NCBI RefSeq assembly: GCF_900167975.1
Contig: NZ_FUZU01000001.1
Location: 377,001 to 441,000, forward strand
DNA from: Ohtaekwangia koreensis
GTDB lineage: Bacteria; Bacteroidota; Bacteroidia; Cytophagales; Cyclobacteriaceae
Length of the DNA: 64,000 nt
Reading direction: 5' to 3'
Under the pieces are notes generated by a model. The model was not told the origin of the DNA and ran no database searches. It saw only the letters and a list, made by a program, of their open reading frames with translations. The position numbers and the translations under genes are program-made. Position 1 is the first letter of the stretch; every line of letters starts with the position of its first letter. Positions 1 through 64,000 of this stretch are shown piece by piece.

Positions 1-2
1 AA

Positions 3-1553
3 AGGCTTACCGACGGTGTGGTAATTGACTATGCTGTATTTGGAAGCAGCGATGATGGCGATTTCGCTCTTAATTCTGAATTTGATAAAGGTCGAACAGC
101 AACACATGAGGTTGGTCACTTTTTGGGACTCCGTCATATCTGGGGAGATGACGATGGGGCCTGTGGTGGAAGCGGTGATTATGTTTCGGATACTCCTGAT
201 CAGGGCGACTATACTTCGAGTGAATGTTCTGAGGGGCCTATATCTTCCTGCAGTGTGAATACGATGTTCCAGAATTATATGGACTATTCGGATGATGCGT
301 GCATGAATCTTTTTACGCAGGAACAAGTTGGTCGCATGATAACGGTAATGGAAAATAGTCCGCGCAGAGTAACACTTCCTGATTCTCCTGGACTGACAGA
401 ACCTGATCCAAACGCAGTGAGAGATATAGCTATTGTTAGTATTGTTGAGCCTTCATCCGTTCGGTGCGAAGAGACTGCGATACCTACGGTGATCATTAAA
501 AATAACGGCACGGTAACCATCACCAGCTTGAAAGCAACCTATACATTGAACAACGGTACAGCCAAGAGTTCTTCATTTAAAGATATAGCGGGATTTATAC
601 CGGGTACGGAAATTGAATTAAACTTGCCATCCATCACGCTCGCTGCTGATGAGAATACATTGGAGGTGGTGATTTCTGATCTCAATGGATTTTCAGATAA
701 GTACCCTGCAGATAACACGAAAGTCAGAACGGTTGTAGTAAATACATCATCAGATGTGATTCCGCTTCGCGAAAACTTTGACAGCAATTCATTTGAAAAT
801 CAATGGACCATGGTGAATCCATCCAGTGGAATGAACTGGGAGAAGATCACTACAAATTATAATCAGTCGCTATATTTCAATGCTGCCACGAATGAAGTTG
901 AAGGCGATGAAGCATGGCTTGTAAGTCCGGTGCTTGATTTTTCTAGTGCTACTACAGCGAGTATGTTTTTTGATTTGTCGTATCGGTACCTGAGCACCGA
1001 TGGAAATAGAAATAGCCTGGATAATCTGCAAGTGCTCGCTTCATCAGATTGTGGCGTAACCTACGATAAAGTTTTGTTTGACGAGACGGGCACATCTTTA
1101 TCTATCGATGAGAGCGCTGTAACATCTATACCTACATCAAAAGAAGACTGGCAGCGCAATTACGTAAACCTCACAGCCTTTGCTGGCAAGAGTGATGTTC
1201 GTCTCGCCTTTGTTTTTTCCAACGACAACGGAAATAATATATACCTGGATAACATTGAATTTTTTACATCGGATGATAAAAATCCAAATTCTGTGAGCAG
1301 CCCTTTTGTCGTATACGACAGCGATCCGATTACTCCCAGCGACTTCTATATTACCTTTAATCTTACAGAGCGCCAGCCTGTGCAATACGAACTTGTAGAT
1401 GTGATGGGGAGGCAAGTTGTTGCGCAACAACTGCAGGATGTGCTTAACCAGACGTATGAAGTCAATGCCGAAAATACAAGTAGTGGAATTTACTTTTTAA
1501 GACTTAAAATCGGGGAATTATATTACACAACGAAAGTCTTCGTAGACAACTAG
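3..1553 (+). CDS. T9SS-exported M43-type metalloprotease, 5' end outside window
   Basis: Secreted zinc metalloprotease of the pappalysin/cytophagalysin (M43) type. The frame is open from the first bases, so the true start and signal peptide lie upstream; the GTG at 18 is only the first possible start in view. The zinc motif HEVGHFLGLRH (residues 30-40 counted from that GTG) is followed by NYMDYSDD (about 86-93), which fits the Met-turn region. After the protease domain come beta-sandwich segments of the kind used in surface adhesion, and the last ~80 residues form a T9SS type A sorting domain (DVMGRQVV, then SSGIYFLRL, then KVFVDN). It should be exported by T9SS and anchored or released at the surface. 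Substrate unknown. Confidence 0.88.
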   Translation, partial: RLTDGVVIDYAVFGSSDDGDFALNSEFDKGRTATHEVGHFLGLRHIWGDDDGACGGSGDYVSDTPDQGDYTSSECSEGPISSCSVNTMFQNYMDYSDDACMNLFTQEQVGRMITVMENSPRRVTLPDSPGLTEPDPNAVRDIAIVSIVEPSSVRCEETAIPTVIIKNNGTVTITSLKATYTLNNGTAKSSSFKDIAGFIPGTEIELNLPSITLAADENTLEVVISDLNGFSDKYPADNTKVRTVVVNTSSDVIPLRENFDSNSFENQWTMVNPSSGMNWEKITTNYNQSLYFNAATNEVEGDEAWLVSPVLDFSSATTASMFFDLSYRYLSTDGNRNSLDNLQVLASSDCGVTYDKVLFDETGTSLSIDESAVTSIPTSKEDWQRNYVNLTAFAGKSDVRLAFVFSNDNGNNIYLDNIEFFTSDDKNPNSVSSPFVVYDSDPITPSDFYITFNLTERQPVQYELVDVMGRQVVAQQLQDVLNQTYEVNAENTSSGIYFLRLKIGELYYTTKVFVDN

Positions 1554-1605
1554 TTACTTTCCGCAAATTGCGTGTATGAACGCTTATAATATATATTTGC
1601 GGATT

Positions 1606-4600
1606 ATGAAAAGGATTGTAGTTATTGGATTAGCCACTTTGATGTCTTTAAGTGGTTATTCGCAAACAGCGGGGGATTATCAGACGACTGGAACAGGGTC
1701 AGGCTCTTGGTCTACACTTTCAAATTGGCAAACTTACAATGGTACTTCCTGGGTGGCAGCATCAAGTATTCCTTCCGGTGCTGCAGGAACTACAATAACT
1801 ATTTTGACTGGTAAAACGATAACTTCACCAACTCTCACCTTAAATGGTAATCTAATAATTGGCTCCAATGCCCAACTAACAATCAGTAATTCTGCAACAG
1901 GAACAACTGCTGATTTTACAGTGTCATCAACCGGATCTGTAACAAACAATGGCACTTTAGCATTTGCGGCAGGTTCATCAGCTTCAAACCTTACCAACTT
2001 GGTAATTGCCGGTTCGTTCACCAATGCTGGAACTATAAGCATATTAGCAAGTAACACGAGGCTAACTGTAAATGGTACTCTAACAAATACCAACATATTT
2101 ACCGTTAACGCTACAAATTCCATTGCAACCATTAACGGAACGTTCAAAAACTCAGGGACAACTACCTCTACAACCGCAAGGTTAGTATTTGCAGGTGGCT
2201 CAATATACGAACACCTTTATACTACAACCGCAGGTACTATTCCCTCAGCAACTTGGAATAGCAACTCAACCTGCTTGATTTCAAGCTATACAACTAATAC
2301 CGCCGCGCCAGTAAGGCTAGATTCAGACTTTGGGAATTTTACATGGAACACACCTGCACTTGCGCAAGATGTGAACTTAGACGGTCTTCTTGTTTCTGTT
2401 GCTGGTACGTTGACTATAACTTCAACAGGAACGTCTACTGTTTATTTAGGTTCAACGGATTTAAAAATTGGAGGGAACCTATCCAATAATGGTAGCTTTG
2501 ATGCTAGTACAGCGACGTTAGTCTTCAGTAATCTAACCACTGCCCAATCGATAACCGGTATTATAAATGTCGGTAACATTAGCATTGATAATCCTGCAGG
2601 CGTGAATCTGGACGGCACTGTTAATCTTACCGGTTCTTTAACATTGAATAGTTCAACAGATATTTTTGATGCCGATGGTTCTAGCGACGCAGGTACACTC
2701 ACGCTCCTATCCACAGGAGATGATCTAGCAGCAGATGCTTCCATTGCAGCAATTCCATCGGGAGCAACTTTTCAAGGTAATGTAACCGTGCAACGGTACA
2801 TGAGTGGCGAAGGCTTTAGAATGTACCGCTATATATCTTCTCCGGTCCAAGCCGCTACAGTTGCGAACTGGCAAGATGATTTTTCTATCACGGGAAAATT
2901 TACGGGCACTTCAAAAACAGATCCATCTACAGGTACTAATACCGTATGCGGTTATGCCTTAGGTACTGCAGCTACTATGTTTTATTTCAATGAAGCGACA
3001 CAAACTTATGTCGCTTATCCAACAACAAACTCATCCGCTGTGTTAACTCCAGCAAGAGGTTATTCAGCTTTTGTTCGTAATTGTTCAAGTCCAACTATAA
3101 TTGACGTTAGAGGCTCGATAAACCAAGGTACTATAACTTTAAACTCATCCAGCACGCCTAGTCTAACCTTTACTACAACCGGGAGCAACTCTGCTCTTTA
3201 TGGATATAACCTGGTGGGCAATCCATATCCATCAGCATTGGATTGGGAGTCTTCTGCCTGGGCAACCAGCAATATAAGTTCTGTTATGGCTATATCAGAT
3301 AATAGCAGCGGAAGCCTTGTATATCGCTACTATGATAATACAGATTTTAGTGGAGATGATTTTATTGCACTTGGTCAGGCATTTTGGGTGCGCGCTACAG
3401 GAGCTTCACCTTCTCTTACCTTTAGTGAAGATGTTAAAGCGCCACAAGGTTCTTCCTATAGCTTTTATAGAAAAGCAAGCCCAGTATTGGATAGGTTAAC
3501 TATTACTGTTAGTAATGGTACTTTAGAAGATAAAGCTTTTGTTAAAGTGAATTCTGCAGCAAAGGCAACGCTTGATAATTATGATGGTCCGAAGATGGAT
3601 AATTCTCTATTCGATCTGTCAACACTTTCATCAGACAATGTACGGATGGCTATAAACGCTGTCGATAATTTAGCATGCGGATCTCAGGTGCGCATCGACA
3701 TGAAAGATTTTACAAAGGGTAGCTATAAATTCACATTTGAAAGTGCAGGCCTTCTAACAGGATATACTTTACTTTTTACAGATAAGTATACGAACACCAC
3801 TACGAACGTTACCGCTACACCTACCTATACATTTACCGTGAGCGATGTTGCAGCGTCAAAAGCATCTGATCGTTTTGTAATCACCCTGAATGAAAAAGCG
3901 AATGCTCTGGACCTTGCAGTAGACACCAATCTTAAAGTTTGTGAATCAGGAACTGGTAAGGTTAAAGTATATAATACAGAAGCTAACGTAATGTATTTTG
4001 CCTCTGTGAAGAACGAAGTAGTTGGCGACACTCTTGCCGGTGGAAATGCTTTTATTGAATTCACGATCCCTTCATCATCTTTGGTGGAAGGTGAAAATAT
4101 AGTACAGATCAACGCTGTGAATAGCTGTAATACTACAACAGCGTTAACACAGACGGCATCCATCACCAAATATGAAAGCGCAGTGATCGTGCCATTGGAT
4201 GCAAGAACGCTTCAGTCAAACTATGCAGCGGGTAATCATTGGTACCAGGACGACAATCTGCTCGCTGATACAACTTCTGTATTGAAAGCAAAAGGAAAAG
4301 GAGTTTACCGGTTAGAAGTAACAGCAGGAAACTGCGTATTGACAGCAACGTATACACTAGGCGCTGAACAATTTCCGGATCGGATCTCTTCATTCCCCAA
4401 CCCTGTAGAAGGTATATTTAACATGAAGTTGCCGATTGAACAAAGCTCCGCTTCTGAACTGCCCATCGTGAATAATGTAGGCGATCAAATTGGCTTGATA
4501 AAGCTGGTAGATCACGGAAGTTACTTTACCGGTCAATATGACTTCAGTGCACATCCAGCGGGTTTGTATTTGATTAGAATCGAATCCAGCACGGGACTTC

Positions 4601-4626
4601 GTAATGTGAAGGTTCTTAAGAAGTAA
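1606..4626 (+). CDS. Large beta-rich surface protein with T9SS type A sorting domain
   Basis: Secreted protein of 1006 aa. I place the start at ATG 1606 rather than 1576 because MKRIVVIGLATLMSLSGYSQ is a clean signal peptide and the ten residues before it are not. Residues ~30-400 are rich in Ser/Thr/Asn/Gly with short recurring strands (LTVNGTLTN, FTNAGTISI), as in parallel beta-helix adhesins. The middle contains an aromatic-rich globular part (NLVGNPYPSALDWE, then FIALGQAFWVRA) commonly seen in Bacteroidota T9SS proteins. The C-terminal ~80 residues (SSFPNPVEG, PAGLYLIRI, NVKVLKK) are a type A sorting domain. It lies 22 bp after the metalloprotease and may be co-transcribed. Role in adhesion or matrix is inference; no enzymatic motif was seen. 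Confidence 0.85.
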   Translation: MKRIVVIGLATLMSLSGYSQTAGDYQTTGTGSGSWSTLSNWQTYNGTSWVAASSIPSGAAGTTITILTGKTITSPTLTLNGNLIIGSNAQLTISNSATGTTADFTVSSTGSVTNNGTLAFAAGSSASNLTNLVIAGSFTNAGTISILASNTRLTVNGTLTNTNIFTVNATNSIATINGTFKNSGTTTSTTARLVFAGGSIYEHLYTTTAGTIPSATWNSNSTCLISSYTTNTAAPVRLDSDFGNFTWNTPALAQDVNLDGLLVSVAGTLTITSTGTSTVYLGSTDLKIGGNLSNNGSFDASTATLVFSNLTTAQSITGIINVGNISIDNPAGVNLDGTVNLTGSLTLNSSTDIFDADGSSDAGTLTLLSTGDDLAADASIAAIPSGATFQGNVTVQRYMSGEGFRMYRYISSPVQAATVANWQDDFSITGKFTGTSKTDPSTGTNTVCGYALGTAATMFYFNEATQTYVAYPTTNSSAVLTPARGYSAFVRNCSSPTIIDVRGSINQGTITLNSSSTPSLTFTTTGSNSALYGYNLVGNPYPSALDWESSAWATSNISSVMAISDNSSGSLVYRYYDNTDFSGDDFIALGQAFWVRATGASPSLTFSEDVKAPQGSSYSFYRKASPVLDRLTITVSNGTLEDKAFVKVNSAAKATLDNYDGPKMDNSLFDLSTLSSDNVRMAINAVDNLACGSQVRIDMKDFTKGSYKFTFESAGLLTGYTLLFTDKYTNTTTNVTATPTYTFTVSDVAASKASDRFVITLNEKANALDLAVDTNLKVCESGTGKVKVYNTEANVMYFASVKNEVVGDTLAGGNAFIEFTIPSSSLVEGENIVQINAVNSCNTTTALTQTASITKYESAVIVPLDARTLQSNYAAGNHWYQDDNLLADTTSVLKAKGKGVYRLEVTAGNCVLTATYTLGAEQFPDRISSFPNPVEGIFNMKLPIEQSSASELPIVNNVGDQIGLIKLVDHGSYFTGQYDFSAHPAGLYLIRIESSTGLRNVKVLKK

Positions 4627-4647
4627 TACTAAATATATTGTCACTAC

Positions 4648-4692
4648 AATCTCCCACAGGTTTAGATTCATCTCTATCTGCGGGAGATTTTT
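4648..4692 (+). terminator. Rho-independent terminator after the surface protein
   Basis: Arm AATCTCCCACAG (4648-4659) pairs with CTGCGGGAGATT (4678-4689), one mismatch in twelve, followed by a short T-rich run. It begins 22 bp after the stop of the T9SS surface protein. Confidence 0.75.
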
Positions 4693-4900
4693 ATTTGTGG
4701 GTTCGGTGGGCTTGCACTGCCGTTGATTTCGTATTAAACGCAGTGTTCTGACTTTTGCGATCTTTCATACTCATCCTTGAATAATATCTTTATCTTCCAA
4801 TCAACATTCAAATTTTAAAAATTGTAAGAGAAAGCGCACTTGTCGCAAAGTGATCGAACAAATATTTACCTTCGAAGAAAATTCGCAATAATACTACTGG

Positions 4901-5683
4901 TTGAAGAATAGCATAAGACCTCTTTTGAAAGTATCGCTACCGATGTATATAGTCTTACTATGCACGGTCTGGCTTTTTTATCCTGAATTTACAGCATGTT
5001 CAAAAGATAGTATATGGTGCTCGGTTGCTTATTGGGCAACAGAGTCGGCAGGAAGGATTGGTACACCGGTAATAATCCTGATCACAAGTTTTGTGTTTGC
5101 TATTTACGCACAATCTTTAAAAGCAAAAGCGAAGACTTTCTTTAAAACATTTATCGTCTTCAGTATAGTGCTTTCTACCTTTGCTTTTTTGAATGAGCAC
5201 CTCATTAAGTCGACATTGCAAGTGGCCAGACCGAGCCATACCTATATCATCCGGCAGACAAAATCATTGGCCAGATTAGATTCACTATATACATTGCCAG
5301 TTACTGAAAGAAGAAAATTCTTTCAAGGGCTGATCGATGGTGATACGATATCATTTAGAGATACAGATGCCCGTGTACTTAGTCATTGGATAGAAGAAGC
5401 CGGGTATTCATTTCCATCCGGGCATTCTTTTAATGCGTTTCTTCTCGGCAGTATACTAGCTTTCAGTATTTACTACATGGCAAATCGTAACTTACGATGG
5501 CTCTATATTCTTCCGATGACGTGGGCTGTTTTGGTAGCAGTATCACGGGTGGCTATCGGTGCACATTCAGCGCTGGATGTAAGCATAGGCGGTGCCTTGG
5601 GTATTTTAGTTTCTCACACGCTTCTCTATTTCTCGGTAACACAAGCACTCTTAACGCATCAGCGACATGCGGAGAGAGGATGA
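4901..5683 (+). CDS. PAP2-superfamily membrane phosphatase
   Basis: Integral membrane phosphatase of the type 2 phosphatidic acid phosphatase superfamily, acting on lipid phosphates such as phosphatidate, phosphatidylglycerol phosphate or undecaprenyl pyrophosphate. All three signature blocks are present: K103-x6-RP (KSTLQVARP), PSGH at 172-175, and SRVAIGAHSALD at 215-226, the last with the catalytic His. Hydrophobic segments near 14-28, 54-70, 82-98, 180-193, 200-216 and 228-248 give about six membrane spans. The start is uncertain: TTG 4901 gives 260 aa, ATG 4943 gives 246 aa and removes a charged lead. The next gene begins 18 bp after the stop and encodes a glycosyltransferase, so both may serve cell-envelope lipid or glycolipid metabolism. 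Exact substrate not inferable. Confidence 0.85.
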   Translation: MKNSIRPLLKVSLPMYIVLLCTVWLFYPEFTACSKDSIWCSVAYWATESAGRIGTPVIILITSFVFAIYAQSLKAKAKTFFKTFIVFSIVLSTFAFLNEHLIKSTLQVARPSHTYIIRQTKSLARLDSLYTLPVTERRKFFQGLIDGDTISFRDTDARVLSHWIEEAGYSFPSGHSFNAFLLGSILAFSIYYMANRNLRWLYILPMTWAVLVAVSRVAIGAHSALDVSIGGALGILVSHTLLYFSVTQALLTHQRHAERG

Positions 5684-5701
5684 TAAAATATATAGCGTAA
5701 A

Positions 5702-6751
5702 ATGAATATCCTGTACGGAGTACCCGGTGAAGGCATGGGACATGCTACCCGAAGCAAAGTAATTATTGATTTTCTATTGAAAGAACACAACGTTCAGGTG
5801 GTGTCCAGTTCACGGGCATATCAATTCTTGTCAAAATCTTTTCCAGGCAGGGTGCATGAAATCAAAGGACTTCATTTTGCATATAAGAATGCACAGGTTT
5901 CAACGCTGGGTACATTTTTGTTGAATCTCAAATCAGCACCTGCTAACCTCTTGCATAATTTTTCAAAGTATTTGATGATCGATAAAAGTTTTAAGCCTGA
6001 TGTAATTATCAGCGACTTTGAATCGTTTACACATTTCTTTGCCAAACAACATCGCATTCCACTCATCAGTATAGATAATATGCAAGTGATGGAGCGATGT
6101 ATACTGGACATCGATATCCCCAAAGAGGAGACGAATAATTACAGGCTTGCAAAAACTATTGTAAAAGCAAAAGTACCTGGAGCAAAACATTACTATATAT
6201 CCAGCTTTTTTCCCGCTGATATCCGTAAGAAGGACACCAGCATTGTTCCACCCATTGTTCGTGATGCCATTCTGAAGGCGGAGGTTAGCAATGCAGGGCA
6301 TATACTGGTATACCAGACTTCGAGTTCTTTGTCAGGGATCAAGCAGGTGTTACATCAAATCCCGAATCTGAAATTCTACGTATACGGTTTTAACAAAGAT
6401 GAGAAGGACAAGAACGTAATTTTTAAAACCTTTAGCGAGCAAGGTTTCGTAAACGACCTGGCCAGCGCCAAAGCGGTTATAGCAAACGGAGGCTTCTCTT
6501 TTATATCCGAGGCCGTATACCTTAAGAAACCGGTTTACTCTTTCCCGCTAAAAAATCAGTTCGAGCAATTTATGAATGCAGCCTATATAGAGAAACTTGG
6601 GTATGGCAGACACTTTGATGAACTTCAAGCCGATTCTATGAAAGCATTTTTATACGACCTCGATAAATTTGCAAACAAACTTTCTGCCTATAAACAAGAT
6701 GGCAACAGTCAGCTCTTTAAAGCCCTGCAAAAACAATTGAAAGACATGTAG
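5702..6751 (+). CDS. MJ1255-type glycosyltransferase family protein
   Basis: GT-B fold glycosyltransferase-like protein, 349 aa. The N-terminus MNILYGVPGEGMGHATRSKV carries the glycine-rich G-E-G-x-G-H-x-x-R nucleotide-sugar acceptor-loop signature of the MJ1255/VC2487 family. The C-terminal donor-binding region around residues 260-289 (ANGGFSFISEAVYLKKPVYS) is the equivalent of the UDP-sugar binding segment, and is followed by a conserved NQFEQ. No signal peptide or membrane span, so it is cytosolic or peripheral. It probably shares a transcript with the PAP2 phosphatase 18 bp upstream. Donor and acceptor sugars are not predictable from the sequence. Confidence 0.85.
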   Translation: MNILYGVPGEGMGHATRSKVIIDFLLKEHNVQVVSSSRAYQFLSKSFPGRVHEIKGLHFAYKNAQVSTLGTFLLNLKSAPANLLHNFSKYLMIDKSFKPDVIISDFESFTHFFAKQHRIPLISIDNMQVMERCILDIDIPKEETNNYRLAKTIVKAKVPGAKHYYISSFFPADIRKKDTSIVPPIVRDAILKAEVSNAGHILVYQTSSSLSGIKQVLHQIPNLKFYVYGFNKDEKDKNVIFKTFSEQGFVNDLASAKAVIANGGFSFISEAVYLKKPVYSFPLKNQFEQFMNAAYIEKLGYGRHFDELQADSMKAFLYDLDKFANKLSAYKQDGNSQLFKALQKQLKDM

Positions 6752-6766
6752 TATGCTTGATGCTGC

Positions 6767-7261
6767 TCAGAGTTTTTTATCGAGGATATAGTCTTCCATT
6801 AAAAAACCTTCTCCTATATCAATGTTTTCATGTCCAGTAATTTCAAAGCCGATGCGTTTGTAAAAATCAACAGCATTATTCTGGCGGTTAACATTGAGGG
6901 TAAGGGTATAATTATTTTGTGCTCGTGCAGCAGCAGCAACGGTATCCATCAGCATTCTGCCAACACCCTTTCCCTGGCTTTTGGGCAGGATGTATATTTT
7001 ATGAATTTTCGTCTTTGGCTGATTCTTATAGTTCGTTTCGTATGAGGCATAACCAAAGTATTCGCCGTTTTCTACAGCCAGTATAAAGACGTGTCTTGAT
7101 TCCTTGATCTGTTTTTTCAGAGCATCAACATCATACATCCATTCTAGCATATAGGCTATTTGCTGCATGGAGATGATTTCGCCAAATGTAGCGGGCCAGG
7201 TGTCATACGCGATCTGTTTAATGATCAGAAGGTGTTCATCTTTTGCTGTAATTATTTCCAT
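6767..7261 (-). CDS. GNAT family N-acetyltransferase
   Basis: Cytosolic acetyltransferase of 164 aa using acetyl-CoA as donor. The acetyl-CoA pyrophosphate loop is QGKGVGR at residues 96-102, preceded by the beta-4 strand KIHKIYILP and followed by the alpha-3 helix; the C-terminal NRQNNAVDFYKRIGFEITG is the typical N-A-x-x-F-Y-x-x-x-G-F motif for this family. Substrate unknown. It is transcribed convergently with the glycosyltransferase, with only 15 bp between stops. A perfect inverted repeat lies about 70 bp upstream of its start (7330-7347). Confidence 0.9.
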   Translation of the reverse strand: MEIITAKDEHLLIIKQIAYDTWPATFGEIISMQQIAYMLEWMYDVDALKKQIKESRHVFILAVENGEYFGYASYETNYKNQPKTKIHKIYILPKSQGKGVGRMLMDTVAAAARAQNNYTLTLNVNRQNNAVDFYKRIGFEITGHENIDIGEGFLMEDYILDKKL

Positions 7262-7914
7262 TGTGTGATTTTATATCAAATTTCTGTAAACTCTTAATGA
7301 TAATAATATAAGAGTGCTAGATATGAATCCTTGACACAAACGTCAAGTGTATATTGTCAATGATTCAGATATCTATTTGTGAACACTAACTGTTCAATTT
7401 CGATCTACGTACGTATAATGTTTCCGTTGAATTTTATTAGTGTCTCATTGGTGGTTACATATTCTTCTATATATAATAGGTGAAGTGCAATGTTTTTAGG
7501 CTTTTGCTCTAGTCTCCTCGTTGTTTAGAGCAAAGTTGCATCAAAACATATTTTATATGAGTAATCCGATGCAGCTATGATAGATTATTCTGTCAAGAAC
7601 GAATCCTTTACTCTTTATATACTTTACCCCTTTTCTCCAGTAGAGTTATAGTCGTTTTGAAGCGGAAAAAAACTTTTTATTGAATGTTAATTTTTTATTA
7701 CGGAACAAATTTCTGTGAAAATCGTACGGAGATCTTTTTAAAGAAATCTGAATCTAAATTGATGATACTTTCGTTTGACCGGCCCGCTTCCGACAGAATT
7801 ATACCGTTCAGGAAAAGTTCCTGTGTTAAGGAAAATTAACGTTTGCACTGTAACAAAAAGAAGGATTCTTCCGTCTTAGAGTCATATACGAAACGAACTT
7901 AACTTAACATCAAT
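7262..7914. other. 653-bp gene-free AT-rich region between divergent genes
   Basis: No credible ORF on either strand. It separates the divergently read GNAT gene and the exported protein at 7915. It contains an inverted repeat CTTGAC-N6-GTCAAG at 7330-7347 with a further GTCAA half-site at 7356-7360. The rest shows nothing I can interpret; a long 5' leader or small RNA for the 7915 gene is possible but unsupported. Confidence 0.5.
7330..7347. promoter_or_regulatory. Inverted repeat, possible operator
   Basis: CTTGAC and GTCAAG are perfect inverted arms with a 6-base spacer, roughly 70 bp upstream of the GNAT start; a third GTCAA copy follows at 7356. This is a plausible site for a dimeric regulator, but no regulator can be named. 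Confidence 0.3.
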
Positions 7915-8493
7915 ATGAAAAAATCATTGTCTATCGTTGCAGCCCTGATGATCTTCAGCAGCACTTTATTTGCAGGTATAATTGATAACCCAAATGCCGC
8001 TACCGGTATGGCTATCATGAAAAATGGTAGCACTATCAAATTGTTTTACAAAGGAACAAAACAGGCTGATGTGAAAGTATCAATCTACAATGCAACTAAT
8101 AGCCTTGTATACTCTGAAACTATTAAAAATGTAGATGGCTTCGTGAGACCATACAACTTTTCAAATCTTGCAGAAGGTGAATATTCAATCGAACTTATTG
8201 GTGACAACGGACGCCAGATTGAACGTGTGAGCTACAAACTTGGTAAAGTAGAGAAGCTTGCAAATGTACTGCATGTAGCTGGTGAACGTAATAAATATAT
8301 ACTTACCGTTGCGAACAAAGGTCAAGATGTTCTTACGGTGAAGATCTACGGTGATAAAGGCACTCTGTTATATAGCAAAGTTGAAAATGTAGATGGCGAT
8401 TTCGCTCAGGTATATAACTTCGAACAATATGCAGGCAGCATTACATTTGAGGTTTCTGATTCGAAAGGCGTTACAAAATCATTGAGCCTATAA
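7915..8493 (+). CDS. Exported protein with two repeated beta domains
   Basis: Unrecognised exported protein of 192 aa. Residues 1-20 (MKKSLSIVAALMIFSSTLFA) are a signal peptide. The mature part consists of two similar ~75-residue units: VKVSIYNATNSLVYSETIKN-VDGFVRPYNFSNL in the first aligns with VKIYGDKGTLLYSKVEN-VDGDFAQVYNFEQY in the second. Both have the strand pattern of T9SS-associated or DUF3244-like beta-sandwich repeats, but there is no terminal sorting motif. Likely periplasmic or surface. It has its own terminator and a long upstream region, so is probably a monocistronic, individually regulated gene. Confidence 0.75.
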   Translation: MKKSLSIVAALMIFSSTLFAGIIDNPNAATGMAIMKNGSTIKLFYKGTKQADVKVSIYNATNSLVYSETIKNVDGFVRPYNFSNLAEGEYSIELIGDNGRQIERVSYKLGKVEKLANVLHVAGERNKYILTVANKGQDVLTVKIYGDKGTLLYSKVENVDGDFAQVYNFEQYAGSITFEVSDSKGVTKSLSL

Positions 8494-8540
8494 TCAGTAG
8501 AATTAAAAGACTTTAAAAGACCTCTCTGAAAAAGACCCTG

Positions 8541-8575
8541 AAAGTGTTGCCATGAAAATGGCAACACTTTTTTTA
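8541..8575 (+). terminator. Strong Rho-independent terminator
   Basis: AGTGTTGCCAT (8543-8553) and its perfect complement ATGGCAACACT with a 4-base loop, followed by eight T. It ends the 7915 transcript. Confidence 0.92.
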
Positions 8576-8597
8576 TTGACTATATTTTTCTTGTTGG

Positions 8598-9110
8598 TTA
8601 GTTCCAGGCCTTGCGCAGCAAAAGTTTATTGTCAAGGAACCATACTTCAGATGACTCCGCAAACAATTCAGAATGGTTCTCATATACCGCTTCACTCTTT
8701 ATGAGTTCGTCCTTTATACTTTGATCAAGCCAATCGAAATTGAATTCTTCTTTTGATAACGAAGATATAGTCGAATCACGCTGTTGTGCATCTTTTAAAA
8801 GCTGTGCAAATGTAGCAGCGTCAAAGTACAAGATCGCTTCCAGGTAACTATCGGACGGCCCAGGAGTGGACAGCCTTTCATTTTGTCCGGAGTTGTCCAT
8901 AAAGGTATACTTGAATTTTGCTGCTGTTGGTTCATAGAGTCTCAAGTTAATAAGCTTACCAAGCGTTGCGGTGTCAGAAGAGAGTGTTGTGGAGATGTTT
9001 CCTACTGTTTGAGTGTCAGGTGATGCATTTTTGTTGTTCAGTTTTTCTTTACAGGACATTGTAAGTGCGAGTATAATGCCACAGCCTATATATTTTAATG
9101 CAGGACTCAT
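8598..9110 (-). CDS. Unrecognised lipoprotein
   Basis: Protein of 170 aa. I start at ATG 9110 because MSPALKYIGCGIILALTMSC then gives a lipoprotein signal peptide with Cys20 in the lipobox; the longer frame to 9173 adds 21 residues incompatible with that. The mature part is acidic and mostly helical (ATFAQLLKDAQQRDSTISSL), ending in a beta segment (EVWFLDNKLLLRKAWN). No family recognised. It lies 76 bp downstream of the YiaA-like gene on the same strand. Probably anchored in the inner or outer membrane facing the periplasm. Confidence 0.7.
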   Translation of the reverse strand: MSPALKYIGCGIILALTMSCKEKLNNKNASPDTQTVGNISTTLSSDTATLGKLINLRLYEPTAAKFKYTFMDNSGQNERLSTPGPSDSYLEAILYFDAATFAQLLKDAQQRDSTISSLSKEEFNFDWLDQSIKDELIKSEAVYENHSELFAESSEVWFLDNKLLLRKAWN

Positions 9111-9186
9111 AATACGTAAAGCTATAAAAAAAGAGAGCCTTCCTTGCAGACGGCTCTCCATGCGTGAAATCACAATACTATATATT

Positions 9187-9585
9187 TTATTCTTTTACAT
9201 CGTCTCTTTTGCTATCGCGTGTATTCTTTTGCACGGCAATGGCAGCAAACATGCTCAGCACAAATGACATTCCGTAAAATCCTTTTTCGCTTAACGTAAG
9301 TGTGGCGTTCCACAAACCGACTACCAGTAATACAACTGCAAGGATGGTTGAAAACCAGCTCAGGCCATAGTATATATTGGTAACGGGTATTCCTTCCAAT
9401 TGATCGCGAACACTTTTTTGTAGTGAAATGGCGGAGAATAATCCGTACATCAAAACTGTAAAGTAGTAGCCTTTCTCATTCAGCATCATCTCTGCGTTCC
9501 AGAGGCCGATGTTAAAAGCTAAGATCCCCGCAAATAAAGCTACCCAGGAAGCACCGATAAATGCATTGGATGGTTTCTGATTCAT
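9187..9585 (-). CDS. YiaA/YiaB family inner-membrane protein
   Basis: Four-helix membrane protein of 132 aa with an internal duplication: [18 protein letters not shown] in the first half corresponds to [19 protein letters not shown] in the second, which is the two-repeat architecture of the YiaA/YiaB family. The frame continues open upstream to 10101, but the extra 172 residues cross the start of the divergent sigma factor and look non-coding; the start at ATG 9585 matches the family N-terminus. Function of the family is unknown. It may be co-transcribed with the lipoprotein downstream. Confidence 0.85.
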
Positions 9586-9897
9586 TGATTTGTTGTTAGA
9601 TTTTCCTATTCGTATGGCTTTTCGGTTTCGCCCCGTTTTTCGCGTGGTTTCTGGTCTCCACGTTTGCTCAAGTATACATAAATGTTTGTCAAAGTTATTA
9701 ACAACGTGTTTTTGTTCTAAACGTGAAAACTTCACGAACAGCCACTTCGTCTCTGCAAATGAAGATAAGGTCTTGGAAAGAGCCTTGTTGCTGCGATTTT
9801 TGATGCGATCCGTAGTGGTGACCTTATTTTTACCTGTCTCTATGCTAAGACAGCATGAAGAAAATAAATAGATTTGGTTCATATCTACAGAGGAGAA
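9586..9897. other. Intergenic region between YiaA-like and sigma factor genes
   Basis: 312 bp containing the divergent regulatory region. The only element I can point to is a possible -7 box at 9869. I see no gene here. Confidence 0.4.
9869..9876 (+). promoter_or_regulatory. Possible -7 element for the ECF sigma operon
   Basis: TAGATTTG matches the Bacteroidota -7 consensus TAnnTTTG at all fixed positions, 22 bp before the preferred ATG at 9898. No good TTTG -33 element is visible 19-21 bp upstream, so support is partial. Confidence 0.35.
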
Positions 9898-10437
9898 ATG
9901 GGGCAATCGCCTGATCAGGAAATAATCCAGGCTATTCAGAGGGGTGATAAAGGTGCCTTTGAACAGGTATTCCATGCCTGCTATGAAAACCTCTGTCAAT
10001 ATGCTTTCACGATTTTGAAAGATATGGATGAAGCAGAGGATATTGTGCAATCTATGTTTCTGAAGATATGGGAGAGGAGAGAAGATCTGAATATACAGCA
10101 TGCTATACGATCCTATTTATTCCGCGCGGTATATCATCAGTGTATCAATCACCTGGAGCACCGCACCATAAAGCTGAAGCACCAGGAGTATGGCGTGTTG
10201 GAAGGGACAAGTAGAGTACAGCAACCGGAAATTTTTCCGGATGAATTATCCAACAGTATCCAGTCCGTTGTAAACGAATTGCCACAACAATGCCGGATTA
10301 TTTTTATGATGAGCCGGTATGAGGAATTAAGGTATGCCGAGATCGCTCAAAAACTGAACATCTCGGTTAACACAATAGAGAATCAGATCAGCAAGGCCTT
10401 ACGAATCTTGCGACTAAAATTGAAAGATCATTTTTAA
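9898..10437 (+). CDS. ECF-type RNA polymerase sigma factor
   Basis: Sigma-70 family extracytoplasmic function factor of 179 aa. Region 2 is seen near residues 15-85 ([35 protein letters not shown]) and region 4 near 115-175 ([26 protein letters not shown], then [15 protein letters not shown]). I choose ATG 9898, preceded by AGGAGA, over the upstream TTG at 9874. The next gene, 19 bp away, encodes a FecR anti-sigma factor, so its activity is probably controlled by a cell-surface signal passed through FecR. Confidence 0.92.
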
Positions 10438-10456
10438 AACATAAACCACGGCCTGA

Positions 10457-11455
10457 GTGAAACGTGAACATGATATAGAAATTAAGGACGAACTTATCGT
10501 CGGGTATTTGGCCGGAGAAGCTGATCCCGAGGAAGCAATCGCATTGCAAGACTGGCTGACGCACGCTGAAAATCGCGCTTACTATGAAAACTTTCAGACT
10601 ACCTGGAATCAAGCGCATCCAGCTAAAACACCACCGGATGTTAACGCGAAGCAGGCATGGCAAAAGCTCAATCTGAAAATGGAACCAGCGCCTATGTGGA
10701 AGTCAAAACCGCGTAAGGGTACGAATACAATTTTCTTTAGAATCGCTGCATCTTTACTGATCACAATACTGGCGTCATTGCTGATATATATACGTTTTAA
10801 CACGGAGAGCATTGCGGAAGTTAAAGTTAATACTAAGGATTCATCAAAACAGATAAGTCTACCCGATAACTCTACAGTAACGCTATATCATAACAGTGCG
10901 CTTTTATACCCTTCTGGTTTTGGAAAGCAACAGCGTGAAGTTAGTCTTTCAAGTGGCGAAGCTTTTTTTACAATTGCACCGAATAAAGAAATGCCTTTCA
11001 TTATTCATACTTCGCTGGCGGATATAAAAGTAGTAGGTACTGTATTTAATGTGGCCCTACGAAATGAACAACTCGAAGTAAGTGTAAAAGAAGGCAAGGT
11101 GCTGGTATATACTTCGCAAGACAGCAGTTACCTGGAAGCAGGGTTTACCGGAATTGTTTATCCCGCCACCCATACGATTCGCGTAAAAGATTCTGTACAT
11201 GTTAACACATGGGGATATGCTACCGGCAAACTGGTTTTTAAGGATGCACCTTTACCGGAAGTAATCGCAGACATCCAGAAAGTATATCCGTATTCGATCA
11301 CTTTAGGCAATTCGAATATTAATAATTGCAAGCTGACTGCTACCTTTGACAATGATTCTGCGGAAAATCTCTTAAATTTAATCGCAGAGTCATTAAATCT
11401 GTCGGTAGTAAAAAATGGCACAGTGTTTACCCTGGAAGGCGAAGGATGTCCGTAG
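10457..11455 (+). CDS. FecR-family anti-sigma factor
   Basis: Inner-membrane anti-sigma factor of 332 aa starting at GTG 10457. The N-terminal ~85 residues are the cytoplasmic sigma-binding part; a single span (FRIAASLLITILASLLIYI) lies near residues 93-112; the periplasmic FecR domain includes ISLPDNSTVTLYHNSALLYP and VVGTVFNVALRNEQLEVSVKEGKV; the C-terminus (LVFKDAPLPEVIADIQKVY) is the DUF4974-type domain that contacts an STN domain. It would hold the upstream sigma factor inactive until signalled. The following gene starts at or inside its 3' end, indicating translational coupling. Confidence 0.93.
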   Translation: MKREHDIEIKDELIVGYLAGEADPEEAIALQDWLTHAENRAYYENFQTTWNQAHPAKTPPDVNAKQAWQKLNLKMEPAPMWKSKPRKGTNTIFFRIAASLLITILASLLIYIRFNTESIAEVKVNTKDSSKQISLPDNSTVTLYHNSALLYPSGFGKQQREVSLSSGEAFFTIAPNKEMPFIIHTSLADIKVVGTVFNVALRNEQLEVSVKEGKVLVYTSQDSSYLEAGFTGIVYPATHTIRVKDSVHVNTWGYATGKLVFKDAPLPEVIADIQKVYPYSITLGNSNINNCKLTATFDNDSAENLLNLIAESLNLSVVKNGTVFTLEGEGCP

Positions 11456-11459
11456 GCTA

Positions 11460-12647
11460 ATGCCCGCGCTTCTATTGCTTTTTATCAGCCATACTGCGTT
11501 GCCACAGTATATCCGTACGGGTACTCCAAAGAAAATCACACTAACCACTACCGGTGTCCAGTTTCATACGCTCATTGAAAAACTTTCAGAGATAACGGGT
11601 TTAAATTTCATCTATAGCTCTAATAAGATCGAAGTCAATAAGCAGGTTTCATTGTCGGCGACAAACCGCTCATTGGACGATGTTCTTCTTTTACTGGGGC
11701 GGCAGACGAATCTGACATTTGCCAGGCGTGATCGGTACGTTATCATAAAAACTATAGCAGTATCACCGGCACTTGCGGTTAGTACCCAACCTATTCCCCG
11801 CACCAGGCGTTCTGATTTTGAAAGATCTTACAACGTTCCGAGATATACTCCGCTGATCATTCCAACGAATGTTGCCTATACGGCCAGTGCAGTGCCACAA
11901 CGTAGTTTTGATGGACCTATAGCATCAACTTCCGGGAGATATTTTAACAGACATTTAGGAGAGTTTAAAGTATATTTCGATACCACCTTCCTGAAAAAGC
12001 TTCCAGCACATGAGATTCAAAAAATAAATTTGAAGAGTCGCCACGCAAGCTGGTTTATCTCTGCAGGTTTTATGGTAAATGACTTTGCTGCAGGAGGAGA
12101 GTTACAAGCTGGTATTCGATCGCTATATGTAGTATATAATCCTTCCTGGTTATACAACGGTAATTTTTACGGTTCATACGGTTTGGGTACATCGTTGTTG
12201 TTATCGAGAAACCTGTCTTTTAATCCGGTATATACCTATGGTGCATTGAAGCAGGATGAAAATTTATCAGCCAGGATTTACAATAGGACGATTGAAAGCG
12301 ATATCAAACTTCTGGCAAAACTCCACCAGGTAAGATTGATGTTGCAATATTCCATTACCAAAAACATTAGTCTTCGTGCAGGGCCAACGTTAGGCTATAT
12401 GAGAACAAAGTATTCGCTGGAGAAAGCGAATGTGGTAGTATTTGGTCGCGCAAGCAGTGCAGCATCTCTGGCTCCGGTCCCTCCATACAACTACGGTTAT
12501 AAAACTACTTTTATCTATGCGACAGCGCCTGGCGGGCCGATCTCTGAAATTGTTCGCAATGCACGAGAGGGTTATTCGGTCGATAAATACCTGGTAGGTT
12601 GGGAAGCCAGCATTTCTTATAGAATAAATTTTTTCAAACGACCATAG
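11460..12647 (+). CDS. Orphan STN-domain outer-membrane protein
   Basis: Exported protein of 395 aa. ATG 11460 gives the signal peptide MPALLLLFISHTALPQ directly after the FecR stop; an ATG at 11415 would overlap FecR by 41 bp. Residues ~25-100 form a secretin/TonB short N-terminal (STN) domain (VQFHTLIEKLSEITGLNFIY, then RSLDDVLLLLGRQTNLTF). No TonB plug or CarboxypepD_reg domain follows. Instead the remainder has alternating beta strands (LYVVYNPSWLYNGNFYGSYG, LSFNPVYTYGAL, VRLMLQYSITKNISLRAGPT) ending YRINFF, as in a small outer-membrane barrel. In place of a SusC receptor this protein probably signals to the adjoining FecR. Ligand unknown. Confidence 0.75.
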   Translation: MPALLLLFISHTALPQYIRTGTPKKITLTTTGVQFHTLIEKLSEITGLNFIYSSNKIEVNKQVSLSATNRSLDDVLLLLGRQTNLTFARRDRYVIIKTIAVSPALAVSTQPIPRTRRSDFERSYNVPRYTPLIIPTNVAYTASAVPQRSFDGPIASTSGRYFNRHLGEFKVYFDTTFLKKLPAHEIQKINLKSRHASWFISAGFMVNDFAAGGELQAGIRSLYVVYNPSWLYNGNFYGSYGLGTSLLLSRNLSFNPVYTYGALKQDENLSARIYNRTIESDIKLLAKLHQVRLMLQYSITKNISLRAGPTLGYMRTKYSLEKANVVVFGRASSAASLAPVPPYNYGYKTTFIYATAPGGPISEIVRNAREGYSVDKYLVGWEASISYRINFFKRP

Positions 12648-12687
12648 TGGCAATCTGATTTCTACCTGTCTTTTAGTTACAGACCAA

Positions 12688-13086
12688 ATGCACAAGCGTA
12701 TGGCACCAACTAAAAGTATTCTATTAAATCCTAAATCAAATTTGAAAGAAGCTTTCTGGGTTTTTTTGTCGCTGGCAATCATCGGAGCAATAAACCTGGG
12801 GCAACAGTGGGAGGAACGTAGGTTCTCTGTGGAATATTTTACAGCTGAACTGCAATGTATGTTGAAGCTGGATCAGTCGCAGACTCAACAGATGCAACAG
12901 ATCAATTACGATTTTTACGACAAAACCTTAAAGGCGTACACCGATAATTTATTTGATGCATCGCAGTGCTCTTCGGAGATTCAAATGCTTCGGGAGAAAA
13001 GAGATGCCACCATGTTACAGGTCTTGAATGACAAGCAAAAAAGCACATGGAAAACTTTGTTCGTATATACCAATTGCAGAAACTGA
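12688..13086 (+). CDS. Small single-span membrane protein, Spy/CpxP-like features
   Basis: Protein of 132 aa that I do not recognise by name. One membrane segment (EAFWVFLSLAIIGAINLG, residues ~20-37) is followed by a helical periplasmic domain rich in Gln with two Cys, with a pattern like CpxP/Spy periplasmic chaperones (MLKLDQSQTQQMQQINYDFYDKTLKAY and MLREKRDATMLQVLNDKQKSTW). It follows the STN gene by 40 bp on the same strand and may be the fourth gene of the sigma/FecR/STN operon. Confidence 0.6.
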   Translation: MHKRMAPTKSILLNPKSNLKEAFWVFLSLAIIGAINLGQQWEERRFSVEYFTAELQCMLKLDQSQTQQMQQINYDFYDKTLKAYTDNLFDASQCSSEIQMLREKRDATMLQVLNDKQKSTWKTLFVYTNCRN

Positions 13087-13114
13087 CGGTATATATACTA
13101 TAGCACCCGGGTGG

Positions 13115-13696
13115 TTAACACCGTCTGCCAAAAACGGACGTTAAATAATTGAACGATTCTTTGTCGCTTCCCAGGCTTTTTAGAAAGTAATCGGACATCT
13201 TAAAGTGATGACTAAGCCGGAACGTCTCATAGAACGTCTGCTCTTCATTTATAGTAAATTTTTCATCACGATTTTGTTCGATTCCGCCAGGTAATACGAT
13301 CGTGCTGTTCGATGCCTGGATAATTTGTTGCTGATCGGATTCAGAAAAGAGATTGGGTTGTAAAACAACAATCGCATCTCGTTTCTGGCGCACTAACTGT
13401 ATAAGTCTCGTAGAGAATTCAAATCGTGGTGCGAGCGTATCGGACTCCATGCAGATTTGCTCCGTTCGCACTTCCGGTGTGGATGTGTGAGTAGCGACAA
13501 ACGGTTCTATATAGGTACTGTGAGCCTTCATAAAAGCGTAGTAGCAAGCCTCTTTCTCTGTAGCAGCATACTCATGAGAGATTACGGTGAACAGAAAAAC
13601 CGGCATGCTAAGCTTTCGTGCCAATTCAATTGTCCACGAGTATCCCCTGCTGAAATCAGCGTGGTATAGAAAAGGATATACGATACAACCCTTCAT
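13115..13696 (-). CDS. Universal-stress-like protein
   Basis: Cytosolic protein of 193 aa. I choose ATG 13696 (MKGCIVYPFLYHADFSRGYSW) since the 35 residues upstream run into the neighbouring sigma gene. The layout resembles universal stress protein domains: beta1 (CIVYPFLYHADF), helix (ELARKLSMPVFLFTVIS), and later RQKRDAIVVLQPNLFSE and NSTIVLPGG. The classic ATP-binding G-x2-G-x9-G motif is not clear, so nucleotide binding is doubtful. Function unknown; assignment is by fold pattern only. Confidence 0.55.
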   Translation of the reverse strand: MKGCIVYPFLYHADFSRGYSWTIELARKLSMPVFLFTVISHEYAATEKEACYYAFMKAHSTYIEPFVATHTSTPEVRTEQICMESDTLAPRFEFSTRLIQLVRQKRDAIVVLQPNLFSESDQQQIIQASNSTIVLPGGIEQNRDEKFTINEEQTFYETFRLSHHFKMSDYFLKSLGSDKESFNYLTSVFGRRC

Positions 13697-13752
13697 ATTC
13701 GCGAATGATCTAATCACGTTCGTATATATACGTATGAAATTTAACCGATATA

Positions 13753-14352
13753 CTATAGAAGCGACAATGCATAAGGAAGTCCGGAAACAAGAGCAACCCA
13801 ATACAACTCGTTGATTCTGTCTTTTGATCTTTTCAAGCGCATCTTTATAGCGCTTGATGTGAGGTGATACGAAGCCTGCAAGTCTTCAATTGATTTACCT
13901 TGCTGGTATTTCAGCAACAGTAAACTTTTTTCTTCTGCAGGTAAATGTTCGATGAGTGCAAACATGATATTCTCCTGGTCAGCTTCTTCGTGTTCATGCT
14001 GCGATACAAAGTCACTTTCTTTTATGTCTTCATCCTCCTGTGTATTTTCTTCGAGGCTCTGCATCGTAGTCTTGTTCTTTTTACGAAGATATGCCAGACA
14101 ATCGCGATGGGTAATGATATATAGCCAGGTAGAGAATTGCGCATTACCTTTGAATGACTCCAGCTTATCGAAAGCTTTCATGATAGAGTCCTGTGCTACA
14201 TCAAAAGCTATATCATTTTCTTTCAGAATAGAGAAACACTTCTGATATACTTTTTTGAAGTAACGATTATATAGTTCGCCCAACGCATCTTTATCGTTTT
14301 CAAGAATGTGTGAAATGAGTTGCTCATCGGAAAATTGACTGAAAGTTTTCAT
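13753..14352 (-). CDS. RNA polymerase sigma-70 family (ECF) factor
   Basis: Sigma factor of 199 aa. Region 2: ELYNRYFKKVYQKCFSIL and DVAQDSIMKAFDKLESFKG, then the -10 recognition helix FSTWLYIITHRDCLAYLRKK (residues ~75-95). An acidic linker (EENTQEDEDIKESD) separates it from region 4 (LPAEEKSLLLLKYQQGKSIEDLQ, then SSAIKMRLKRSKDRI). The C-terminus carries a short hydrophobic extension. No FecR-type anti-sigma gene adjoins it. About 100 bp upstream is a perfect palindrome (14449-14465) with flanking direct repeats, which could be its control region. Confidence 0.9.
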   Translation of the reverse strand: MKTFSQFSDEQLISHILENDKDALGELYNRYFKKVYQKCFSILKENDIAFDVAQDSIMKAFDKLESFKGNAQFSTWLYIITHRDCLAYLRKKNKTTMQSLEENTQEDEDIKESDFVSQHEHEEADQENIMFALIEHLPAEEKSLLLLKYQQGKSIEDLQASYHLTSSAIKMRLKRSKDRINELYWVALVSGLPYALSLL

Positions 14353-14416
14353 AGCGTTTTAACAGTTGGTTTCAACGCTGTAAAGGTGCAGTGATCCGGG
14401 GGGGCAGAATAGAGTG

Positions 14417-14475
14417 AAAAAGCGTATTTTGATAAAATAGGGTAAAACGCGTAGACGGTCTACGCTAAAAAGCGT
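14417..14475. promoter_or_regulatory. Palindrome with three AAAA(A/C)GCGTA repeats
   Basis: GCGTAGAC (14449-14456) and GTCTACGC (14458-14465) form a perfect 8-bp palindrome around one base. The sequence AAAAMGCGTA occurs three times: about 14417, 14444 and 14467. All lie between the sigma factor start (14352) and the NarL-type regulator stop (14497), on the sigma factor's upstream side. There is no T run, so it looks like an operator more than a terminator. Confidence 0.45.
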
Positions 14476-14496
14476 AGAGACTTTCCGTATAATTAC

Positions 14497-15147
14497 TTAG
14501 ACCAAGCCTTTTTCGATGGCATATTTCACCAATCCGGCAGTGTTCTTAGCCTGTAATTTGTCCAAGAGGTTTCTGCGGTGTGTATCTACAGTACGAACGC
14601 TGATGAAAAGTTTTTCAGCGATCTCTGCATTGGAGTATTCCTGCGCGATCAATTGAAGTACTTCCTTTTCACGTTGCGTAAGATCACTATTACTTTTTGC
14701 TGCAGGCTTCAGGTTTCCTTTTAATTCCGTAATGGCCTTGAGCAGGGTTGCAGAAACCGAATTGCTAAAATAGCTGTCGCCATTAACAACGGCATGGATA
14801 GCCGCACGCAGTTCGTCACGACCACAATTTTTAAGTAAGTATCCGTTGGCACCTGCCTCCAGCATTTTCAGAATATAGTCACGTTCTTCGTGTTGGGTAA
14901 GCGCCAGTACTTTAATGTCGGGGAAATCTGATTTAATCGTGTGCGTTGTTTCTATACCACTGGGCACTCCCATGTCAATGTCCATGAGTATAACATCAAC
15001 AACATGTGTTTTCATAAGCGCAATCACATCGGTGCCGTTCTCAGCCTCAGCAATTACGTCTATATCATTCTCCAATTGAAGAATGGCATTCAGTCCAACA
15101 CGGATGATCTTGTGGTCGTCAGCAATGACTACGCGTATCTTTTCCAT
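14497..15147 (-). CDS. NarL/FixJ-family response regulator
   Basis: Two-component transcription regulator of 216 aa. The receiver domain (1-120) has the acidic pair D10-D11, phospho-acceptor D56 in VILMDIDMG, a T at the LALTQHEE position and K in YLLKNCG. The LuxR-type helix-turn-helix covers ~150-210 (LTQREKEVLQLIAQEYSNAEIAEKLFISVRTVDTHRRNLL). No histidine kinase gene is adjacent, so it is an orphan here. It is on the same strand as the sigma factor 144 bp downstream. Confidence 0.93.
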   Translation of the reverse strand: MEKIRVVIADDHKIIRVGLNAILQLENDIDVIAEAENGTDVIALMKTHVVDVILMDIDMGVPSGIETTHTIKSDFPDIKVLALTQHEERDYILKMLEAGANGYLLKNCGRDELRAAIHAVVNGDSYFSNSVSATLLKAITELKGNLKPAAKSNSDLTQREKEVLQLIAQEYSNAEIAEKLFISVRTVDTHRRNLLDKLQAKNTAGLVKYAIEKGLV

Positions 15148-15305
15148 TTAAAGCAATGATCCCCAAAAGTATACATTCCATTGGATATTCGGTGACTTTT
15201 TTATGATGAAGCATCCAAGTATACAAACGTATCTGCATGGCCATGTCTCGTTAAATAAATATTTTCCCTGATGTTATATACCTACGATCATAAAATAATA
15301 AGACA

Positions 15306-15956
15306 ATGAAAAATCCATTTTCATCCTTGATGCTGATGGGATTCATAATCCTTTCTGCTTGTCAATCTAAACAGGAACATCCTGTACAACCTAAGGCTGA
15401 AGCCAATGTAAACGAAGTAGTTCTTTCAGAAACACAACCTGATGAACAATTCTGGCTGGCCCTTAAATCGTATGCCCGGGGCGAGTATAAAGAAAGTTCA
15501 GACTATATCAATGAAGGGATTGTCGCAATGAAGGAGATTGCCAATAATCACCAGGCGAATAAAAAATCGATAGAACATTCGATCAGCGAACTCAAAATAC
15601 TTTCCGATAATATAGCCGGCAATCGCGTTAAGTCTATTGACGAATTGAACGGCACTTTTGCAAAAGCAGCAAAATCTTTGGCACACCTGCGGCTGCGCGT
15701 AACGGAGACTGAGTTCTTTAACAGGTCGGAAGAACTTGCCGGTACACATTTGCAGTCCGCGGCCGATCACGCAAGCCGCTATATAAGTTTCCATCACTAT
15801 ACACCTACAAAAGATGAAAACGGTTTATTGGCCGATGTTAAGGCTTTATCGAAACGATTACAAAGAGGTGATAAAGTATCAGAAGAAGAATTGAAAGAGA
15901 ATATAAATAACATCGATAGTCTCCTGTTGAAATGGGAAACACGGTTTAATCCATAA
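15306..15956 (+). CDS. Unrecognised helical lipoprotein
   Basis: Lipoprotein of 216 aa: signal MKNPFSSLMLMGFIILSAC with Cys19 in an LSAC lipobox. The mature part is almost entirely predicted helix with a regular spacing of hydrophobics (FWLALKSYARGEYKESSDYI, IEHSISELKILSDNIAG, LLADVKALSKRLQRGDKVSEE), like a four-helix bundle. No family recognised. It is followed after 20 bp by an exported YceI-like gene and then a DUF4136-like gene; the three may form one operon ending at the terminator near 17122. Confidence 0.72.
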   Translation: MKNPFSSLMLMGFIILSACQSKQEHPVQPKAEANVNEVVLSETQPDEQFWLALKSYARGEYKESSDYINEGIVAMKEIANNHQANKKSIEHSISELKILSDNIAGNRVKSIDELNGTFAKAAKSLAHLRLRVTETEFFNRSEELAGTHLQSAADHASRYISFHHYTPTKDENGLLADVKALSKRLQRGDKVSEEELKENINNIDSLLLKWETRFNP

Positions 15957-15976
15957 TTACCACTCACTATACATTT

Positions 15977-16516
15977 ATGAAAAAATTGCTCTCCGTTATC
16001 TTTATTTTAGTTTCTGTCCATGCATATAGTCAATCAACCTTTACGGGAGCAAATGAATGTCGCATCAGGATTTTAACCGATAAGAAACATTACGAATGTA
16101 TAACCCGGCACCTGGAAGCGCGAATAAATAATTCACTTGAAAGATTTGAATTTGTGATTCCGGTGGAATCGATTCGCGCGCTGAACGATTCATCTGACCT
16201 TGCTTTTATCCGGAGGCTGGCAGAAGGTAGTGGCGCTATACGGATCAATGCAGAATTGCCTGGAAATCAAATTGATTTTTCATTTCTGAAAACAAAGCCT
16301 ACTACCAACCTGCCCGGTGAGTTAGTGATTGGCAAACTTCATTTTGAAGAAGATGTTGCGTTTGGCGGATCAATGCCTGCCGACAAGCTATATTTTAATT
16401 TCAGGTTTTACTTGCGGGAAGGAAACAGAAATCTGGCGCAAATAGACAATGAAAATATAATAGAAATAGAACTGGCCGCCCGTGGTGACAAGATGGTTGG
16501 CCTTACCTCTAATTAG
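15977..16516 (+). CDS. YceI-like exported protein
   Basis: Exported protein of 179 aa with signal peptide MKKLLSVIFILVSVHAYSQ. The strand pattern (ARINNSLERFEFVIPVESI, FIRRLAEGSGAIRINAELPG, LVIGKLHFEEDVAF) resembles the YceI lipocalin-like barrel that binds isoprenoid-type lipids, but the match is by pattern and weak. It sits 20 bp downstream of the lipoprotein gene. Periplasmic location is likely. Confidence 0.55.
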   Translation: MKKLLSVIFILVSVHAYSQSTFTGANECRIRILTDKKHYECITRHLEARINNSLERFEFVIPVESIRALNDSSDLAFIRRLAEGSGAIRINAELPGNQIDFSFLKTKPTTNLPGELVIGKLHFEEDVAFGGSMPADKLYFNFRFYLREGNRNLAQIDNENIIEIELAARGDKMVGLTSN

Positions 16517-16548
16517 TATAGTATATATAACCTTTAACTGTGATTTTT

Positions 16549-17103
16549 ATGAAAACAAAAATTTTCATGATGCTGCTCACGCTGTTAGCGTTTACTGCAT
16601 CGGCACAAGTACATGTTGACTTTGATAAGAAAGTTGATTTTAAAAACTACAAGACTTTTAAATTTGAATCGGGCAAAGTAATCAGAAAGCTCGGTGTAAC
16701 CGACACGGATAATACATTTATGGATGCAAATGTGAAGGCAGCGATTACACAGGATCTTCAGTCTAAAGGTCTCACACCCTCCGATACCAATCCGGATCTG
16801 ATTGTAACGTATCTCGCGGGGGCACGTGAGAAACAAGAGGTCCAGAATTATTTGTCAAATCAGGGAGCCTTTTATCCATACTATAGATTTTATAGTTTAG
16901 GCGGATGGTGGGGACCCCAGTGGAATAACTTTTGGGTAACGCATTACGAAGAGGGCACGCTCATTGTTGACGTGCTGGATGCAAAGACTGATCAGCTCGT
17001 ATGGAGAGCGTACGCAGTGTCGCCTATTAATAATTACAACGAAGCTAAATTTGTTCAGAAGGAAGTATCGAAGTCATTCAGACATTTTCCTCCTAAATCA
17101 TAG
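16549..17103 (+). CDS. DUF4136-family exported protein
   Basis: Protein of 184 aa, start ATG 16549 (MKTKIFMMLLTLLAFTASAQ signal peptide) rather than GTG 16540. The family pattern is clear: VDFDKKVDFKNYKTFKFE near the mature N-terminus, NVKAAITQDLQSKGLTPSD, NPDLIVTYLAG, a Gly/Trp/Tyr-rich middle (GGWWGPQWNNFW), and EEGTLIVDVLDAKTDQLVWRAYA near the end. Proteins of this family are envelope lipoproteins or secreted proteins of unknown role. Last gene before a strong terminator. Confidence 0.85.
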   Translation: MKTKIFMMLLTLLAFTASAQVHVDFDKKVDFKNYKTFKFESGKVIRKLGVTDTDNTFMDANVKAAITQDLQSKGLTPSDTNPDLIVTYLAGAREKQEVQNYLSNQGAFYPYYRFYSLGGWWGPQWNNFWVTHYEEGTLIVDVLDAKTDQLVWRAYAVSPINNYNEAKFVQKEVSKSFRHFPPKS

Positions 17104-17121
17104 GTATAGGAATAATATAGG

Positions 17122-17160
17122 GAAGGCCAGTCACGTAATAATGACTGGCCTTCGTTGTTT
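17122..17160 (+). terminator. Strong Rho-independent terminator
   Basis: GAAGGCCAGTCA (17122-17133) pairs perfectly with TGACTGGCCTTC (17142-17153), loop 8 bases, followed by a T-rich tail. Confidence 0.88.
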
Positions 17161-17254
17161 ATAGTGACCGTTACTATATAACTGATCTAAACAATAGCGG
17201 CCGGCAGATACACTGCTTATGGCTTCATTTGTTTTCCGACTAAATTATTTTTTT

Positions 17255-18076
17255 ATGCGTACCCTACTTATTTTACTCTTTTCGCTTTTTGTGGTTAATG
17301 TAAATGCCCAGTTCTTCAATGAACGTACATTAAAAGAAGATAGTGCTTATACGAAGTTGAAGGCCGGCATCGTTTCCCGTTTTAAAAATGCTTCGCCCGG
17401 TCAATTTGGTCCTTTTGTGAAAGGTGTAGACGAAGATATAGTTACCAATAAAAAAGTATTGGCACTTACGTTCGATGCGTGTGGAGGTCCGCATGGCAGT
17501 GGATACGATGAAGAGCTTATTAATTTTTTACGACAGAAGCAAATACCGGCTACATTATTTCTGAGTGGTTTGTGGATGGATGCGCATCCTGATAAAGTAA
17601 AAGAGTTGGCTGCCGATCCATTATTCGAAATAGAAAATCATGGTCTTACACATCATCCTTGTGCTATAGCAGGCGAGACGATGTACGGTATACATGGTAC
17701 GGCCAATGTTGGTCAGGCGATAGATGAGATTGAATTGAACGCACGCAAGATTGAAAGCATGACCTCACGCAAGCCGGTATATTTCCGTTCTGCCACGGCC
17801 ACAACTGATGAAGCCTGTGCAGCTATAGCAGATCACCTGGAAGAAACAATCATCAGCTACGATCTTTTATCGGGTGATGCTGTGCCCGGAACGCCTGCAG
17901 CGGTTATAAAGGATAATTTACTTTCAGGAGCCAAACATGGTTCTATTGTTATCATGCACATGAACCACCCTGAGTGGAATGGCTATGAAGCATTGAAGGA
18001 TGCATTGCCAGAGTTGCAACAACGAGGCTTTACGTTTGTAAAGCTTGAATTGCACCCGCTGAAAGGAAGGCATTAA
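17255..18076 (+). CDS. Exported polysaccharide deacetylase (NodB fold)
   Basis: Carbohydrate esterase-4-like enzyme of 273 aa with signal peptide MRTLLILLFSLFVVNVNAQ from ATG 17255 (an in-frame ATG at 17219 gives a poorer leader). Motif 1 is TFDACGG (72-78), with the first Asp kept and the second replaced by Ala as in one branch of the family. Motif 2 is NHGLTHH (128-134), supplying metal-binding His. Later motifs are YFRSATA and IVIMHMNHP. It would remove N-acetyl groups from an extracytoplasmic glycan; the target (peptidoglycan or an exopolysaccharide) is not determinable. Monocistronic, with terminators on both sides. Confidence 0.85.
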   Translation: MRTLLILLFSLFVVNVNAQFFNERTLKEDSAYTKLKAGIVSRFKNASPGQFGPFVKGVDEDIVTNKKVLALTFDACGGPHGSGYDEELINFLRQKQIPATLFLSGLWMDAHPDKVKELAADPLFEIENHGLTHHPCAIAGETMYGIHGTANVGQAIDEIELNARKIESMTSRKPVYFRSATATTDEACAAIADHLEETIISYDLLSGDAVPGTPAAVIKDNLLSGAKHGSIVIMHMNHPEWNGYEALKDALPELQQRGFTFVKLELHPLKGRH

Positions 18077-18095
18077 TTTATACCTATATATCTTT

Positions 18096-18145
18096 AAGCA
18101 CTATGCGTCCGGAGATTCACTCCAGGCACATAGTGCTTTGTTTTA
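18096..18145 (+). terminator. Rho-independent terminator after the deacetylase
   Basis: AAGCACTATG (18096-18105) pairs perfectly with CATAGTGCTT (18129-18138), followed by TGTTTTAT. Confidence 0.8.
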
Positions 18146-18410
18146 TAATGAATTCCAGCCATTGATTTATCATTCCTGTCAGGTATGTTATTTTAATAAA
18201 TAATTCTTCACAATGTAGTCATCGTGCTAATCAGGTACTTTGTAATGAACGCTTGTGTAGCTTGTTGTTGAGTAATGATTACTTATTAGAGCTTACGGTT
18301 TGGAGTCTCTGGCAACGCCTCTTAAGACTGCGGTTGCTAACGTAGCTGGATGTGGTAAAGAGATGCTGTACAGAAGTACAGGTTGTATAGTTTATGGTAG
18401 GTAATTTCCT
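18146..18410. other. Gene-free stretch between convergent genes
   Basis: About 265 bp between the two facing terminators. No ORF, tRNA or repeat seen. Confidence 0.4.
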
Positions 18411-18448
18411 GATAAATAAAAAAGCCACTGCTTGTCAGCAAGTGGCTT
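18411..18448 (-). terminator. Terminator for the minus-strand PepSY-like gene
   Basis: AAAGCCAC (18420-18427) and GTGGCTTT (18441-18448) form the stem. Read on the minus strand the hairpin is followed by six T, 33 bp downstream of the stop at 18481. Confidence 0.78.
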
Positions 18449-18480
18449 TATTGTACGGCCTAGTGAATATCAGCCGTAGT

Positions 18481-19038
18481 TCAAACTTTATAGGGACGGA
18501 TCTCGCGAAGAATTTTTCCCGTAGGATCTACAAACATTCCCTGTAGTATACCGTGTTCCTTTTTCTGAATAGTAACGTGATATACTATATTTAGTTTCCC
18601 GTTCGCGTCAGAAGTGATCTTTTCGCGGTCGTTTATAATTTTGTAGTCTGGGTGTGCTACCGTTATAGCATCGACAACTGCCTGCGGCAACTCTGCATGC
18701 TTAATGATCCGTTTGGAATAATGAAGCTTCCCGTGCTTGTCGTAAACTGCCTGGTAACTTTCCTGGCCTTCTTTGATATTTACCTGGTAAAATTTGACAT
18801 TATCACTTTGCTTCACGTTGCCTTCCGTGCGCACACTCCATTGTTCGCCATAAAGAACTAACGGTAGAAAATTTAAATCCACGATCATCCCTTTGGGGAA
18901 ATCATTGCGGATAGCATCCATCACAGCTTTTGGTTCTTCTCCTTTTTTAACAGGAGTGATCGTTATTGTTTCAGACTCCTGAGCATTTGCTCCGGTCGCG
19001 AGGCAAAGCCCCACAAGAATTCCAAAGATTGTTTTCAT
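18481..19038 (-). CDS. Exported PepSY-like protein
   Basis: Periplasmic protein of 185 aa with signal peptide MKTIFGILVGLCLATGANA from ATG 19038. It resembles the Bacteroidota PepSY-like group: VMDAIRNDFPKGMIVDLNFLP in the first half and LPQAVVDAITVAHPDYKIIND in the second, each a helix followed by strands, with FYQVNIKEGQESYQAVYDKHGKL between. The gene 160 bp upstream (19200-19733) encodes a paralogue with the same order of segments. Function unknown; related proteins are small and periplasmic. Confidence 0.7.
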   Translation of the reverse strand: MKTIFGILVGLCLATGANAQESETITITPVKKGEEPKAVMDAIRNDFPKGMIVDLNFLPLVLYGEQWSVRTEGNVKQSDNVKFYQVNIKEGQESYQAVYDKHGKLHYSKRIIKHAELPQAVVDAITVAHPDYKIINDREKITSDANGKLNIVYHVTIQKKEHGILQGMFVDPTGKILREIRPYKV

Positions 19039-19140
19039 ATGCAATAGAATTTTGATTGTGAGATGTGTTCATCAAGTGTACTATATTTAAAAAGTATATT
19101 GATTAGATGGTATGAACAGAAGGTGGTCACGTGTTAAACA

Positions 19141-19174
19141 AAAGAAGAGTCACACCGTCTGCGCAACTCTTCTC
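19141..19174 (-). terminator. Terminator between the two PepSY-like genes
   Basis: AGAAGAGT (19143-19150) and ACTCTTCT (19166-19173) are perfect inverted arms; on the minus strand the hairpin is followed by a T-rich run. It shows that the two paralogues are separately transcribed or attenuated. Confidence 0.65.
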
Positions 19175-19199
19175 TTAACCTAAACCCCCTATGAAAAAA

Positions 19200-19733
19200 C
19201 TAAACGATTTTTTTCTCTTTTAAATGTCCTCCGTGTGGATCGACAGTAATGACTTTCTTTTCTTTACCCTTTAGAATGGTAACTCGGTAAAATGTCACAG
19301 TAGATTTACCTTCTTTAATTATTTCGTTATCCTTTACTATAGAATATCCAGGATTCCGTTTGCTGATTACGTTGCGTACCTCGTTGGGAAGCGCTGTATT
19401 CTTAACCACTTCCTTCATTCGTACCAACTTCCCGTTAGTGTCGTATAGAGCTTCACTGTGAACATTCGACCCTTTGATTTTTACACTATAGTAACTTGGT
19501 TTCGTTCCGCTCTGAGTGTTAAGCTCTGAAACTATATATTCTTCATTTACAAGCTTGGCCGGAAGGATTGCCCATTCTTCGCCCTCGCCACCTTTAAAAT
19601 CACGTTTGAATGATTCAAGAACGTTCACCGGAATTTCCGCCTCAGCCGCCTTGATTCTGACAGAAGAACTTTGTGCACTTGCACCCGTCACTACCGCCAT
19701 TGCCAGCACCAATGTTGATAATACTTTTTTCAT
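19200..19733 (-). CDS. Exported PepSY-like protein, paralogue of the next gene
   Basis: Protein of 177 aa starting at ATG 19733, which gives signal peptide MKKVLSTLVLAMAVVTGASAQ; the frame extends 16 codons upstream without a signal. Paralogous to the 18481-19038 product: IPVNVLESFKRDFKGGEGEEW, YYSVKIKGSNVHSEALYDTNGKLV, LPNEVRNVISKRNPGYSIV and FYRVTILKGKEKKVITVDPHG match its counterparts in order. Basic C-terminus (HLKEKKIV). Tandem duplication of a small periplasmic protein; function unknown. Confidence 0.72.
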   Translation of the reverse strand: MKKVLSTLVLAMAVVTGASAQSSSVRIKAAEAEIPVNVLESFKRDFKGGEGEEWAILPAKLVNEEYIVSELNTQSGTKPSYYSVKIKGSNVHSEALYDTNGKLVRMKEVVKNTALPNEVRNVISKRNPGYSIVKDNEIIKEGKSTVTFYRVTILKGKEKKVITVDPHGGHLKEKKIV

Positions 19734-19860
19734 GCTGTTGCTGTTGTTTGGTCTTTTGATGCACCTGAAACAGAAAGTCACACATGGTCACTAATTTTTT
19801 TTCGGGGTTATGATTTTTTTTAGGGGTGACATTCTTCCTGACAGAACATCTTAATAATGC

Positions 19861-19877
19861 AGCAGGAAACTCCTGCT
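19861..19877. other. Hairpin in the leader of the 19906 gene
   Basis: AGCAGGA and TCCTGCT are perfect arms around AAC, with further imperfect pairing of flanking ATAATG and CATTAT. It lies about 30 bp before the start codon and lacks a T run, so it may affect mRNA stability or translation. Confidence 0.35.
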
Positions 19878-19905
19878 GTCATTATATAAAGTATATAGTA
19901 GATAT

Positions 19906-21249
19906 ATGAAAACGCTTAGAATACTTTTTATGTCACTGGTGGCGCTGTCTTTTTTTCATGCCGTAAATGCGCAGACATTTATGGATAGCCTGGCGCGCGA
20001 AGATCACGAGATTGCTTCTTCCATTGCACCTTACCCGGCAGATGTTCGTGCTGCCATTCTGAATACATCACAATACCCGCAGGTGCTTGTTAAGTTAGAA
20101 CGCCTGCAAGCCAGAACAAGTCAGTCGTTTCAGGATCTTGTCTCGGGCTATCCGCGTGAAGATCAGCAGGCACTATACCAGGCAAGTCGCTACCCGGAGT
20201 TGATGAATAAATTTATAGCGATGGGCTCCGGCTCGAACCAGGTTGATGCGCTTGTGAAAACATATCCTGAAGAAATTCAGAAAGACCTGGTGACCGCATA
20301 CCGTGGGCATTTCAACGATCTCGTGCGCATGCATGATCTATACCAGTCATCGCAGACATCGATGCAGAAAATCGTTTCGAAATATCCCGCTGATGTACAA
20401 CGTGACTTTCAGACCATCGTATCCATGCCCGATATCATGACGTTACTGACGGATAACATTGATGTGACAGTAGGATTAGGGGAGGCGTATCAGACGGATC
20501 CCACCGGAGTAAAGCAGCACCTTGATTCATTGCACGATCAGCTTCAACAACAGAATGAAAAAGATCTTGCAGTATATAAGAATCAGGTTGAAAACGATCC
20601 GAAGCTACAGGAAGAAATGAAGAAGGCTGCCGATGAATTTGCTACACAGTATAATCAGCCTGATCCTACTTATATAGTCAATAATAATTATTACGACAAC
20701 TCTCCATATCCATACTGGTTCGGTTATCCATATTGGTATAGTTCGCCCATCTGGTATATGCAACCGGCTTATTTTCATACTGGTTTTTATTACGGCCCTT
20801 CCGGTAACATGGTTGTGTGTGGTCTTCCTTCACATATATATGCCAACTGGTTTTTTGGGATCGGTTATTCACACTACCCGGTGATGTATCGGAACTACCA
20901 TACATACTACGATATGCATAATCCCCGTGTAGTCAATGGCAATGTATACCGTGGATTCAACCATGTATCCAGCAGGCATTTTACAACGCTTGCACGCAAC
21001 CCTGCTTTTAGAAGTACAGAGTTTAATACGCAGTCCAATCATGTGGCAGCAGGAAGAAATACAGTGCCCGTAGGGCGATCACGTGAAATGAACTCCAACC
21101 CTGCGGGTATGAACCGCAGTACACCTCATTTTAATAATGCCATGCCGCAGCAACATTTTAATAATGCAGGCTTCAATCATTTTCATGCACAATCTTTTCA
21201 TAGCATGGGATGGCAACATGCGGGTGGAGGAGGGCACTTCCGCAGGTAA
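19906..21249 (+). CDS. Exported DUF3300-like protein with His/Tyr-rich tail
   Basis: Exported protein of 447 aa, signal peptide ending VNAQ near residue 23. The N-terminal half contains repeated short units: IAPYPADVRAAILNTSQYP, VSGYPREDQQALYQASRYP, VKTYPEEIQKDLV and VSKYPADVQRDFQTI. These resemble the PYP-x5-ILxASxYP motif of DUF3300. A Gln/Glu helix (~200-250) leads to an aromatic stretch (YPYWFGYPYWYSSPIWYMQP) and a tail rich in His, Asn and Phe ending GGGGHFRR. Secreted or periplasmic; the low-complexity tail could bind metal or matrix, but this is inference. Confidence 0.65.
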   Translation: MKTLRILFMSLVALSFFHAVNAQTFMDSLAREDHEIASSIAPYPADVRAAILNTSQYPQVLVKLERLQARTSQSFQDLVSGYPREDQQALYQASRYPELMNKFIAMGSGSNQVDALVKTYPEEIQKDLVTAYRGHFNDLVRMHDLYQSSQTSMQKIVSKYPADVQRDFQTIVSMPDIMTLLTDNIDVTVGLGEAYQTDPTGVKQHLDSLHDQLQQQNEKDLAVYKNQVENDPKLQEEMKKAADEFATQYNQPDPTYIVNNNYYDNSPYPYWFGYPYWYSSPIWYMQPAYFHTGFYYGPSGNMVVCGLPSHIYANWFFGIGYSHYPVMYRNYHTYYDMHNPRVVNGNVYRGFNHVSSRHFTTLARNPAFRSTEFNTQSNHVAAGRNTVPVGRSREMNSNPAGMNRSTPHFNNAMPQQHFNNAGFNHFHAQSFHSMGWQHAGGGGHFRR

Positions 21250-21257
21250 TGGAAACG

Positions 21258-21310
21258 ATTGAGGAGCCGGAAGACGAGTATATATCCCACCGGCTTCTCA
21301 ATTCTTTCAA
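21258..21310 (+). terminator. Rho-independent terminator
   Basis: ATTGAGGAGCCGG (21258-21270) pairs with CCGGCTTCTCAAT (21290-21302) with one wobble, then a TCTTTC tail. Confidence 0.7.
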
Positions 21311-21459
21311 CTTTCGTTTTTGAACTTTTAAATATTGTCAATGTGACCTCTACCGGAAACAGCATCTAAGAACCGGAAATAAAAGTAACACGCACACAAA
21401 CTCCGTGCATCCCCGTAGCTGGCAGTGTAAAAACTTTCAGCGACAAAAGAAACACAACT

Positions 21460-22707
21460 ATGAAACGCATTTTTATCCTACTGTTTTGCATCACATCTCT
21501 TGGACAGTTGCAGGCTCAGAAAATCCTTACTCTGAAGGAATCACTTCAACTGGCAAAAAAGAATAATCCCGATCTGAAAGTAGCAGCATATAGTATCAAT
21601 TCTGCAGAAGCAGATATCACTACGGCGAAGATCAGACCCGATCCTATATTCAATGCGCAGCTCCTGCATATTGCCAATAGCAACAATCGTAAAGAAGGCA
21701 CATCCTGGACCAACAGTGCAAACAGTCAGTACTGGTGGCAGGTAACCAAGCCTCTGCAAATTGCAGGACAGCGTGCTAATAAAATTGATATAGCCAACAA
21801 GCTGGTGTCGCAATCAAAACTTGATTACAGCGAAAGTTCACGAAGCATTTATTATACCGTAGCGAGCAAATGGCTGGACGCATGGTCGGCCAAGATCGGG
21901 CTGGATATACTCGAGAAGGGTAAGACGAATATTGATAGTCTGGTGCGCATCAATGTATACCGGCTTAAGAACAGAGTGATCACCAGTACCGATCTGCAAC
22001 GCACACAATTGCTGCAAAAACAGTATCAACGCGATATCGTGACGGCTCGTCAAAACTATTTGAGCGAACTGCAGAATCTGAAATACCTTGTAGGATTGAC
22101 GGACAGTGTAACGGTTGATTTCTCTGACAATACATTCAACACTATACTTACTGCGGGCGATAGCCTGGTTGAGTTGGGAACACATGAGCGGAGCGATGTT
22201 CTTGCTGCCAAGAATGCGATTGATGTAAGCAACTCAAATATAAAAATGCAGCATTCCATGGCGTATCCACAACCGGAGGTAGGCGGTATGTATAATCCGC
22301 AGAATGGCATTCCGTATCTTGGATTTTACGGAACTGTATCTATACCTATATTTAATCGCAATCAAGGACAGCGCGAAAAAGCCCAAGTGCTTAAGTATCA
22401 GTCAGAGCAAAATCTTTGGGCTACGGAACGCCAGGCTGAAACAGAAGTTACCACTGCCTATAGCAGGTATATAACACAACGTCAGAACCTGGAAGATTAT
22501 CAACGTAACCTCACCGAAGCTGATACTATATTAAACAGCGTTCGCTACTCGTATGTAAAGGGAGGTACTTCTATTATAGATCTCCTCGAAGCGCAGCGTT
22601 CATGGCTGGATACGCAGCAACGCTACTATAGCACGATGGAAGACTTCAGACGAAGCTATATACAGCTTCTTTTTGCAACCGGTATTATTAATCAATTGGC
22701 AGAATAA
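21460..22707 (+). CDS. TolC-family outer-membrane efflux channel
   Basis: Outer-membrane factor of a CzcCBA/CusCBA-type system, 415 aa with signal peptide MKRIFILLFCITSLGQLQAQ. The two-fold repeat is visible: LKESLQLAKKNNPDLKVAAYSI in the first half and ERSDVLAAKNAIDVSNSNIKMQ in the second, each starting a long coiled-coil hairpin; SYVKGGTSIIDLLEAQRSWLDTQ near the end is typical of TolC proteins. It is the first gene of a five- to six-gene operon and would pass metal ions across the outer membrane. Confidence 0.93.
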   Translation: MKRIFILLFCITSLGQLQAQKILTLKESLQLAKKNNPDLKVAAYSINSAEADITTAKIRPDPIFNAQLLHIANSNNRKEGTSWTNSANSQYWWQVTKPLQIAGQRANKIDIANKLVSQSKLDYSESSRSIYYTVASKWLDAWSAKIGLDILEKGKTNIDSLVRINVYRLKNRVITSTDLQRTQLLQKQYQRDIVTARQNYLSELQNLKYLVGLTDSVTVDFSDNTFNTILTAGDSLVELGTHERSDVLAAKNAIDVSNSNIKMQHSMAYPQPEVGGMYNPQNGIPYLGFYGTVSIPIFNRNQGQREKAQVLKYQSEQNLWATERQAETEVTTAYSRYITQRQNLEDYQRNLTEADTILNSVRYSYVKGGTSIIDLLEAQRSWLDTQQRYYSTMEDFRRSYIQLLFATGIINQLAE

Positions 22708-22712
22708 GTATC

Positions 22713-23675
22713 ATGAACAAAACTATTGTTATCGTTTTTTGTCTGACAGCATGGGCGTGTCAGAAGCAGACAACTTCAGAAGCTCCTAAAGTTATACAAC
22801 CACCAAAGGTTGAAGAACAAGGAAGAAAGATTACGTTCCCGGACGACCAGAAAAGCCTCTCGTTCTTTGGATCTGAAGTTGTAAAAAAGGAAAATCTTTC
22901 TGCGCAATATGCTGCACCGGCATCTATAGGGGTTTCTATTGTCCAATCTTCGGAGCGGGGTGGTCGCAATACCGTATTGTTTGATGATGCAGATCTCAGT
23001 GCTACCTATTCACAATTCCTGCAGCATATTATAAACATACACACACTCGAGGTAAATCTTAACCGCGTAAAAGACCTGGAGCAACATGGTGCAGCTACCG
23101 GTAAAGAAGTGCTCGATGCAGAAACTCAATTGGCAAATGAGGAAGCTGCTATAACAGAACAGGAAGCAAAGTTGAAATTAGCAGGTCTTGATCCTCAACG
23201 ATTGAAAGAACCTCGCAGTAAAGAAGCGTGGCTGATTTGTGAAGTTCCTGAAAATCAAATTGCACAAGTAAAGCCGGGTACACCTTGTACGGTTACGTTC
23301 ACAGCATTTGGTGACAAGCAATACAAAGCAAGTGTAGATGGTATAGGAGCCGAAGTCGATAACATTACGCGCATGGTGAAAGTACGTGTGGTCATGCAGA
23401 ATCCTGCAAATCAATTCGAGGTGGGGATGTTCGCTAATGTGCTGTTTGATCTTCAGAAGAATAATACACTTTCAGTTCCGGTGAGTGCGCTGGTAAACGT
23501 ACAGGGCAAAGACTATATGTTCGTGGAGCGTACTGCAAATATATTCGAGCGGAAGGAAGTTTTGATCGGTCAGCAAATTGATGACAAGGTAGTAGTGCTG
23601 CATGGTCTCGATGAAAAGGATAAAGTAGTAACGAAAGGTGCTATGGAATTAAAAGGATTATCATTCGGATATTAA
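22713..23675 (+). CDS. RND efflux periplasmic adaptor (membrane fusion) lipoprotein
   Basis: Membrane fusion protein of 320 aa. The signal ends in a lipobox with Cys16 (LTAWAC). It has a short helical hairpin (LEVNLNRVKDLEQHGAATGKEVLDAETQL) flanked by a barrel domain (AWLICEVPENQIAQVKPGTPCTVTF) and a membrane-proximal domain (LSVPVSALVNVQGKDYMFVE). At 320 aa it is on the short side for CzcB/CusB proteins. Starts 5 bp after the TolC-like gene. Joins the outer channel to the inner-membrane pump. Confidence 0.92.
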   Translation: MNKTIVIVFCLTAWACQKQTTSEAPKVIQPPKVEEQGRKITFPDDQKSLSFFGSEVVKKENLSAQYAAPASIGVSIVQSSERGGRNTVLFDDADLSATYSQFLQHIINIHTLEVNLNRVKDLEQHGAATGKEVLDAETQLANEEAAITEQEAKLKLAGLDPQRLKEPRSKEAWLICEVPENQIAQVKPGTPCTVTFTAFGDKQYKASVDGIGAEVDNITRMVKVRVVMQNPANQFEVGMFANVLFDLQKNNTLSVPVSALVNVQGKDYMFVERTANIFERKEVLIGQQIDDKVVVLHGLDEKDKVVTKGAMELKGLSFGY

Positions 23676-23686
23676 ATACTACCCAT

Positions 23687-23986
23687 ATGCTAAAGGCTGA
23701 AATATATATAGATCTTGAACGGTTCCAGGGTGAACAATCGCTGCATGATTTTATAATGAAATTCCTGATTGAACAAGATATAGCCGGTGCCACTTCTTTT
23801 CGTGCCTATGCCGGCTTTGGACGTCATCATCGGATCAAGCGACCTAACGAGCTCTTCTCCTTCGATGAGCCTCCTATACTCATCACTTTCATCGATGAAG
23901 ATCAAAAAGTACGAAGCGTAGCAAAGAAGCTTCAAGAGTACCTCCATGGAGGACTGATAATTATTCAAAAAATTGAAACGCTATAA
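23687..23986 (+). CDS. DUF190 protein within metal efflux operon
   Basis: Small cytosolic protein of 99 aa of the DUF190 family, which has a PII-like ferredoxin fold. Characteristic parts are the N-terminal YIDLERFQGEQSLHDFIMKFL, then GATSFRAYAGFGRHHRIK and the C-terminal PILITFIDEDQKVRSV. It sits between the adaptor and pump genes (11 bp after one, 6 bp before the other). By analogy with PII proteins it could bind a small ligand and regulate the pump, but that role is inference. Confidence 0.88.
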   Translation: MLKAEIYIDLERFQGEQSLHDFIMKFLIEQDIAGATSFRAYAGFGRHHRIKRPNELFSFDEPPILITFIDEDQKVRSVAKKLQEYLHGGLIIIQKIETL

Positions 23987-23992
23987 AATACC

Positions 23993-26900
23993 ATGATCCG
24001 CAGGTTATTGATCATATCGCTTACCAACCGTGTTGCCATCATTATTGTATCACTGGTGCTGATGGTGGTTGGACTGGTTTGTTTTAAATTATTAAAGATA
24101 GAAGCCTATCCGGATATAGCAGATACCAATGTTGTTATCATTGCTAAATATCCGGGTCGTGCTGCAGAGGAAGTTGAACAACAGGTAACGATACCTATAG
24201 AACGTTCTCTTAATAATGTGCCGAAAGTAATTGCCCGCAGGTCGCGCACAGTTTTTGGTCTTGCACTGATTCAGCTTTCATTTGCGGATGGTACGGATGA
24301 TTATTTTGCGCGTCAGCAGGTAATTGAACGGCTTTCCAGTGCTGATTTACCAGATGGTGTTACCCCTGAAATTGGTCCATTGACAACGGCTGTTGGTGAA
24401 ATATATAGGTATGTATTGGAAGCACCACCAAGCGTAACGCCGACACAGCTTCGTGATCTGCAGGATTGGGTCATTGTCCCATCGCTATTGCAAGTTCCGG
24501 GTATAGCGGATGTAGTAACATTTGGCGGCCCGGTAAAAGAGTTTCATGTTTTCACAGCACCTGAAAAACTGCGCAAGTACAAATTAACATTGCCGGTGGT
24601 AATGGACGCCATTGAATCCAACAACCGGAATACGGGTGGTAATATTATAGAGCGCGGTGGACAAGGATTGGCAATCCGTGGTATAGGTGCTATTCGCAAT
24701 GAAGAAGATATTCGGAATATAGTGATTACCAGCATCAACGGTGTACCTGTATTTATCAAAGATATAGCTTCAGTAGAAGTAGGGCCTCCGCCTCCATCGG
24801 GCTTGTTAGGCTATGCTATATTTCATGATGGTAAGAATGTAAATTCCGGAATTGAAGGAATCGTTTCCATGCGAAGAGGAGAGAACCCGTCCGATGTGCT
24901 GAAGGCGTTGAAAGCGAAGATGGCCGATTTGCAGGTGAATGAATTTCCGGAAGGTGTTAAGATTACTCCTATATATGACCGAACTTCGCTTGTAAACAAT
25001 ACGCTCGAAACGGTATCGCATACACTACTGGAAGGAGTGTCGATCGTGATTATTGTTCTCGTGCTTTTTCTGGGCAATCTTCGTTCGGCATTGGTAGTTG
25101 CGTTCACCATTCCATTTGCGTTGTTGTTCGCTTTTATACTCATGAAGCTGAACGGAATTCCGGCTAACCTTTTATCATTGGGAGCAATCGACTTTGGTAT
25201 TATCGTGGATGGTGCCTGTGTGATGGCAGCGCATCTTGTCCATAAATTTAAAACGGCAACACCGGAAGAACGAAAAGAGGGCATCATCAAACTTACCCTC
25301 AATGCATCGCAGGAAGTTGGTCGCGAAATATTTTTCGCGGTAACAATCATCATCCTTGCCTATATGCCTATACTAACGATGCAACGTGTAGAGGGTAAAC
25401 TCTTCTCACCAATGGCAGTCACGCTTGCGTTTGCTGTAGTTGGCGCAATGATCTGTGCGCTCACGGTAATACCCGTACTCATATCGTTTGTATATAATAA
25501 ATACCTGGACGAAGATCAGAAAGAGACTATACCTGCATGGAGAAAGAAACTCGATGTTATAGGCTGGATGGAAAGAAAGTATGAAGTTGGTCTTGTTAAA
25601 ATTTTGAAGTATCACAAGCAGGTAGTAATTATAGGATTTGTGATCGTGTTTGCATTGGTATCATTCATTGGGAAACTGGGGACAGAATTTTTGCCACCAC
25701 TCGATGAAGGGTCCATCTGGATGCGCGCATTTTTACCGGCGGGTACTTCTGTAACCGAAACACAAAAGATTTCTCCGGTGGTAAGAAGAGTCGTAGCGCG
25801 TCATAAACAAATTGAAAGCATAGTAACACAATCTGGTCGTAACGATGATGGAACCGATCCTTTCCCTTCGAATCGTACCGAAGTAATGATGGTGTTGAAG
25901 GACTATAAAACATGGTCGCAGGATACAACCAAACAGGAGTTGATTGCGGAGCTGCGCAGAGAATTGAAAGAGGAACTTCCATCAACCTTTATTTCGTTCG
26001 GGCAACCGATCATTGACAACGTCATGGAAACAGTAACTGGTTCTGCGGCAGATCTCGCGATTAACATTCAGGGGTATGATATAAATAGAATGCGAGGTAT
26101 AGCCGATACGGTGCGAACTATTGTAAAGGGTATGCAGGGCGCAACGGATGTGGGCATGGAACAGGAAGGTCCACAGGCACAACTAAATATACAGATCAAC
26201 CGCAGAGAAGCTGCCCGTTATGGTATAAATGTAGCCGATATACAAAATATGATTGAAGCTGCCATTGGCGGTAAAGATGTAGGATCGGTTTATGATCACG
26301 ATAAACGATATGATATAGTGGTTCGCTATGTACCAGAGAATAGGAATAGTCTGGATATGATTCGATCTATACAGATACCTTCTGCTTCCGGTGAACTGAT
26401 CCCGATAGGGCAACTTGCTGTGGTGAAATTACTCGATGGTGAAACCAATCTATACCGTGCTGATGGAAAGCGATTGCTTATTGTAAAGACCAACGTGCAA
26501 GGTCGCGATCAGGGTGGATTTGTAGCAGAGGCTAAAGTAAAGATTGCTAACGTTATACATTTGCCACAAGGATATACTATAAATTATGGCGGACAGTTTG
26601 AAAACCTCGAACGTGCCGGTAAACAATTAATGATTGCTATACCGCTCACCGTAATTATGGTATTGGTGGTGTTGTTTATGTTGTTTAAAAATCTGAAGTA
26701 TGCTTTAATGACGCTGGTCTGTGTATTGTTTGCTCTGGCGGGAGGAATCATGGCGTTGTTAATGCGCGGGTATAATTTCAACGTGTCTGCAGGGGTTGGT
26801 TTTGTTTCGTTGTTCGGGCTCTCGGTCATGGCCGGGGTGCTACTGATTTCAGCGATCAACCGTGAACGCACACTCGATAATTCGAACCTTGAGTTTACGC

Positions 26901-27115
26901 TGAGTAAAGCTGCCTCCGGGCAATTGCGCTCAATCACCATGATGCTGATTGTAGCGATCATCGGGTTAGTGCCTGCTGCCAGATCATCGGGTATAGGTTC
27001 TGATATTCAACGGCCTCTTGCAACCGTAATTATAGGCGGCCTTACGTCTACATTGATCTTTACACCGTTTCTACTCACAGCCTTATACTATTGGATTGAG
27101 AAAAAGAAAGTATAA
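23993..27115 (+). CDS. Heavy-metal efflux RND pump, CzcA/CusA family
   Basis: Inner-membrane proton-driven transporter of 1040 aa, the usual length. The HME-RND signature in TM4, DFGIIVDGA near residues 400-408, carries the two proton-relay Asp. Two matching halves are visible: each begins with a membrane span followed by a ~300-residue porter domain (YPDIADTNVVIIAKYPGRAAEEV in the first; LGTEFLPPLDEGSIWMRA in the second), with spans clustered at ~340-500 and ~870-1035. Expected to export divalent or monovalent heavy metal ions; the specific metal (Co/Zn/Cd, Cu/Ag or Ni) cannot be assigned. Confidence 0.95.
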   Translation: MIRRLLIISLTNRVAIIIVSLVLMVVGLVCFKLLKIEAYPDIADTNVVIIAKYPGRAAEEVEQQVTIPIERSLNNVPKVIARRSRTVFGLALIQLSFADGTDDYFARQQVIERLSSADLPDGVTPEIGPLTTAVGEIYRYVLEAPPSVTPTQLRDLQDWVIVPSLLQVPGIADVVTFGGPVKEFHVFTAPEKLRKYKLTLPVVMDAIESNNRNTGGNIIERGGQGLAIRGIGAIRNEEDIRNIVITSINGVPVFIKDIASVEVGPPPPSGLLGYAIFHDGKNVNSGIEGIVSMRRGENPSDVLKALKAKMADLQVNEFPEGVKITPIYDRTSLVNNTLETVSHTLLEGVSIVIIVLVLFLGNLRSALVVAFTIPFALLFAFILMKLNGIPANLLSLGAIDFGIIVDGACVMAAHLVHKFKTATPEERKEGIIKLTLNASQEVGREIFFAVTIIILAYMPILTMQRVEGKLFSPMAVTLAFAVVGAMICALTVIPVLISFVYNKYLDEDQKETIPAWRKKLDVIGWMERKYEVGLVKILKYHKQVVIIGFVIVFALVSFIGKLGTEFLPPLDEGSIWMRAFLPAGTSVTETQKISPVVRRVVARHKQIESIVTQSGRNDDGTDPFPSNRTEVMMVLKDYKTWSQDTTKQELIAELRRELKEELPSTFISFGQPIIDNVMETVTGSAADLAINIQGYDINRMRGIADTVRTIVKGMQGATDVGMEQEGPQAQLNIQINRREAARYGINVADIQNMIEAAIGGKDVGSVYDHDKRYDIVVRYVPENRNSLDMIRSIQIPSASGELIPIGQLAVVKLLDGETNLYRADGKRLLIVKTNVQGRDQGGFVAEAKVKIANVIHLPQGYTINYGGQFENLERAGKQLMIAIPLTVIMVLVVLFMLFKNLKYALMTLVCVLFALAGGIMALLMRGYNFNVSAGVGFVSLFGLSVMAGVLLISAINRERTLDNSNLEFTLSKAASGQLRSITMMLIVAIIGLVPAARSSGIGSDIQRPLATVIIGGLTSTLIFTPFLLTALYYWIEKKKV

Positions 27116-28219
27116 ATGAAAGTAACGGTCGCTGTGTGGCTCTGCATGATGGTGATGATAGGTTGCTATGCGCAGGAAGTCAGCAGAGGAGTTCCACTAG
27201 CGCTAGGCAAGAGCGACCGTTACATTCTTTTTCCAATGCTGGTAAAATCTCCGGAATATAAATGGGGAGCAGGCGCTGCCGGTATATATTACTTCAAGAT
27301 TAAGCCCGATTCATTGACAAGAACTTCCAATGTAAAGCTGGTATCTTTTGTCACAGTACGTAAACAGGTTGTACTTGCTTCCGAAAGCAATATATACTTC
27401 CCGCACGAAGACTTCATTCTTCACCTGATTGTAAGTGCCAGCCACTTTCCTGATAAATTCTGGGGACTAGGGAATACGACCCCATCCTCTGCGGAAGAAG
27501 ATTATACCATCAGTCAGTATGATATATACCCGCAACTCATTCGGAAAATACGACCGAATCTTTTTGCCGGCATCAACTACGAGTTTCAAAATGTATTTCG
27601 ATTTCAATACGATAACAAGCAAGGAGAGAGCCTGTTCGATACTGAAAATATAGCGGGTCGCTATGGTAGTAAGATTTCAGGAACAGGTATAGTGCTTTGT
27701 TGGGATTCACGCAATAATGCTTTTAGTCCCAGTAAAGGATTTTATATTCAATATTTTGTTAATGCCTACCGGGATTTTATAGGCAGTGACTTTAATTTTA
27801 ATATTCAGAACCTTGATGTGCGGAAGTATTTTGACTTGCATCACGATCGTGTGCTTGCCTTTCAGCTTAATATGATTGCTGCCAGTGGCTCCATACCAAT
27901 TCGCGATTTTTCTGTAATGGGTACCAATATGTATATGCGTGGATATTATGAAGGCCGATACCAGGATAAAAACCTGATTGCATTTCAAACTGAATTCCGT
28001 ACACCTGTATATAAACGATGGGGAGCTGTTCTGTTTACGGGTATTGGTAAAGTTGGACCAAACTTAGCGTCTGTAGTAAACGGACAAGGGTTAAAACCTT
28101 CTGTCGGTGTAGGGCTTCGCTTTTCTCTCAATAAAAAAGAAAAACTGAATTTAAGAATTGATGCAGGCTTCGGCAAGCATTCTCAGGGAACGTATATTAA
28201 TTTAGCGGAAGCATTTTAA
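27116..28219 (+). CDS. Omp85/BamA-type surface antigen barrel protein
   Basis: Outer-membrane beta-barrel of 367 aa; its ATG follows directly on the stop of the RND pump, so it is clearly translationally linked. Signal peptide of ~20 residues (MKVTVAVWLCMMVMIGCYAQ). Barrel strands are obvious throughout, and the motif GTGIVLCWDSRNNAFSPSKGFYIQYF is the D-S-R-x-x-x-F-x-P-x-x-G element of the bacterial surface antigen (BamA/TamA C-terminal) family. MRGYYEGRYQDKNLIAFQTEFR corresponds to the conserved V-R/K-G-Y/F loop region. No POTRA domains. Role within a metal efflux operon is unknown. Confidence 0.85.
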   Translation: MKVTVAVWLCMMVMIGCYAQEVSRGVPLALGKSDRYILFPMLVKSPEYKWGAGAAGIYYFKIKPDSLTRTSNVKLVSFVTVRKQVVLASESNIYFPHEDFILHLIVSASHFPDKFWGLGNTTPSSAEEDYTISQYDIYPQLIRKIRPNLFAGINYEFQNVFRFQYDNKQGESLFDTENIAGRYGSKISGTGIVLCWDSRNNAFSPSKGFYIQYFVNAYRDFIGSDFNFNIQNLDVRKYFDLHHDRVLAFQLNMIAASGSIPIRDFSVMGTNMYMRGYYEGRYQDKNLIAFQTEFRTPVYKRWGAVLFTGIGKVGPNLASVVNGQGLKPSVGVGLRFSLNKKEKLNLRIDAGFGKHSQGTYINLAEAF

Positions 28220-28225
28220 TAGCCT

Positions 28226-29701
28226 ATGAAGTTCTCCCTTAATATTGTGTTTGCACTCCTGATCGTATCAACGGTTCTTGTAATTTCCAGTTCCTATATT
28301 CAGCATCAGAATAGCAAGCAACGAAAAGAATCGATTAGCCAGGTAACGCATACCTATAAAGTTATCCAGACATCAACGTATCTCATTTCACTCATGAAGG
28401 ATATGGAGACTGGTCAACATGGATTTATCATTACCGGAGATTCTTCTTTTCTCGAACCATATTATGATGCGAAGGAAGATATCACGCAAGCATTGGATAC
28501 GCTCACCGGGTTGGTGCGTGAAAATAATCGGCAAGCCTTGCTAATGCAAAATCACATTGAGCCCATCATCAGAAAGAAGCAGGAGTTCCTGGATCATTCG
28601 TTATCAACTTTTAACAGACACGGTCAGGATAGTTCGATGAATCTGATCTCCGCTAAAACGGGTAAGACCTATATGGATACGTTACGTGTGCTCATGAACG
28701 ATCTCTCACAACACGAGCGTTACCTGTTGAATCTCCACAATGAAGAATATGAAAAAGGAAATGAGCGTGAAGATCTCATTCGACTCGGAAGTATGATTCT
28801 GATTGTGATCACGTCTGCTTCTGCGTTTCTTGCACTATATAATAAGCAACGGCAGAATCGCGCGTTGCTATACGACCTCGAAGAAGCGAACAGTATACTC
28901 GAGCAAAAAGTAAGCGACCGAACAGCGGAAATAGGACGAAAGAACGAAGAGACGTTGCGGCTGAATGAAGAACTGAAACAAAATATAGAAGAGCTCAAAG
29001 TTGTACACACCAGGTTGATCGAACTGAATTATGAGAAGGATCATTTTTTGGGCATTGCGTCACACGATTTGAAATCACCTGTGTCAGGGCTACTGCGACT
29101 CATTGAAGTTATGAAGGTTGATAATCCAAACAGGCAAGCTTCCGATCTGCAATACCTCGGCTATATGGAAGATGCCTGTATAAATATGCAGCGCCTGATT
29201 GAAAATCTTCTCGATATAAATAAGATTGAGCATGGCTCTACCGAGATTAATGTTCAAAAAGTACCCTTGAATAAAATACTCGACCGGTTGAGCAACGAGT
29301 TCACTCCGATCGCGATGAAGAAAAATATCACCCTGCGTATAGCCCAGTCGTCAGAAGCTATTTATACAGATGAAGATGTGTTGGTACGCATACTGGAGAA
29401 CTTGCTTTCCAACGCCATAAAGTTTTCGTATCCTGAAAAGGAAGTTACGCTCAAAGTACATTTGTCTGATGGCAACGTGATCTTCGAGATCATCGACCAT
29501 GGACTCGGTATCCGGAATGAAGACCTCCCACGTATTTTTACAAAGTTCGAGCGATTAAACAACAAGCCAACAGCAGGGGAGGGATCCACCGGCCTGGGAC
29601 TTTCTATCGTAAAGGAATTGATACCATTGATCAATGGAGAAATTTCTGTGTCGAGTAAAGTAGCAGAGGGAACCACTTTTAAAGTAATCTTGCCAGCCTG
29701 A
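28226..29701 (+). CDS. CHASE3 sensor histidine kinase
   Basis: Membrane histidine kinase of 491 aa. N-terminal span (4-22), CHASE3 periplasmic domain (~25-175, with METGQHGFIITGDSSFLEPYYDA), second span (LGSMILIVITSASAFLALY, ~188-207), coiled coil (~215-265), HisKA with phospho-acceptor near 278 (IASHDLKSPVSGLLRLIEV) and HATPase (N box VRILENLLSNAIKF, G1 IIDHGLGI, G2 GEGSTGLGLSI). It starts 6 bp after the Omp85-like gene, so it belongs to the efflux operon and may sense metal or envelope state. No response regulator lies in the operon. Confidence 0.92.
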   Translation: MKFSLNIVFALLIVSTVLVISSSYIQHQNSKQRKESISQVTHTYKVIQTSTYLISLMKDMETGQHGFIITGDSSFLEPYYDAKEDITQALDTLTGLVRENNRQALLMQNHIEPIIRKKQEFLDHSLSTFNRHGQDSSMNLISAKTGKTYMDTLRVLMNDLSQHERYLLNLHNEEYEKGNEREDLIRLGSMILIVITSASAFLALYNKQRQNRALLYDLEEANSILEQKVSDRTAEIGRKNEETLRLNEELKQNIEELKVVHTRLIELNYEKDHFLGIASHDLKSPVSGLLRLIEVMKVDNPNRQASDLQYLGYMEDACINMQRLIENLLDINKIEHGSTEINVQKVPLNKILDRLSNEFTPIAMKKNITLRIAQSSEAIYTDEDVLVRILENLLSNAIKFSYPEKEVTLKVHLSDGNVIFEIIDHGLGIRNEDLPRIFTKFERLNNKPTAGEGSTGLGLSIVKELIPLINGEISVSSKVAEGTTFKVILPA

Positions 29702-29751
29702 TACGTTTTTTTTCGTTCTTCCAACGGAACCTCATCAAAATAGACAACGAC

Positions 29752-29782
29752 TTTGGTGAGTTGATGTTTCTTATTAATATTG
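29752..29782 (+). promoter_or_regulatory. Promoter of the tRNA-Pro gene
   Basis: TTTG at 29752-29755 and TAATATTG at 29775-29782, separated by 19 bases, match the Bacteroidota -33/-7 promoter (TTTG / TAnnTTTG) with one mismatch. The tRNA begins 22 bases downstream. Confidence 0.65.
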
Positions 29783-29804
29783 CAGCCCCAATTTTTGGGT
29801 AGTT

Positions 29805-29879
29805 CGGGGTGTAGCGCAGCCCGGTTAGCGCACCACGTTAGGGACGTGGGGGTCGGATGTTCGAATCATCTCACCCCGA
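29805..29879 (+). tRNA. tRNA-Pro, anticodon AGG
   Basis: 75-nt cloverleaf. Acceptor CGGGGTG (29805-29811) pairs with CACCCCG (29872-29878), discriminator A. D stem GCGC/GCGC; anticodon stem CCACG/CGTGG (29833-29837, 29845-29849) with loop TTAGGGA, giving anticodon AGG at 29840-29842 with T33 before it and G37 after, as expected for proline. T arm GGATG-TTCGAAT-CATCT with one G-T pair. 3' CCA is not encoded. An AGG (A34) proline tRNA is uncommon in bacteria, where GGG and TGG are usual. Confidence 0.92.
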
Positions 29880-29884
29880 CCTGG

Positions 29885-29925
29885 GTGGACGAAGGATAAA
29901 AATTTTTCCTCGTCCACTTTTTTTG
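29885..29925 (+). terminator. Terminator after the tRNA
   Basis: GTGGACGA (29885-29892) pairs perfectly with TCGTCCAC (29910-29917), followed by seven T. Confidence 0.88.
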
Positions 29926-29944
29926 TGAGCTAACTCTGTGTTTC

Positions 29945-30632
29945 TCAAGAGAAGTAAGACATTACTTCATTGGCTCTTTTGGTTCGAAACTGATTTTTCT
30001 CATAGACTAGTTTTTCAGGGAACACGGAACCAATGATCAATTGTTTCGCTTTTAAATCTTCATTCTCCCTATAGCATTTATCTAAATTTACCAGCAGAGT
30101 CTTAGCAAATTCTAAGTACCCTCGGTAGTCGTCTTCTGCTGAAGCCAGATTAGCTTTCCTTCGAAGTAAAGCCTCGTTAGTTTGTGGACATTTGTGCTTG
30201 ATCTCTTTATACTCTCCTGATGCAAGCTCGCCATCCAGCATTAAGTACTGCGCGTTCTCTACGCGCTTTCGATTCTTTATACTCTCCGCTTCGATCTCTT
30301 GAAGCTCGGTGATAATTATATTCCTATCGGCTTTAATTTTTTGTGATAGTTCTTCATAAGTAACTTCTGCTGTTTCAGGTTGAGGTGTATACTCTTTAAG
30401 AAAGTTTAGAAAGTTCGCATTGGTTTCTTCTGCTCTGAAACGTTCAGGACAACCATGTACTGTGATGGTAAAAATACTTACCGCCATTTCCTTTTGATGC
30501 ACTACCGGATAGAGTCTTCCTACACAACCTGCATTCTAAGAGTCCCCGTAACGGAAGTTGCTCTTTAAGTGTGTTTTTACCCGGACGCTTCGGAGCACGT
30601 CCTTCTAAAATATCTTGTACAGAGTAAAACAG
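29945..30632 (-). pseudogene. Remnant of a serine site-specific recombinase, frameshifted and N-truncated
   Basis: The minus strand from ~30632 reads FYSVQDILEGRAPKRP, then LPLRGLLECRLCRKTLSGSA and SKGNGGKYFYHH, which is the recombinase domain end and zinc beta-ribbon of large serine recombinases. That frame meets a stop at 30446. One base off, the frame ending at 29945 continues with GCPERFRAEETNANF and a long coiled-coil region, the normal C-terminus of this family. So one base was gained or lost between ~30447 and 30478. The catalytic resolvase domain is absent: upstream DNA (30640-30880) holds no such sequence. Non-functional relic marking a past mobile element. Confidence 0.8.
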
Positions 30633-30890
30633 ACAACACGACTTTTTACTGTAACAACAGTGAAAAGAGAGAAATTTGATAGCATTTTCGTTTGTATTAG
30701 GGGGTACGGAAAACTTACGTTAACTTATGGATAATCTCACCTGCTGCCTTCTGTAAACGGACTGGCGCGAAGTTTTCTTCAATCGGATGTTGGGTTCAAT
30801 GAATAAAAAAGTATACAAGGTCAGCGAACTTATCGTCATTAAACTCATTTTCATTGCAGGTGATAAATCAGACAGTTGTCTAAGCAGGAT

Positions 30891-32387
30891 ATGGATAGAA
30901 TAAAAAACATGAATGAGTTAATCATTGTTACCAAAAAGCTCGTCTTTCAAAACGAAGAAAAAGCAAAACGGACTGCCGAGTTAATCATCGCCAATAAAGA
31001 ACTCGCTTTTCAAAACGAAGAAAAAGAAAAACGGGCCGCTGAATTAATCATCGCTAACAAAGAACTTGCTTTTCAAAACGAAGAGAAGGGAAGACGGGCT
31101 GCTGAATTAATTATTGCCAACAAAGAACTTGCTTTTCAAAATGAAGAAAAGGAAAAGCGAGCTGCTGAGTTAATCATCGCCAACAAAGAACTTGCCTTTC
31201 AAAATGAAGAAAAGGAAAGACGAGCGGCCGAGTTAATTGTCGCTAATAAAGAACTAGTCTTTCAGAACGAAGAGAAAGAAAAACGTGCAGGAGAACTGAT
31301 CATTGCCAACATGGAACTTAAAAAAGCGGAAGAGCAATTCAGACTTGTAGTGGAATCAGTACCCAACGCAATAGTGCTTGTTGACAGTGAGGGCTTCATT
31401 ATCCTTATTAATAATCAGGTAGAAAAGCTTTTTGGATATGAGCGAAATGAATTGATAGGAAACAAACTTGAAATCCTGATTCCAGAACGATTAGAAGCTC
31501 AGCACCCAGGTCATCGAGATGTATTTTTTAAAAACCCAAAAACGCGAGCGATGGGTGCCGGGCGTGATCTTTTTGCTCTTAAAAAAAATGGTGCAGAAGT
31601 TCAGGTAGAAATTGGTCTGAACCCAATTGAAACAGCGAAAGGTATCATCGTATTGGTTTCCATCATTGACATCACGGAAAGGAAAATTCAGGAAGCCATG
31701 CTAAAAAAACATAATAAAGAACTCGAGCAATTTGCTTATATAGCTTCTCACGATCTACAAGAACCACTTCGCACGGTTTCCAACTATATGCGGGTATTTG
31801 AAGAGGATTATATAGCATTGCTGGATGACAATGCACGCAAGTACCTTCAATCAGTAAATAATGCTACAAAAAGAATGAGTATGCTGATTAAATCACTTTT
31901 GGATTTTTCACGACTGGGTCATAATAAAAAAATCACGTATGCTGATTGCAAAAAGATAATTAATAATGTGATCGCAGATCTTCAAACTTTAATAAAGAAA
32001 ACCAATGCAACTATTGATGTAGCCGAAATGCCTACGCTAAATGTATATAAAATAGAAATTGGTCAATTATTCCAAAATCTTATAACCAACGCAATTAAAT
32101 TTCAAAAAAAAGACACCCGCGCTGAAATTAAAATCCGCTCCAGGAAAGTAGATGAAAAATGGCTCTTCTCAGTAAGTGATAATGGAATTGGAATTGCACC
32201 CGCTCATTTTCAAAAGGTCTTTGATATTTTCCAACGCTTGCAAGTCAGTGATGCATATCAAGGAAACGGAATTGGACTTGCTAACTGTAAAAAAATTGTT
32301 GAACTCCACCAAGGGGAGATTTGGATCGAATCAACGTTAGGAGAAGGAAGCACCTTTAATTTCACCATTCCCAATTTATCCTTATGA
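30891..32387 (+). CDS. PAS sensor histidine kinase with 21-residue coiled-coil repeats
   Basis: Soluble histidine kinase of about 498 aa. Starts at TTG 30876, ATG 30891 or ATG 30909 are possible; 30891 is chosen. Six near-identical 21-residue units (core ELIIANKELAFQNEEK) plus a partial seventh form a long charged coiled coil at residues 9-145. Then come a PAS domain (~150-260, with NQVEKLFGYERNELIGNKLE), HisKA with phospho-acceptor near 287 (IASHDLQEPLRTVSNYM), and HATPase (LFQNLITNAIKF, VSDNGIGI, GNGIGLANCKKIV). No membrane span. It overlaps the response regulator gene by 4 bp, its probable partner. Confidence 0.9.
   Translation: MDRIKNMNELIIVTKKLVFQNEEKAKRTAELIIANKELAFQNEEKEKRAAELIIANKELAFQNEEKGRRAAELIIANKELAFQNEEKEKRAAELIIANKELAFQNEEKERRAAELIVANKELVFQNEEKEKRAGELIIANMELKKAEEQFRLVVESVPNAIVLVDSEGFIILINNQVEKLFGYERNELIGNKLEILIPERLEAQHPGHRDVFFKNPKTRAMGAGRDLFALKKNGAEVQVEIGLNPIETAKGIIVLVSIIDITERKIQEAMLKKHNKELEQFAYIASHDLQEPLRTVSNYMRVFEEDYIALLDDNARKYLQSVNNATKRMSMLIKSLLDFSRLGHNKKITYADCKKIINNVIADLQTLIKKTNATIDVAEMPTLNVYKIEIGQLFQNLITNAIKFQKKDTRAEIKIRSRKVDEKWLFSVSDNGIGIAPAHFQKVFDIFQRLQVSDAYQGNGIGLANCKKIVELHQGEIWIESTLGEGSTFNFTIPNLSL
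30915..31320 (+). repeat. 63-bp in-frame tandem repeats, six full copies plus one partial
   Basis: Units start about every 63 bp from 30915 (GAGTTAATCAT or close variants) and end in GAAGAAAA. They encode 21-residue coiled-coil units of the kinase; changes between copies are mostly silent or conservative. Confidence 0.9.
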
Positions 32388-32821
32388 ATAAAAAGTTAAA
32401 CTGTATCATGCTGGTTGATGACAACCCTGATGACAATTTTTACCACGAGAGAGTGATAACAAGAAGTAATGCTGCCGACATTGTTATACCAAAGGAATCA
32501 GCATCGGATGCACTTGAATATTTAAGATCACAAAAGAATAATCACAACACCCACCCCGATCTTATTTTTCTGGACATTAACATGCCCGGCATGAACGGAT
32601 GGGATTTTCTGATGGAATACACCAAGCTGGATAAAAAATTACAAAGCCGGGCTGTTATTGTAATGCTTACAACTTCAGAGAATCCGGATGATAAGATGAA
32701 AGCAAGAGCATTGAATATCGCTGCTGACTTTAAGACAAAACCATTGACCAAAGAAATGTTGGAAAAAATTATTATCAAGCATTTTAAACAGACAATACCT
32801 GACCAGATCATCTTACCTTAG
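32384..32821 (+). CDS. Single-domain response regulator
   Basis: Receiver-only protein of 145 aa of the Rcp1-like type. It has the acidic patch (LVDDNPDDN), phospho-acceptor Asp near 63 in LIFLDINMPGMNG, the switch Thr in VIVMLTTSENPDD and the Lys in FKTKPLT. No output domain, so it acts by protein contact, for instance as a phosphorelay partner. It overlaps the kinase stop by 4 bp (ATGA), a tight translational link. Confidence 0.93.
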   Translation: MNKKLNCIMLVDDNPDDNFYHERVITRSNAADIVIPKESASDALEYLRSQKNNHNTHPDLIFLDINMPGMNGWDFLMEYTKLDKKLQSRAVIVMLTTSENPDDKMKARALNIAADFKTKPLTKEMLEKIIIKHFKQTIPDQIILP

Positions 32822-33641
32822 AGTCCCTGATATATACAATCCTTATTCGAATATATGTGTTAAGATGTATTTATTTGCGACCATGGTGGCATATAAACTG
32901 CTTAGAACAGATTCTGAAGTATGCAACGTTACGGCTATCGTATATATAAGTAAAACTATAAATGGCTCTTAGTGCTCCTTCCGTATACCAGTAGCTTTAA
33001 TGTTATAGCAATCCAGGATTTCATAATTTCTGGTACTTCTTCTGGAGATTATTCTGCTCGTGCTTTGGATTTTTCTAGTTACTAAGGATTGGGTAAAAAT
33101 TCCAGCGTTTGCTTACGCCCTTAGGTTATGTGAAGCTACTGATCAACTTTCATAATCCTGATTTATCCTAATTCTTGCTTTGCCTTTTTCTAGCAGCATC
33201 GATTACTTTTCGGCTTGTGACCTTTGGATTTTCTCACGCGAAAATCTCTTGAGCGTCAAACGATAGATGAAATACAAGTCTGTACAAAAGTTTAATGTCT
33301 TCTAAAAACGGCTCGAAATTTTACCACTCAGGTCGACTTTGAGACAATCAATTGTTCGAAAAACCTCTATATCGTATGATGTAAAGGGTTTTTTCTTTTC
33401 TTTTCTTTTCTTTTATACTAATTCATTTCATTTTATTCGATAGACATATGCCCTATTCGGTGCCCTGTTTCCCTATACTATATTTAGGGCACAGAATGTT
33501 ATGTGGTTATCTGGGTATTAAATTATTGAATCACAACTTTTGATTCTTTTGGTGTAACATGATAGCTCACGTGCCCGAGAACTGTGAGTAATCAAGGAGG
33601 TATTAAAACCTTCTTTTTAAATTACAAATCACGTAACAACT
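32822..33641. other. 820-bp region without genes
   Basis: AT-rich DNA in the island with stops in all frames. It holds a TTTTC x4 tract (33391-33410) and a weak hairpin AGGAGGT/ACCTTCT with T5 (33594-33617). No ORF, tRNA or recognisable remnant seen. Confidence 0.5.
33391..33414 (+). repeat. TTTTC pentanucleotide tract
   Basis: Four perfect TTTTC units followed by TTTT. It lies in non-coding DNA. Confidence 0.9.
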
Positions 33642-33884
33642 TCAAAAAAATATCTTATAAAAAAGATCTCCCCATTGAATATAAAATGGATAAGTCACGA
33701 TATCCCATTTAATGACACCGTTATATATGATTTTAGTTACATATATAGATTCACTATTGTCGGTATATTTCTTACTGACATAGGTTTCAATCGTGTCGAT
33801 ATAGTTGAAATCATTTTTACCCCACTGTATATATGTTGTTGTTTGCGATTGACGTCCTCCTCCCTCATCAGTATATACTTTCAT
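33642..33884 (-). CDS. Small unrecognised ORF, perhaps a gene fragment
   Basis: 80 aa from ATG 33884, rich in Tyr, Ile and Thr (TTTYIQWGKNDFNYIDTIETY). The same frame stays open upstream for another ~30 codons with protein-like composition (FPNLHAPRKFEFLQNSK) back to a stop close to the end of the next gene at 33975, but has no ATG there. It may therefore be the 3' part of a gene whose start was lost, or may start at a rare codon. No family recognised. Confidence 0.4.
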   Translation of the reverse strand: MKVYTDEGGGRQSQTTTYIQWGKNDFNYIDTIETYVSKKYTDNSESIYVTKIIYNGVIKWDIVTYPFYIQWGDLFYKIFF

Positions 33885-33974
33885 TCCATATTTTTGTTTG
33901 CTGTTTTGGAGAAATTCAAATTTTCTTGGAGCATGTAAATTTGGAAAATATACTTCCGTTTGTGCGTTTCGTTT

Positions 33975-34778
33975 TTATTTTTTCAACCCTATAAAACTCC
34001 AAAAATTAAATTTAGGTCTTTCAATTTGTTTGTTTTGTTCTTGGGACATTTTTTCCAACTCCAAATAGGATTTAATTCCAACTTTAGCTCTGTCTGCAAC
34101 TACGACACCATAATGATTCCCGACATTGGAACATATCCTTTCAAACTTGCCAAGCGAAACCATTCTTTCAATTATTCGAACTCCGTCTGCGTAGTCTTCA
34201 AAAATGTCAACTGGTAATGGTCTGTAGTTCGATGTTGACTTAATGAATTTTGAAAAGAAGTATGGATCTAGGTCACCAAATTCAAGACCGAAAACAAGAG
34301 GGACTTCTATGAGCTGTCCTGTTTCATTATTTTCAAAACCACAATGAAATCCATGAACAAAATATCTCCAGCCTTTAATTTTCCCAATTTGTCGTTTGTC
34401 ACACTTTAGCTCGTTGAACGTTTCCATTGGAAAGTCCTTATTTAACTTCAAGTCAAGTTCGTCAACCAACTTGAATAGTAATTCTTCTCCTAACTTTCGG
34501 TAATCCTTTGCACATTGCTCAAAAAAGGCTTGATTGGTTTCAATTTCTTGATCTGTTATAAGTTTGGCAATATTTATTTCGGGTTCAATTGTATGTATTC
34601 CAATCTGAAAACCCGGGAGTTCATTTTTCAATTTTTGTCCGACTGCTTCTCGTTGACTTTGAACTCCCTTTTCAAAAACAAGTTTCAATATCCGTTCCCG
34701 CGGAATTGCTTGAACTGTTTCAAGTGTCGGAATTCGTTCAACCGAACTTATTGCAATTATGTCTGTCGTTCTGTTCAA
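33975..34778 (-). CDS. Unrecognised cytosolic protein
   Basis: 267 aa with no signal peptide or membrane segment. The first half is helical and charged (IPRERILKLVFEKGVQSQRE, AFFEQCAKDYRKLGEELLFKLVDEL); the second contains a compact aromatic-rich domain (WRYFVHGFHCGFENNETGQ, FGLEFGDLDPYFFSKFIKST) that looks like a folded enzyme-like or ligand-binding domain. No known motif. AT-richer than the flanking chromosome and part of a minus-strand series of orphan genes, so probably acquired. Confidence 0.62.
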   Translation of the reverse strand: MNRTTDIIAISSVERIPTLETVQAIPRERILKLVFEKGVQSQREAVGQKLKNELPGFQIGIHTIEPEINIAKLITDQEIETNQAFFEQCAKDYRKLGEELLFKLVDELDLKLNKDFPMETFNELKCDKRQIGKIKGWRYFVHGFHCGFENNETGQLIEVPLVFGLEFGDLDPYFFSKFIKSTSNYRPLPVDIFEDYADGVRIIERMVSLGKFERICSNVGNHYGVVVADRAKVGIKSYLELEKMSQEQNKQIERPKFNFWSFIGLKK

Positions 34779-34938
34779 TGGTGTCGCTTCTTAAAATGAC
34801 GCGCAACGTTTACCTATTAGCCGTTGCGGCTTTAAGTTTAGTAAATTGTCTTACGTTACAAATATTTTGAGGTGATAAAATTTATACCTTAACCCAAACC
34901 CCGCAATGGATTATACATTTTGTTGGTAGGTGCCCCTT
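34779..34938. other. Inter-cassette-like spacer with inverted repeat
   Basis: Contains CGCAACG (34802-34808) and CGTTGCG (34822-34828), a perfect GC-rich inverted repeat in otherwise AT-rich DNA, between two orphan genes on the same strand. Compare the spacers at 35506-35662 and 36214. Confidence 0.4.
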
Positions 34939-35505
34939 TTACTCCCAATCGTTGTTGTCAGGGATAAATAAATTCTCATAAACATCATCCCAGTCCTTAT
35001 ATGTCCTTGTCGTTGGGTAGTCAGTGCCTGCCAATTTTGATTGAGACCATGTCAAATGTACTCTGGCATATTTAAAGTCAGAATCAAAAACTGCAAACAG
35101 TACATCATCATTGTCCTGTCGTCTTGCAACAGTTGTTACATCTTTTCCATAGAGAATGTGTCCACGACTAATTTCCTTTTCAAGTTGATTATTTAGTCCC
35201 TTGTCCGCGAAGTGCCAAGGTGTCAAACAAGGTTGTTTACCAGGTATTAGGTCAACGATGGTATTTTCTTTTAATCTAAATACTTCGTGGTCGTTTTTTA
35301 GTTTAACTGAATATAAATCAAGATCAAGTTCACCGTTTTCTTTTAGCTTTCTTGGAGCGTCCAAGTATTGATCAAGTTCAATATTGTCCAAGTATATCTT
35401 TTCGGTCAAAGTAATCTCTTGTCCTGAAATGATTGGTCGAACTAGTAAGTATTGTCCTTGTCCCGCGATGGATAATATTTTCTCTATTTTTAATTTTGTC
35501 GCCAT
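34939..35505 (-). CDS. Unrecognised cytosolic protein
   Basis: 188 aa, beta-rich N-terminus (KIEKILSIAGQGQYLLVRPI, GQEITLTEKIYLDNIELDQYL) and a C-terminal segment (ILYGKDVTTVARRQDNDDVLFAVFD then YARVHLTWSQSKLAGTDYP) of the sort seen in small hypothetical proteins of gene cassettes, sometimes in immunity-like proteins. No family recognised and no secretion signal. Confidence 0.6.
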   Translation of the reverse strand: MATKLKIEKILSIAGQGQYLLVRPIISGQEITLTEKIYLDNIELDQYLDAPRKLKENGELDLDLYSVKLKNDHEVFRLKENTIVDLIPGKQPCLTPWHFADKGLNNQLEKEISRGHILYGKDVTTVARRQDNDDVLFAVFDSDFKYARVHLTWSQSKLAGTDYPTTRTYKDWDDVYENLFIPDNNDWE

Positions 35506-35662
35506 TGTCCAAAACGGGTTGCCACCAACGCTTAGCTATAAGACGTGCGCGTGTAAATACCTACATCTTTGTCCCACGTTGCTGACGAAATTTAATAGCA
35601 CATGCGTTAAGAACCTACAATAAAGCATATGTATTATAGCTGTTGTTGTATGCTGGGGCGTC
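35506..35662. other. Inter-cassette-like spacer with inverted ends
   Basis: TAAGACG (35539-35545) and CGTCTTA (35659-35665) are inverted about 113 bp apart and enclose a non-coding segment with GTTGTATGCTGGGGCG (35645-35660). The similar GTTGTATATGCAGCG occurs at 36244-36258 after the next gene. Confidence 0.4.
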
Positions 35663-36040
35663 TTACTTGCTCTTCGTTTGGATTTCAATTTTTAGTTTCT
35701 CGTTTCTCTTTTCCTTTTCCAATCTGTCAGATTTGTCACTTAAGTACAAACTGTAAACACCAATAGCCAAAATTGCAAGCGCGTTGATGATCGCATCTAT
35801 TGTTTTGACAGTCGTCCAAAGTGTCTCTACTCTTGTCTCTTTAAATTTTTGAAAATGTCCACCGTCAAATGACAAAAAATAAAATCCCTTATTTGTCCGC
35901 GAAAGAATGTATTCTCTTGGAACCTCACTATTTCTGGAAGTCACCTCAGTCAACTTTACAAGCTCTTCCCTTCCGAGTTCTTCAGATAGGTAGGTAATCA
36001 ATTTTACGTCCCGTTTTAATTTGTCGGCGATGTCATACAC
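35663..36040 (-). CDS. Unrecognised membrane-anchored protein, possibly frameshifted at 5' end
   Basis: 125 aa from ATG 36040, with one membrane span (IDAIINALAILAIGVYSLYL) near residues 81-100 and a basic coiled tail (KSDRLEKEKRNEKLKIEIQTK). The reading frame is open further upstream with plausible protein (SIDKKGNIPNGSVYDIADKL) and crosses a run of six A at 36061-36066; a single-base change there would join it to the 65-codon ORF ending at 36016. No family recognised. Confidence 0.5.
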   Translation of the reverse strand: MYDIADKLKRDVKLITYLSEELGREELVKLTEVTSRNSEVPREYILSRTNKGFYFLSFDGGHFQKFKETRVETLWTTVKTIDAIINALAILAIGVYSLYLSDKSDRLEKEKRNEKLKIEIQTKSK

Positions 36041-36213
36041 CGACCCATTTGGGATATTTCCTTTTTTGTCAATACTCTTACAAGCTTATTATTAGCGCGG
36101 AGCAAAGGGTGATCTAAGAATGTGCAAAGGTACTTATTGCAATATTCCGCGTTATGTTCGATTTGAAATAATGCCTTCTCAACTAGTGACAACGGATTAT
36201 CAATCGGGATCAA
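36016..36213 (-). CDS. Short ORF, possible 5' part of the 35663 gene
   Basis: 65 aa (MIPIDNPLSLVEKALFQIEH, then EYCNKYLCTFLDHPLLRANN). Up to RVLTKK it reads as plausible helical protein; past the A6 run at 36061 it overlaps the downstream ORF in another frame and its tail (MGRCMTSPTN) is unlikely to be real. It is either the start of one gene broken by a frameshift, or a sequencing artefact of the homopolymer. Confidence 0.35.
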   Translation of the reverse strand: MIPIDNPLSLVEKALFQIEHNAEYCNKYLCTFLDHPLLRANNKLVRVLTKKEISQMGRCMTSPTN

Positions 36214-36408
36214 GTCACTTTTACCCTTGTTGGGTGTTGTAAAGTTGTATATGCAGCGAAGAAGTTAACTTTTGTTTCAATTAATGTGTCATCATGGGTA
36301 ATTTTATCGATCATAGTTTTTAGACATTCTGATAAATATTTCGTCACTTGTTAATGTGATAGCTACCCTGTCCATAAAAATGCACTGTAACGTTTATGCT
36401 AAAAAAAA
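36214..36408. other. Right edge of the accessory region, no gene seen
   Basis: AT-rich, contains GTTGTATATGCAGCG at 36244 resembling the spacer at 35645. No ORF of note. The boundary between island and chromosome probably lies here, before the terminator at 36409. Confidence 0.35.
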
Positions 36409-36437
36409 TACTTCTGAAGTATAACACTTCAGAGGTA
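36400..36437 (-). terminator. Terminator of the 36555-38918 operon
   Basis: TACTTCTGAAGT (36409-36420) and ACTTCAGAGGTA (36426-36437) form a 12-bp stem with one wobble; on the minus strand it is followed by eight T. It lies 118 bp after the operon's last stop. Confidence 0.85.
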
Positions 36438-36554
36438 TAAATGCAATTCAAAAATTTCCTTATAAAATACCGGTACCCAGCAACGCTCCTAAGAGCCCAT
36501 CTTTGAAGACATTGCTGAGACCGGAGGATGAAGAGAAGCTATGCTTGTGTTAAT

Positions 36555-37901
36555 TCAAAACCGTGATTTTTTCTGGATGGCATACTTAAGTCCGAACTGC
36601 GGAACTACTCTGGTGTCATCGTTGCCTTGAAGAAATTTTTGTCCGCCTACCGCTAACTCAAGCCATAAGCCTTCGTTGATCTTCATTTCTCCACCTATAG
36701 TATAGCGTATATATTCGCTTTTGTCTGTAGTCTCGCCGTTGATGGTAGCCTGACTGTATAGAAATTCTGCGGATAATCTTTTATCAGCTTTGCCAAGCAG
36801 CAACCTTCCGCCAGTAGAAAACTCCCACTTCAGCGGCATGGATTTATCTTTGTAGTTAATATAGCTTGCCTGGTATATAACTTGTGAACTTTTGGCAAGT
36901 GTTGAGTTACTATTAGCAAGACCAGGAATGCGTCCGGCAATGCCACCGAAGATACGCCAGTTGAGAAGTGATAGATCTTTGATGGTGTTTTCAGCAGAGT
37001 TATACTTGGACCCTGCCTTTAATTGAATAACCAGGCGATTCCAATTCTCTTCGATAAAAATTTTCTTTTGCCGCTTTAATTCTTCACTGAAATTTTCGGC
37101 GAACTCCTCCTCTTCTGCCTGCTCTGTAAATGTGAGCTTGGCGTTTTGGACAATCAACATTGACAATGCATTGCTTTGAGCACTATCAAGATTGATGTTG
37201 AAAGTGCCGAGCTTTTGCAGTACGGTATCTTTCATAACGAGAGCATACAGTTGATTGTCGGTTGAATCATAGCGAAGGAGTCTGCTTCTATATCCACCGC
37301 CAAAGTATTGCAGTATTGCTACTTTTGTTTGTGATGATAATCTGGAGGTAGGAGTCAGTGAATTTAGAAATTGATTTACAGATTGCAGGTGTTTGTTTCG
37401 CTGACCTGCAAGTGACATCTGGTTAGCTATACTATCTTTGTTTGCCAGGTAGTCTGCAAAGAAATTTTGTAAAGCTATATTTGCCACAGGATCGGTCCTG
37501 TCAATCGGTGTCCAGTTTATACCCCACGCTGCGAGTAAATTAGAGGAGTCTCCCTGTGCCGTTCCTATACTGATCTGTAAATTCTTCAGAGATTTATTCT
37601 TCTCCCAAAAGGAGCGTACTTTTAAAGCCTTTGCCAGTATACGATACGGTGCAATTTCCATTGCCAATCCTGGTTTCAAATTTCCATCCTGGTCAACATA
37701 ATTTTGAATGCCAACCGCCAACTCCTTTACATTCCCCGGACGTACAACATCATTGGAATTTATATCCAGTATAGAAAATGCAGTTATATCGGGTACGGAG
37801 AAATCGACATAGTAATCGTCAATAGTGATAGAATCGGGATTCTGTGCGTATAGAGAGGCTCCTGCAAGTATACCTATACAGATGAGAATAATCTTTTTCA
37901 T
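36555..37901 (-). CDS. Unrecognised exported protein, probable outer-membrane barrel
   Basis: 448 aa with signal peptide MKKIILICIGILAGASLYAQ. The C-terminal third has alternating strands and ends in aromatic/basic residues (LPLKWEFSTGGRLLLGKADKR pattern, YTIGGEMKINEGLWLELAVG, VPQFGLKYAIQKKSRF), as in outer-membrane barrels. Residues ~265-300 form an acidic coiled segment (TEQAEEEEFAENFSEELKRQ). No family recognised. It is the last gene of a three-gene minus-strand operon (12 bp and 24 bp spacings) that is divergent from the C11 peptidase block. Confidence 0.72.
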   Translation of the reverse strand: MKKIILICIGILAGASLYAQNPDSITIDDYYVDFSVPDITAFSILDINSNDVVRPGNVKELAVGIQNYVDQDGNLKPGLAMEIAPYRILAKALKVRSFWEKNKSLKNLQISIGTAQGDSSNLLAAWGINWTPIDRTDPVANIALQNFFADYLANKDSIANQMSLAGQRNKHLQSVNQFLNSLTPTSRLSSQTKVAILQYFGGGYRSRLLRYDSTDNQLYALVMKDTVLQKLGTFNINLDSAQSNALSMLIVQNAKLTFTEQAEEEEFAENFSEELKRQKKIFIEENWNRLVIQLKAGSKYNSAENTIKDLSLLNWRIFGGIAGRIPGLANSNSTLAKSSQVIYQASYINYKDKSMPLKWEFSTGGRLLLGKADKRLSAEFLYSQATINGETTDKSEYIRYTIGGEMKINEGLWLELAVGGQKFLQGNDDTRVVPQFGLKYAIQKKSRF

Positions 37902-37913
37902 ATATATAGGAGT

Positions 37914-38264
37914 TTAATTTGTGGCTTCTAAAAGTGCATCGTCAGAAATTTTTACTGCCGCTTCTGCCGGGACATCGATCTGTCGTGTCCATATATTCAA
38001 AACTTTATCATCCTGCGTCCAGGTTATCGTAACAGTAGCGGTCAACGTGCTTGTCGAGATATTGCCAAGTCTTATATCCCAGGAGTTAATGTCGTCATCA
38101 AGATTGACAGGGAGCCCCAATATATGGTTAGAGTTACCACCGGCCGAACTTTTGGATTTGAAGGTGAGATCACCCACATATATATAGCTCCATACTGGTG
38201 CTTCTTCGACTTGTATATCAATTGATACAGGTTTGTCGGTTTTACTGAATCGAATGAGTTCCAT
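37914..38264 (-). CDS. Small beta-sandwich-like protein of unknown function
   Basis: 116 aa, no signal peptide. Strongly alternating strand pattern (PVSIDIQVEEAPVWSYIYVG, TSTLTATVTITWTQDDKVLN) suggests a single beta sandwich. Its size is close to the two small proteins at 39150 and 41859, but I see no convincing sequence match to them. It is located between the two membrane proteins of the operon. Function unknown. Confidence 0.65.
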   Translation of the reverse strand: MELIRFSKTDKPVSIDIQVEEAPVWSYIYVGDLTFKSKSSAGGNSNHILGLPVNLDDDINSWDIRLGNISTSTLTATVTITWTQDDKVLNIWTRQIDVPAEAAVKISDDALLEATN

Positions 38265-38288
38265 AACGTTTGATGAGTTTAGTGTATT

Positions 38289-38918
38289 TTATTTCTTTTC
38301 GTTTATAACTTTTGTTGCATATGGTACTATACCTATACCCAGCGATGCCAGTATAGGCCACAATTCTTCGAACTTAGGCACGGGTAGCCCTTTGATCGCG
38401 AAGTACATATAGTAAGAGGTGATGCAGATCGCAATGATCACCGCAGAGAGACCGGAGAAGAAAGCGATCAACCGACTGCTGCTTCTTTTTAATACGGGTT
38501 GCTCGGGTGTTTTTCCGCCGGCTATAGCAACGGCTTGAAGCTGTTCTACCTGGTCATCCGACATGTCTACAGAAAGAGCATCCGCTATTTTATACTTGTC
38601 CTTCTTCAGCCAGCGCAGGAAATACCAGAGTAAGAGTATAAATAGGATCACCGGCAGTAGGATCATTACCCATTGGATGAAGTCGGGTTTTGCTATGCAT
38701 TCCACACAAGGCGGTACAGGAGGACGAGCAATGATTACACGCTTTATTGAATCGGATTTTTTGATCAAGGTCTCCAGGGATTTGTTTCCAGTGGTATTCA
38801 ACTTAACAAGCTTACTTAAGCGATTCACGATCACCGTATCGGTTCCGGGAGATGACTGCGCGTGCGATGTATATACACCTCCCAAGAATAAAATCATGAT
38901 GCAGATAATTGTTTTCAT
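38289..38918 (-). CDS. Unrecognised membrane protein
   Basis: 209 aa. Signal peptide MKTIICIMILFLGGVYTSHA, then a short extracytoplasmic part with a proline and cysteine cluster (RPPVPPCVECIAKPD), a membrane span (WVMILLPVILFILLLWYFL, ~83-101), a cytoplasmic part (KYKIADALSVDMSDDQVEQL), and two further hydrophobic segments (AFFSGLSAVIIAICITSYYMY and LWPILASLGIGIVPYA). First gene of the operon; divergent from the 39150 gene with 231 bp between starts. Function unknown. Confidence 0.7.
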   Translation of the reverse strand: MKTIICIMILFLGGVYTSHAQSSPGTDTVIVNRLSKLVKLNTTGNKSLETLIKKSDSIKRVIIARPPVPPCVECIAKPDFIQWVMILLPVILFILLLWYFLRWLKKDKYKIADALSVDMSDDQVEQLQAVAIAGGKTPEQPVLKRSSSRLIAFFSGLSAVIIAICITSYYMYFAIKGLPVPKFEELWPILASLGIGIVPYATKVINEKK

Positions 38919-39149
38919 ATTAGTGCTTATTTAGACAACAGTATATTTTGAGGTTGGGCATCAGGGTTTATGATCTCTGATAACAGTATCAAAGTTCACT
39001 CGACAGAAGCCGTATATCAACGTGAAAAGAGACGTATTTATACCGTGAAAAATCCCGTTCCGAACGCGGAGAGAATGTTGGAATATAGCATTCAAATCAG
39101 GAGAGTATATCTCCTCTTAAAGAAACTCTAACTCTAAAAACTAAGATGT

Positions 39150-39503
39150 ATGCAAAGAAGATTTAAACTCGGTGACAAAATTGCTTCGATCGAGCAGACA
39201 CCATCGTTGAGGTTCTCTAATGATGGAACCCAGATGATTTTTACCTTTCCGGTAATTTCCACAGAATTACCCGACTCAGAATCAGAAGAGCCGCAAAACA
39301 GTAAGCGTCACACGCATCGTGATCTTGTCGAGCTTGCAGGTGGATCAGTTTTCAGCAATGGCCTGAAGGTTTCTCTTTCCAGTGTGAACAGAGACGAAGC
39401 AGTATTAACGATGAGCATGAAAGTAAATTCAAAAGTGCCAGGTACAGGAACGGCCTTTGCCAAGATTCTTAATGGCAGCAACGGTAACAGCCATCATTCA
39501 TAG
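39150..39503 (+). CDS. Small protein of the C11-peptidase pair, copy 1
   Basis: 117 aa, cytosolic by sequence. Beta-rich; the C-terminal half (GGSVFSNGLKVSLSSVNRDE, then LTMSMKVNSKVPGTGTAF) aligns with the 41859 protein (GANIFNEARVSIGLTPIASDD, then TFIVKAKLGTKVPGTGSSS), sharing K-VPGTG at the same distance from the end. No known family. Its 3' end faces the C11 peptidase gene at 39599 across one terminator, exactly as copy 2 does. It could be a substrate, inhibitor or partner of the peptidase; this is inference from context. Confidence 0.7.
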   Translation: MQRRFKLGDKIASIEQTPSLRFSNDGTQMIFTFPVISTELPDSESEEPQNSKRHTHRDLVELAGGSVFSNGLKVSLSSVNRDEAVLTMSMKVNSKVPGTGTAFAKILNGSNGNSHHS

Positions 39504-39530
39504 GTCCCCTATCCTCTCTATAAATGAAAG

Positions 39531-39562
39531 AAGCTATCTCATTTGAGGTAGCTTTCTTTTTT
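39531..39562 (+). terminator. Terminator between convergent small-protein and peptidase genes
   Basis: AAGCTATCTC (39531-39540) and GAGGTAGCTT (39545-39554) with one wobble, followed by a T-rich run. It lies between the facing stops of the 39150 and 39599 genes. Confidence 0.85.
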
Positions 39563-39598
39563 TACTGACAACGGTTTAAGGTATATATTAAGATATGT

Positions 39599-40990
39599 TT
39601 ATGAAAGCGCGACAGCTTCTTCTTCACCTGTCTCACTTTCTTCTTCTACAGGCTCCGTAAGTATATAGCGCCGAATGAACACGTCCCACCCGAAGCGTTT
39701 TGTGAATTCAGTGGGCGAGAGCGATGATTCAGTCATGAAGTTATCGAGGAATGATGTTTTGTAGTCTTCCTGTAATCGGGGAAAGTAAATGGAAAATCCA
39801 GAAGGTTTTATAGCAGCGCTGGTGCCGTCATCATCAAAGTCTTTCCCAACAAAAGATTCTATAACAACGTTATCCAGCAATGTTTTGAATGTATTAAAGA
39901 GACTATCCGTGAATACTTCGGGTATTTCTTCATAAAGACGTGTGATAAGATTTCGGAAGTCGAGGAGACAGAACATTGGTATACCCGGAGATATATAGTC
40001 ACATTTGTTTGCAGCTGCAAGTATTTTTTCACGATGGGTAGGTAAAGCTTTTGTTAATATTTTCGCGAGCTTATCGATCATTCGCGCTAACGAAGGGTAC
40101 CACGAAAGATCATTTGCAAATAAAGCTACTTCATCGCGTGAGGCAGAAATAGCTGTATTCGTTTCTTCAGCAAATGAGTTTACTATGTTTTTTGAAAGCG
40201 CTTCGGGCAATATATCCGGATCGTTTCCTATACCTTCGAGAATAACCTTGTAATTGAATGTGTCCTTAAAGAACATCACCGTTTCAAAAGTAATAAGGTA
40301 ATCTACTGTATCACTCAACTCATATCCGGTATCAAAGAAATGCAAAAAGCAATTGGCCATAACAAGCACATCGATCTTCTGACCATCAAACGCCCATTGA
40401 ATAGCCTGCTTCAATTCGGTCATCGTCAATATTGGTAGTACGTCATCCTCCTCTGCCGGCACCGCTATTCGGTTTTGCCTTTCTAAGTTCAATTGTTTTT
40501 GCTGGCGGAAATGAAATGTTTTTAGATTGAGATTTTCTGGAGGATTCCTCGCTGCTCTATTTATACCCGGAAAGATGCCAAAGGGCTGGCCATGATCCCA
40601 GGTGAATAATATATACTTCTCTGCCATAAAAGATGAAAGAACTTTTTCTTTGAAGAAACCGGTGATGTCTTGTTCTTTGTCAATTCTAAAGTCGCGGCTT
40701 TCATGGATATACTGAAATATACATCCACCCGTCGGGTTACGTTCAAGGCTGCAGAATAGTGTAGTCCATCCGGGTTCCTTCATAGAAACATCACCTGGCC
40801 CAAGTACTCTCGTAATTGGAAGTATATCCGGGGCTATCTCTGCTTTTATATTGATACAGAGCACTACGGCTATATCTCCCGTTTTTTCAACAGAGGTTAG
40901 CTGGTCGAGTAGTTGGTTAAGCTCTCGAATGTTGTCGGCTGCACCTTTAATTAGAAAGATGGCAGTCCATTTGTGTTTTTTCTGTGACAT
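39599..40990 (-). CDS. Clostripain-like (C11) cysteine peptidase, copy 1
   Basis: 463-aa protein of peptidase family C11 (clan CD, the caspase/clostripain fold). The catalytic His is H133 in YILFTWDHGQPFGIF and the catalytic Cys is C214 in VMANCFLHFFDTGYEL, in the standard order and strand contexts (the usual family form is D-A-C-L-M). The C-terminal GFSIYFPR and WDVFIRRYI match the end of the family. There is no signal peptide, unlike typical secreted clostripains: MSQKKHKWTAIFLIKG leads straight into strand 1. The insert between His and Cys (~145-185) could hold a self-cleavage site. Paralogous with 42227-43570. Confidence 0.82.
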   Translation of the reverse strand: MSQKKHKWTAIFLIKGAADNIRELNQLLDQLTSVEKTGDIAVVLCINIKAEIAPDILPITRVLGPGDVSMKEPGWTTLFCSLERNPTGGCIFQYIHESRDFRIDKEQDITGFFKEKVLSSFMAEKYILFTWDHGQPFGIFPGINRAARNPPENLNLKTFHFRQQKQLNLERQNRIAVPAEEDDVLPILTMTELKQAIQWAFDGQKIDVLVMANCFLHFFDTGYELSDTVDYLITFETVMFFKDTFNYKVILEGIGNDPDILPEALSKNIVNSFAEETNTAISASRDEVALFANDLSWYPSLARMIDKLAKILTKALPTHREKILAAANKCDYISPGIPMFCLLDFRNLITRLYEEIPEVFTDSLFNTFKTLLDNVVIESFVGKDFDDDGTSAAIKPSGFSIYFPRLQEDYKTSFLDNFMTESSLSPTEFTKRFGWDVFIRRYILTEPVEEESETGEEEAVALS

Positions 40991-41194
40991 AACTGTAGGG
41001 TTTTAGAGTATAAGTAAAGTTGCCGACAATCATTATACATCACAATGTGAAAACGTCCGGAGTGATAACGGGAAAATTCCCGTTATCTGTAAAATCTTAA
41101 AACCGGAATATTGTACAGTTGACGCGGATGATGTATATTCCATACATATTCCGATAGTTACTGGTAACGTTTGGCACTACAACCTTTATGAGAT

Positions 41195-41839
41195 ATGATG
41201 AAAGTGATGATCGGGATCGCTGATGACCAACGGTTATTTTTAAAATCGCTGGTAACCCTTGTTAATACCTTCAGCCAGTTTACTGTTGTACTGGATGCGC
41301 AGAATGGTAGTGATCTTTTAAATAAGCTGGAACGAGCCGAGCAGGAACCTAATATCATTTTACTGGATGTAAACATGCCGGGTATGGATGGTATACATGC
41401 TGCGCAGGAAATTTCACAGCGATATCCAGCTATCAAGCTCGTAGCATTATCGATGAAGGATGATGATACTACCATTATCAGCATGTTCAAAGCCGGATGC
41501 TGTGCATATCTGGTAAAAGATATACATCCCGATGAACTCGAGAAGGCATTGGCTGAAGTATATAGCAAAGGATTTTACAATGCCGATGCTATGAATATAA
41601 ATTTCCGGAGATTGCTGGCGCATGGTAACAAGAAAAATGAGATCAGGATCACCGAGCGAGAAATGACATTTTTGAAATTCGCATGTACGGACATGACCTA
41701 TAAACAGATTGCCTCTGAGATGAACCTTGCCGAACGCACCATCGATGGATATCGTGAAGCACTGTTCGAAAAACTGAATGTGCAAAGCAGAGTGGGAATG
41801 GCGATGGAGGCGATTCGGAGGAAGTTGGTGGAGATATAG
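41195..41839 (+). CDS. LuxR-type response regulator in the C11 block
   Basis: NarL/FixJ response regulator of 214 aa. Receiver domain with D12-D13 region (IADDQRLF), phospho-acceptor D57 in IILLDVNMPGMDG, and K in YLVKDIH; LuxR helix-turn-helix near 150-212 (ITEREMTFLKFACTDMTYKQIASEMNLAERTIDGYREALFEKL). It is 19 bp upstream of the second small protein gene on the same strand, suggesting co-transcription, and is probably phosphorylated by the sensor kinase encoded at 43593. Confidence 0.93.
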   Translation: MMKVMIGIADDQRLFLKSLVTLVNTFSQFTVVLDAQNGSDLLNKLERAEQEPNIILLDVNMPGMDGIHAAQEISQRYPAIKLVALSMKDDDTTIISMFKAGCCAYLVKDIHPDELEKALAEVYSKGFYNADAMNINFRRLLAHGNKKNEIRITEREMTFLKFACTDMTYKQIASEMNLAERTIDGYREALFEKLNVQSRVGMAMEAIRRKLVEI

Positions 41840-41858
41840 TATACTAACAATTAAATTT

Positions 41859-42218
41859 ATGGATAATGTAAGAATTGATCTCTCAAGCAATCTTGTGAAT
41901 GCATCGGTTGATCCAACGATTAGAATTGAACCAGATATGGCTGGTTATAGGGTAGTTGTTTCTTTTGGAATATTAGCTACCAAAGTCACAGCTCCTCCTA
42001 CATCTGGCCAAGTAAAAAGTCAGCGAGAGACTGAACTAGGTGCTAACATCTTTAATGAGGCGCGCGTTTCAATAGGGCTTACGCCTATAGCTAGTGATGA
42101 CGCAGGTTCTATATTGACGTTTATTGTAAAAGCAAAACTAGGCACGAAGGTTCCTGGTACCGGATCCTCATCAATAACAGTTTTTGAAATATCCGATTTG
42201 GACGGATTATTGAAATGA
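41859..42218 (+). CDS. Small protein of the C11-peptidase pair, copy 2
   Basis: 119 aa from ATG 41859 (MDNVRIDLSSNLVNASVD); the frame is open from 41778 but that would overlap the response regulator. Beta-rich, no signal peptide or membrane segment. Paralogue of the 39150 protein by the shared C-terminal pattern ending KLGTKVPGTGSSS. Stop-to-stop distance to the convergent C11 gene is 8 bp. A weak hairpin (CAGGC/GCCTG) lies at the junction. Function unknown; context suggests a partner of the adjoining peptidase. Confidence 0.68.
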   Translation: MDNVRIDLSSNLVNASVDPTIRIEPDMAGYRVVVSFGILATKVTAPPTSGQVKSQRETELGANIFNEARVSIGLTPIASDDAGSILTFIVKAKLGTKVPGTGSSSITVFEISDLDGLLK

Positions 42219-42226
42219 TTCAGGCG

Positions 42227-43570
42227 TTATTTTGAGCCTGGTGTATTTGGCTTCATGAACTCCATAACAAAGTTAAACCAAAGTCGTTCTTTGGCGAAAC
42301 TTGTATTCTCGAAGAATTTCAAATGACGCCTGGAGACAATTACACCATTTAATTGAATTGGAAAGAAAATGGAGAACCCATATGGAAATTTTCTTTTGGC
42401 AACGTCATGATAATAGACTTTACCTATATATCTGGCAACGATTACTCTTTTCATTAGGAGCCATAGCCGAGTTCGAGTAAGAAACTGCCAATATCGTCCA
42501 ATAGTTAGTTGGAGATTTTTTAAGAGGTTGAAGAAGTCGACAATATTTAGGCTATCATTAAGTTCTGGAGAATTAAGTCTGGCCATTATAAGTTCGTTTT
42601 TGTTGTGGCTTAATTCTCTTGACAATGCATGTACCAATCGGTCTATGAGCCTGGCGATTAATGAGTAGTAACTAAGATTAGTAGCAAAAATAGCTGTTAC
42701 AGATTTTGCTATACTGCCAATTTCCGCGTCTGTATATATTTTAGTTTCGAATGAATTTACAATATGTTTAGCAAGTTGTTTGGTAGGTATATCTGGATTG
42801 CTAAAGAGTTTTTTGAAAAAGAACTGGTAGTTATATCCATTAAAGAACATATATGTTTCCGGTGCAATTAGATATTTAACATTTCTTCGCAATGCATACC
42901 CGGTATCAAATAATTGCATATAGCAATTCATCATGACGACTAACTCTATTTTTGTGTTTTTAAAGTTTTGATTAAGAGCTGCAGCCAATTCATCCATAGT
43001 GAGTATTTTTTGTTCTTCTTCGTTATTCAGATTGGTTTCTGCTGTTATTTTTTTTGGTGGCAAAGAAGTTGATTTGATAGCTAGCTGTGGATATTTTTTG
43101 AATAGGTTATCACTTAGAGGATGTAGATCTGTCTGAGGGTTTCCATTAGGTAAATTGTTAAATATGCCATAAGAGCTTCCATGATCCCATGTGAATATTA
43201 TATAACGATGGCTATTTGTATTGACTAGAAATTTCTCCAAATCCCGCTGTAGAGTAATATCAAAGGTGTCATCAGACTGGATAAATTTAAGGTCATTTAG
43301 AAATTCAGAATTTTCGGCGCTCTTCTCAAAACCGTAAAACAAAGTTGTCGGAGTAAGATTTTTATTGGGGTTTTGAATAAGGGAAGGGTCTCCCGACTCG
43401 ATAGCTTCTCGATTTTCTTTGCCTACGCTCATGCATAGGAGTATGCACACCTCATCGTTCATTTTTATAGAACGAAGTTCGTTCAACATCTCAATAAGCT
43501 CAACTACACTTAGATCAGTTGCTTTAATAACAAAGAAAACAGTCCACTTTCGTTTCTTTTGCGACTTCAT
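42227..43570 (-). CDS. Clostripain-like (C11) cysteine peptidase, copy 2
   Basis: 447-aa family C11 peptidase, paralogous over its length with 39599-40990 (KKRKWTVFFVIKATDLSVVE against KKHKWTAIFLIKGAADN at the start). Catalytic His H130 (YIIFTWDHGSSYGIF) and Cys C216 (VVMMNCYMQLFDTGYAL) are both present, and the end has GFSIFFPI. No signal peptide. A Lys-rich insert (LPPKKITAETNLNNEEEQK, ~170-188) lies between the two catalytic residues. It is divergent from the sensor kinase gene with only 22 bp between starts. AT-richer than copy 1. Confidence 0.82.
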   Translation of the reverse strand: MKSQKKRKWTVFFVIKATDLSVVELIEMLNELRSIKMNDEVCILLCMSVGKENREAIESGDPSLIQNPNKNLTPTTLFYGFEKSAENSEFLNDLKFIQSDDTFDITLQRDLEKFLVNTNSHRYIIFTWDHGSSYGIFNNLPNGNPQTDLHPLSDNLFKKYPQLAIKSTSLPPKKITAETNLNNEEEQKILTMDELAAALNQNFKNTKIELVVMMNCYMQLFDTGYALRRNVKYLIAPETYMFFNGYNYQFFFKKLFSNPDIPTKQLAKHIVNSFETKIYTDAEIGSIAKSVTAIFATNLSYYSLIARLIDRLVHALSRELSHNKNELIMARLNSPELNDSLNIVDFFNLLKNLQLTIGRYWQFLTRTRLWLLMKRVIVARYIGKVYYHDVAKRKFPYGFSIFFPIQLNGVIVSRRHLKFFENTSFAKERLWFNFVMEFMKPNTPGSK

Positions 43571-43592
43571 TTTTGTAGTTTGATATTTTGTT

Positions 43593-46500
43593 GTGAAAAG
43601 CTTTACCTACTATATACTTCTAACGGTTATACTCTGTCCAACGATGGCTTCCTTGGGACAGGAGACTAAATTTGTCACGCCTATTAAATATACCCAAAAC
43701 GAAGGACTCTCCAGTTACTATATAACAAAAATAATCAAGGACTCTTATGGCTTTCTCTGGATCGGTACACAGGAAGGTCTCAATCTGTTTGACGGAAATC
43801 GATTTCAGACTTTTACAAAGCGCTCACCGGCCAAACAGAAACTGAACGGAAGTTTTATCTCTGATCTGCTGGAAGATAAAAAGCGAAATTGTATCTGGGT
43901 GCTTTTGTCGTATGGGGAAGTTTGTGCCATCGACCTGCAAACTCGTACTGTTACCCGTAGGGTTTTGCTCGATACGAGCAATCCCGATAACGTAAAGTGG
44001 AAGCGATGTCTTGCGTTGAAAGGTGACACACTGTGGATAGCAGGACTTGACTTTGCATACGCTTACCAGGTCTCCACGAACAAAATATTACCCATTGATA
44101 TTCGGGCGAAATGCGCTGTCGGTAAGGCAGAACTCAATATCTCGATGATTCATTTTGATCAGCATCAAAGCATGATCATCTGCGCTGACGGTTATGGTAT
44201 AATTATACTCGATAAAAATCTTCGTCACCTCCATACGTTCCGGGCGGATGAATTGAATGCTCCGGGCACGTATACCAAACTTCGGTTTTGGGACGCTGTT
44301 ATGCTGAAGCATATACTATATATCGCCAGCAGTACAGGATTAAAGATAGTAGATACAGCTCCTGCGCAAATGGCATTAGTGCCGGCTGATGATATTCCAC
44401 TGGTGCGTGAGGGTGAGCTGTTGAGCATTGCTGCATCTTCCGATTCTTCTTTGATGTTTTCAACGTCAGCAGGTGTTTATGAATATAGCCTGTCGGCAGG
44501 AAGTATTGTTTCGTTGCGGGATAACAATCCGGCTAATAATTTATTTACCACGACTTATGATATATACTATGATCGGCAACTACACCAGGCTTGGATCGGT
44601 ACCTTGGCGGGTATTGCTTCTTTTCCTACGCGTGTGGTACATTTCAAAACATTTTCTGAGTATGGCGCCAACGTAAAACTTAAGCATTTGTTTTCTGTAC
44701 TGCCCGTGTCGGAGAATATAATTTATGCAGGTGATGAGAATGGCATATACTATATCGATACAAAGACAGGTGAGATTACGCAGATTGATGCATCCGGTAG
44801 TAACCTGATGTTGTTTCAGGATCAGGCACGTCATGTATTCGTTTCGAATAAAACCGGCTTTCATCTTATTGATGGTAAAAGTCTGAGGCCTGCACACTCG
44901 GTTTTTCCTTCCATGAAATTGCTGAACTCCGATCATCTTAGCTGCGGCATTCAGTATAATGATTCGTTGGTGTTGTTCGGTAGTATTATACAGAAAGGAC
45001 TTACCATCTGGAATACGCGTACGGGTAAATTGCAGGTATACCATCGGCAATCGACTGACCATACTATAGCAGGACTTACCATTATTAATTATCTCTATAA
45101 GACCCGCGCAGGCGATGTGATGATCCTTACGGAAAAATCAATTATCGCTTTTAATCCGCTCATTGGCAAATATACCACGCACACCATTCGCGACAATCTG
45201 ACGCAGGAGGTGATTAGTAATTTTATGGATATGTGTGAAACAGATGATCGCTTTTACATTGCTACGTATGGTGACGGACTGATTGAAACGGATAAGCAAC
45301 TTCATGTAAAGAAAATTATTCGCTCGGAAGATGGTTTGAACAATACCTGTATATATCGTGTATTTCCCTTTCAGAATAAAGCTATACTGGCAACGACTAA
45401 CGATGGGCTTTCGCTGATACACCTGAACCCGTTAAAGATCAAGAATTATTTTCAAACCGATGGACTCAATACAAATGCTTTTGAACAACTCTGCGGCTAC
45501 CAGGACGACCATCGTATTATTACCGGAGGTGTTGATGGCTTTACAATTATTGATCCTTCACGACTTCCGAGTAACGCACGACCTCCCGATCTATATCTTT
45601 GGAATCTGAAGGTAAATACAAAATCCGGTGTGCTCGATACCTGTCACATTGCGATGAAAGCAATGCGTATACCGACTGATGTGCTGCAGACTACTGTATC
45701 CTTTTCGGCTTTAAACTATAGCAATCCAAAGGCGGTTCGGTATGCTTATAAGATCAATGAACTTAATAACGACTGGATAGATTTAGGGAAACAGAATTTT
45801 GTAGACTTGATCGGATTCTCCCCGGGAGATTATACTTTGGAAGTACGTGCGGCAAACGAAGATGGTATATGGAGTGACGTGCCGCTGTCGCTTAGTCTCA
45901 TCTATATACCGAAGTGGTATCAGACGAATATTTTTAAAATTGCTATTGCGCTGTCAGGGGCTATGTTTATTTATGGGTTGCTGCGTTATCGCATCGATCA
46001 GCTTAGAAAACAGCAGGAGATACGCAAGCAGATCGGCAGCGACCTGCACGATGATATAGGTAGCGTGCTGAATACACTGAAGATCTTTACACACTTGGCC
46101 AAGCGCGAACCGGAAAATAAATCTCACCTCGATCAGATTGAAGAATCGATAACACAAGCCACTACTGGTCTTCGTGATATGATCTGGGTATTGGAGGAAC
46201 CGGAAGACACGATCTTTGAATTAACCGAGCGTATCAAAAAGTTTGCATTGCCGGTATGTATCGTTAACAACATTAAATTCAATACGAACATTCAGTCTGA
46301 CAACAAGACAAGGAATTTACTCAAAACTGAAAAAAGAAATCTCCTTCTCATTGCAAAAGAATCAATCAACAATAGTATCAAATATTCACAATGCAAAAAT
46401 ATTTCAGTTTCTATAGTTCAATTCAACCAGGAACTTAGTATTACCATAAGCGATGATGGTGTTGGATTCAAGATGGAAGATGTGATCTATGGAAAAGGCT

Positions 46501-46631
46501 TAAAGAATATTCAATACCGGGCCGGGCAGATAAATTTTTCCTGTCAAATGGACGCCACGTTAAATGGCGGTACAACCATTCATCTGCAAAAAGGAAAGAA
46601 AACATCCAGCTCGTTGGACACTTCCATTTGA
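43593..46631 (+). CDS. Two-component sensor kinase with periplasmic propeller
   Basis: 1012 aa, start GTG 43593, signal-like N-terminus MKSFTYYILLTVILCPTMASLGQ. The periplasmic part has two-component regulator propeller repeats (IIKDSYGFLWIGTQEGLNLFDG is the classic blade) up to ~680, then a Y_Y_Y domain (YAYKINELNNDWIDLGKQNF). A single span near 780-798 (FKIAIALSGAMFIYGLL) leads to HisKA_3 with phospho-acceptor near 818 (SDLHDDIGSVLNTLKIF) and HATPase (SDDGVGF, GKGLKNI). Unlike hybrid systems it has no receiver, so the partner is probably the 41195 regulator. It senses an unknown extracellular signal. Confidence 0.92.
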   Translation: MKSFTYYILLTVILCPTMASLGQETKFVTPIKYTQNEGLSSYYITKIIKDSYGFLWIGTQEGLNLFDGNRFQTFTKRSPAKQKLNGSFISDLLEDKKRNCIWVLLSYGEVCAIDLQTRTVTRRVLLDTSNPDNVKWKRCLALKGDTLWIAGLDFAYAYQVSTNKILPIDIRAKCAVGKAELNISMIHFDQHQSMIICADGYGIIILDKNLRHLHTFRADELNAPGTYTKLRFWDAVMLKHILYIASSTGLKIVDTAPAQMALVPADDIPLVREGELLSIAASSDSSLMFSTSAGVYEYSLSAGSIVSLRDNNPANNLFTTTYDIYYDRQLHQAWIGTLAGIASFPTRVVHFKTFSEYGANVKLKHLFSVLPVSENIIYAGDENGIYYIDTKTGEITQIDASGSNLMLFQDQARHVFVSNKTGFHLIDGKSLRPAHSVFPSMKLLNSDHLSCGIQYNDSLVLFGSIIQKGLTIWNTRTGKLQVYHRQSTDHTIAGLTIINYLYKTRAGDVMILTEKSIIAFNPLIGKYTTHTIRDNLTQEVISNFMDMCETDDRFYIATYGDGLIETDKQLHVKKIIRSEDGLNNTCIYRVFPFQNKAILATTNDGLSLIHLNPLKIKNYFQTDGLNTNAFEQLCGYQDDHRIITGGVDGFTIIDPSRLPSNARPPDLYLWNLKVNTKSGVLDTCHIAMKAMRIPTDVLQTTVSFSALNYSNPKAVRYAYKINELNNDWIDLGKQNFVDLIGFSPGDYTLEVRAANEDGIWSDVPLSLSLIYIPKWYQTNIFKIAIALSGAMFIYGLLRYRIDQLRKQQEIRKQIGSDLHDDIGSVLNTLKIFTHLAKREPENKSHLDQIEESITQATTGLRDMIWVLEEPEDTIFELTERIKKFALPVCIVNNIKFNTNIQSDNKTRNLLKTEKRNLLLIAKESINNSIKYSQCKNISVSIVQFNQELSITISDDGVGFKMEDVIYGKGLKNIQYRAGQINFSCQMDATLNGGTTIHLQKGKKTSSSLDTSI

Positions 46632-46862
46632 AAAAAGTGGTTCATCTAATTCACAATCACTCGCTTGAATTGGATTCGTCAGTCATTTGTACGTATCATT
46701 AATTTAATATTGAAGGAACGTTGTGTTAACCCGGAACAGTAAACTCACATTTTATATATAGCGAACGTTGAGTCGATATCTCCTCGGGTTATACCGTTCA
46801 CCACCATTCATTTGTATCCCAACAACACAAACTATATATTACATAAATTAAATGTTATTACT

Positions 46863-47282
46863 ATGAAAAGAACAGCAAGTGCACATTGGAGTGGTGACCT
46901 CAAAGCAGGTCAGGGAAACATAACAACCCAAAGCACAACCCTCAACAAAACACAATATTCATTCAACACCCGCTTTGCAGATGGTGTTGGTACTAATCCG
47001 GAAGAACTGATAGGAGCAGCCCATGCCGGTTGTTTTACAATGGCACTAAGTGCTGCTTTGATGCAGGCAGGCTTCACAGCCGGAGACCTGGACACAAAAG
47101 CGACCGTTGAATTTGATACAAACGCTTTAAAGATCACCGGTATAACACTTGACTTGGTGGCTACACCGATCGCGAATGTATCAGCGGAGCAATTTAAAAC
47201 TATTGCTACTGCAGCAAAAGAGAACTGCCCTATATCCAAGGCACTCGCGAGTGTACCCATTACGCTTAATGTAAGCTATTAA
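46863..47282 (+). CDS. OsmC family peroxidase
   Basis: Thiol-dependent peroxidase of 139 aa acting on organic hydroperoxides. ATG 46863 (MKRTASAHWSGDLKAGQG) fits the family N-terminus better than the ATG at 46812. Both redox cysteines are present: C57 in AAHAGCFTMALS and C122 in KENCPISKAL. Length is normal for the OsmC/Ohr family; NPEELIGAAHAGC points to the OsmC branch. Monocistronic with its own terminator. Confidence 0.93.
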   Translation: MKRTASAHWSGDLKAGQGNITTQSTTLNKTQYSFNTRFADGVGTNPEELIGAAHAGCFTMALSAALMQAGFTAGDLDTKATVEFDTNALKITGITLDLVATPIANVSAEQFKTIATAAKENCPISKALASVPITLNVSY

Positions 47283-47301
47283 TGTCTTAGAAACGAAACT
47301 G

Positions 47302-47328
47302 GGGTGGCTTTGAGCCGCCCTTTTTTTA
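47302..47328 (+). terminator. Terminator after the OsmC gene
   Basis: GGGTGGCT and AGCCGCCC with a short TTG loop and one wobble, followed by seven T. Confidence 0.88.
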
Positions 47329-47504
47329 TATCAGCATTTCCCCTCTTTTAGACTGTATCGATATATATCATATATAGAGCACAGAAAAACGCTGATCAAT
47401 TTAAAGATACCTTTCCTATACCGTCAGTTGCGGGTTGTCAATCTCATTTTGCACGGTCGTATGTCATCATTATTTTCCGTTGGTTAATATATGACATCAC
47501 GATT

Positions 47505-47621
47505 ATGACTAGACCCAGATTTTATTTGCTTGCCTTTGCCTTCTTCAGCACAACGCAATCTTTCGCCCTGTCAAGAAAGAAAAACGTCTTATCAATTACA
47601 CTACACCATATAATTCAATGA
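47505..47621 (+). CDS. 38-codon ORF with signal-like sequence, coupled to the next gene
   Basis: ATG 47505 opens a 38-residue frame MTRPRFYLLAFAFFSTTQSF, then ALSRKKNVLSITLHHIIQ. Its TGA (47619-47621) overlaps the ATG of the next gene (47618) in the ATGA arrangement typical of translational coupling. The hydrophobic core looks like a signal peptide. It may be a leader peptide or a decayed secreted protein; chance is also possible. Confidence 0.35.
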   Translation: MTRPRFYLLAFAFFSTTQSFALSRKKNVLSITLHHIIQ

Positions 47622-48553
47622 TGTATAAAAGGTTTACGTTCACCTTGCTCACACTGGTTGGGCTGTATAACGCACCTTCATTCGCCCAGACCAGTATAAA
47701 GGCTGATGACAGAACGATTGCTTATTTAACTCAATTCAGGTCTGACTATAGCAAGCGTATACTGGAAGGAAAGCCTGAACAATTGTCAGCTTTCTATGAC
47801 GATAACATCCGACTGATGGTAGAATTTCAAAAAACCATGTTCGGCAAAAGTAATGTCACTGCATATCACAAAGCATTGCTCACACGATTTGATACTAAAT
47901 CCTATAGTCGGGAAAACTTGGAGATTCTGGATCTGGGTTCAATGGTGGTTGAATACGGTATATTTAATTGGAAAGCTATACTTCAGAAATCCGGCAAAGA
48001 GTATGATCTGAGTGGTAAATATCAGCATGTATGGAAGAAGCTTGCGAATGGCACGTTGCTTCTCATTAGCGAAGGCTGGAATTACAATGAACGCCAGGAT
48101 ATAGCGGATCAGCTTCGATTTTCAGATATACCTATAGTAGATGTCGCGACACAGGCGCACGTGCCAATTAATACGAATATAAGTTTTGAACTGGCAGCAT
48201 TAAACCGGTTACAAGAAGCTACCATATCGGAGCACGATGCGAGCATCTGGTCGCAATTCTACGCAGACGATGCAATTCTCTACACGCAGTATCATCCGAT
48301 GCAAAAGGGAAGAAAAGCAATCGGTGAATACTATATGCAACACGTTAAGGAAACTCCGGTATTTGAAAAGCTGGATATTCGGAACGATCGCATTGATGAA
48401 TCCGGAATTTATGTAATAGAATATGCCAGTCATATAGCGATCATCAGAAATGGAACTTTCTCCGGTGTATTTACAGGAAAGGATCTTGCCATCTGGCGGA
48501 GAGAGCCCAATGGATCGTTGAAAATTTTCAGGCACATGGCGATGTATGATTAA
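47618..48553 (+). CDS. Exported protein with two SnoaL/DUF4440-like domains
   Basis: 311 aa with signal peptide ending SFAQ at residue 24. Two NTF2-like (SnoaL/DUF4440) units are seen: YSKRILEGKPEQLSAFYDDNIRLMVEF with FGKSNVTAYHKALL in the first, and ISEHDASIWSQFYADDAILYTQYHPM with GRKAIGEYYMQHV in the second; each ends in a Trp-containing strand (YQHVWKKLANGTLLLISEGW; LAIWRREPNGSLKIFRHMA). Enzymatic role unknown. Followed 54 bp later by an esterase gene on the same strand. Confidence 0.78.
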   Translation: MMYKRFTFTLLTLVGLYNAPSFAQTSIKADDRTIAYLTQFRSDYSKRILEGKPEQLSAFYDDNIRLMVEFQKTMFGKSNVTAYHKALLTRFDTKSYSRENLEILDLGSMVVEYGIFNWKAILQKSGKEYDLSGKYQHVWKKLANGTLLLISEGWNYNERQDIADQLRFSDIPIVDVATQAHVPINTNISFELAALNRLQEATISEHDASIWSQFYADDAILYTQYHPMQKGRKAIGEYYMQHVKETPVFEKLDIRNDRIDESGIYVIEYASHIAIIRNGTFSGVFTGKDLAIWRREPNGSLKIFRHMAMYD

Positions 48554-48607
48554 CAGTAGCCTATCATCATTCATTTCACTAAATTCATTTTATAAAGACA
48601 ATTTTAT

Positions 48608-49342
48608 ATGCATAGATTTAAAATGATCTTGCTGTCGGCAGCGCTTCTTTCCTGCTGTCAGTTTTCGAAAGCACAGCTTTCTGAAAAGTATCCAAACTAT
48701 ACGGAGCATTCTTATAAAGCATTACGCTATGGTTTATTCAAGCCGGAACATTATGATGCGAAAAAATCATATCCGTTGATTGTATATCTTCACGGTAGTC
48801 GTGATACAGTATCGCGTGACATCACCTGGTATCAGCAATCCATTCAGAAAGAGAATCCCGTTTTTGTGCTAACACCTAAATGTGACGAGTCTAACCTGGG
48901 CTGGGGCGATACCTGGCGCGCTGCACATACACCTGCTGCTATAAAAACATTGAGCCTTATAGACTCCCTTGTTAAAGTATATAACATCAATACCAATCGT
49001 CTATATCTATATGGTATATCGATGGGCGGTTTTGGTGTTTTTTCCATCGTCTCAAAGGAGCGCGGTAAATTTGCTGCAGCGTACGCCATCTGCGGAGGAA
49101 GCAGCACAGAGGTCGCGAGTACATTAACGCAAACTCCATTGTGGATTTTTCATGGCGATAAAGATGATGTTGTCCCGGTGTCGCTCTCCAGAGACGTATA
49201 TCACGAAATTGTCAGATTAGGCGGCAAGAATGTAAAATATACCGAGTACCCGGACGTAAAACATAATAGTTGGGAAAAGACTACTCAGGAGAAATCTCTC
49301 CCTGGATGGTTGTTATCACAAAGCAAAGCGCAGATGAAATGA
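48608..49342 (+). CDS. Secreted alpha/beta-hydrolase (CE1-like esterase)
   Basis: 244 aa with signal peptide MHRFKMILLSAALLSCCQFS. Alpha/beta hydrolase fold: oxyanion-region HGS at 62-64, nucleophile S138 in GISMGGFG, acid D184 or D187 in IFHGDKDDVVP, and base H219 in PDVKHNSW. It resembles prolyl-oligopeptidase-like esterases of carbohydrate esterase family 1 (feruloyl or acetyl esterases). Its neighbour on the other side is an arabinan-degradation locus, which fits removal of ester groups from plant polysaccharide, but the strands are opposite, so co-regulation is not shown. Confidence 0.82.
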   Translation: MHRFKMILLSAALLSCCQFSKAQLSEKYPNYTEHSYKALRYGLFKPEHYDAKKSYPLIVYLHGSRDTVSRDITWYQQSIQKENPVFVLTPKCDESNLGWGDTWRAAHTPAAIKTLSLIDSLVKVYNINTNRLYLYGISMGGFGVFSIVSKERGKFAAAYAICGGSSTEVASTLTQTPLWIFHGDKDDVVPVSLSRDVYHEIVRLGGKNVKYTEYPDVKHNSWEKTTQEKSLPGWLLSQSKAQMK

Positions 49343-49390
49343 TGTTGATCATTTTGTTTATACAGGAATAGGTCTCATACTATATTTTTT

Positions 49391-49430
49391 AAAACAAACG
49401 GCCGCACTATGTACGGCCGTTTTGTTTGTT
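49391..49430. terminator. Bidirectional terminator between esterase and GH43 genes
   Basis: AACAAACGGCCG (49393-49404) pairs with CGGCCGTTTTGTT (from 49414), with A-rich and T-rich flanks on both sides, so it serves both convergent genes. Confidence 0.88.
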
Positions 49431-49438
49431 ATATATCT

Positions 49439-51133
49439 TTATTCTATACTTACTTTTGTGATGACCTTGCTGGATTTCGCTTCTGAATTTCCCTTGGTTA
49501 ACTGCACGATATACATACCTTTCATAAAAGCAGATACGTTGATTTCGTGATATAGCTCGCCAGCTTCACGGACACCAAGGTCTTCGGTATATACCGCCTG
49601 GCCATTCGGTTCAATCAACTTGATCTGAATGTTTGTTTTTTCTTTTAGCACCGTGCGCAGCTTCAGTATATTTTCTTTTACAGGATTGGGATATAGAGAA
49701 ATAGCCTCGTCAAGCTCAGCGACTAGGATATCCCCTTGCTCATTTGCCTGTGCTTCTAACCTGGCTACACCTGCAGTTCCAATGATCCATTTCTGACAGT
49801 TGTTCCCATTGTAGTCGTAGAGCGCAAGTTGTACACCAGCCGTGGTTGATGCATTGGGTACTTCCACTACCCGGTTGCCTGTTAATGATGTAAATACCAG
49901 GCTGCCGTCACCAGCACGTTCAAGTTTATACTTCTGGCAATTATTATTTAACCAACTATATAATTGTAGTTTGGAACTATTGCTGGCACCACAGTTAATG
50001 ACATCTGCAGCAAGCCCGCCAAGCGTACAGGTAATTTTATAGGTTCCGTTTCCCAAAGCTGCAAAGGCCCACTGCTGGCAAGTAAGTCCGTTACTGGTAC
50101 CTTGTGCAATAGCTTGCCCCGATGCACCGGTACATCCCCACGCATCCCATACGAGACCGCTATTTTTATTTGTGATTTTATAGCGTCCTGCTGCAATCCA
50201 GTCGCGGGTAATATAGGGCCAGTTGGAATTCCAGCCAATGTTTGCAATCCCCAATGTTGGCGTACCATTATTATTGCTGTCGTAATAATGATATGAAATA
50301 AAGTTATATCCATTTTCGGAATATAAGCCAACATGTCCGGGGCCTATATAATTACCTGAAGCAGCAAGAACCGTAGTGCCACCACCGCTTAGCAAGTTGA
50401 CTCCGTTCTGATCGTAGTACGTTCCATTCGGACTCGTAGACCTGCCCATCTGTACATAGTAGGTACTGCTCGTGCCGTTGCAACATACGCCACGGTTGTA
50501 AAATAAATAATAATAACTTCCATTGCGGATCACGTACGATGCTTCGTGTTCGCTGCTGCTGCTACCCGCTATATTTTTGAGTGTTGAATTCAATCGCTTG
50601 CCGGTGGATGCATTAAGCTGTGCGATCCATATACCGGTAAGATGCGATCCAAAGGTCATCCAATAGTTACCACTGGCATCTGCAAATAAAGCGGGGTCAA
50701 TAGATCCGTACGCACTGGAGTTATCCGAGTAAATTACCATTCCCTGATCCGTCCAGTTCGTGAGATCGGTACTGGTAGCCACTCCAATAGCACAAGGCCT
50801 TGCGCCTGTGGAGCACGAATAGTACATATAATATTTTCCGTTCATATAGATACATTCGGGCGCCCAGAAAAAACCAGCAAACCCCGATACATAGGTGTTG
50901 ATCCAACTGGGCCATGTGCCCGATGCAAAAACAGTTGGCGCAGCGGTCCATTTGATAAGATCGGTTGATGTAAGGTGATAGATCTGGTCGCCAGTACCCC
51001 ACACATGGTATACACCGTTGCGTTTAATGATGGACGAGGGATCATGAATTCCGGTTATACCCTGCAGCGCGAATCCATGTTGCGCAAGAAAGAGTGTGCC
51101 CAGGAAAATAACAATGACAATCATATTCTTCAT
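49439..51133 (-). CDS. T9SS-exported GH43 arabinan endo-1,5-alpha-L-arabinosidase-like enzyme with ricin domain
   Basis: 564 aa from ATG 51133 (MKNMIVIVIFLGTLFLAQHG signal peptide); the frame stays open to 51289. GH43 five-bladed propeller with catalytic base D31 (GIHDPSS), modulator Asp near 146 (GSIDPALF) and general acid Glu near 197 (SEHEASY). A ricin B-like (CBM13) domain follows at ~330-460 (three QxW-type repeats, CQQWAF, CQKYKL, CQKWII). The last ~75 residues are a T9SS type A domain (SLYPNPVKEN, KGMYIVQL). Secreted arabinan-degrading enzyme. Confidence 0.88.
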   Translation of the reverse strand: MKNMIVIVIFLGTLFLAQHGFALQGITGIHDPSSIIKRNGVYHVWGTGDQIYHLTSTDLIKWTAAPTVFASGTWPSWINTYVSGFAGFFWAPECIYMNGKYYMYYSCSTGARPCAIGVATSTDLTNWTDQGMVIYSDNSSAYGSIDPALFADASGNYWMTFGSHLTGIWIAQLNASTGKRLNSTLKNIAGSSSSEHEASYVIRNGSYYYLFYNRGVCCNGTSSTYYVQMGRSTSPNGTYYDQNGVNLLSGGGTTVLAASGNYIGPGHVGLYSENGYNFISYHYYDSNNNGTPTLGIANIGWNSNWPYITRDWIAAGRYKITNKNSGLVWDAWGCTGASGQAIAQGTSNGLTCQQWAFAALGNGTYKITCTLGGLAADVINCGASNSSKLQLYSWLNNNCQKYKLERAGDGSLVFTSLTGNRVVEVPNASTTAGVQLALYDYNGNNCQKWIIGTAGVARLEAQANEQGDILVAELDEAISLYPNPVKENILKLRTVLKEKTNIQIKLIEPNGQAVYTEDLGVREAGELYHEINVSAFMKGMYIVQLTKGNSEAKSSKVITKVSIE

Positions 51134-51404
51134 CCGAAGAATACAATCTGATAAACAGAGCGATCTAGCTATCATAATAGTTTGTTTTAGGTGTAGTAAT
51201 AATTTTAAAAAGTAGTGTGCGGTATAGATGCAGAAAGAATATGCTATCGCTAAGAAAAATAGAGAAGCATTACCGCTATATTTTGACATAGCAATCCCGT
51301 CAACAACATATCCAATGCGCTGAAGTATACATTTAGTACTTTAAAACTAACGGACTGAAGTGCCGATTACATGGAAGTGCAGGTATTACTCTGTGGGTCG
51401 CTTT

Positions 51405-52883
51405 TTATTTTTTTCCCCAGAGTGCAGTGCCTTCGTTATTCAGCCCGGTAAATACGAGACAAGCTTTTTTATTTTCCCAATCTCTGCCCCGTTCAAGGTA
51501 TACACTATCAATTGAAGCGTCATGCCAATGGAAGATTAGCCACGGTGCCTGGTAAGACCACGTATCGTTGGCGTTTCCATCTATAGTATTATCGTTGCCG
51601 AGAACCATGTTAACAGCAACCTGCATATCGGGTGAAGTCTGTTCTTCGGAATATCCGGGAACAACTTTATACCCGAGCGTGATTTTCTCCCACGTGCCTG
51701 CTATATTTTCTGCTGTGATCGGTGTCTGCTCCGTTGCAGCGTAGCGTTCCGGTGAAGCAATCGGCCAGCCATCACCTGTCCAGTATAATTTACGAACATG
51801 TAAATCCATATAGTAGAAATTAACGCCTGGCCTGCCTTGATGCGCTATATAGTATTGCTCACCATTTTGAAAAACCGCACAATGCGATGTTCCCTGCCAT
51901 CCACCATGTCCTGTAAATTGATAGGGTGCAATGATCATCGGGCCATGGTCTTGCTCTACGTTAAGGTCAACGCCATTAAAGTCATAGAACGGACCTTCGG
52001 GAGCATCAGCGCGCCCTACACGAACATTGTATTTTGTTGACAACCAATCGTAGGCCATGAAGAGAAAATATTTCTTCAGTGTACTGTTATAAATAATTTC
52101 AGGACCTTCCAGGTTCCCATTAACCTTGCCGTTTGTAAACCCACGCTGCGCGATACGTTTCCCTTTATCACCTCCGGAGGCTGCAAGTCCCGTGGCAGCA
52201 TTCAGTTTAACAATATATATACCGTCCCAGGCAGAGCCATAGTACAACCAATGATCCCCAGCCGGTGTTACCAATACCGTAGGGTCTATTGCATTCGTCT
52301 GGATGGTATTGTTATCGAGCGATGTTACCACGATATCTTTCTCTGTCCAGGGACCAATGGGTGTTGATGCAGTTGCTAAACCAATTACGCTGAGGCGCGG
52401 TTTCGCGGATGAGAGTGAATAATATAGTCTGTACTCACTGCCAACTTTTAATATATAGGGTGCCCATAATGCGTTAAAGGGAGTTCCTCCATTGGCTTTG
52501 ATGAAATCAGATCCTTTCTTTGGCAGTCCATCGAATACCCATCCCACAAATTGCCATTCGACAAGATCTTTGGATCTGCGGATTTGTATTCCCGGAGGTA
52601 CATCAGTGCCAAAGCCAACATCGGTGCTATAGCAGTAATAGTAGTCACCATCTTTCATGATTGAAGGATCATGGACGTTGTAAGGGCCCCACTTCGAGTA
52701 ATTGCTGAACGGTGCTACATCGGCATAGGTATCATTAATGTTGTTGATGTCAAATGCTACCGGTGTGACAATGACGGTGTCTGTGCCATCGGTTTCGATA
52801 GAGTCGTCCTTGGAGCAAGACGACATACAGATAACAGTGAAAAATAAAATACACGCAGCAGGTATATACTTCAGATATGGCAT
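51405..52883 (-). CDS. GH43 arabinanase-like surface lipoprotein
   Basis: 492 aa lipoprotein with Cys23 in lipobox MSSC. GH43 catalytic residues: D72 (YNVHDPSIM), Asp near 198 (NAIDPTVLV) and Glu near 262 (NLEGPEIIY). Beyond the propeller (~50-370) a C-terminal beta domain of ~110 residues (ENIAGTWEKITLGY, TWSYQAPWLIFHWHDASID) is as in longer endo-arabinanases. It is anchored at the outer surface next to SusC/SusD and would cleave arabinan into oligosaccharides for import. Same strand as the SusD gene and likely in its operon. Confidence 0.88.
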   Translation of the reverse strand: MPYLKYIPAACILFFTVICMSSCSKDDSIETDGTDTVIVTPVAFDINNINDTYADVAPFSNYSKWGPYNVHDPSIMKDGDYYYCYSTDVGFGTDVPPGIQIRRSKDLVEWQFVGWVFDGLPKKGSDFIKANGGTPFNALWAPYILKVGSEYRLYYSLSSAKPRLSVIGLATASTPIGPWTEKDIVVTSLDNNTIQTNAIDPTVLVTPAGDHWLYYGSAWDGIYIVKLNAATGLAASGGDKGKRIAQRGFTNGKVNGNLEGPEIIYNSTLKKYFLFMAYDWLSTKYNVRVGRADAPEGPFYDFNGVDLNVEQDHGPMIIAPYQFTGHGGWQGTSHCAVFQNGEQYYIAHQGRPGVNFYYMDLHVRKLYWTGDGWPIASPERYAATEQTPITAENIAGTWEKITLGYKVVPGYSEEQTSPDMQVAVNMVLGNDNTIDGNANDTWSYQAPWLIFHWHDASIDSVYLERGRDWENKKACLVFTGLNNEGTALWGKK

Positions 52884-52998
52884 AAGTCAGATTCTTTTAG
52901 TATGGCCTGAGCATTCAAAATAAATCATGCCGGCTATATATAATTAGTATGTAATAATTTGAAAATTGGAGGTCTGATTTTTTGTTGCATCATCAATA

Positions 52999-53030
52999 AA
53001 GTCTTTCCCGTCAATAGACAGGAAAGACTT
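52999..53030 (-). terminator. Hairpin between SusD and GH43 genes
   Basis: AAGTCTTTCC (52999-53008) and GGAAAGACTT (53021-53030) are perfect arms. On the minus strand only a short T run follows, so it may attenuate rather than fully end transcription between the SusD and GH43 genes. Confidence 0.55.
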
Positions 53031-53039
53031 TTATCAATA

Positions 53040-54581
53040 TTAGTTAGCCGGATTAGGCGATAATTTTTTGTTTACATCCAGTTCTCCTTGCGGGATCGGC
53101 AAGTATTCATTTCCTGCACTCCATAAGTTGAAGTCGGCATCATGCGCTTTTAATGCAGCAAGCTTATCGGCATCATAAAACCATCCCCAGCGAATGATGT
53201 CATTGATGCGTTGGCCTTCAATGGCAAATTCCAATGCACGTTCATGTGCGATCTGGTCACGCATCTCATCTTGCGTCATGTTGGGTTTGGTGGTAGCAAG
53301 ATCCGGAAGATTTGCGCGGTCTCTCACCTGCTGTATATAGGGATAGGCAGCTGCAGTTTGTTTTAATTCGTTAAGAGCTTCCGCATACATAAGCAGTATA
53401 TCTGCATATCGTAACACACGATAGTTGATGCCGGAATTTAAATCATACTCATTCACATAACCGGCTTTCCCATCGTTGGTATATTTCCTCGGGTATATCT
53501 TATCCGATGCATACGGCCATGCATCTCCATATACTTTTGTGGAATTATCATCCGGTTCGTAAGAAGCGATGGTTGCCAGCAAACGCGGATCACTTTTGCC
53601 ATCGGTGGTCTGTTCAAGTTTATACTCATTATAGATCCATTGCGTAGGAAGAAAATCCGAGTATCCGCGACCATCCATAGAATACGTGCATGCCTGGGCA
53701 GATGCTTGTTTCCAGTTGGCAGCCGGATCGCCACCCCAGTTCATAACTGTACCACCAACCTGCGATGGATCAGCAAACTGCACCTCAAATAATGACTCTG
53801 AATTGTTTTCATTTCCGTCTGTGAAGTTGTCGCGATAGTCATCCACTAAACTATATAGTCCTCCATCGATAAGCTCCTTGAATTGATCTGCGGCTTTTTG
53901 CCATTCTTTCCTATAGAGATACGATTTACCTAGCATACCCGTTGCAGCACCCTTTGTAGCGCGTCCGATTTGTCCTGCGTCTGGCCCCGTTACATTCGCA
54001 TAGGAATCAGGGAGTAAATCTTTTGCCTGCTGAAAGTCACTATATATTTGATTCCATAATTCCTCTTCGGTAGCTGTTGTGGGATAATAATCATCCGGTG
54101 TTTTAGGAGTTGCCAATACAAGCGGAACAATTTTATAAAAGTTTGCCAGTTTAAAGAATGCTAAGCCTCTTAAGAAATAGGCTTGCCCTATAATTCTGTT
54201 CTTGAGCGCTTCATCCATTTCGATGTCTACTGTATTCTCCAATACCTGGTTTGCTCTCCAGATCAATCTATAATAATCTGCCCAGATCCATTGTACAGGG
54301 CCAGAAGTAGTAGGTATGGTGAAGTTAGAGACTTGAACAAGATCAGGCCACGGGCTATCCCCTGTAACATCGTCACCTCTTCCATCGCTTAATGCAGGAG
54401 TCATGCGTGTATAGGTTCCGTCAATGATCAGCGTTGCATATATAGCATTGCAGCCGGCCATTGCCTGGCTTTGCGTCTGCCAGAAATCGGATGTAGTCTG
54501 GCGGTTGGGATTTGATATATCCAGTTTATCATCACACGCAATCAGCGCTACGGTTAATATCAGGTATATAACTTTTTTCAT
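53040..54581 (-). CDS. SusD/RagB-family glycan-binding lipoprotein
   Basis: 513 aa outer-membrane lipoprotein, Cys16 in lipobox ALIAC. N-terminal SusD-like motif with NRQTTSDFWQTQSQAMAGCNA, TPR-like helices (IIGQAYFLRGLAFFKLANFY; GMLGKSYLYRKEWQKAADQFKELI) and the C-terminal RYADILLMYAEALNEL and RALEFAIEGQRINDIIRWGW motifs. It forms the lid over the SusC transporter encoded 40 bp upstream and binds arabino-oligosaccharides, judging by neighbours. Confidence 0.95.
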   Translation of the reverse strand: MKKVIYLILTVALIACDDKLDISNPNRQTTSDFWQTQSQAMAGCNAIYATLIIDGTYTRMTPALSDGRGDDVTGDSPWPDLVQVSNFTIPTTSGPVQWIWADYYRLIWRANQVLENTVDIEMDEALKNRIIGQAYFLRGLAFFKLANFYKIVPLVLATPKTPDDYYPTTATEEELWNQIYSDFQQAKDLLPDSYANVTGPDAGQIGRATKGAATGMLGKSYLYRKEWQKAADQFKELIDGGLYSLVDDYRDNFTDGNENNSESLFEVQFADPSQVGGTVMNWGGDPAANWKQASAQACTYSMDGRGYSDFLPTQWIYNEYKLEQTTDGKSDPRLLATIASYEPDDNSTKVYGDAWPYASDKIYPRKYTNDGKAGYVNEYDLNSGINYRVLRYADILLMYAEALNELKQTAAAYPYIQQVRDRANLPDLATTKPNMTQDEMRDQIAHERALEFAIEGQRINDIIRWGWFYDADKLAALKAHDADFNLWSAGNEYLPIPQGELDVNKKLSPNPAN

Positions 54582-54621
54582 GTGTTGAAATTTTTAGTGA
54601 GTGGACAGATGTTCGCCTGGG

Positions 54622-57600
54622 TTAGAAACCTATTTGAACGCCAACCATAATAGTTCTTGGCTTTGGATAGGACCCGGCATCAAAACCAGGGTTCCATACA
54701 CCCGTTGTAAAGTCAGGATTGTATCCTTTATACTTCTGGAACGTATATAAATTCTGACAGGTGATGTATACTCTGGAATTCGTAAGCCCTTTTACAAGAT
54801 TGTCTTTTAATTTATATCCCAACGAGAGCGTGTTGATCCGGAGATACGTTCCATCCTGTAGCCAGTCTTTACGGTTATTATCACCACCGTTATTATTCGG
54901 GTCACCTGTTACTAACCGGGGAACATCCGTATTCGTGTTCGTGGGTGTCCAACGATTCAACGCATCTTCATGATAGTTCATATAGTCCGTAGTGTGCATC
55001 AGCAACCGATACGTCCAGTTGTTGATTACATTCCCGGTGCTTCCGGACATGAAGATTGTCAGATCAAAATTCTTATAGCCCGCAGAGAAATTGGCGCCAT
55101 AGTAAAAATTAGGTAAAGCTCTTCCCAGATATACTCTGTCTTCAGCGTTAATCACATTGTCAGCAGCATCCGGAACGCCATCACCATTGGTGTCGACAGT
55201 AAGCTGATCTCTGAACTTTAAATCGCCAGGAGATGTGCCCGCATTTTGAAAGGCATGCCCGGTGATTTCGTCCTGTGTTTGAAATATACCTTCAACATCG
55301 TATCCGAAATGTTGGCCGATAGAACTTCCAACCTGTGTTTTGGATCCAACGCCATATACCGGTTCATCAAATCCTCCGAGGGAGAGTACTTTATTTTTAA
55401 GTGTATATGCATTGGCTGATATATCAAAAGTGAAGTCGCCCGTCTTTTTGTGATATCCAACAGTAAATTCAAAACCTGTATTCTGTAAACTTCCGGCATT
55501 CACTACCGGGTTTCCATTCGAGCCAGTGGAAGCAGGGATCGGTACACCTACCAATACATCTTTAGTTTTGTTCCGATAATATTCAACGGTAAAATCAATT
55601 TTTCCATTGAAGAATGAAATGTCAAGTCCTGCGTTGCTGGTCACTTTTGATTCCCACTTGATGTTCGGATCAACCAGTGCTGTTTGTGTAGAGCCTGTTA
55701 CTTTTTGGCCGCTATAGTTATAGGATAAATTCGGGTTGATGGTAGCGGCATATAAATAATCGCCAATGCTTTGATTGCCGAGTTCACCATAACTTACTCT
55801 TGCTTTTAACTCGTAGATGAAGCTGGGCAACTGAAATATTTTTTCGTTGTGCAGTTTCCAGGCGACCGCTACAGACGGGAAATTCCCATAGCGGTTTGAA
55901 GGCGCGAAACGTGATGAACCGTCTCTGCGAATTGTAGCGGTTAATAAATAGCGGTCATCGTAATTATAGTTTAATCTTCCAAGGAAGGATGATAGCGTAT
56001 TTCGATAAGAAGCTCCGCTGGCAGATTTATTACTTCCATTGTCAAGCACCGGGTAATACGGACTCGTTAAACTTTCGGTGTGACCACCTTGTACTACCGT
56101 GCTGCCCGATTGGTACATTTGCCCGGCAAGAAAATCTATACCATGGCGTCCGAAATTCTTTTGATAGGTAATGGTGTTTTCGACAAGACCAGTAGTATAC
56201 ATGCGTGTTGCTTCATCCAGCCTGGGTATAGCTGATTGAAAAAAGAATCCCAGGTCTAATACAGGTTGAAAGAAGAAGTCGCGTGCAAATGTTTTATCGT
56301 AGCTCAGGTTTAATTTATAGTTGATGCGGTGACCATTCTTATTAAGCAACTTGGTCTCCGTATATACATTGGCGAAGATGCGGTCTACATCCGTATAGTT
56401 TTTCACAAGACTGTTTAAGCCCGGTATATTTATAACAATGGCGCGTTCAATGTTGGATGATGTGCCACCGTATCCACCCTCACGATTAGGATCGTATAGG
56501 GGCATGGTAGGAATGGCCATCAGCAAATCGTTGATAAGCGGAGGTCTGTTTCCATTCAGAAATGCGGCTGAGTTAGTTAAAGCATTTTCATGCGAATGCG
56601 TATAGTATAGCGATTCGCCTATTTTGAAAATGCCTTTTTCTGTGGTGGAATTGACGCGTATAGCATAACGATCAAAAGAAGGACCATTGCCAACAAATGT
56701 TCCCTGGTTATTCAAATAATCGAGTGATAAATTATAGGTAGATGTTTTACTTCCACCGGAGAAATTCAAATTGTGATCTTGTCGCACGCCAGTTTCCAAA
56801 CCTACTTTTTGCCAATCGGTATCAATATCATCAATGAACAACGGAGAGGTTGGATCATTTCCCGGTGCCATCGTTCCGCCTCCGTTCAATTGTGATTCAT
56901 TGTTCAACATCTGGTATTGAACACGGTTAGTGACGGGCATGTGCTGCCATACTTTATCTATACCATAGTATGCATTATACTCCACGCGTAACGGCTGATC
57001 TTTTTTACCTTGCTTGGTAGTGATGATCACCACACCATTTGCCGCTCTTGATCCATATACCGCACCAGCCGATGCATCTTTTAATACCTGTATAGATTCA
57101 ACATCGTTGGGATTGAAATCGCGAGGTGTTGTACCAATGGGTACACCATCGATAACATAGAGTGGCTCTGCATCTCCGAAAGTTCCGATTCCGCGAATGC
57201 GGACACTTGGAAAGGCTCCGGGTTGACCATCACTCGTTACAGCAACACCGGCTGCCCGGCCTTGAAGTAACTGTGCTATATCATTCGTTGCATATTTTCT
57301 GATCTCGTTGGAACTCACAATGGCAACTGCACCCGTCAGGTCAGATCTCTTCTGTGAGCCATAACCGATCACAACAATTTCATCTAACGCAGTGATGTCC
57401 GCTTTGAGCGATATATTTAAAGTCGATTGTGTTCCAACAGTAGCCTCTAAAGTCTGGTAGCCGATAAAGCTATATACCAGTATAGCGTCATCATTGGGTA
57501 TATCTATTGTATACGCGCCATCGGCATCTGTAACGGTACCGACCGTTGTTCCTTTCACAACTATATTTACACCGGGCATAGGCGATTGATCATCGGAGGA

Positions 57601-58032
57601 AGTCACTTGTCCGGTAACGGTACGTTGTGTTACTTCTTCAACCGGAGGAGTCGCCTCTTTCGATTCTTCAACACGCGTTACATGTATATTATCATTGATG
57701 CGCCTGAAGCGCAGATCTGTTTTGCCGGCAATTTCTCCGAGTAAAGTTGCCAGATCTTTTTTGTCTGCTGTAACCGAGAGACTGTCGGTTGCTTTCAGAT
57801 TTATATTGTTGTAGGCGAAATGCAGACCGGTTGCCTTTTCAATTTCATGAAATACATCTTTGATAGGGCGATTCTGCACATGCACGGTAACGTAAATGTT
57901 TTTCATGCTTTTACGCTGTGCCAGGGTGCCGTTATAGGATAATAAAACGGTCATCGTTGTGCACTGTAGAATAAGACCATAAAATGCGTACTTGGTCATG
58001 GTCAGTACTTTTTTAAGTAATGATGGTATCAT
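54622..58032 (-). CDS. SusC/RagA-family TonB-dependent transporter with STN signalling domain
   Basis: 1136 aa outer-membrane receptor. After a signal (~1-45) there is an STN domain (~48-118, VQNRPIKDVFHEIEKATGLHF), CarboxypepD_reg-like domain (~138-215, VTGQVTSSDDQSPMPGVNIV), TonB-box region and plug (~218-335, EIVVIGYGSQKRSDLTGAV and the SusC signature RGIGTFGDAEPLYVIDGVP), then a 22-strand barrel ending VGVQIGF. The STN domain means that it also signals to the FecR anti-sigma factor encoded next upstream (58175-59209). Likely imports arabino-oligosaccharides. Confidence 0.95.
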   Translation of the reverse strand: MIPSLLKKVLTMTKYAFYGLILQCTTMTVLLSYNGTLAQRKSMKNIYVTVHVQNRPIKDVFHEIEKATGLHFAYNNINLKATDSLSVTADKKDLATLLGEIAGKTDLRFRRINDNIHVTRVEESKEATPPVEEVTQRTVTGQVTSSDDQSPMPGVNIVVKGTTVGTVTDADGAYTIDIPNDDAILVYSFIGYQTLEATVGTQSTLNISLKADITALDEIVVIGYGSQKRSDLTGAVAIVSSNEIRKYATNDIAQLLQGRAAGVAVTSDGQPGAFPSVRIRGIGTFGDAEPLYVIDGVPIGTTPRDFNPNDVESIQVLKDASAGAVYGSRAANGVVIITTKQGKKDQPLRVEYNAYYGIDKVWQHMPVTNRVQYQMLNNESQLNGGGTMAPGNDPTSPLFIDDIDTDWQKVGLETGVRQDHNLNFSGGSKTSTYNLSLDYLNNQGTFVGNGPSFDRYAIRVNSTTEKGIFKIGESLYYTHSHENALTNSAAFLNGNRPPLINDLLMAIPTMPLYDPNREGGYGGTSSNIERAIVINIPGLNSLVKNYTDVDRIFANVYTETKLLNKNGHRINYKLNLSYDKTFARDFFFQPVLDLGFFFQSAIPRLDEATRMYTTGLVENTITYQKNFGRHGIDFLAGQMYQSGSTVVQGGHTESLTSPYYPVLDNGSNKSASGASYRNTLSSFLGRLNYNYDDRYLLTATIRRDGSSRFAPSNRYGNFPSVAVAWKLHNEKIFQLPSFIYELKARVSYGELGNQSIGDYLYAATINPNLSYNYSGQKVTGSTQTALVDPNIKWESKVTSNAGLDISFFNGKIDFTVEYYRNKTKDVLVGVPIPASTGSNGNPVVNAGSLQNTGFEFTVGYHKKTGDFTFDISANAYTLKNKVLSLGGFDEPVYGVGSKTQVGSSIGQHFGYDVEGIFQTQDEITGHAFQNAGTSPGDLKFRDQLTVDTNGDGVPDAADNVINAEDRVYLGRALPNFYYGANFSAGYKNFDLTIFMSGSTGNVINNWTYRLLMHTTDYMNYHEDALNRWTPTNTNTDVPRLVTGDPNNNGGDNNRKDWLQDGTYLRINTLSLGYKLKDNLVKGLTNSRVYITCQNLYTFQKYKGYNPDFTTGVWNPGFDAGSYPKPRTIMVGVQIGF

Positions 58033-58110
58033 ACCTTTGATATGTTTGTGTTATACAAATGTTTGCGGCATCTCCCTGCGACCTGCGAAATCCCGGGGGA
58101 GTTGCATTCT

Positions 58111-58137
58111 GAAGAGCTGGATCATATCCGGCTCTTC
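58111..58137. other. Hairpin between FecR and SusC genes
   Basis: GAAGAGC (58111-58117) and GCTCTTC (58131-58137) form a stem between FecR and SusC. A T-rich run follows only on the plus strand, so it may be a processing or weak termination site on the minus-strand transcript. Confidence 0.4.
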
Positions 58138-58174
58138 TATTTTTATTTTATGACGAGTCGTTCGTATGCATCAT

Positions 58175-59209
58175 TTACAGGTTTGGTTTAGATATATATA
58201 CAGTCTTGCCCTCTACACGAAATGAAAAATGCGAAGAGTAGGAGATGCCCCTTAGCACTGTGATGAGTGCTTCTTTATCGAACTGGCCCGTGTACAAGCC
58301 TTTTACCTTGAATCCTTTTTCAACTATAAATTCAACGCCATACCACCGCGACAGATATGCTGCGACTTCATTGAAATTGGCGTGATCAAATGCTATAATG
58401 CCGTTGCGCCATGCTAATAGAAGAGCAGGATCGAACGTGGACTTCTGCAGTACTTTTTTCTCCTCGTTATAGCGTGTCATATCCTTGGGTAATAACAATT
58501 GAGAATTCCCTTCCATGGTCATCACTTTTACTTTGCCGGAGAGTACAGCTACGTGGTTGTTCTTTTCGTTTTCGTAGGAGCTAATGTCAAAAGCAGTTCC
58601 GAGTACGCGCGTGGAAAAATTTCGTGTATGTACTATAAAAGGAGCGCGTGCATTTTTAGTGACTTCGAAAAAGGCTTGTCCTGTAAGATATACTTCGCGT
58701 AACGTATCGGAGAAATGAGCAGGGTATTTGAGTTCACTTACCGAGTTCAGTGTAACCACCGAGCCATCCGGAAGCGTAATGGTTTTCTTTACTCCTCCGG
58801 GAGCCGATTCCAGGTGATACTCTATAGCTTTTGCAACCGGAATGTTATTCTCTTTTTTATTCAGTATAAAATATCCTACGAGGGCAATACTCGAAAAAAT
58901 TATAACGGAAGCTGCTGCAAGCAACCATGAATGCGAATTGCCAGATGTATAGTTCTCTTTTTGCCTGGCATTTTCCTGTAAAAGATTTTCCAGGACTTTA
59001 TAGTATGCAGCATCGTCCATGCGATGCGTCTCTTTCATCTCAAAAGAAAGTAACAGGTCACGCGCGGCACCGAGCATTTCCACTTTATCCGGATGTTGAT
59101 TTAGCCAATGTTGCCAATATGCCGATGACTCTTTCGTGGGAGAGAGGACCCACTGCACAAAGTATTCATGCTTTAAAAAGTCGGTTTCGGTACGGGGGTT
59201 GAATGTCAT
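58175..59209 (-). CDS. FecR-family anti-sigma factor of the arabinan locus
   Basis: 344 aa. Cytoplasmic N-terminus (~1-90), one span (WLLAAASVIIFSSIALVGYFI, ~94-115), FecR domain (KKTITLPDGSVVTLNSVSEL, then VLGTAFDISSYENEKNNHVAVLSGKVKV), and C-terminal DUF4974-type part (IIAFDHANFNEVAAYLSRWYGVEF). It receives the signal from the STN domain of the SusC protein and controls the sigma factor encoded at 59471. Confidence 0.94.
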   Translation of the reverse strand: MTFNPRTETDFLKHEYFVQWVLSPTKESSAYWQHWLNQHPDKVEMLGAARDLLLSFEMKETHRMDDAAYYKVLENLLQENARQKENYTSGNSHSWLLAAASVIIFSSIALVGYFILNKKENNIPVAKAIEYHLESAPGGVKKTITLPDGSVVTLNSVSELKYPAHFSDTLREVYLTGQAFFEVTKNARAPFIVHTRNFSTRVLGTAFDISSYENEKNNHVAVLSGKVKVMTMEGNSQLLLPKDMTRYNEEKKVLQKSTFDPALLLAWRNGIIAFDHANFNEVAAYLSRWYGVEFIVEKGFKVKGLYTGQFDKEALITVLRGISYSSHFSFRVEGKTVYISKPNL

Positions 59210-59470
59210 TATAGCGGTATATTATAAAGTCTCTGACGATGTTCTTTATATACAAGAGACACTCCGCGGCCAAACGACTACATCGTTTGCAATGTTTTTT
59301 AAAAAAAGATGAAAATATTGTTTCCGGAGCTTGGAATAGGCCGATGGGGCAGGAGTTTGATCGAAAATAGAAACTGAATTAATATAGCTATATACCAACC
59401 TGACCGTACGCCTGAAAAACGGTTTTAAGGATATACTATACCCTGTAAGAATTAGATATAGTATTGATGC

Positions 59471-60139
59471 TTAGGAGAAAAATGAAAGAAAGCTGATGAA
59501 TATAGTCAATTCTTTCTTCCAGGTTGAGAGAAGCTGTGACAGTGAATCCAGTGCCCGGTATACCATGGTGCGCGCCGATTTACTTGTAGACAATTTCATG
59601 GTCTTGGCAATCTCCGCATAGTTAAGATCTTCAAAATAATGCAACACCAATGCTTCGCGTTGTCGCGCGGGAAGCTTGTTGCAGAAATGAAGTACAATCT
59701 TTTTCTGATCGTTATTCAAATTCGGATTAACAGAAAGGTAATCGGCATTGATTGAAATCTGGAAGCTCTCGTCCTCCATATCTTCCGGTATAATAAACTT
59801 GCTGTTGTGTTTGAGTTGTCGCACCAGCGATCTTCTGAATGCAGCATACAGATAGAACTTCACCGAAGTGGCCACGCTCAGCTTTGAACGCGTTCTGATT
59901 AATGTTAAGAAAACATCTTGAATCGTGTCAGCGATGAGCTCTTTATCAGGTGTGAATTGTCGCCCATAATTAAAAAGCTTATTGGCGTATTGATGATATA
60001 ATGAAGCGAGCGCTTTGTCGTCACCTTGCAGAAAGTCAATCCAAACCTGGCTTTCTAAAGGCGCTGTTTCAGGCTGAACGACCGGATTGGAATCCGTTTC
60101 GCGAAACGTTTTTTGAACATGTAAACTTTGCTCAGCCAT
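59471..60139 (-). CDS. ECF sigma factor of the arabinan locus
   Basis: 222 aa. Region 2: ALASLYHQYANKLFNYGRQF and ADTIQDVFLTLIRTRSKL, then VKFYLYAAFRRSLVRQLK; region 4: NKLPARQREALVLHYFEDLNYAEIAKTM, then ARTMVYRALDSLSQLL. A hydrophobic tail (ELTIFISFLSFFS) follows. It lies 261 bp upstream of the FecR gene on the same strand. It would drive SusC/SusD and GH43 expression when the substrate is sensed. Confidence 0.92.
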   Translation of the reverse strand: MAEQSLHVQKTFRETDSNPVVQPETAPLESQVWIDFLQGDDKALASLYHQYANKLFNYGRQFTPDKELIADTIQDVFLTLIRTRSKLSVATSVKFYLYAAFRRSLVRQLKHNSKFIIPEDMEDESFQISINADYLSVNPNLNNDQKKIVLHFCNKLPARQREALVLHYFEDLNYAEIAKTMKLSTSKSARTMVYRALDSLSQLLSTWKKELTIFISFLSFFS

Positions 60140-60452
60140 AGGTTGGTTTAGGTAAAGTGTTGATGAAACACTTATAACTACTTACATAATTAGCATAGAT
60201 TTCAAACGTTTGCAAGGAAAGAGAATAAAATATTTATCAGGCTTTAAATCTTGTTAAATAACAAGGTTTGGATCATTGAAAGATCTTGCGACTGCAGAAT
60301 GAATACACCCATTCAGGACTAATGAATTTGGTCTCTGTGATAACTGACATCATAAAAACTTTGAGTGCACTTGAATCACACGAAGTCATAGTATTAACTA
60401 TAGCAACTGCTATATACTATATGTGTCTTCTCGAAAGTGAAATGCTGAAAGA
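60140..60452. other. Upstream region of the sigma factor
   Basis: 313 bp. Contains a perfect inverted repeat CTTGTTA-AA-TAACAAG (60250-60265), about 110 bp upstream of the sigma start; a possible operator or the terminator region of the 60453 gene. No gene credible here. Confidence 0.4.
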
Positions 60453-61115
60453 CTACTTCTTCTTATTCTTCTTTAACGAATTAAAGAACTTCACCCAGTT
60501 GAATGGATTCAGGAAGGGATTTGTAACGGGTTGAAATTTAGAGCTTGTAGAGCTGGCCCACTGGTTAAGATAGTAGCGCTGGTTTTGATAACCATCCATC
60601 GGAGTAGTTTTCACCATGAGTGCAAGCAACTCCTGGTTCATATTTTTTTGATCGATACGATCTTCTCCCAACGGCATGTTTAACGCAAGTACGGCTTGCT
60701 TGAATACTTCTTCAGTCGGGAATGGCATGATGACAACTTCAGGAAGCATGGTAGTATCCTGGAGTAACGTTATGATGATCGTCTGATATTCTGGTGAGTC
60801 ATCAGGCACTATAAAAGTCTGATGTTGATAGCCGACAGAACTGATTAAAATTTCATCGCCCGTTAATACCGGCATGGAGAAAAAGCCAACGTTGTTGGTT
60901 GTGGTTCCGCGGCCCGCTTTCGGAACGTATACGTGAACACCACCAACAGGTCTGCCATGTACAGTGTCTTCTTCAATAACAACACCAGAGAGCTGTATAA
61001 CTCTCTTTTTTTGCTGAGCCTGTGTCGTCACTTGTGCTATACAAATGATGGCAAGCAGCAATGTTCCAACGATGATGGATTTTGTAAAATACTGTTTCAC
61101 GGTACGCGTCCTCAC
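60453..61115 (-). CDS. Exported CarboxypepD_reg-like domain protein
   Basis: 220 aa; signal/anchor segment SIIVGTLLLAIICIAQVTTQAQ (~13-34). A carboxypeptidase regulatory-like beta-sandwich follows (~40-118): IQLSGVVIEEDTVHGRPVGGVHVYVPKAGRGTTTNNVGFFS gives the V-x-G-x-V and G-T-T-T-N-x-x-G-x-F pattern. The rest is acidic then basic (ending KKNKKK) without recognisable motif. Such proteins are periplasmic or outer-membrane associated. Monocistronic and divergent from the ArsR gene. Confidence 0.78.
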   Translation of the reverse strand: MRTRTVKQYFTKSIIVGTLLLAIICIAQVTTQAQQKKRVIQLSGVVIEEDTVHGRPVGGVHVYVPKAGRGTTTNNVGFFSMPVLTGDEILISSVGYQHQTFIVPDDSPEYQTIIITLLQDTTMLPEVVIMPFPTEEVFKQAVLALNMPLGEDRIDQKNMNQELLALMVKTTPMDGYQNQRYYLNQWASSTSSKFQPVTNPFLNPFNWVKFFNSLKKNKKK

Positions 61116-61187
61116 TTCTCAAATATAGGGATAAGCCTTACAACTGCCTAATTTCCCATACCTTTGGCAGTAAAGCAAGGATGTACC

Positions 61188-61604
61188 ATGCGCCTGAAAA
61201 GTTTTAATCTTACCCTTGGATCGCAAATTTTCAAAGCTTGCGCTGATGAATCGCGGCTGCGGATTCTTCACCTCATTTTTATGAATGGCGAAATGTGCAT
61301 AACCGATCTCGAAAAAATCCTGGATTTTACGCAAGCCAAAACTTCCCGTCACCTTATTTATCTGAAAAATGCAGGTATACTAAGTTACAGACGGTATAAT
61401 CACTGGGTGTTCTACCAGATCAAGGATGAGGTAGGCGATATTATTAAACAGATTTTTCAGTTTCTTCGGAAGGATTCGCAATTGCAGCACGATCAGCACA
61501 TTTATCAAACTTTATTTACAAATCGTGAGTTAGCAGTTAATAACCGTCAGATTCAGGAATGGCGTGGAGGACGGGTTGACAAGGAAAGATTAAAAAGTGA
61601 TTAG
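61188..61604 (+). CDS. ArsR-family winged-helix regulator
   Basis: 138 aa. I place the start at ATG 61188 (MRLKSFNLTLGSQIFKACAD). Winged-helix DNA-binding domain at ~15-90: IFKACADESRLRILHLIFMNGEMCITDLEKIL, recognition helix FTQAKTSRHLIYLKNAGIL, and wing YRRYNHWVFYQI. The classic metal-binding ELCVCDL motif is replaced by EMCITDL with a single Cys, so metal sensing is uncertain. Divergent from the CarboxypepD_reg-like gene. Confidence 0.9.
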   Translation: MRLKSFNLTLGSQIFKACADESRLRILHLIFMNGEMCITDLEKILDFTQAKTSRHLIYLKNAGILSYRRYNHWVFYQIKDEVGDIIKQIFQFLRKDSQLQHDQHIYQTLFTNRELAVNNRQIQEWRGGRVDKERLKSD

Positions 61605-61658
61605 CACTTGAACCGCAGAACGTGAAGTAATTTTTTTGAATTGAGATTTTAAATAAAC

Positions 61659-62375
61659 ATGCAATCGGATTTTTCATCAACAAAAGAGTATACCTGTATC
61701 TTTTTCGACCTTGATCACACATTGTGGGATTATGAAACCAATTCCCGCGAAACACTGCATGAACTATACATTCAATATGATCTGAAAAATAAAGGCGTTC
61801 CGTCATTGGAAAGTTTTCAAAATAGGTTCAAAGAAGTAAATCTGGCATTGTGGGATCTATACGACACCGGCAAAATTACAAGTGAGGTTATACGAAAGGA
61901 GCGCTTCAAGCAGATTCTCGAGCCGTTTAATGCGTATGAAGAAAAACTGAGTGAAGATATTTCCGCAGACTATTTGATGACGTGCCCCCGAAAAGGACAT
62001 CTTATGCCGTATGCGATTGAAGTGCTTGAGTACCTGTACGAAAAATATAATCTCTCTGTGATTACAAACGGCTTTGAGGAAATTCAGCACACGAAACTCA
62101 CTTCCGGAAACATGCATAAATATTTTGATCACATCGTTACCTCACAAAAGGCAGGGCATAAAAAACCTTCACGCGAAATCTTTGAGTATGCTCTGAAGAG
62201 CCATTCCATAACATGTAATCAGGCTGTAATGATCGGTGACAACCTCGTCACGGATATAGGAGGCTCGAGAAATGCTGCCATCGATAACGTTTTTTTCAAC
62301 CCTGAAAAGAGTGCACACGAAAGTATTGTAACCTATGAGATTGCATGTCTTTCTGAACTACGGCAGATTCTTTGA
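61659..62375 (+). CDS. YjjG-type HAD hydrolase (pyrimidine 5'-nucleotidase-like)
   Basis: 238 aa HAD-superfamily phosphatase. Motif I DLDHT at 17-21 (the first Asp is the nucleophile), motif II near 128 (VITNGFEE), motif III Lys in HKKPSREIFEYAL, motif IV MIGDNLVTDIGG. The YjjG-like cap and the WDYETNSRETLHELY stretch fit the noncanonical pyrimidine nucleotidase group that hydrolyses nucleoside monophosphates. 54 bp downstream of the ArsR gene and 59 bp upstream of pruA. Confidence 0.85.
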   Translation: MQSDFSSTKEYTCIFFDLDHTLWDYETNSRETLHELYIQYDLKNKGVPSLESFQNRFKEVNLALWDLYDTGKITSEVIRKERFKQILEPFNAYEEKLSEDISADYLMTCPRKGHLMPYAIEVLEYLYEKYNLSVITNGFEEIQHTKLTSGNMHKYFDHIVTSQKAGHKKPSREIFEYALKSHSITCNQAVMIGDNLVTDIGGSRNAAIDNVFFNPEKSAHESIVTYEIACLSELRQIL

Positions 62376-62434
62376 ATTCAATTACATTTGCCGCAGAATA
62401 ACAAAATACATTAACCTATAACTGACAATAATTT

Positions 62435-64000
62435 ATGCCGAAAGGATTTTTCCAGGTTCCTGATCCGAGGAACGAACCCGTTCTGAATTATGCTCCCGGA
62501 AGTAAAGAGCGTGCTGCTTTAAAGAAAGCGATTGAAGAAGCCCGCGCACAAGAAACGGACATCCCCATGTATATCGGTGCGGAGGAGATTCGTACCGGAA
62601 ATAAAAAACGATTGGCACCGCCACACGACCACAAGCATACACTTGGTTATTTTCATGAAGGTGATGCCGCGCACGTTGAACAAGCAATTGATGCGGCACT
62701 GGCGGCAAAAGAATTGTGGGCTAACCTGGATTGGGAGCATCGCGCTGCTATATTTCTGAAAGCTGCTGATTTACTTGCCGGCCCCTATAGATATAAGATT
62801 AACGCAGCAACCATGCTCGGGCAATCGAAGAGTCCTTTTCAGGCGGAGATAGATTCAGCGTGTGAGCTCATCGACTTCCTTCGCTTCAATGTATACTTCA
62901 TGCAGCAGATATACCAGGAGCAACCCGCATCATCTCCCGGTGTCTGGAATCGAATGGAGTATCGTCCGCTGGAAGGATTCACATTTGCATTAACACCTTT
63001 CAACTTTACAGCTATAGCGGGCAACCTGCCTGCGAGTATGGCACTGATGGGAAACACCGTTGTATGGAAACCAGCCTATACGCAGGTATATGCAGCCAAC
63101 GTGATTATGCAAGTATTTAAAGAAGCCGGTCTGCCGGATGGTGTAATCAACCTCATTTATGTTGATGGACCAGTAGCCGGTGAAGTGATCTTCAATCACA
63201 GAGATTTTGCCGGACTACATTTTACAGGAAGCACTGCCGTGTTCCAGAGTATGTGGAAGACTATCGGACAGAATATACATAAGTATAAATCATACCCGCG
63301 CCTGGTGGGAGAAACAGGTGGTAAGGATTTTGTAATGGTGCACAAGAGTGCGAATGCAAAAGAAGTATCAACAGCACTTACACGCGGAGCGTTTGAATAC
63401 CAGGGGCAGAAGTGTTCTGCAGCTTCACGCGCCTATATACCGTCCAACCTGTGGGAAGATGTAAAGAAATATCTTCTGGAGGATTTGAAAACCTTCAAGA
63501 TAGGCGGTACTGAAGATTTCGGAAACTTCTTCAATGCCGTGATCGATGAGCGTTCATTCGATAAGATCGCAAGCTATATTGAACAAGCCCGTAAAAATCC
63601 GATGAATGAAATTATAGCGGGTGGTAAGTACGATAAATCAAAAGGATACTTTGTAGAGCCAACGGTAATTGAATCGAAAGATCCTTCTTCCGTAACTATG
63701 TGCGAAGAAATTTTCGGTCCGGTGCTGACTATATATGTATACCACGAAGAGAACTTTGAAGATACATTGGAGTTGGTTGATAAAACATCACCGTATGCTT
63801 TAACGGGTTCTATCATATCCAAAGATCGGTATGCCATTGAGCTTGCTACTAAAAAGCTTTCTAACGCTGCCGGTAACTTTTACATCAACGATAAGCCAAC
63901 GGGTGCCGTAGTAGGACAACAACCTTTTGGTGGAGCGAGAGGTTCTGGTACCAACGACAAGGCTGGAGCAAAAGTAAATCTTCTCCGCTGGACATCACTT
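62435..64000 (+). CDS. pruA: L-glutamate gamma-semialdehyde (1-pyrroline-5-carboxylate) dehydrogenase, 3' end outside window
   Basis: Second step of proline degradation: NAD-dependent oxidation of glutamate semialdehyde to glutamate. Starts at ATG 62435 (MPKGFFQVPDPRNEPVLNYA) and is open to the window end (522 codons), so only about twenty residues should be missing. Aldehyde dehydrogenase motifs: TPFNFTAIAGN, LHFTGSTAVF, catalytic Glu in GETGGKDF (~293) and catalytic Cys in YQGQKCSAASR (~327), FEYQGQK, and C-terminal PFGGARGSGTNDKAG. Monofunctional form, without a proline dehydrogenase domain. Confidence 0.95.
   Translation, partial: MPKGFFQVPDPRNEPVLNYAPGSKERAALKKAIEEARAQETDIPMYIGAEEIRTGNKKRLAPPHDHKHTLGYFHEGDAAHVEQAIDAALAAKELWANLDWEHRAAIFLKAADLLAGPYRYKINAATMLGQSKSPFQAEIDSACELIDFLRFNVYFMQQIYQEQPASSPGVWNRMEYRPLEGFTFALTPFNFTAIAGNLPASMALMGNTVVWKPAYTQVYAANVIMQVFKEAGLPDGVINLIYVDGPVAGEVIFNHRDFAGLHFTGSTAVFQSMWKTIGQNIHKYKSYPRLVGETGGKDFVMVHKSANAKEVSTALTRGAFEYQGQKCSAASRAYIPSNLWEDVKKYLLEDLKTFKIGGTEDFGNFFNAVIDERSFDKIASYIEQARKNPMNEIIAGGKYDKSKGYFVEPTVIESKDPSSVTMCEEIFGPVLTIYVYHEENFEDTLELVDKTSPYALTGSIISKDRYAIELATKKLSNAAGNFYINDKPTGAVVGQQPFGGARGSGTNDKAGAKVNLLRWTSL

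What the first reader, a model, noticed from the sequence alone, without database searches (positions are those of the whole stretch)
39150..46631. Candidate new system: two small-protein/C11-peptidase pairs with a two-component sensor
Seen directly: two convergent gene pairs (39150/39599 and 41859/42227) have the same layout. In each a ~118-aa protein with a shared K-VPGTG end faces a clostripain-type peptidase with intact His and Cys and no signal peptide. A LuxR-type response regulator (41195) and a propeller sensor kinase (43593) flank the second pair. Known: C11 peptidases belong to clan CD with caspases, and are usually secreted; cytosolic members paired with a small protein suggest regulated intracellular proteolysis. 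Inferred: the small protein is a substrate, inhibitor or activator, and the sensor/regulator controls expression. I know of no described system with this composition.
Basis: partly seen in the sequence, partly recalled or inferred. Interest (0 to 1): 0.78.

Follow-up and report, generated by a model that had tools for sequence, protein, structure and literature searches.

The report
Swappable protease-partner pair beside sensor genes
Some soil bacteria carry a protein-cutting enzyme together with a private small partner protein, exchanged between strains as one unit and set inside the genes of a sensor system, a combination that looks undescribed and may be a controlled self-cutting or conflict device.

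Summary
In detail: two convergent small-protein/C11-peptidase pairs, a LuxR-type regulator and a propeller sensor kinase. The layout regulator, small ORF, opposed C11, kinase recurs in 9 loci (window included). The finding was understated. In the nearest relative, about 95% identical on both sides, the second small gene and its peptidase are replaced together (35% and 39% protein identity), while regulator (99%) and kinase sensor (96%) stay; a second such contrast exists. Over 12 pairs, small protein and peptidase diverge in step (Mantel r 0.97). The small protein is therefore probably a private partner of its peptidase, most likely an inhibitor, and probably not the kinase's ligand. The peptidases keep C11 fold and His/Cys, but in 14 of 14 aligned the Asp behind Arg/Lys preference is Met, Ala or Ser. 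The locus is patchy (7 of 295 family genomes). Limits: four distant loci have a different small ORF in the slot, one pair lacks sensor genes, and no function was tested. Best reading: a two-component-linked, exchangeable protease-partner cassette that resembles known protease-partner conflict modules without belonging to any tested. Interest 0.6.

The parts
39150..39503 (+). small protein A, 117 aa, C-terminal KVPGTG, partner of C11 A
   Evidence: omega 0.15 against L020
39530..39555 (.). hairpin with T-run between the convergent genes of pair A (terminator-like)
   Evidence: such hits are as frequent in shuffles (8 found, 7.5 expected)
39599..40990 (-). C11-type peptidase A, 463 aa; catalytic His133 and Cys214, Ala in place of the S1 Asp
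41195..41839 (+). NarL/LuxR-type response regulator; 99.1% identical to that of L020
41859..42218 (+). small protein B, 119 aa, C-terminal KVPGTG, 19 bp after the regulator
42227..43570 (-). C11-type peptidase B, 447 aa; Met in place of the S1 Asp
41838..43520 (.). exchange unit: only three short weak blastn matches to relative L020 (one of 172 nt at 67% within the slot, two under 50 nt to slot A), while both flanks are 94-95% identical; the right edge lies 50 nt inside C11 B
43593..46631 (+). membrane sensor kinase (propeller, Y_Y_Y, HisKA_3, HATPase); start 22 bp from the C11 B start, head to head
38289..38918 (-). membrane protein, first gene of a three-gene companion module
37914..38264 (-). 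116-aa predicted beta protein (by eye), second gene of the companion module
36555..37901 (-). 448-aa protein, exported and outer-membrane-like by eye, third gene of the companion module

Best explanation
The locus is a two-component regulatory unit (regulator plus membrane sensor kinase) that carries one or two exchangeable protease-partner pairs. The peptidase is a probably cytosolic, divergent C11 enzyme of the caspase clan. The small beta-rich protein is its private partner, most likely an inhibitor that holds the peptidase in check: the small gene reads with the regulator and kinase, while the peptidase reads against them. Shown by computation: conserved layout, joint exchange of the pair, co-divergence, intact catalytic dyad, loss of the Arg/Lys S1 Asp, purifying selection. 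Inferred: that the partner inhibits rather than is cut; that the sensor sets the balance between partner and peptidase, possibly because regulator, small gene and kinase form a non-contiguous operon whose transcript runs antisense to the peptidase gene; that the released peptidase acts on the cell's own proteins.
For: Layout RR, small ORF, opposed C11, kinase in 9 of 9 loci with the pair between RR and kinase (window, L020, L021, L022, L025, L026, L033, L034, L091), RR-to-small gap 19-89 bp, C11 and kinase starts within about 35 bp or overlapping. Joint exchange: window vs L020 flanks 95.4% and 94.4% identical with only short weak matches between (edges), RR 99.1%, kinase sensor 96.3%, pair B 35% (small) and 39% (C11). 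Second contrast L021 vs L022: RR 96.2%, sensor 85.3%, pair B 32% and 32%. Mantel r 0.966 over 12 pairs, 0 of 10,000 permutations. K and P of a C-terminal K-x-P-[GY]-[TS] motif in 12 of 12, at the edge between folded part and disordered tail in the model. C11 fold, Foldseek E 2.4e-14 to a solved C11. The Dawidia soli locus L023 lacks pair B and keeps about 30 nt like the C11 B start between RR and kinase (by eye).
Against: No result separates inhibitor from substrate or chaperone. In L091/L075 and L033/L034 the small ORF is not detectably the same family (for L033/L034 judged by eye), so a single conserved inhibitor does not hold across the wider group. One pair (L024) has no sensor genes nearby. 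No Bacteroidota promoter was found at the pair, and promoter and terminator hits are no more frequent than in shuffles. Convergent orientation is unusual for toxin-antitoxin or effector-immunity pairs (recalled). Co-divergence alone is expected of any linked genes; the joint exchange carries the weight, and it could also be differential loss of old copies.
Confidence: 0.42

Rival explanations
1. The small protein is the peptidase's dedicated substrate: on activation the C11 cuts near the K-x-P-G-T-G motif and releases the tail or activates the small domain, as in gated nuclease-protease immune pairs.
For: Motif at the edge of a disordered tail; co-divergence and joint exchange fit a dedicated substrate equally well. 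Proteolytic activation of a partner is established for nuclease-protease pairs (PMC12799240, abstract and start of the introduction read).
Against: The Asp that gives known C11 enzymes Arg/Lys preference is absent in 14 of 14, so cutting after the motif Lys is not predicted. No Pfam domain was recognised in the small protein. It ends at or just after the motif in L023, L024 and L026, leaving almost no tail to release.
Confidence: 0.25
2. Effector and immunity pair: the C11 is delivered into rival cells and the small protein protects the producer, as in polymorphic toxin systems.
For: Joint exchange of the pair, two divergent alleles in one genome. Looser RR relatives sit near Tle1-like lipase, amidase, papain and M4 genes. 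Caspase-like domains are reported as toxin domains of polymorphic toxins, Bacteroidetes included (PMC3482391, passages read). A weak contractile-sheath match exists in 7 of 7 genus genomes.
Against: The T6SS sheath family VipB (PF05943) is found in 0 of 7 genus genomes. Of the 7 sheath matches only one is over the family cut-off, and it lies in a genome without C11. No trafficking domain was recognised on the C11. A sensor kinase between pairs is not typical (recalled).
Confidence: 0.15
3. Peptide signalling of the agr type: the C11 cuts the small protein, the fragment is exported and sensed by the kinase.
For: Peptidase, small protein, kinase and regulator in one locus.
Against: The kinase sensor (96.3%) does not change when the small protein is replaced (35% identity); in agr-like systems the sensor co-varies (recalled). 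The small proteins have no signal peptide by eye.
Confidence: 0.06
4. The small protein is a folding or targeting adaptor for the C11, not a regulator of activity.
For: Pairing and co-divergence.
Against: No direct evidence; the opposite-strand arrangement does not suggest co-production.
Confidence: 0.12

Closest known systems
Peptidase family C11 (clostripain, PmC11, iotapain; PF03415)
   Same: Fold, catalytic His and Cys, variable linker after the His where known members are auto-cleaved.
   Different: S1 Asp177 replaced by Met/Ala/Ser with Asn at -1 in 14 of 14; private small partner; two-component genes. No signal peptide by eye, but some other C11 lack one too.
Trypco-trypsin pairs of VMAP conflict systems (PMC7159879, passages read)
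   Same: A small co-occurring protein next to a peptidase.
   Different: Different peptidase class, no relevant Pfam match of the small protein. I noticed no MoxR/vWA/VMAP genes among the neighbours but did not search for them. The held text of that paper does not contain 'clostripain' or 'two-component'.
Caspase-nuclease (canu) and other nuclease-protease immune pairs (PMC12799240, abstract and start of the introduction read)
   Same: Protease with a dedicated partner gene that moves with it; in canu the protease is caspase-family.
   Different: Partner is not a recognisable nuclease; a membrane histidine kinase lies in the locus.
agr-type peptide pheromone loci (recalled)
   Same: Peptidase, small protein, kinase, regulator.
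   Different: Sensor does not co-vary with the small protein.

Membership tests
Peptidase_C11 (PF03415) | Pfam match and C11 fold | tested here: met
   14 of 14 members of A7 (14 of the 16 C11 genes read) match PF03415 at E<=0.001; the model's 10 matches at E<=0.001 are C11/clostripain entries or the B. fragilis cysteine protease 5dyn
Peptidase_C11 (PF03415) | Catalytic His and Cys | tested here: met
   His and Cys in 14 of 14
Arg/Lys-specific C11 peptidases (clostripain/PmC11 type) | Asp two residues before the catalytic Cys (PmC11 Asp177) | tested here: not met
   Met 9, Ala 3, Ser 2 of 14; Asp in 3 of 3 control C11; role of Asp177 from PMC4850288 (passages)
Arg/Lys-specific C11 peptidases (clostripain/PmC11 type) | Activation by self-cleavage in the linker | not testable with these tools
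   linker 133-184 is low-confidence in the model
Trypco-type co-occurring domains | Match to a described co-occurring domain | tested here: not met
   12 small proteins scanned against Pfam at E<=1: one match in all, to an archaeal virus capsid family (E 0.026) in one member; that the library holds the Trypco models is recalled, not checked
Effector-immunity (polymorphic toxin) pair | Pair exchanged as a unit | tested here: met
Effector-immunity (polymorphic toxin) pair | Delivery out of the producing cell | tested here: inconclusive
   VipB in 0 of 7 genomes; weak sheath matches in 7 of 7, one over cut-off
agr-type peptide signalling | Sensor kinase co-varies with the peptide gene | tested here: not met
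   sensor 96.3% with small B 35% between window and L020
Known anti-phage defence systems | Match to PADLOC models | tested here: not met
   0 of 7 window proteins given (pairs A and B and the companion module; RR and kinase not given) match at E<=0.01

The most novel reading that the evidence does not exclude
A polymorphic, signal-gated proteolysis system: a sensor kinase and regulator hold an exchangeable slot for caspase-clan peptidase plus private antidote, wired as a non-contiguous operon so that making the antidote and sensor opposes the peptidase. It would be one version of a wider Bacteroidota theme in which related regulators or the companion membrane module sit beside different lytic enzymes (caspase, papain, M4, amidase, lysozyme, patatin).
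Probability: 0.27. Interest if true: 0.82.

Novelty: new variant of a known kind. Interest (0 to 1): 0.6.

Why it matters
Caspase-clan peptidases with dedicated partners are central to cell suicide and immunity in animals and increasingly in bacteria. Here is a bacterial case where the partner and protease are exchanged together between close relatives while the sensor stays fixed. That makes cognate specificity directly testable with two alleles in one genome and a third in its nearest relative. It would also give a C11 subfamily with a predicted non-basic cutting preference.

Tried and rejected
Considered and set aside: (1) peptide pheromone model, because the sensor does not co-vary. (2) Cleavage after the motif Lys as the default reading, because the S1 Asp is absent. 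(3) Phage or plasmid origin: the C11 A protein finds nothing in plasmid or phage records and the C11 profile nothing in viral contigs. (4) Membership in Trypco or in listed defence systems. (5) A T6SS effector.

Led nowhere: Foldseek of the small-protein model (best E 0.71; the five models range from pLDDT 55 to 78); Bacteroidota promoter pattern, recalled (3 found in the window, 2.45 expected, none near the pair; its second half alone 70 found, 64 expected); sigma-70 and terminator scan no better than shuffles; profile comparison of the A1 small family with the L091/L075 small proteins; paper searches for 'peptidase C11' with 'histidine kinase' and 'response regulator' (0 papers) and for 'C11 peptidase' with 'small protein', 'inhibitor' and 'Bacteroidetes' (0 papers); PMC9296434 on Dawidia holds none of five words on predation or lysis.
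Full report
What is there. The window is part of contig C6 of a 7.24 Mb genome. Relatives found with its C11 are named in one collection as Dawidia soli, Chryseosolibacter histidini and several MAGs. NCBI places these two in Cytophagales, Chryseotaleaceae. The two C11 genes are the only PF03415 matches in the genome.

Distribution. With C11 A as query, 7 of 295 genomes of the family match, own genome included. With the C11 profile, 5 of 7 genomes of the genus match, and 2 of 341 genomes of the order sample, own included. The other is G1171, of another family (L091). In 395 genomes of the phylum sample, 7 match: the own genome and six of one other genus. Of those six I read three (L080-L082, ORFs of roughly 4-13 kb of each); they are C11 genes with 'DAC' and I saw no such regulator, kinase or small partner beside them. 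A scan of the collection of 84,980 species genomes by peptide pattern gave 8 loci, including two distant ones, L033 and L034.

Layout. I read 11 loci besides the window that carry this C11 type (L020-L026, L033, L034, L091 and the fragment L075), 16 C11 genes in all with the window's two. With the pair between regulator and kinase the order is regulator, small ORF, opposed C11, kinase in 9 of 9 loci (window, L020, L021, L022, L025, L026, L033, L034, L091). They come from three genera of one family, a second family of the order, and two more distant MAGs. In L033 the kinase is split into two ORFs. In L023 the pair lies upstream of adjacent regulator and kinase genes. L024, a second locus of the same Dawidia genome, has a pair and a subtilase gene but no regulator or kinase. 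L075 is a short MAG contig with regulator, small gene, broken C11 and a kinase piece in an odd orientation. A second pair (A) sits upstream of the regulator in the window, L020, L021 and L022. Start codons of C11 and kinase are head to head within about 35 bp or overlap (the L026 kinase start is uncertain), so no ordinary promoter fits between them. Small and C11 stop codons are 0-19 bp apart in the B-type pairs of the genus and in L024-L026.

Exchange of the pair. Between the window and L020, 36547-41837 is 95.4% and 43521-47500 is 94.4% identical. In between blastn finds only short weak matches: one of 172 nt at 67% within slot B and two of under 50 nt to slot A. At base level the left edge is the regulator's stop codon and the right edge lies 50 nt inside C11 B, so about the first 17 codons are shared. 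The small proteins of slot B are 35% and the peptidases 39% identical; regulator 99.1%, kinase sensor part 96.3%, kinase part 98.3%. L021 against L022 gives a second contrast: regulator 96.2%, sensor 85.3%, pair A 82% and 77%, pair B 32% and 32%. L020 B and L021 B are 66% and 69% identical, so alleles do not follow the host genomes. In L023, without pair B, the short stretch between regulator and kinase keeps about 30 nt like the start of C11 B (matched by eye), as if a pair had been lost or never filled. Over the 12 pairs with the A1-type small protein, small and C11 identity matrices correlate at r 0.966, 0 of 10,000 permutations. Linked genes would correlate anyway; it is the joint exchange against constant flanks that argues for private partners. 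Differential loss of old copies would give the same pattern with the same meaning.

The small protein. Small A and B match no Pfam or NCBIfam family at E<=1; of 12 family members one has a weak Pfam match (E 0.026, virus capsid); the profile finds no PDB chain better than E 0.97. The model is beta-rich with a disordered tail (mean pLDDT 77.9, five models 55-78) and matches no solved fold (best E 0.71). K and P of K-x-P-[GY]-[TS] near the end are invariant in 12 of 12. In 196 family genomes it was found in 4 genomes that carry the C11 and, weakly, in one other (E 0.0058). It is not universal: L091 and L075 have another small protein (26% identical to each other; unrelated to A1 by profile), and L033 and L034 have Lys-rich ORFs of 66 and 58 aa, which may or may not be genes.

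The peptidase. The model (pLDDT 75.6, pTM 0.80) matches ten chains at E<=0.001: C11/clostripain entries and the B. fragilis cysteine protease 5dyn. His and Cys are kept in 14 of 14 (of 16 genes read, two not aligned there), Asn precedes the Cys in 14 of 14. The S1 Asp of PmC11, described as conserved throughout the family and the likely basis of Arg/Lys preference (PMC4850288, passages read), is Met, Ala or Ser in 14 of 14; 3 of 3 control C11 proteins keep it. So the cutting preference is predicted to differ.

Selection. Against L020 omega is 0.15 for small A, 0.12 for C11 A, 0.03 for the regulator, 0.06 for the kinase: all are maintained.

How it probably works. The partner most likely restrains its own peptidase; regulator, partner and kinase read one way, the peptidase the other. 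Transcription of the sensor set would therefore both make the partner and run antisense to the peptidase gene. The idea of non-contiguous operons is published (search listing only). I have no expression data and found no promoter at the pair. The pheromone model is disfavoured because the sensor ignores the change of the small protein. The substrate model and the delivered-effector model remain open.

Wider setting. A three-gene module (38918 down to 36555: membrane protein, beta protein, outer-membrane-like protein) lies beside the locus in the window, L020, L021 and L022, and a diverged version in L091 (beta 27%, third protein 21% identical). L034 has a similar row of genes whose homology is doubtful. 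A search for the third gene in 241 order genomes found 8, own included. Around the seven others (about 3-17 kb of each listed) I saw a caspase-domain gene with kinase and regulator (L104), patatin and phage-type lysozyme (L102), patatin, M19, amidase and M15 (L105), an astacin-like gene (L103), an EEP-type nuclease (L100), and kinase and regulator genes without a hydrolase that I recognised (L101, L106). L033 is flanked by two caspase-domain genes and a CHAT gene. These hints of a lytic or conflict context are associations, not tests.

Literature. Searches in the held library: 'clostripain' or 'trypco' (20 of 263 papers listed), 'trypco' (2 papers), 'peptidase C11' with 'histidine kinase' and 'response regulator' (0 papers), two or more of clostripain, conflict system, defense system, caspase-like (15 of 266 listed), 'C11 peptidase' with 'small protein', 'inhibitor', 'Bacteroidetes' (0 papers). 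In the listings and passages seen, I met none that describes this composition; most subscription journals are not held.

On rereading the calls I corrected the call number of the neighbourhood listing (17, not the failed 16), the wording on weak matches inside the exchanged slot, the description of trimmed rows, and the capped literature lists.

Noticed in passing
window 36555-38918 (-): Three-gene module (membrane, beta, outer-membrane-like proteins, no Pfam family over cut-off) whose third gene in other Cytophagales sits beside caspase-domain, patatin, lysozyme, amidase, M15, astacin-like or nuclease genes.
   Followed up: partly
L073 3879-14837 and L074 8444-16998: Relatives of the regulator with another kinase type, near small proteins holding GCP-x-PPC close to their ends and papain (L074), M4 (L073), amidase (L074) and Tle1-like lipase (both) genes.
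   Followed up: partly
L033 2264-4919 and 14133-16976: Two caspase-domain genes and a CHAT gene flank a distant C11 locus in a MAG labelled Williamsia whose cassette genes look Bacteroidota-like.
   Followed up: partly
L021 14561-15376, L022 6708-7523: 271-aa protein with an HEVLE stretch, placed before the three-gene module; the L022 copy has no Pfam match over cut-off.
   Followed up: no
L024 6149-7711: Subtilase gene, signal-less by eye, directly beside a small/C11 pair that lacks sensor genes.
   Followed up: no
window 29805-36500: tRNA-Pro, then an ORF at 29945 that reads like a recombinase end by eye (no Pfam match) and lower GC to about 36 kb; similarity to L020 begins only at 36547.
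   Followed up: no
G000:C6:3170488-3170742 and 6 other genus genomes: Weak contractile-sheath (PF04984) matches in 7 of 7 genus genomes, only one over cut-off and that in a genome without C11; perhaps an injection-type particle unrelated to this locus.
   Followed up: no
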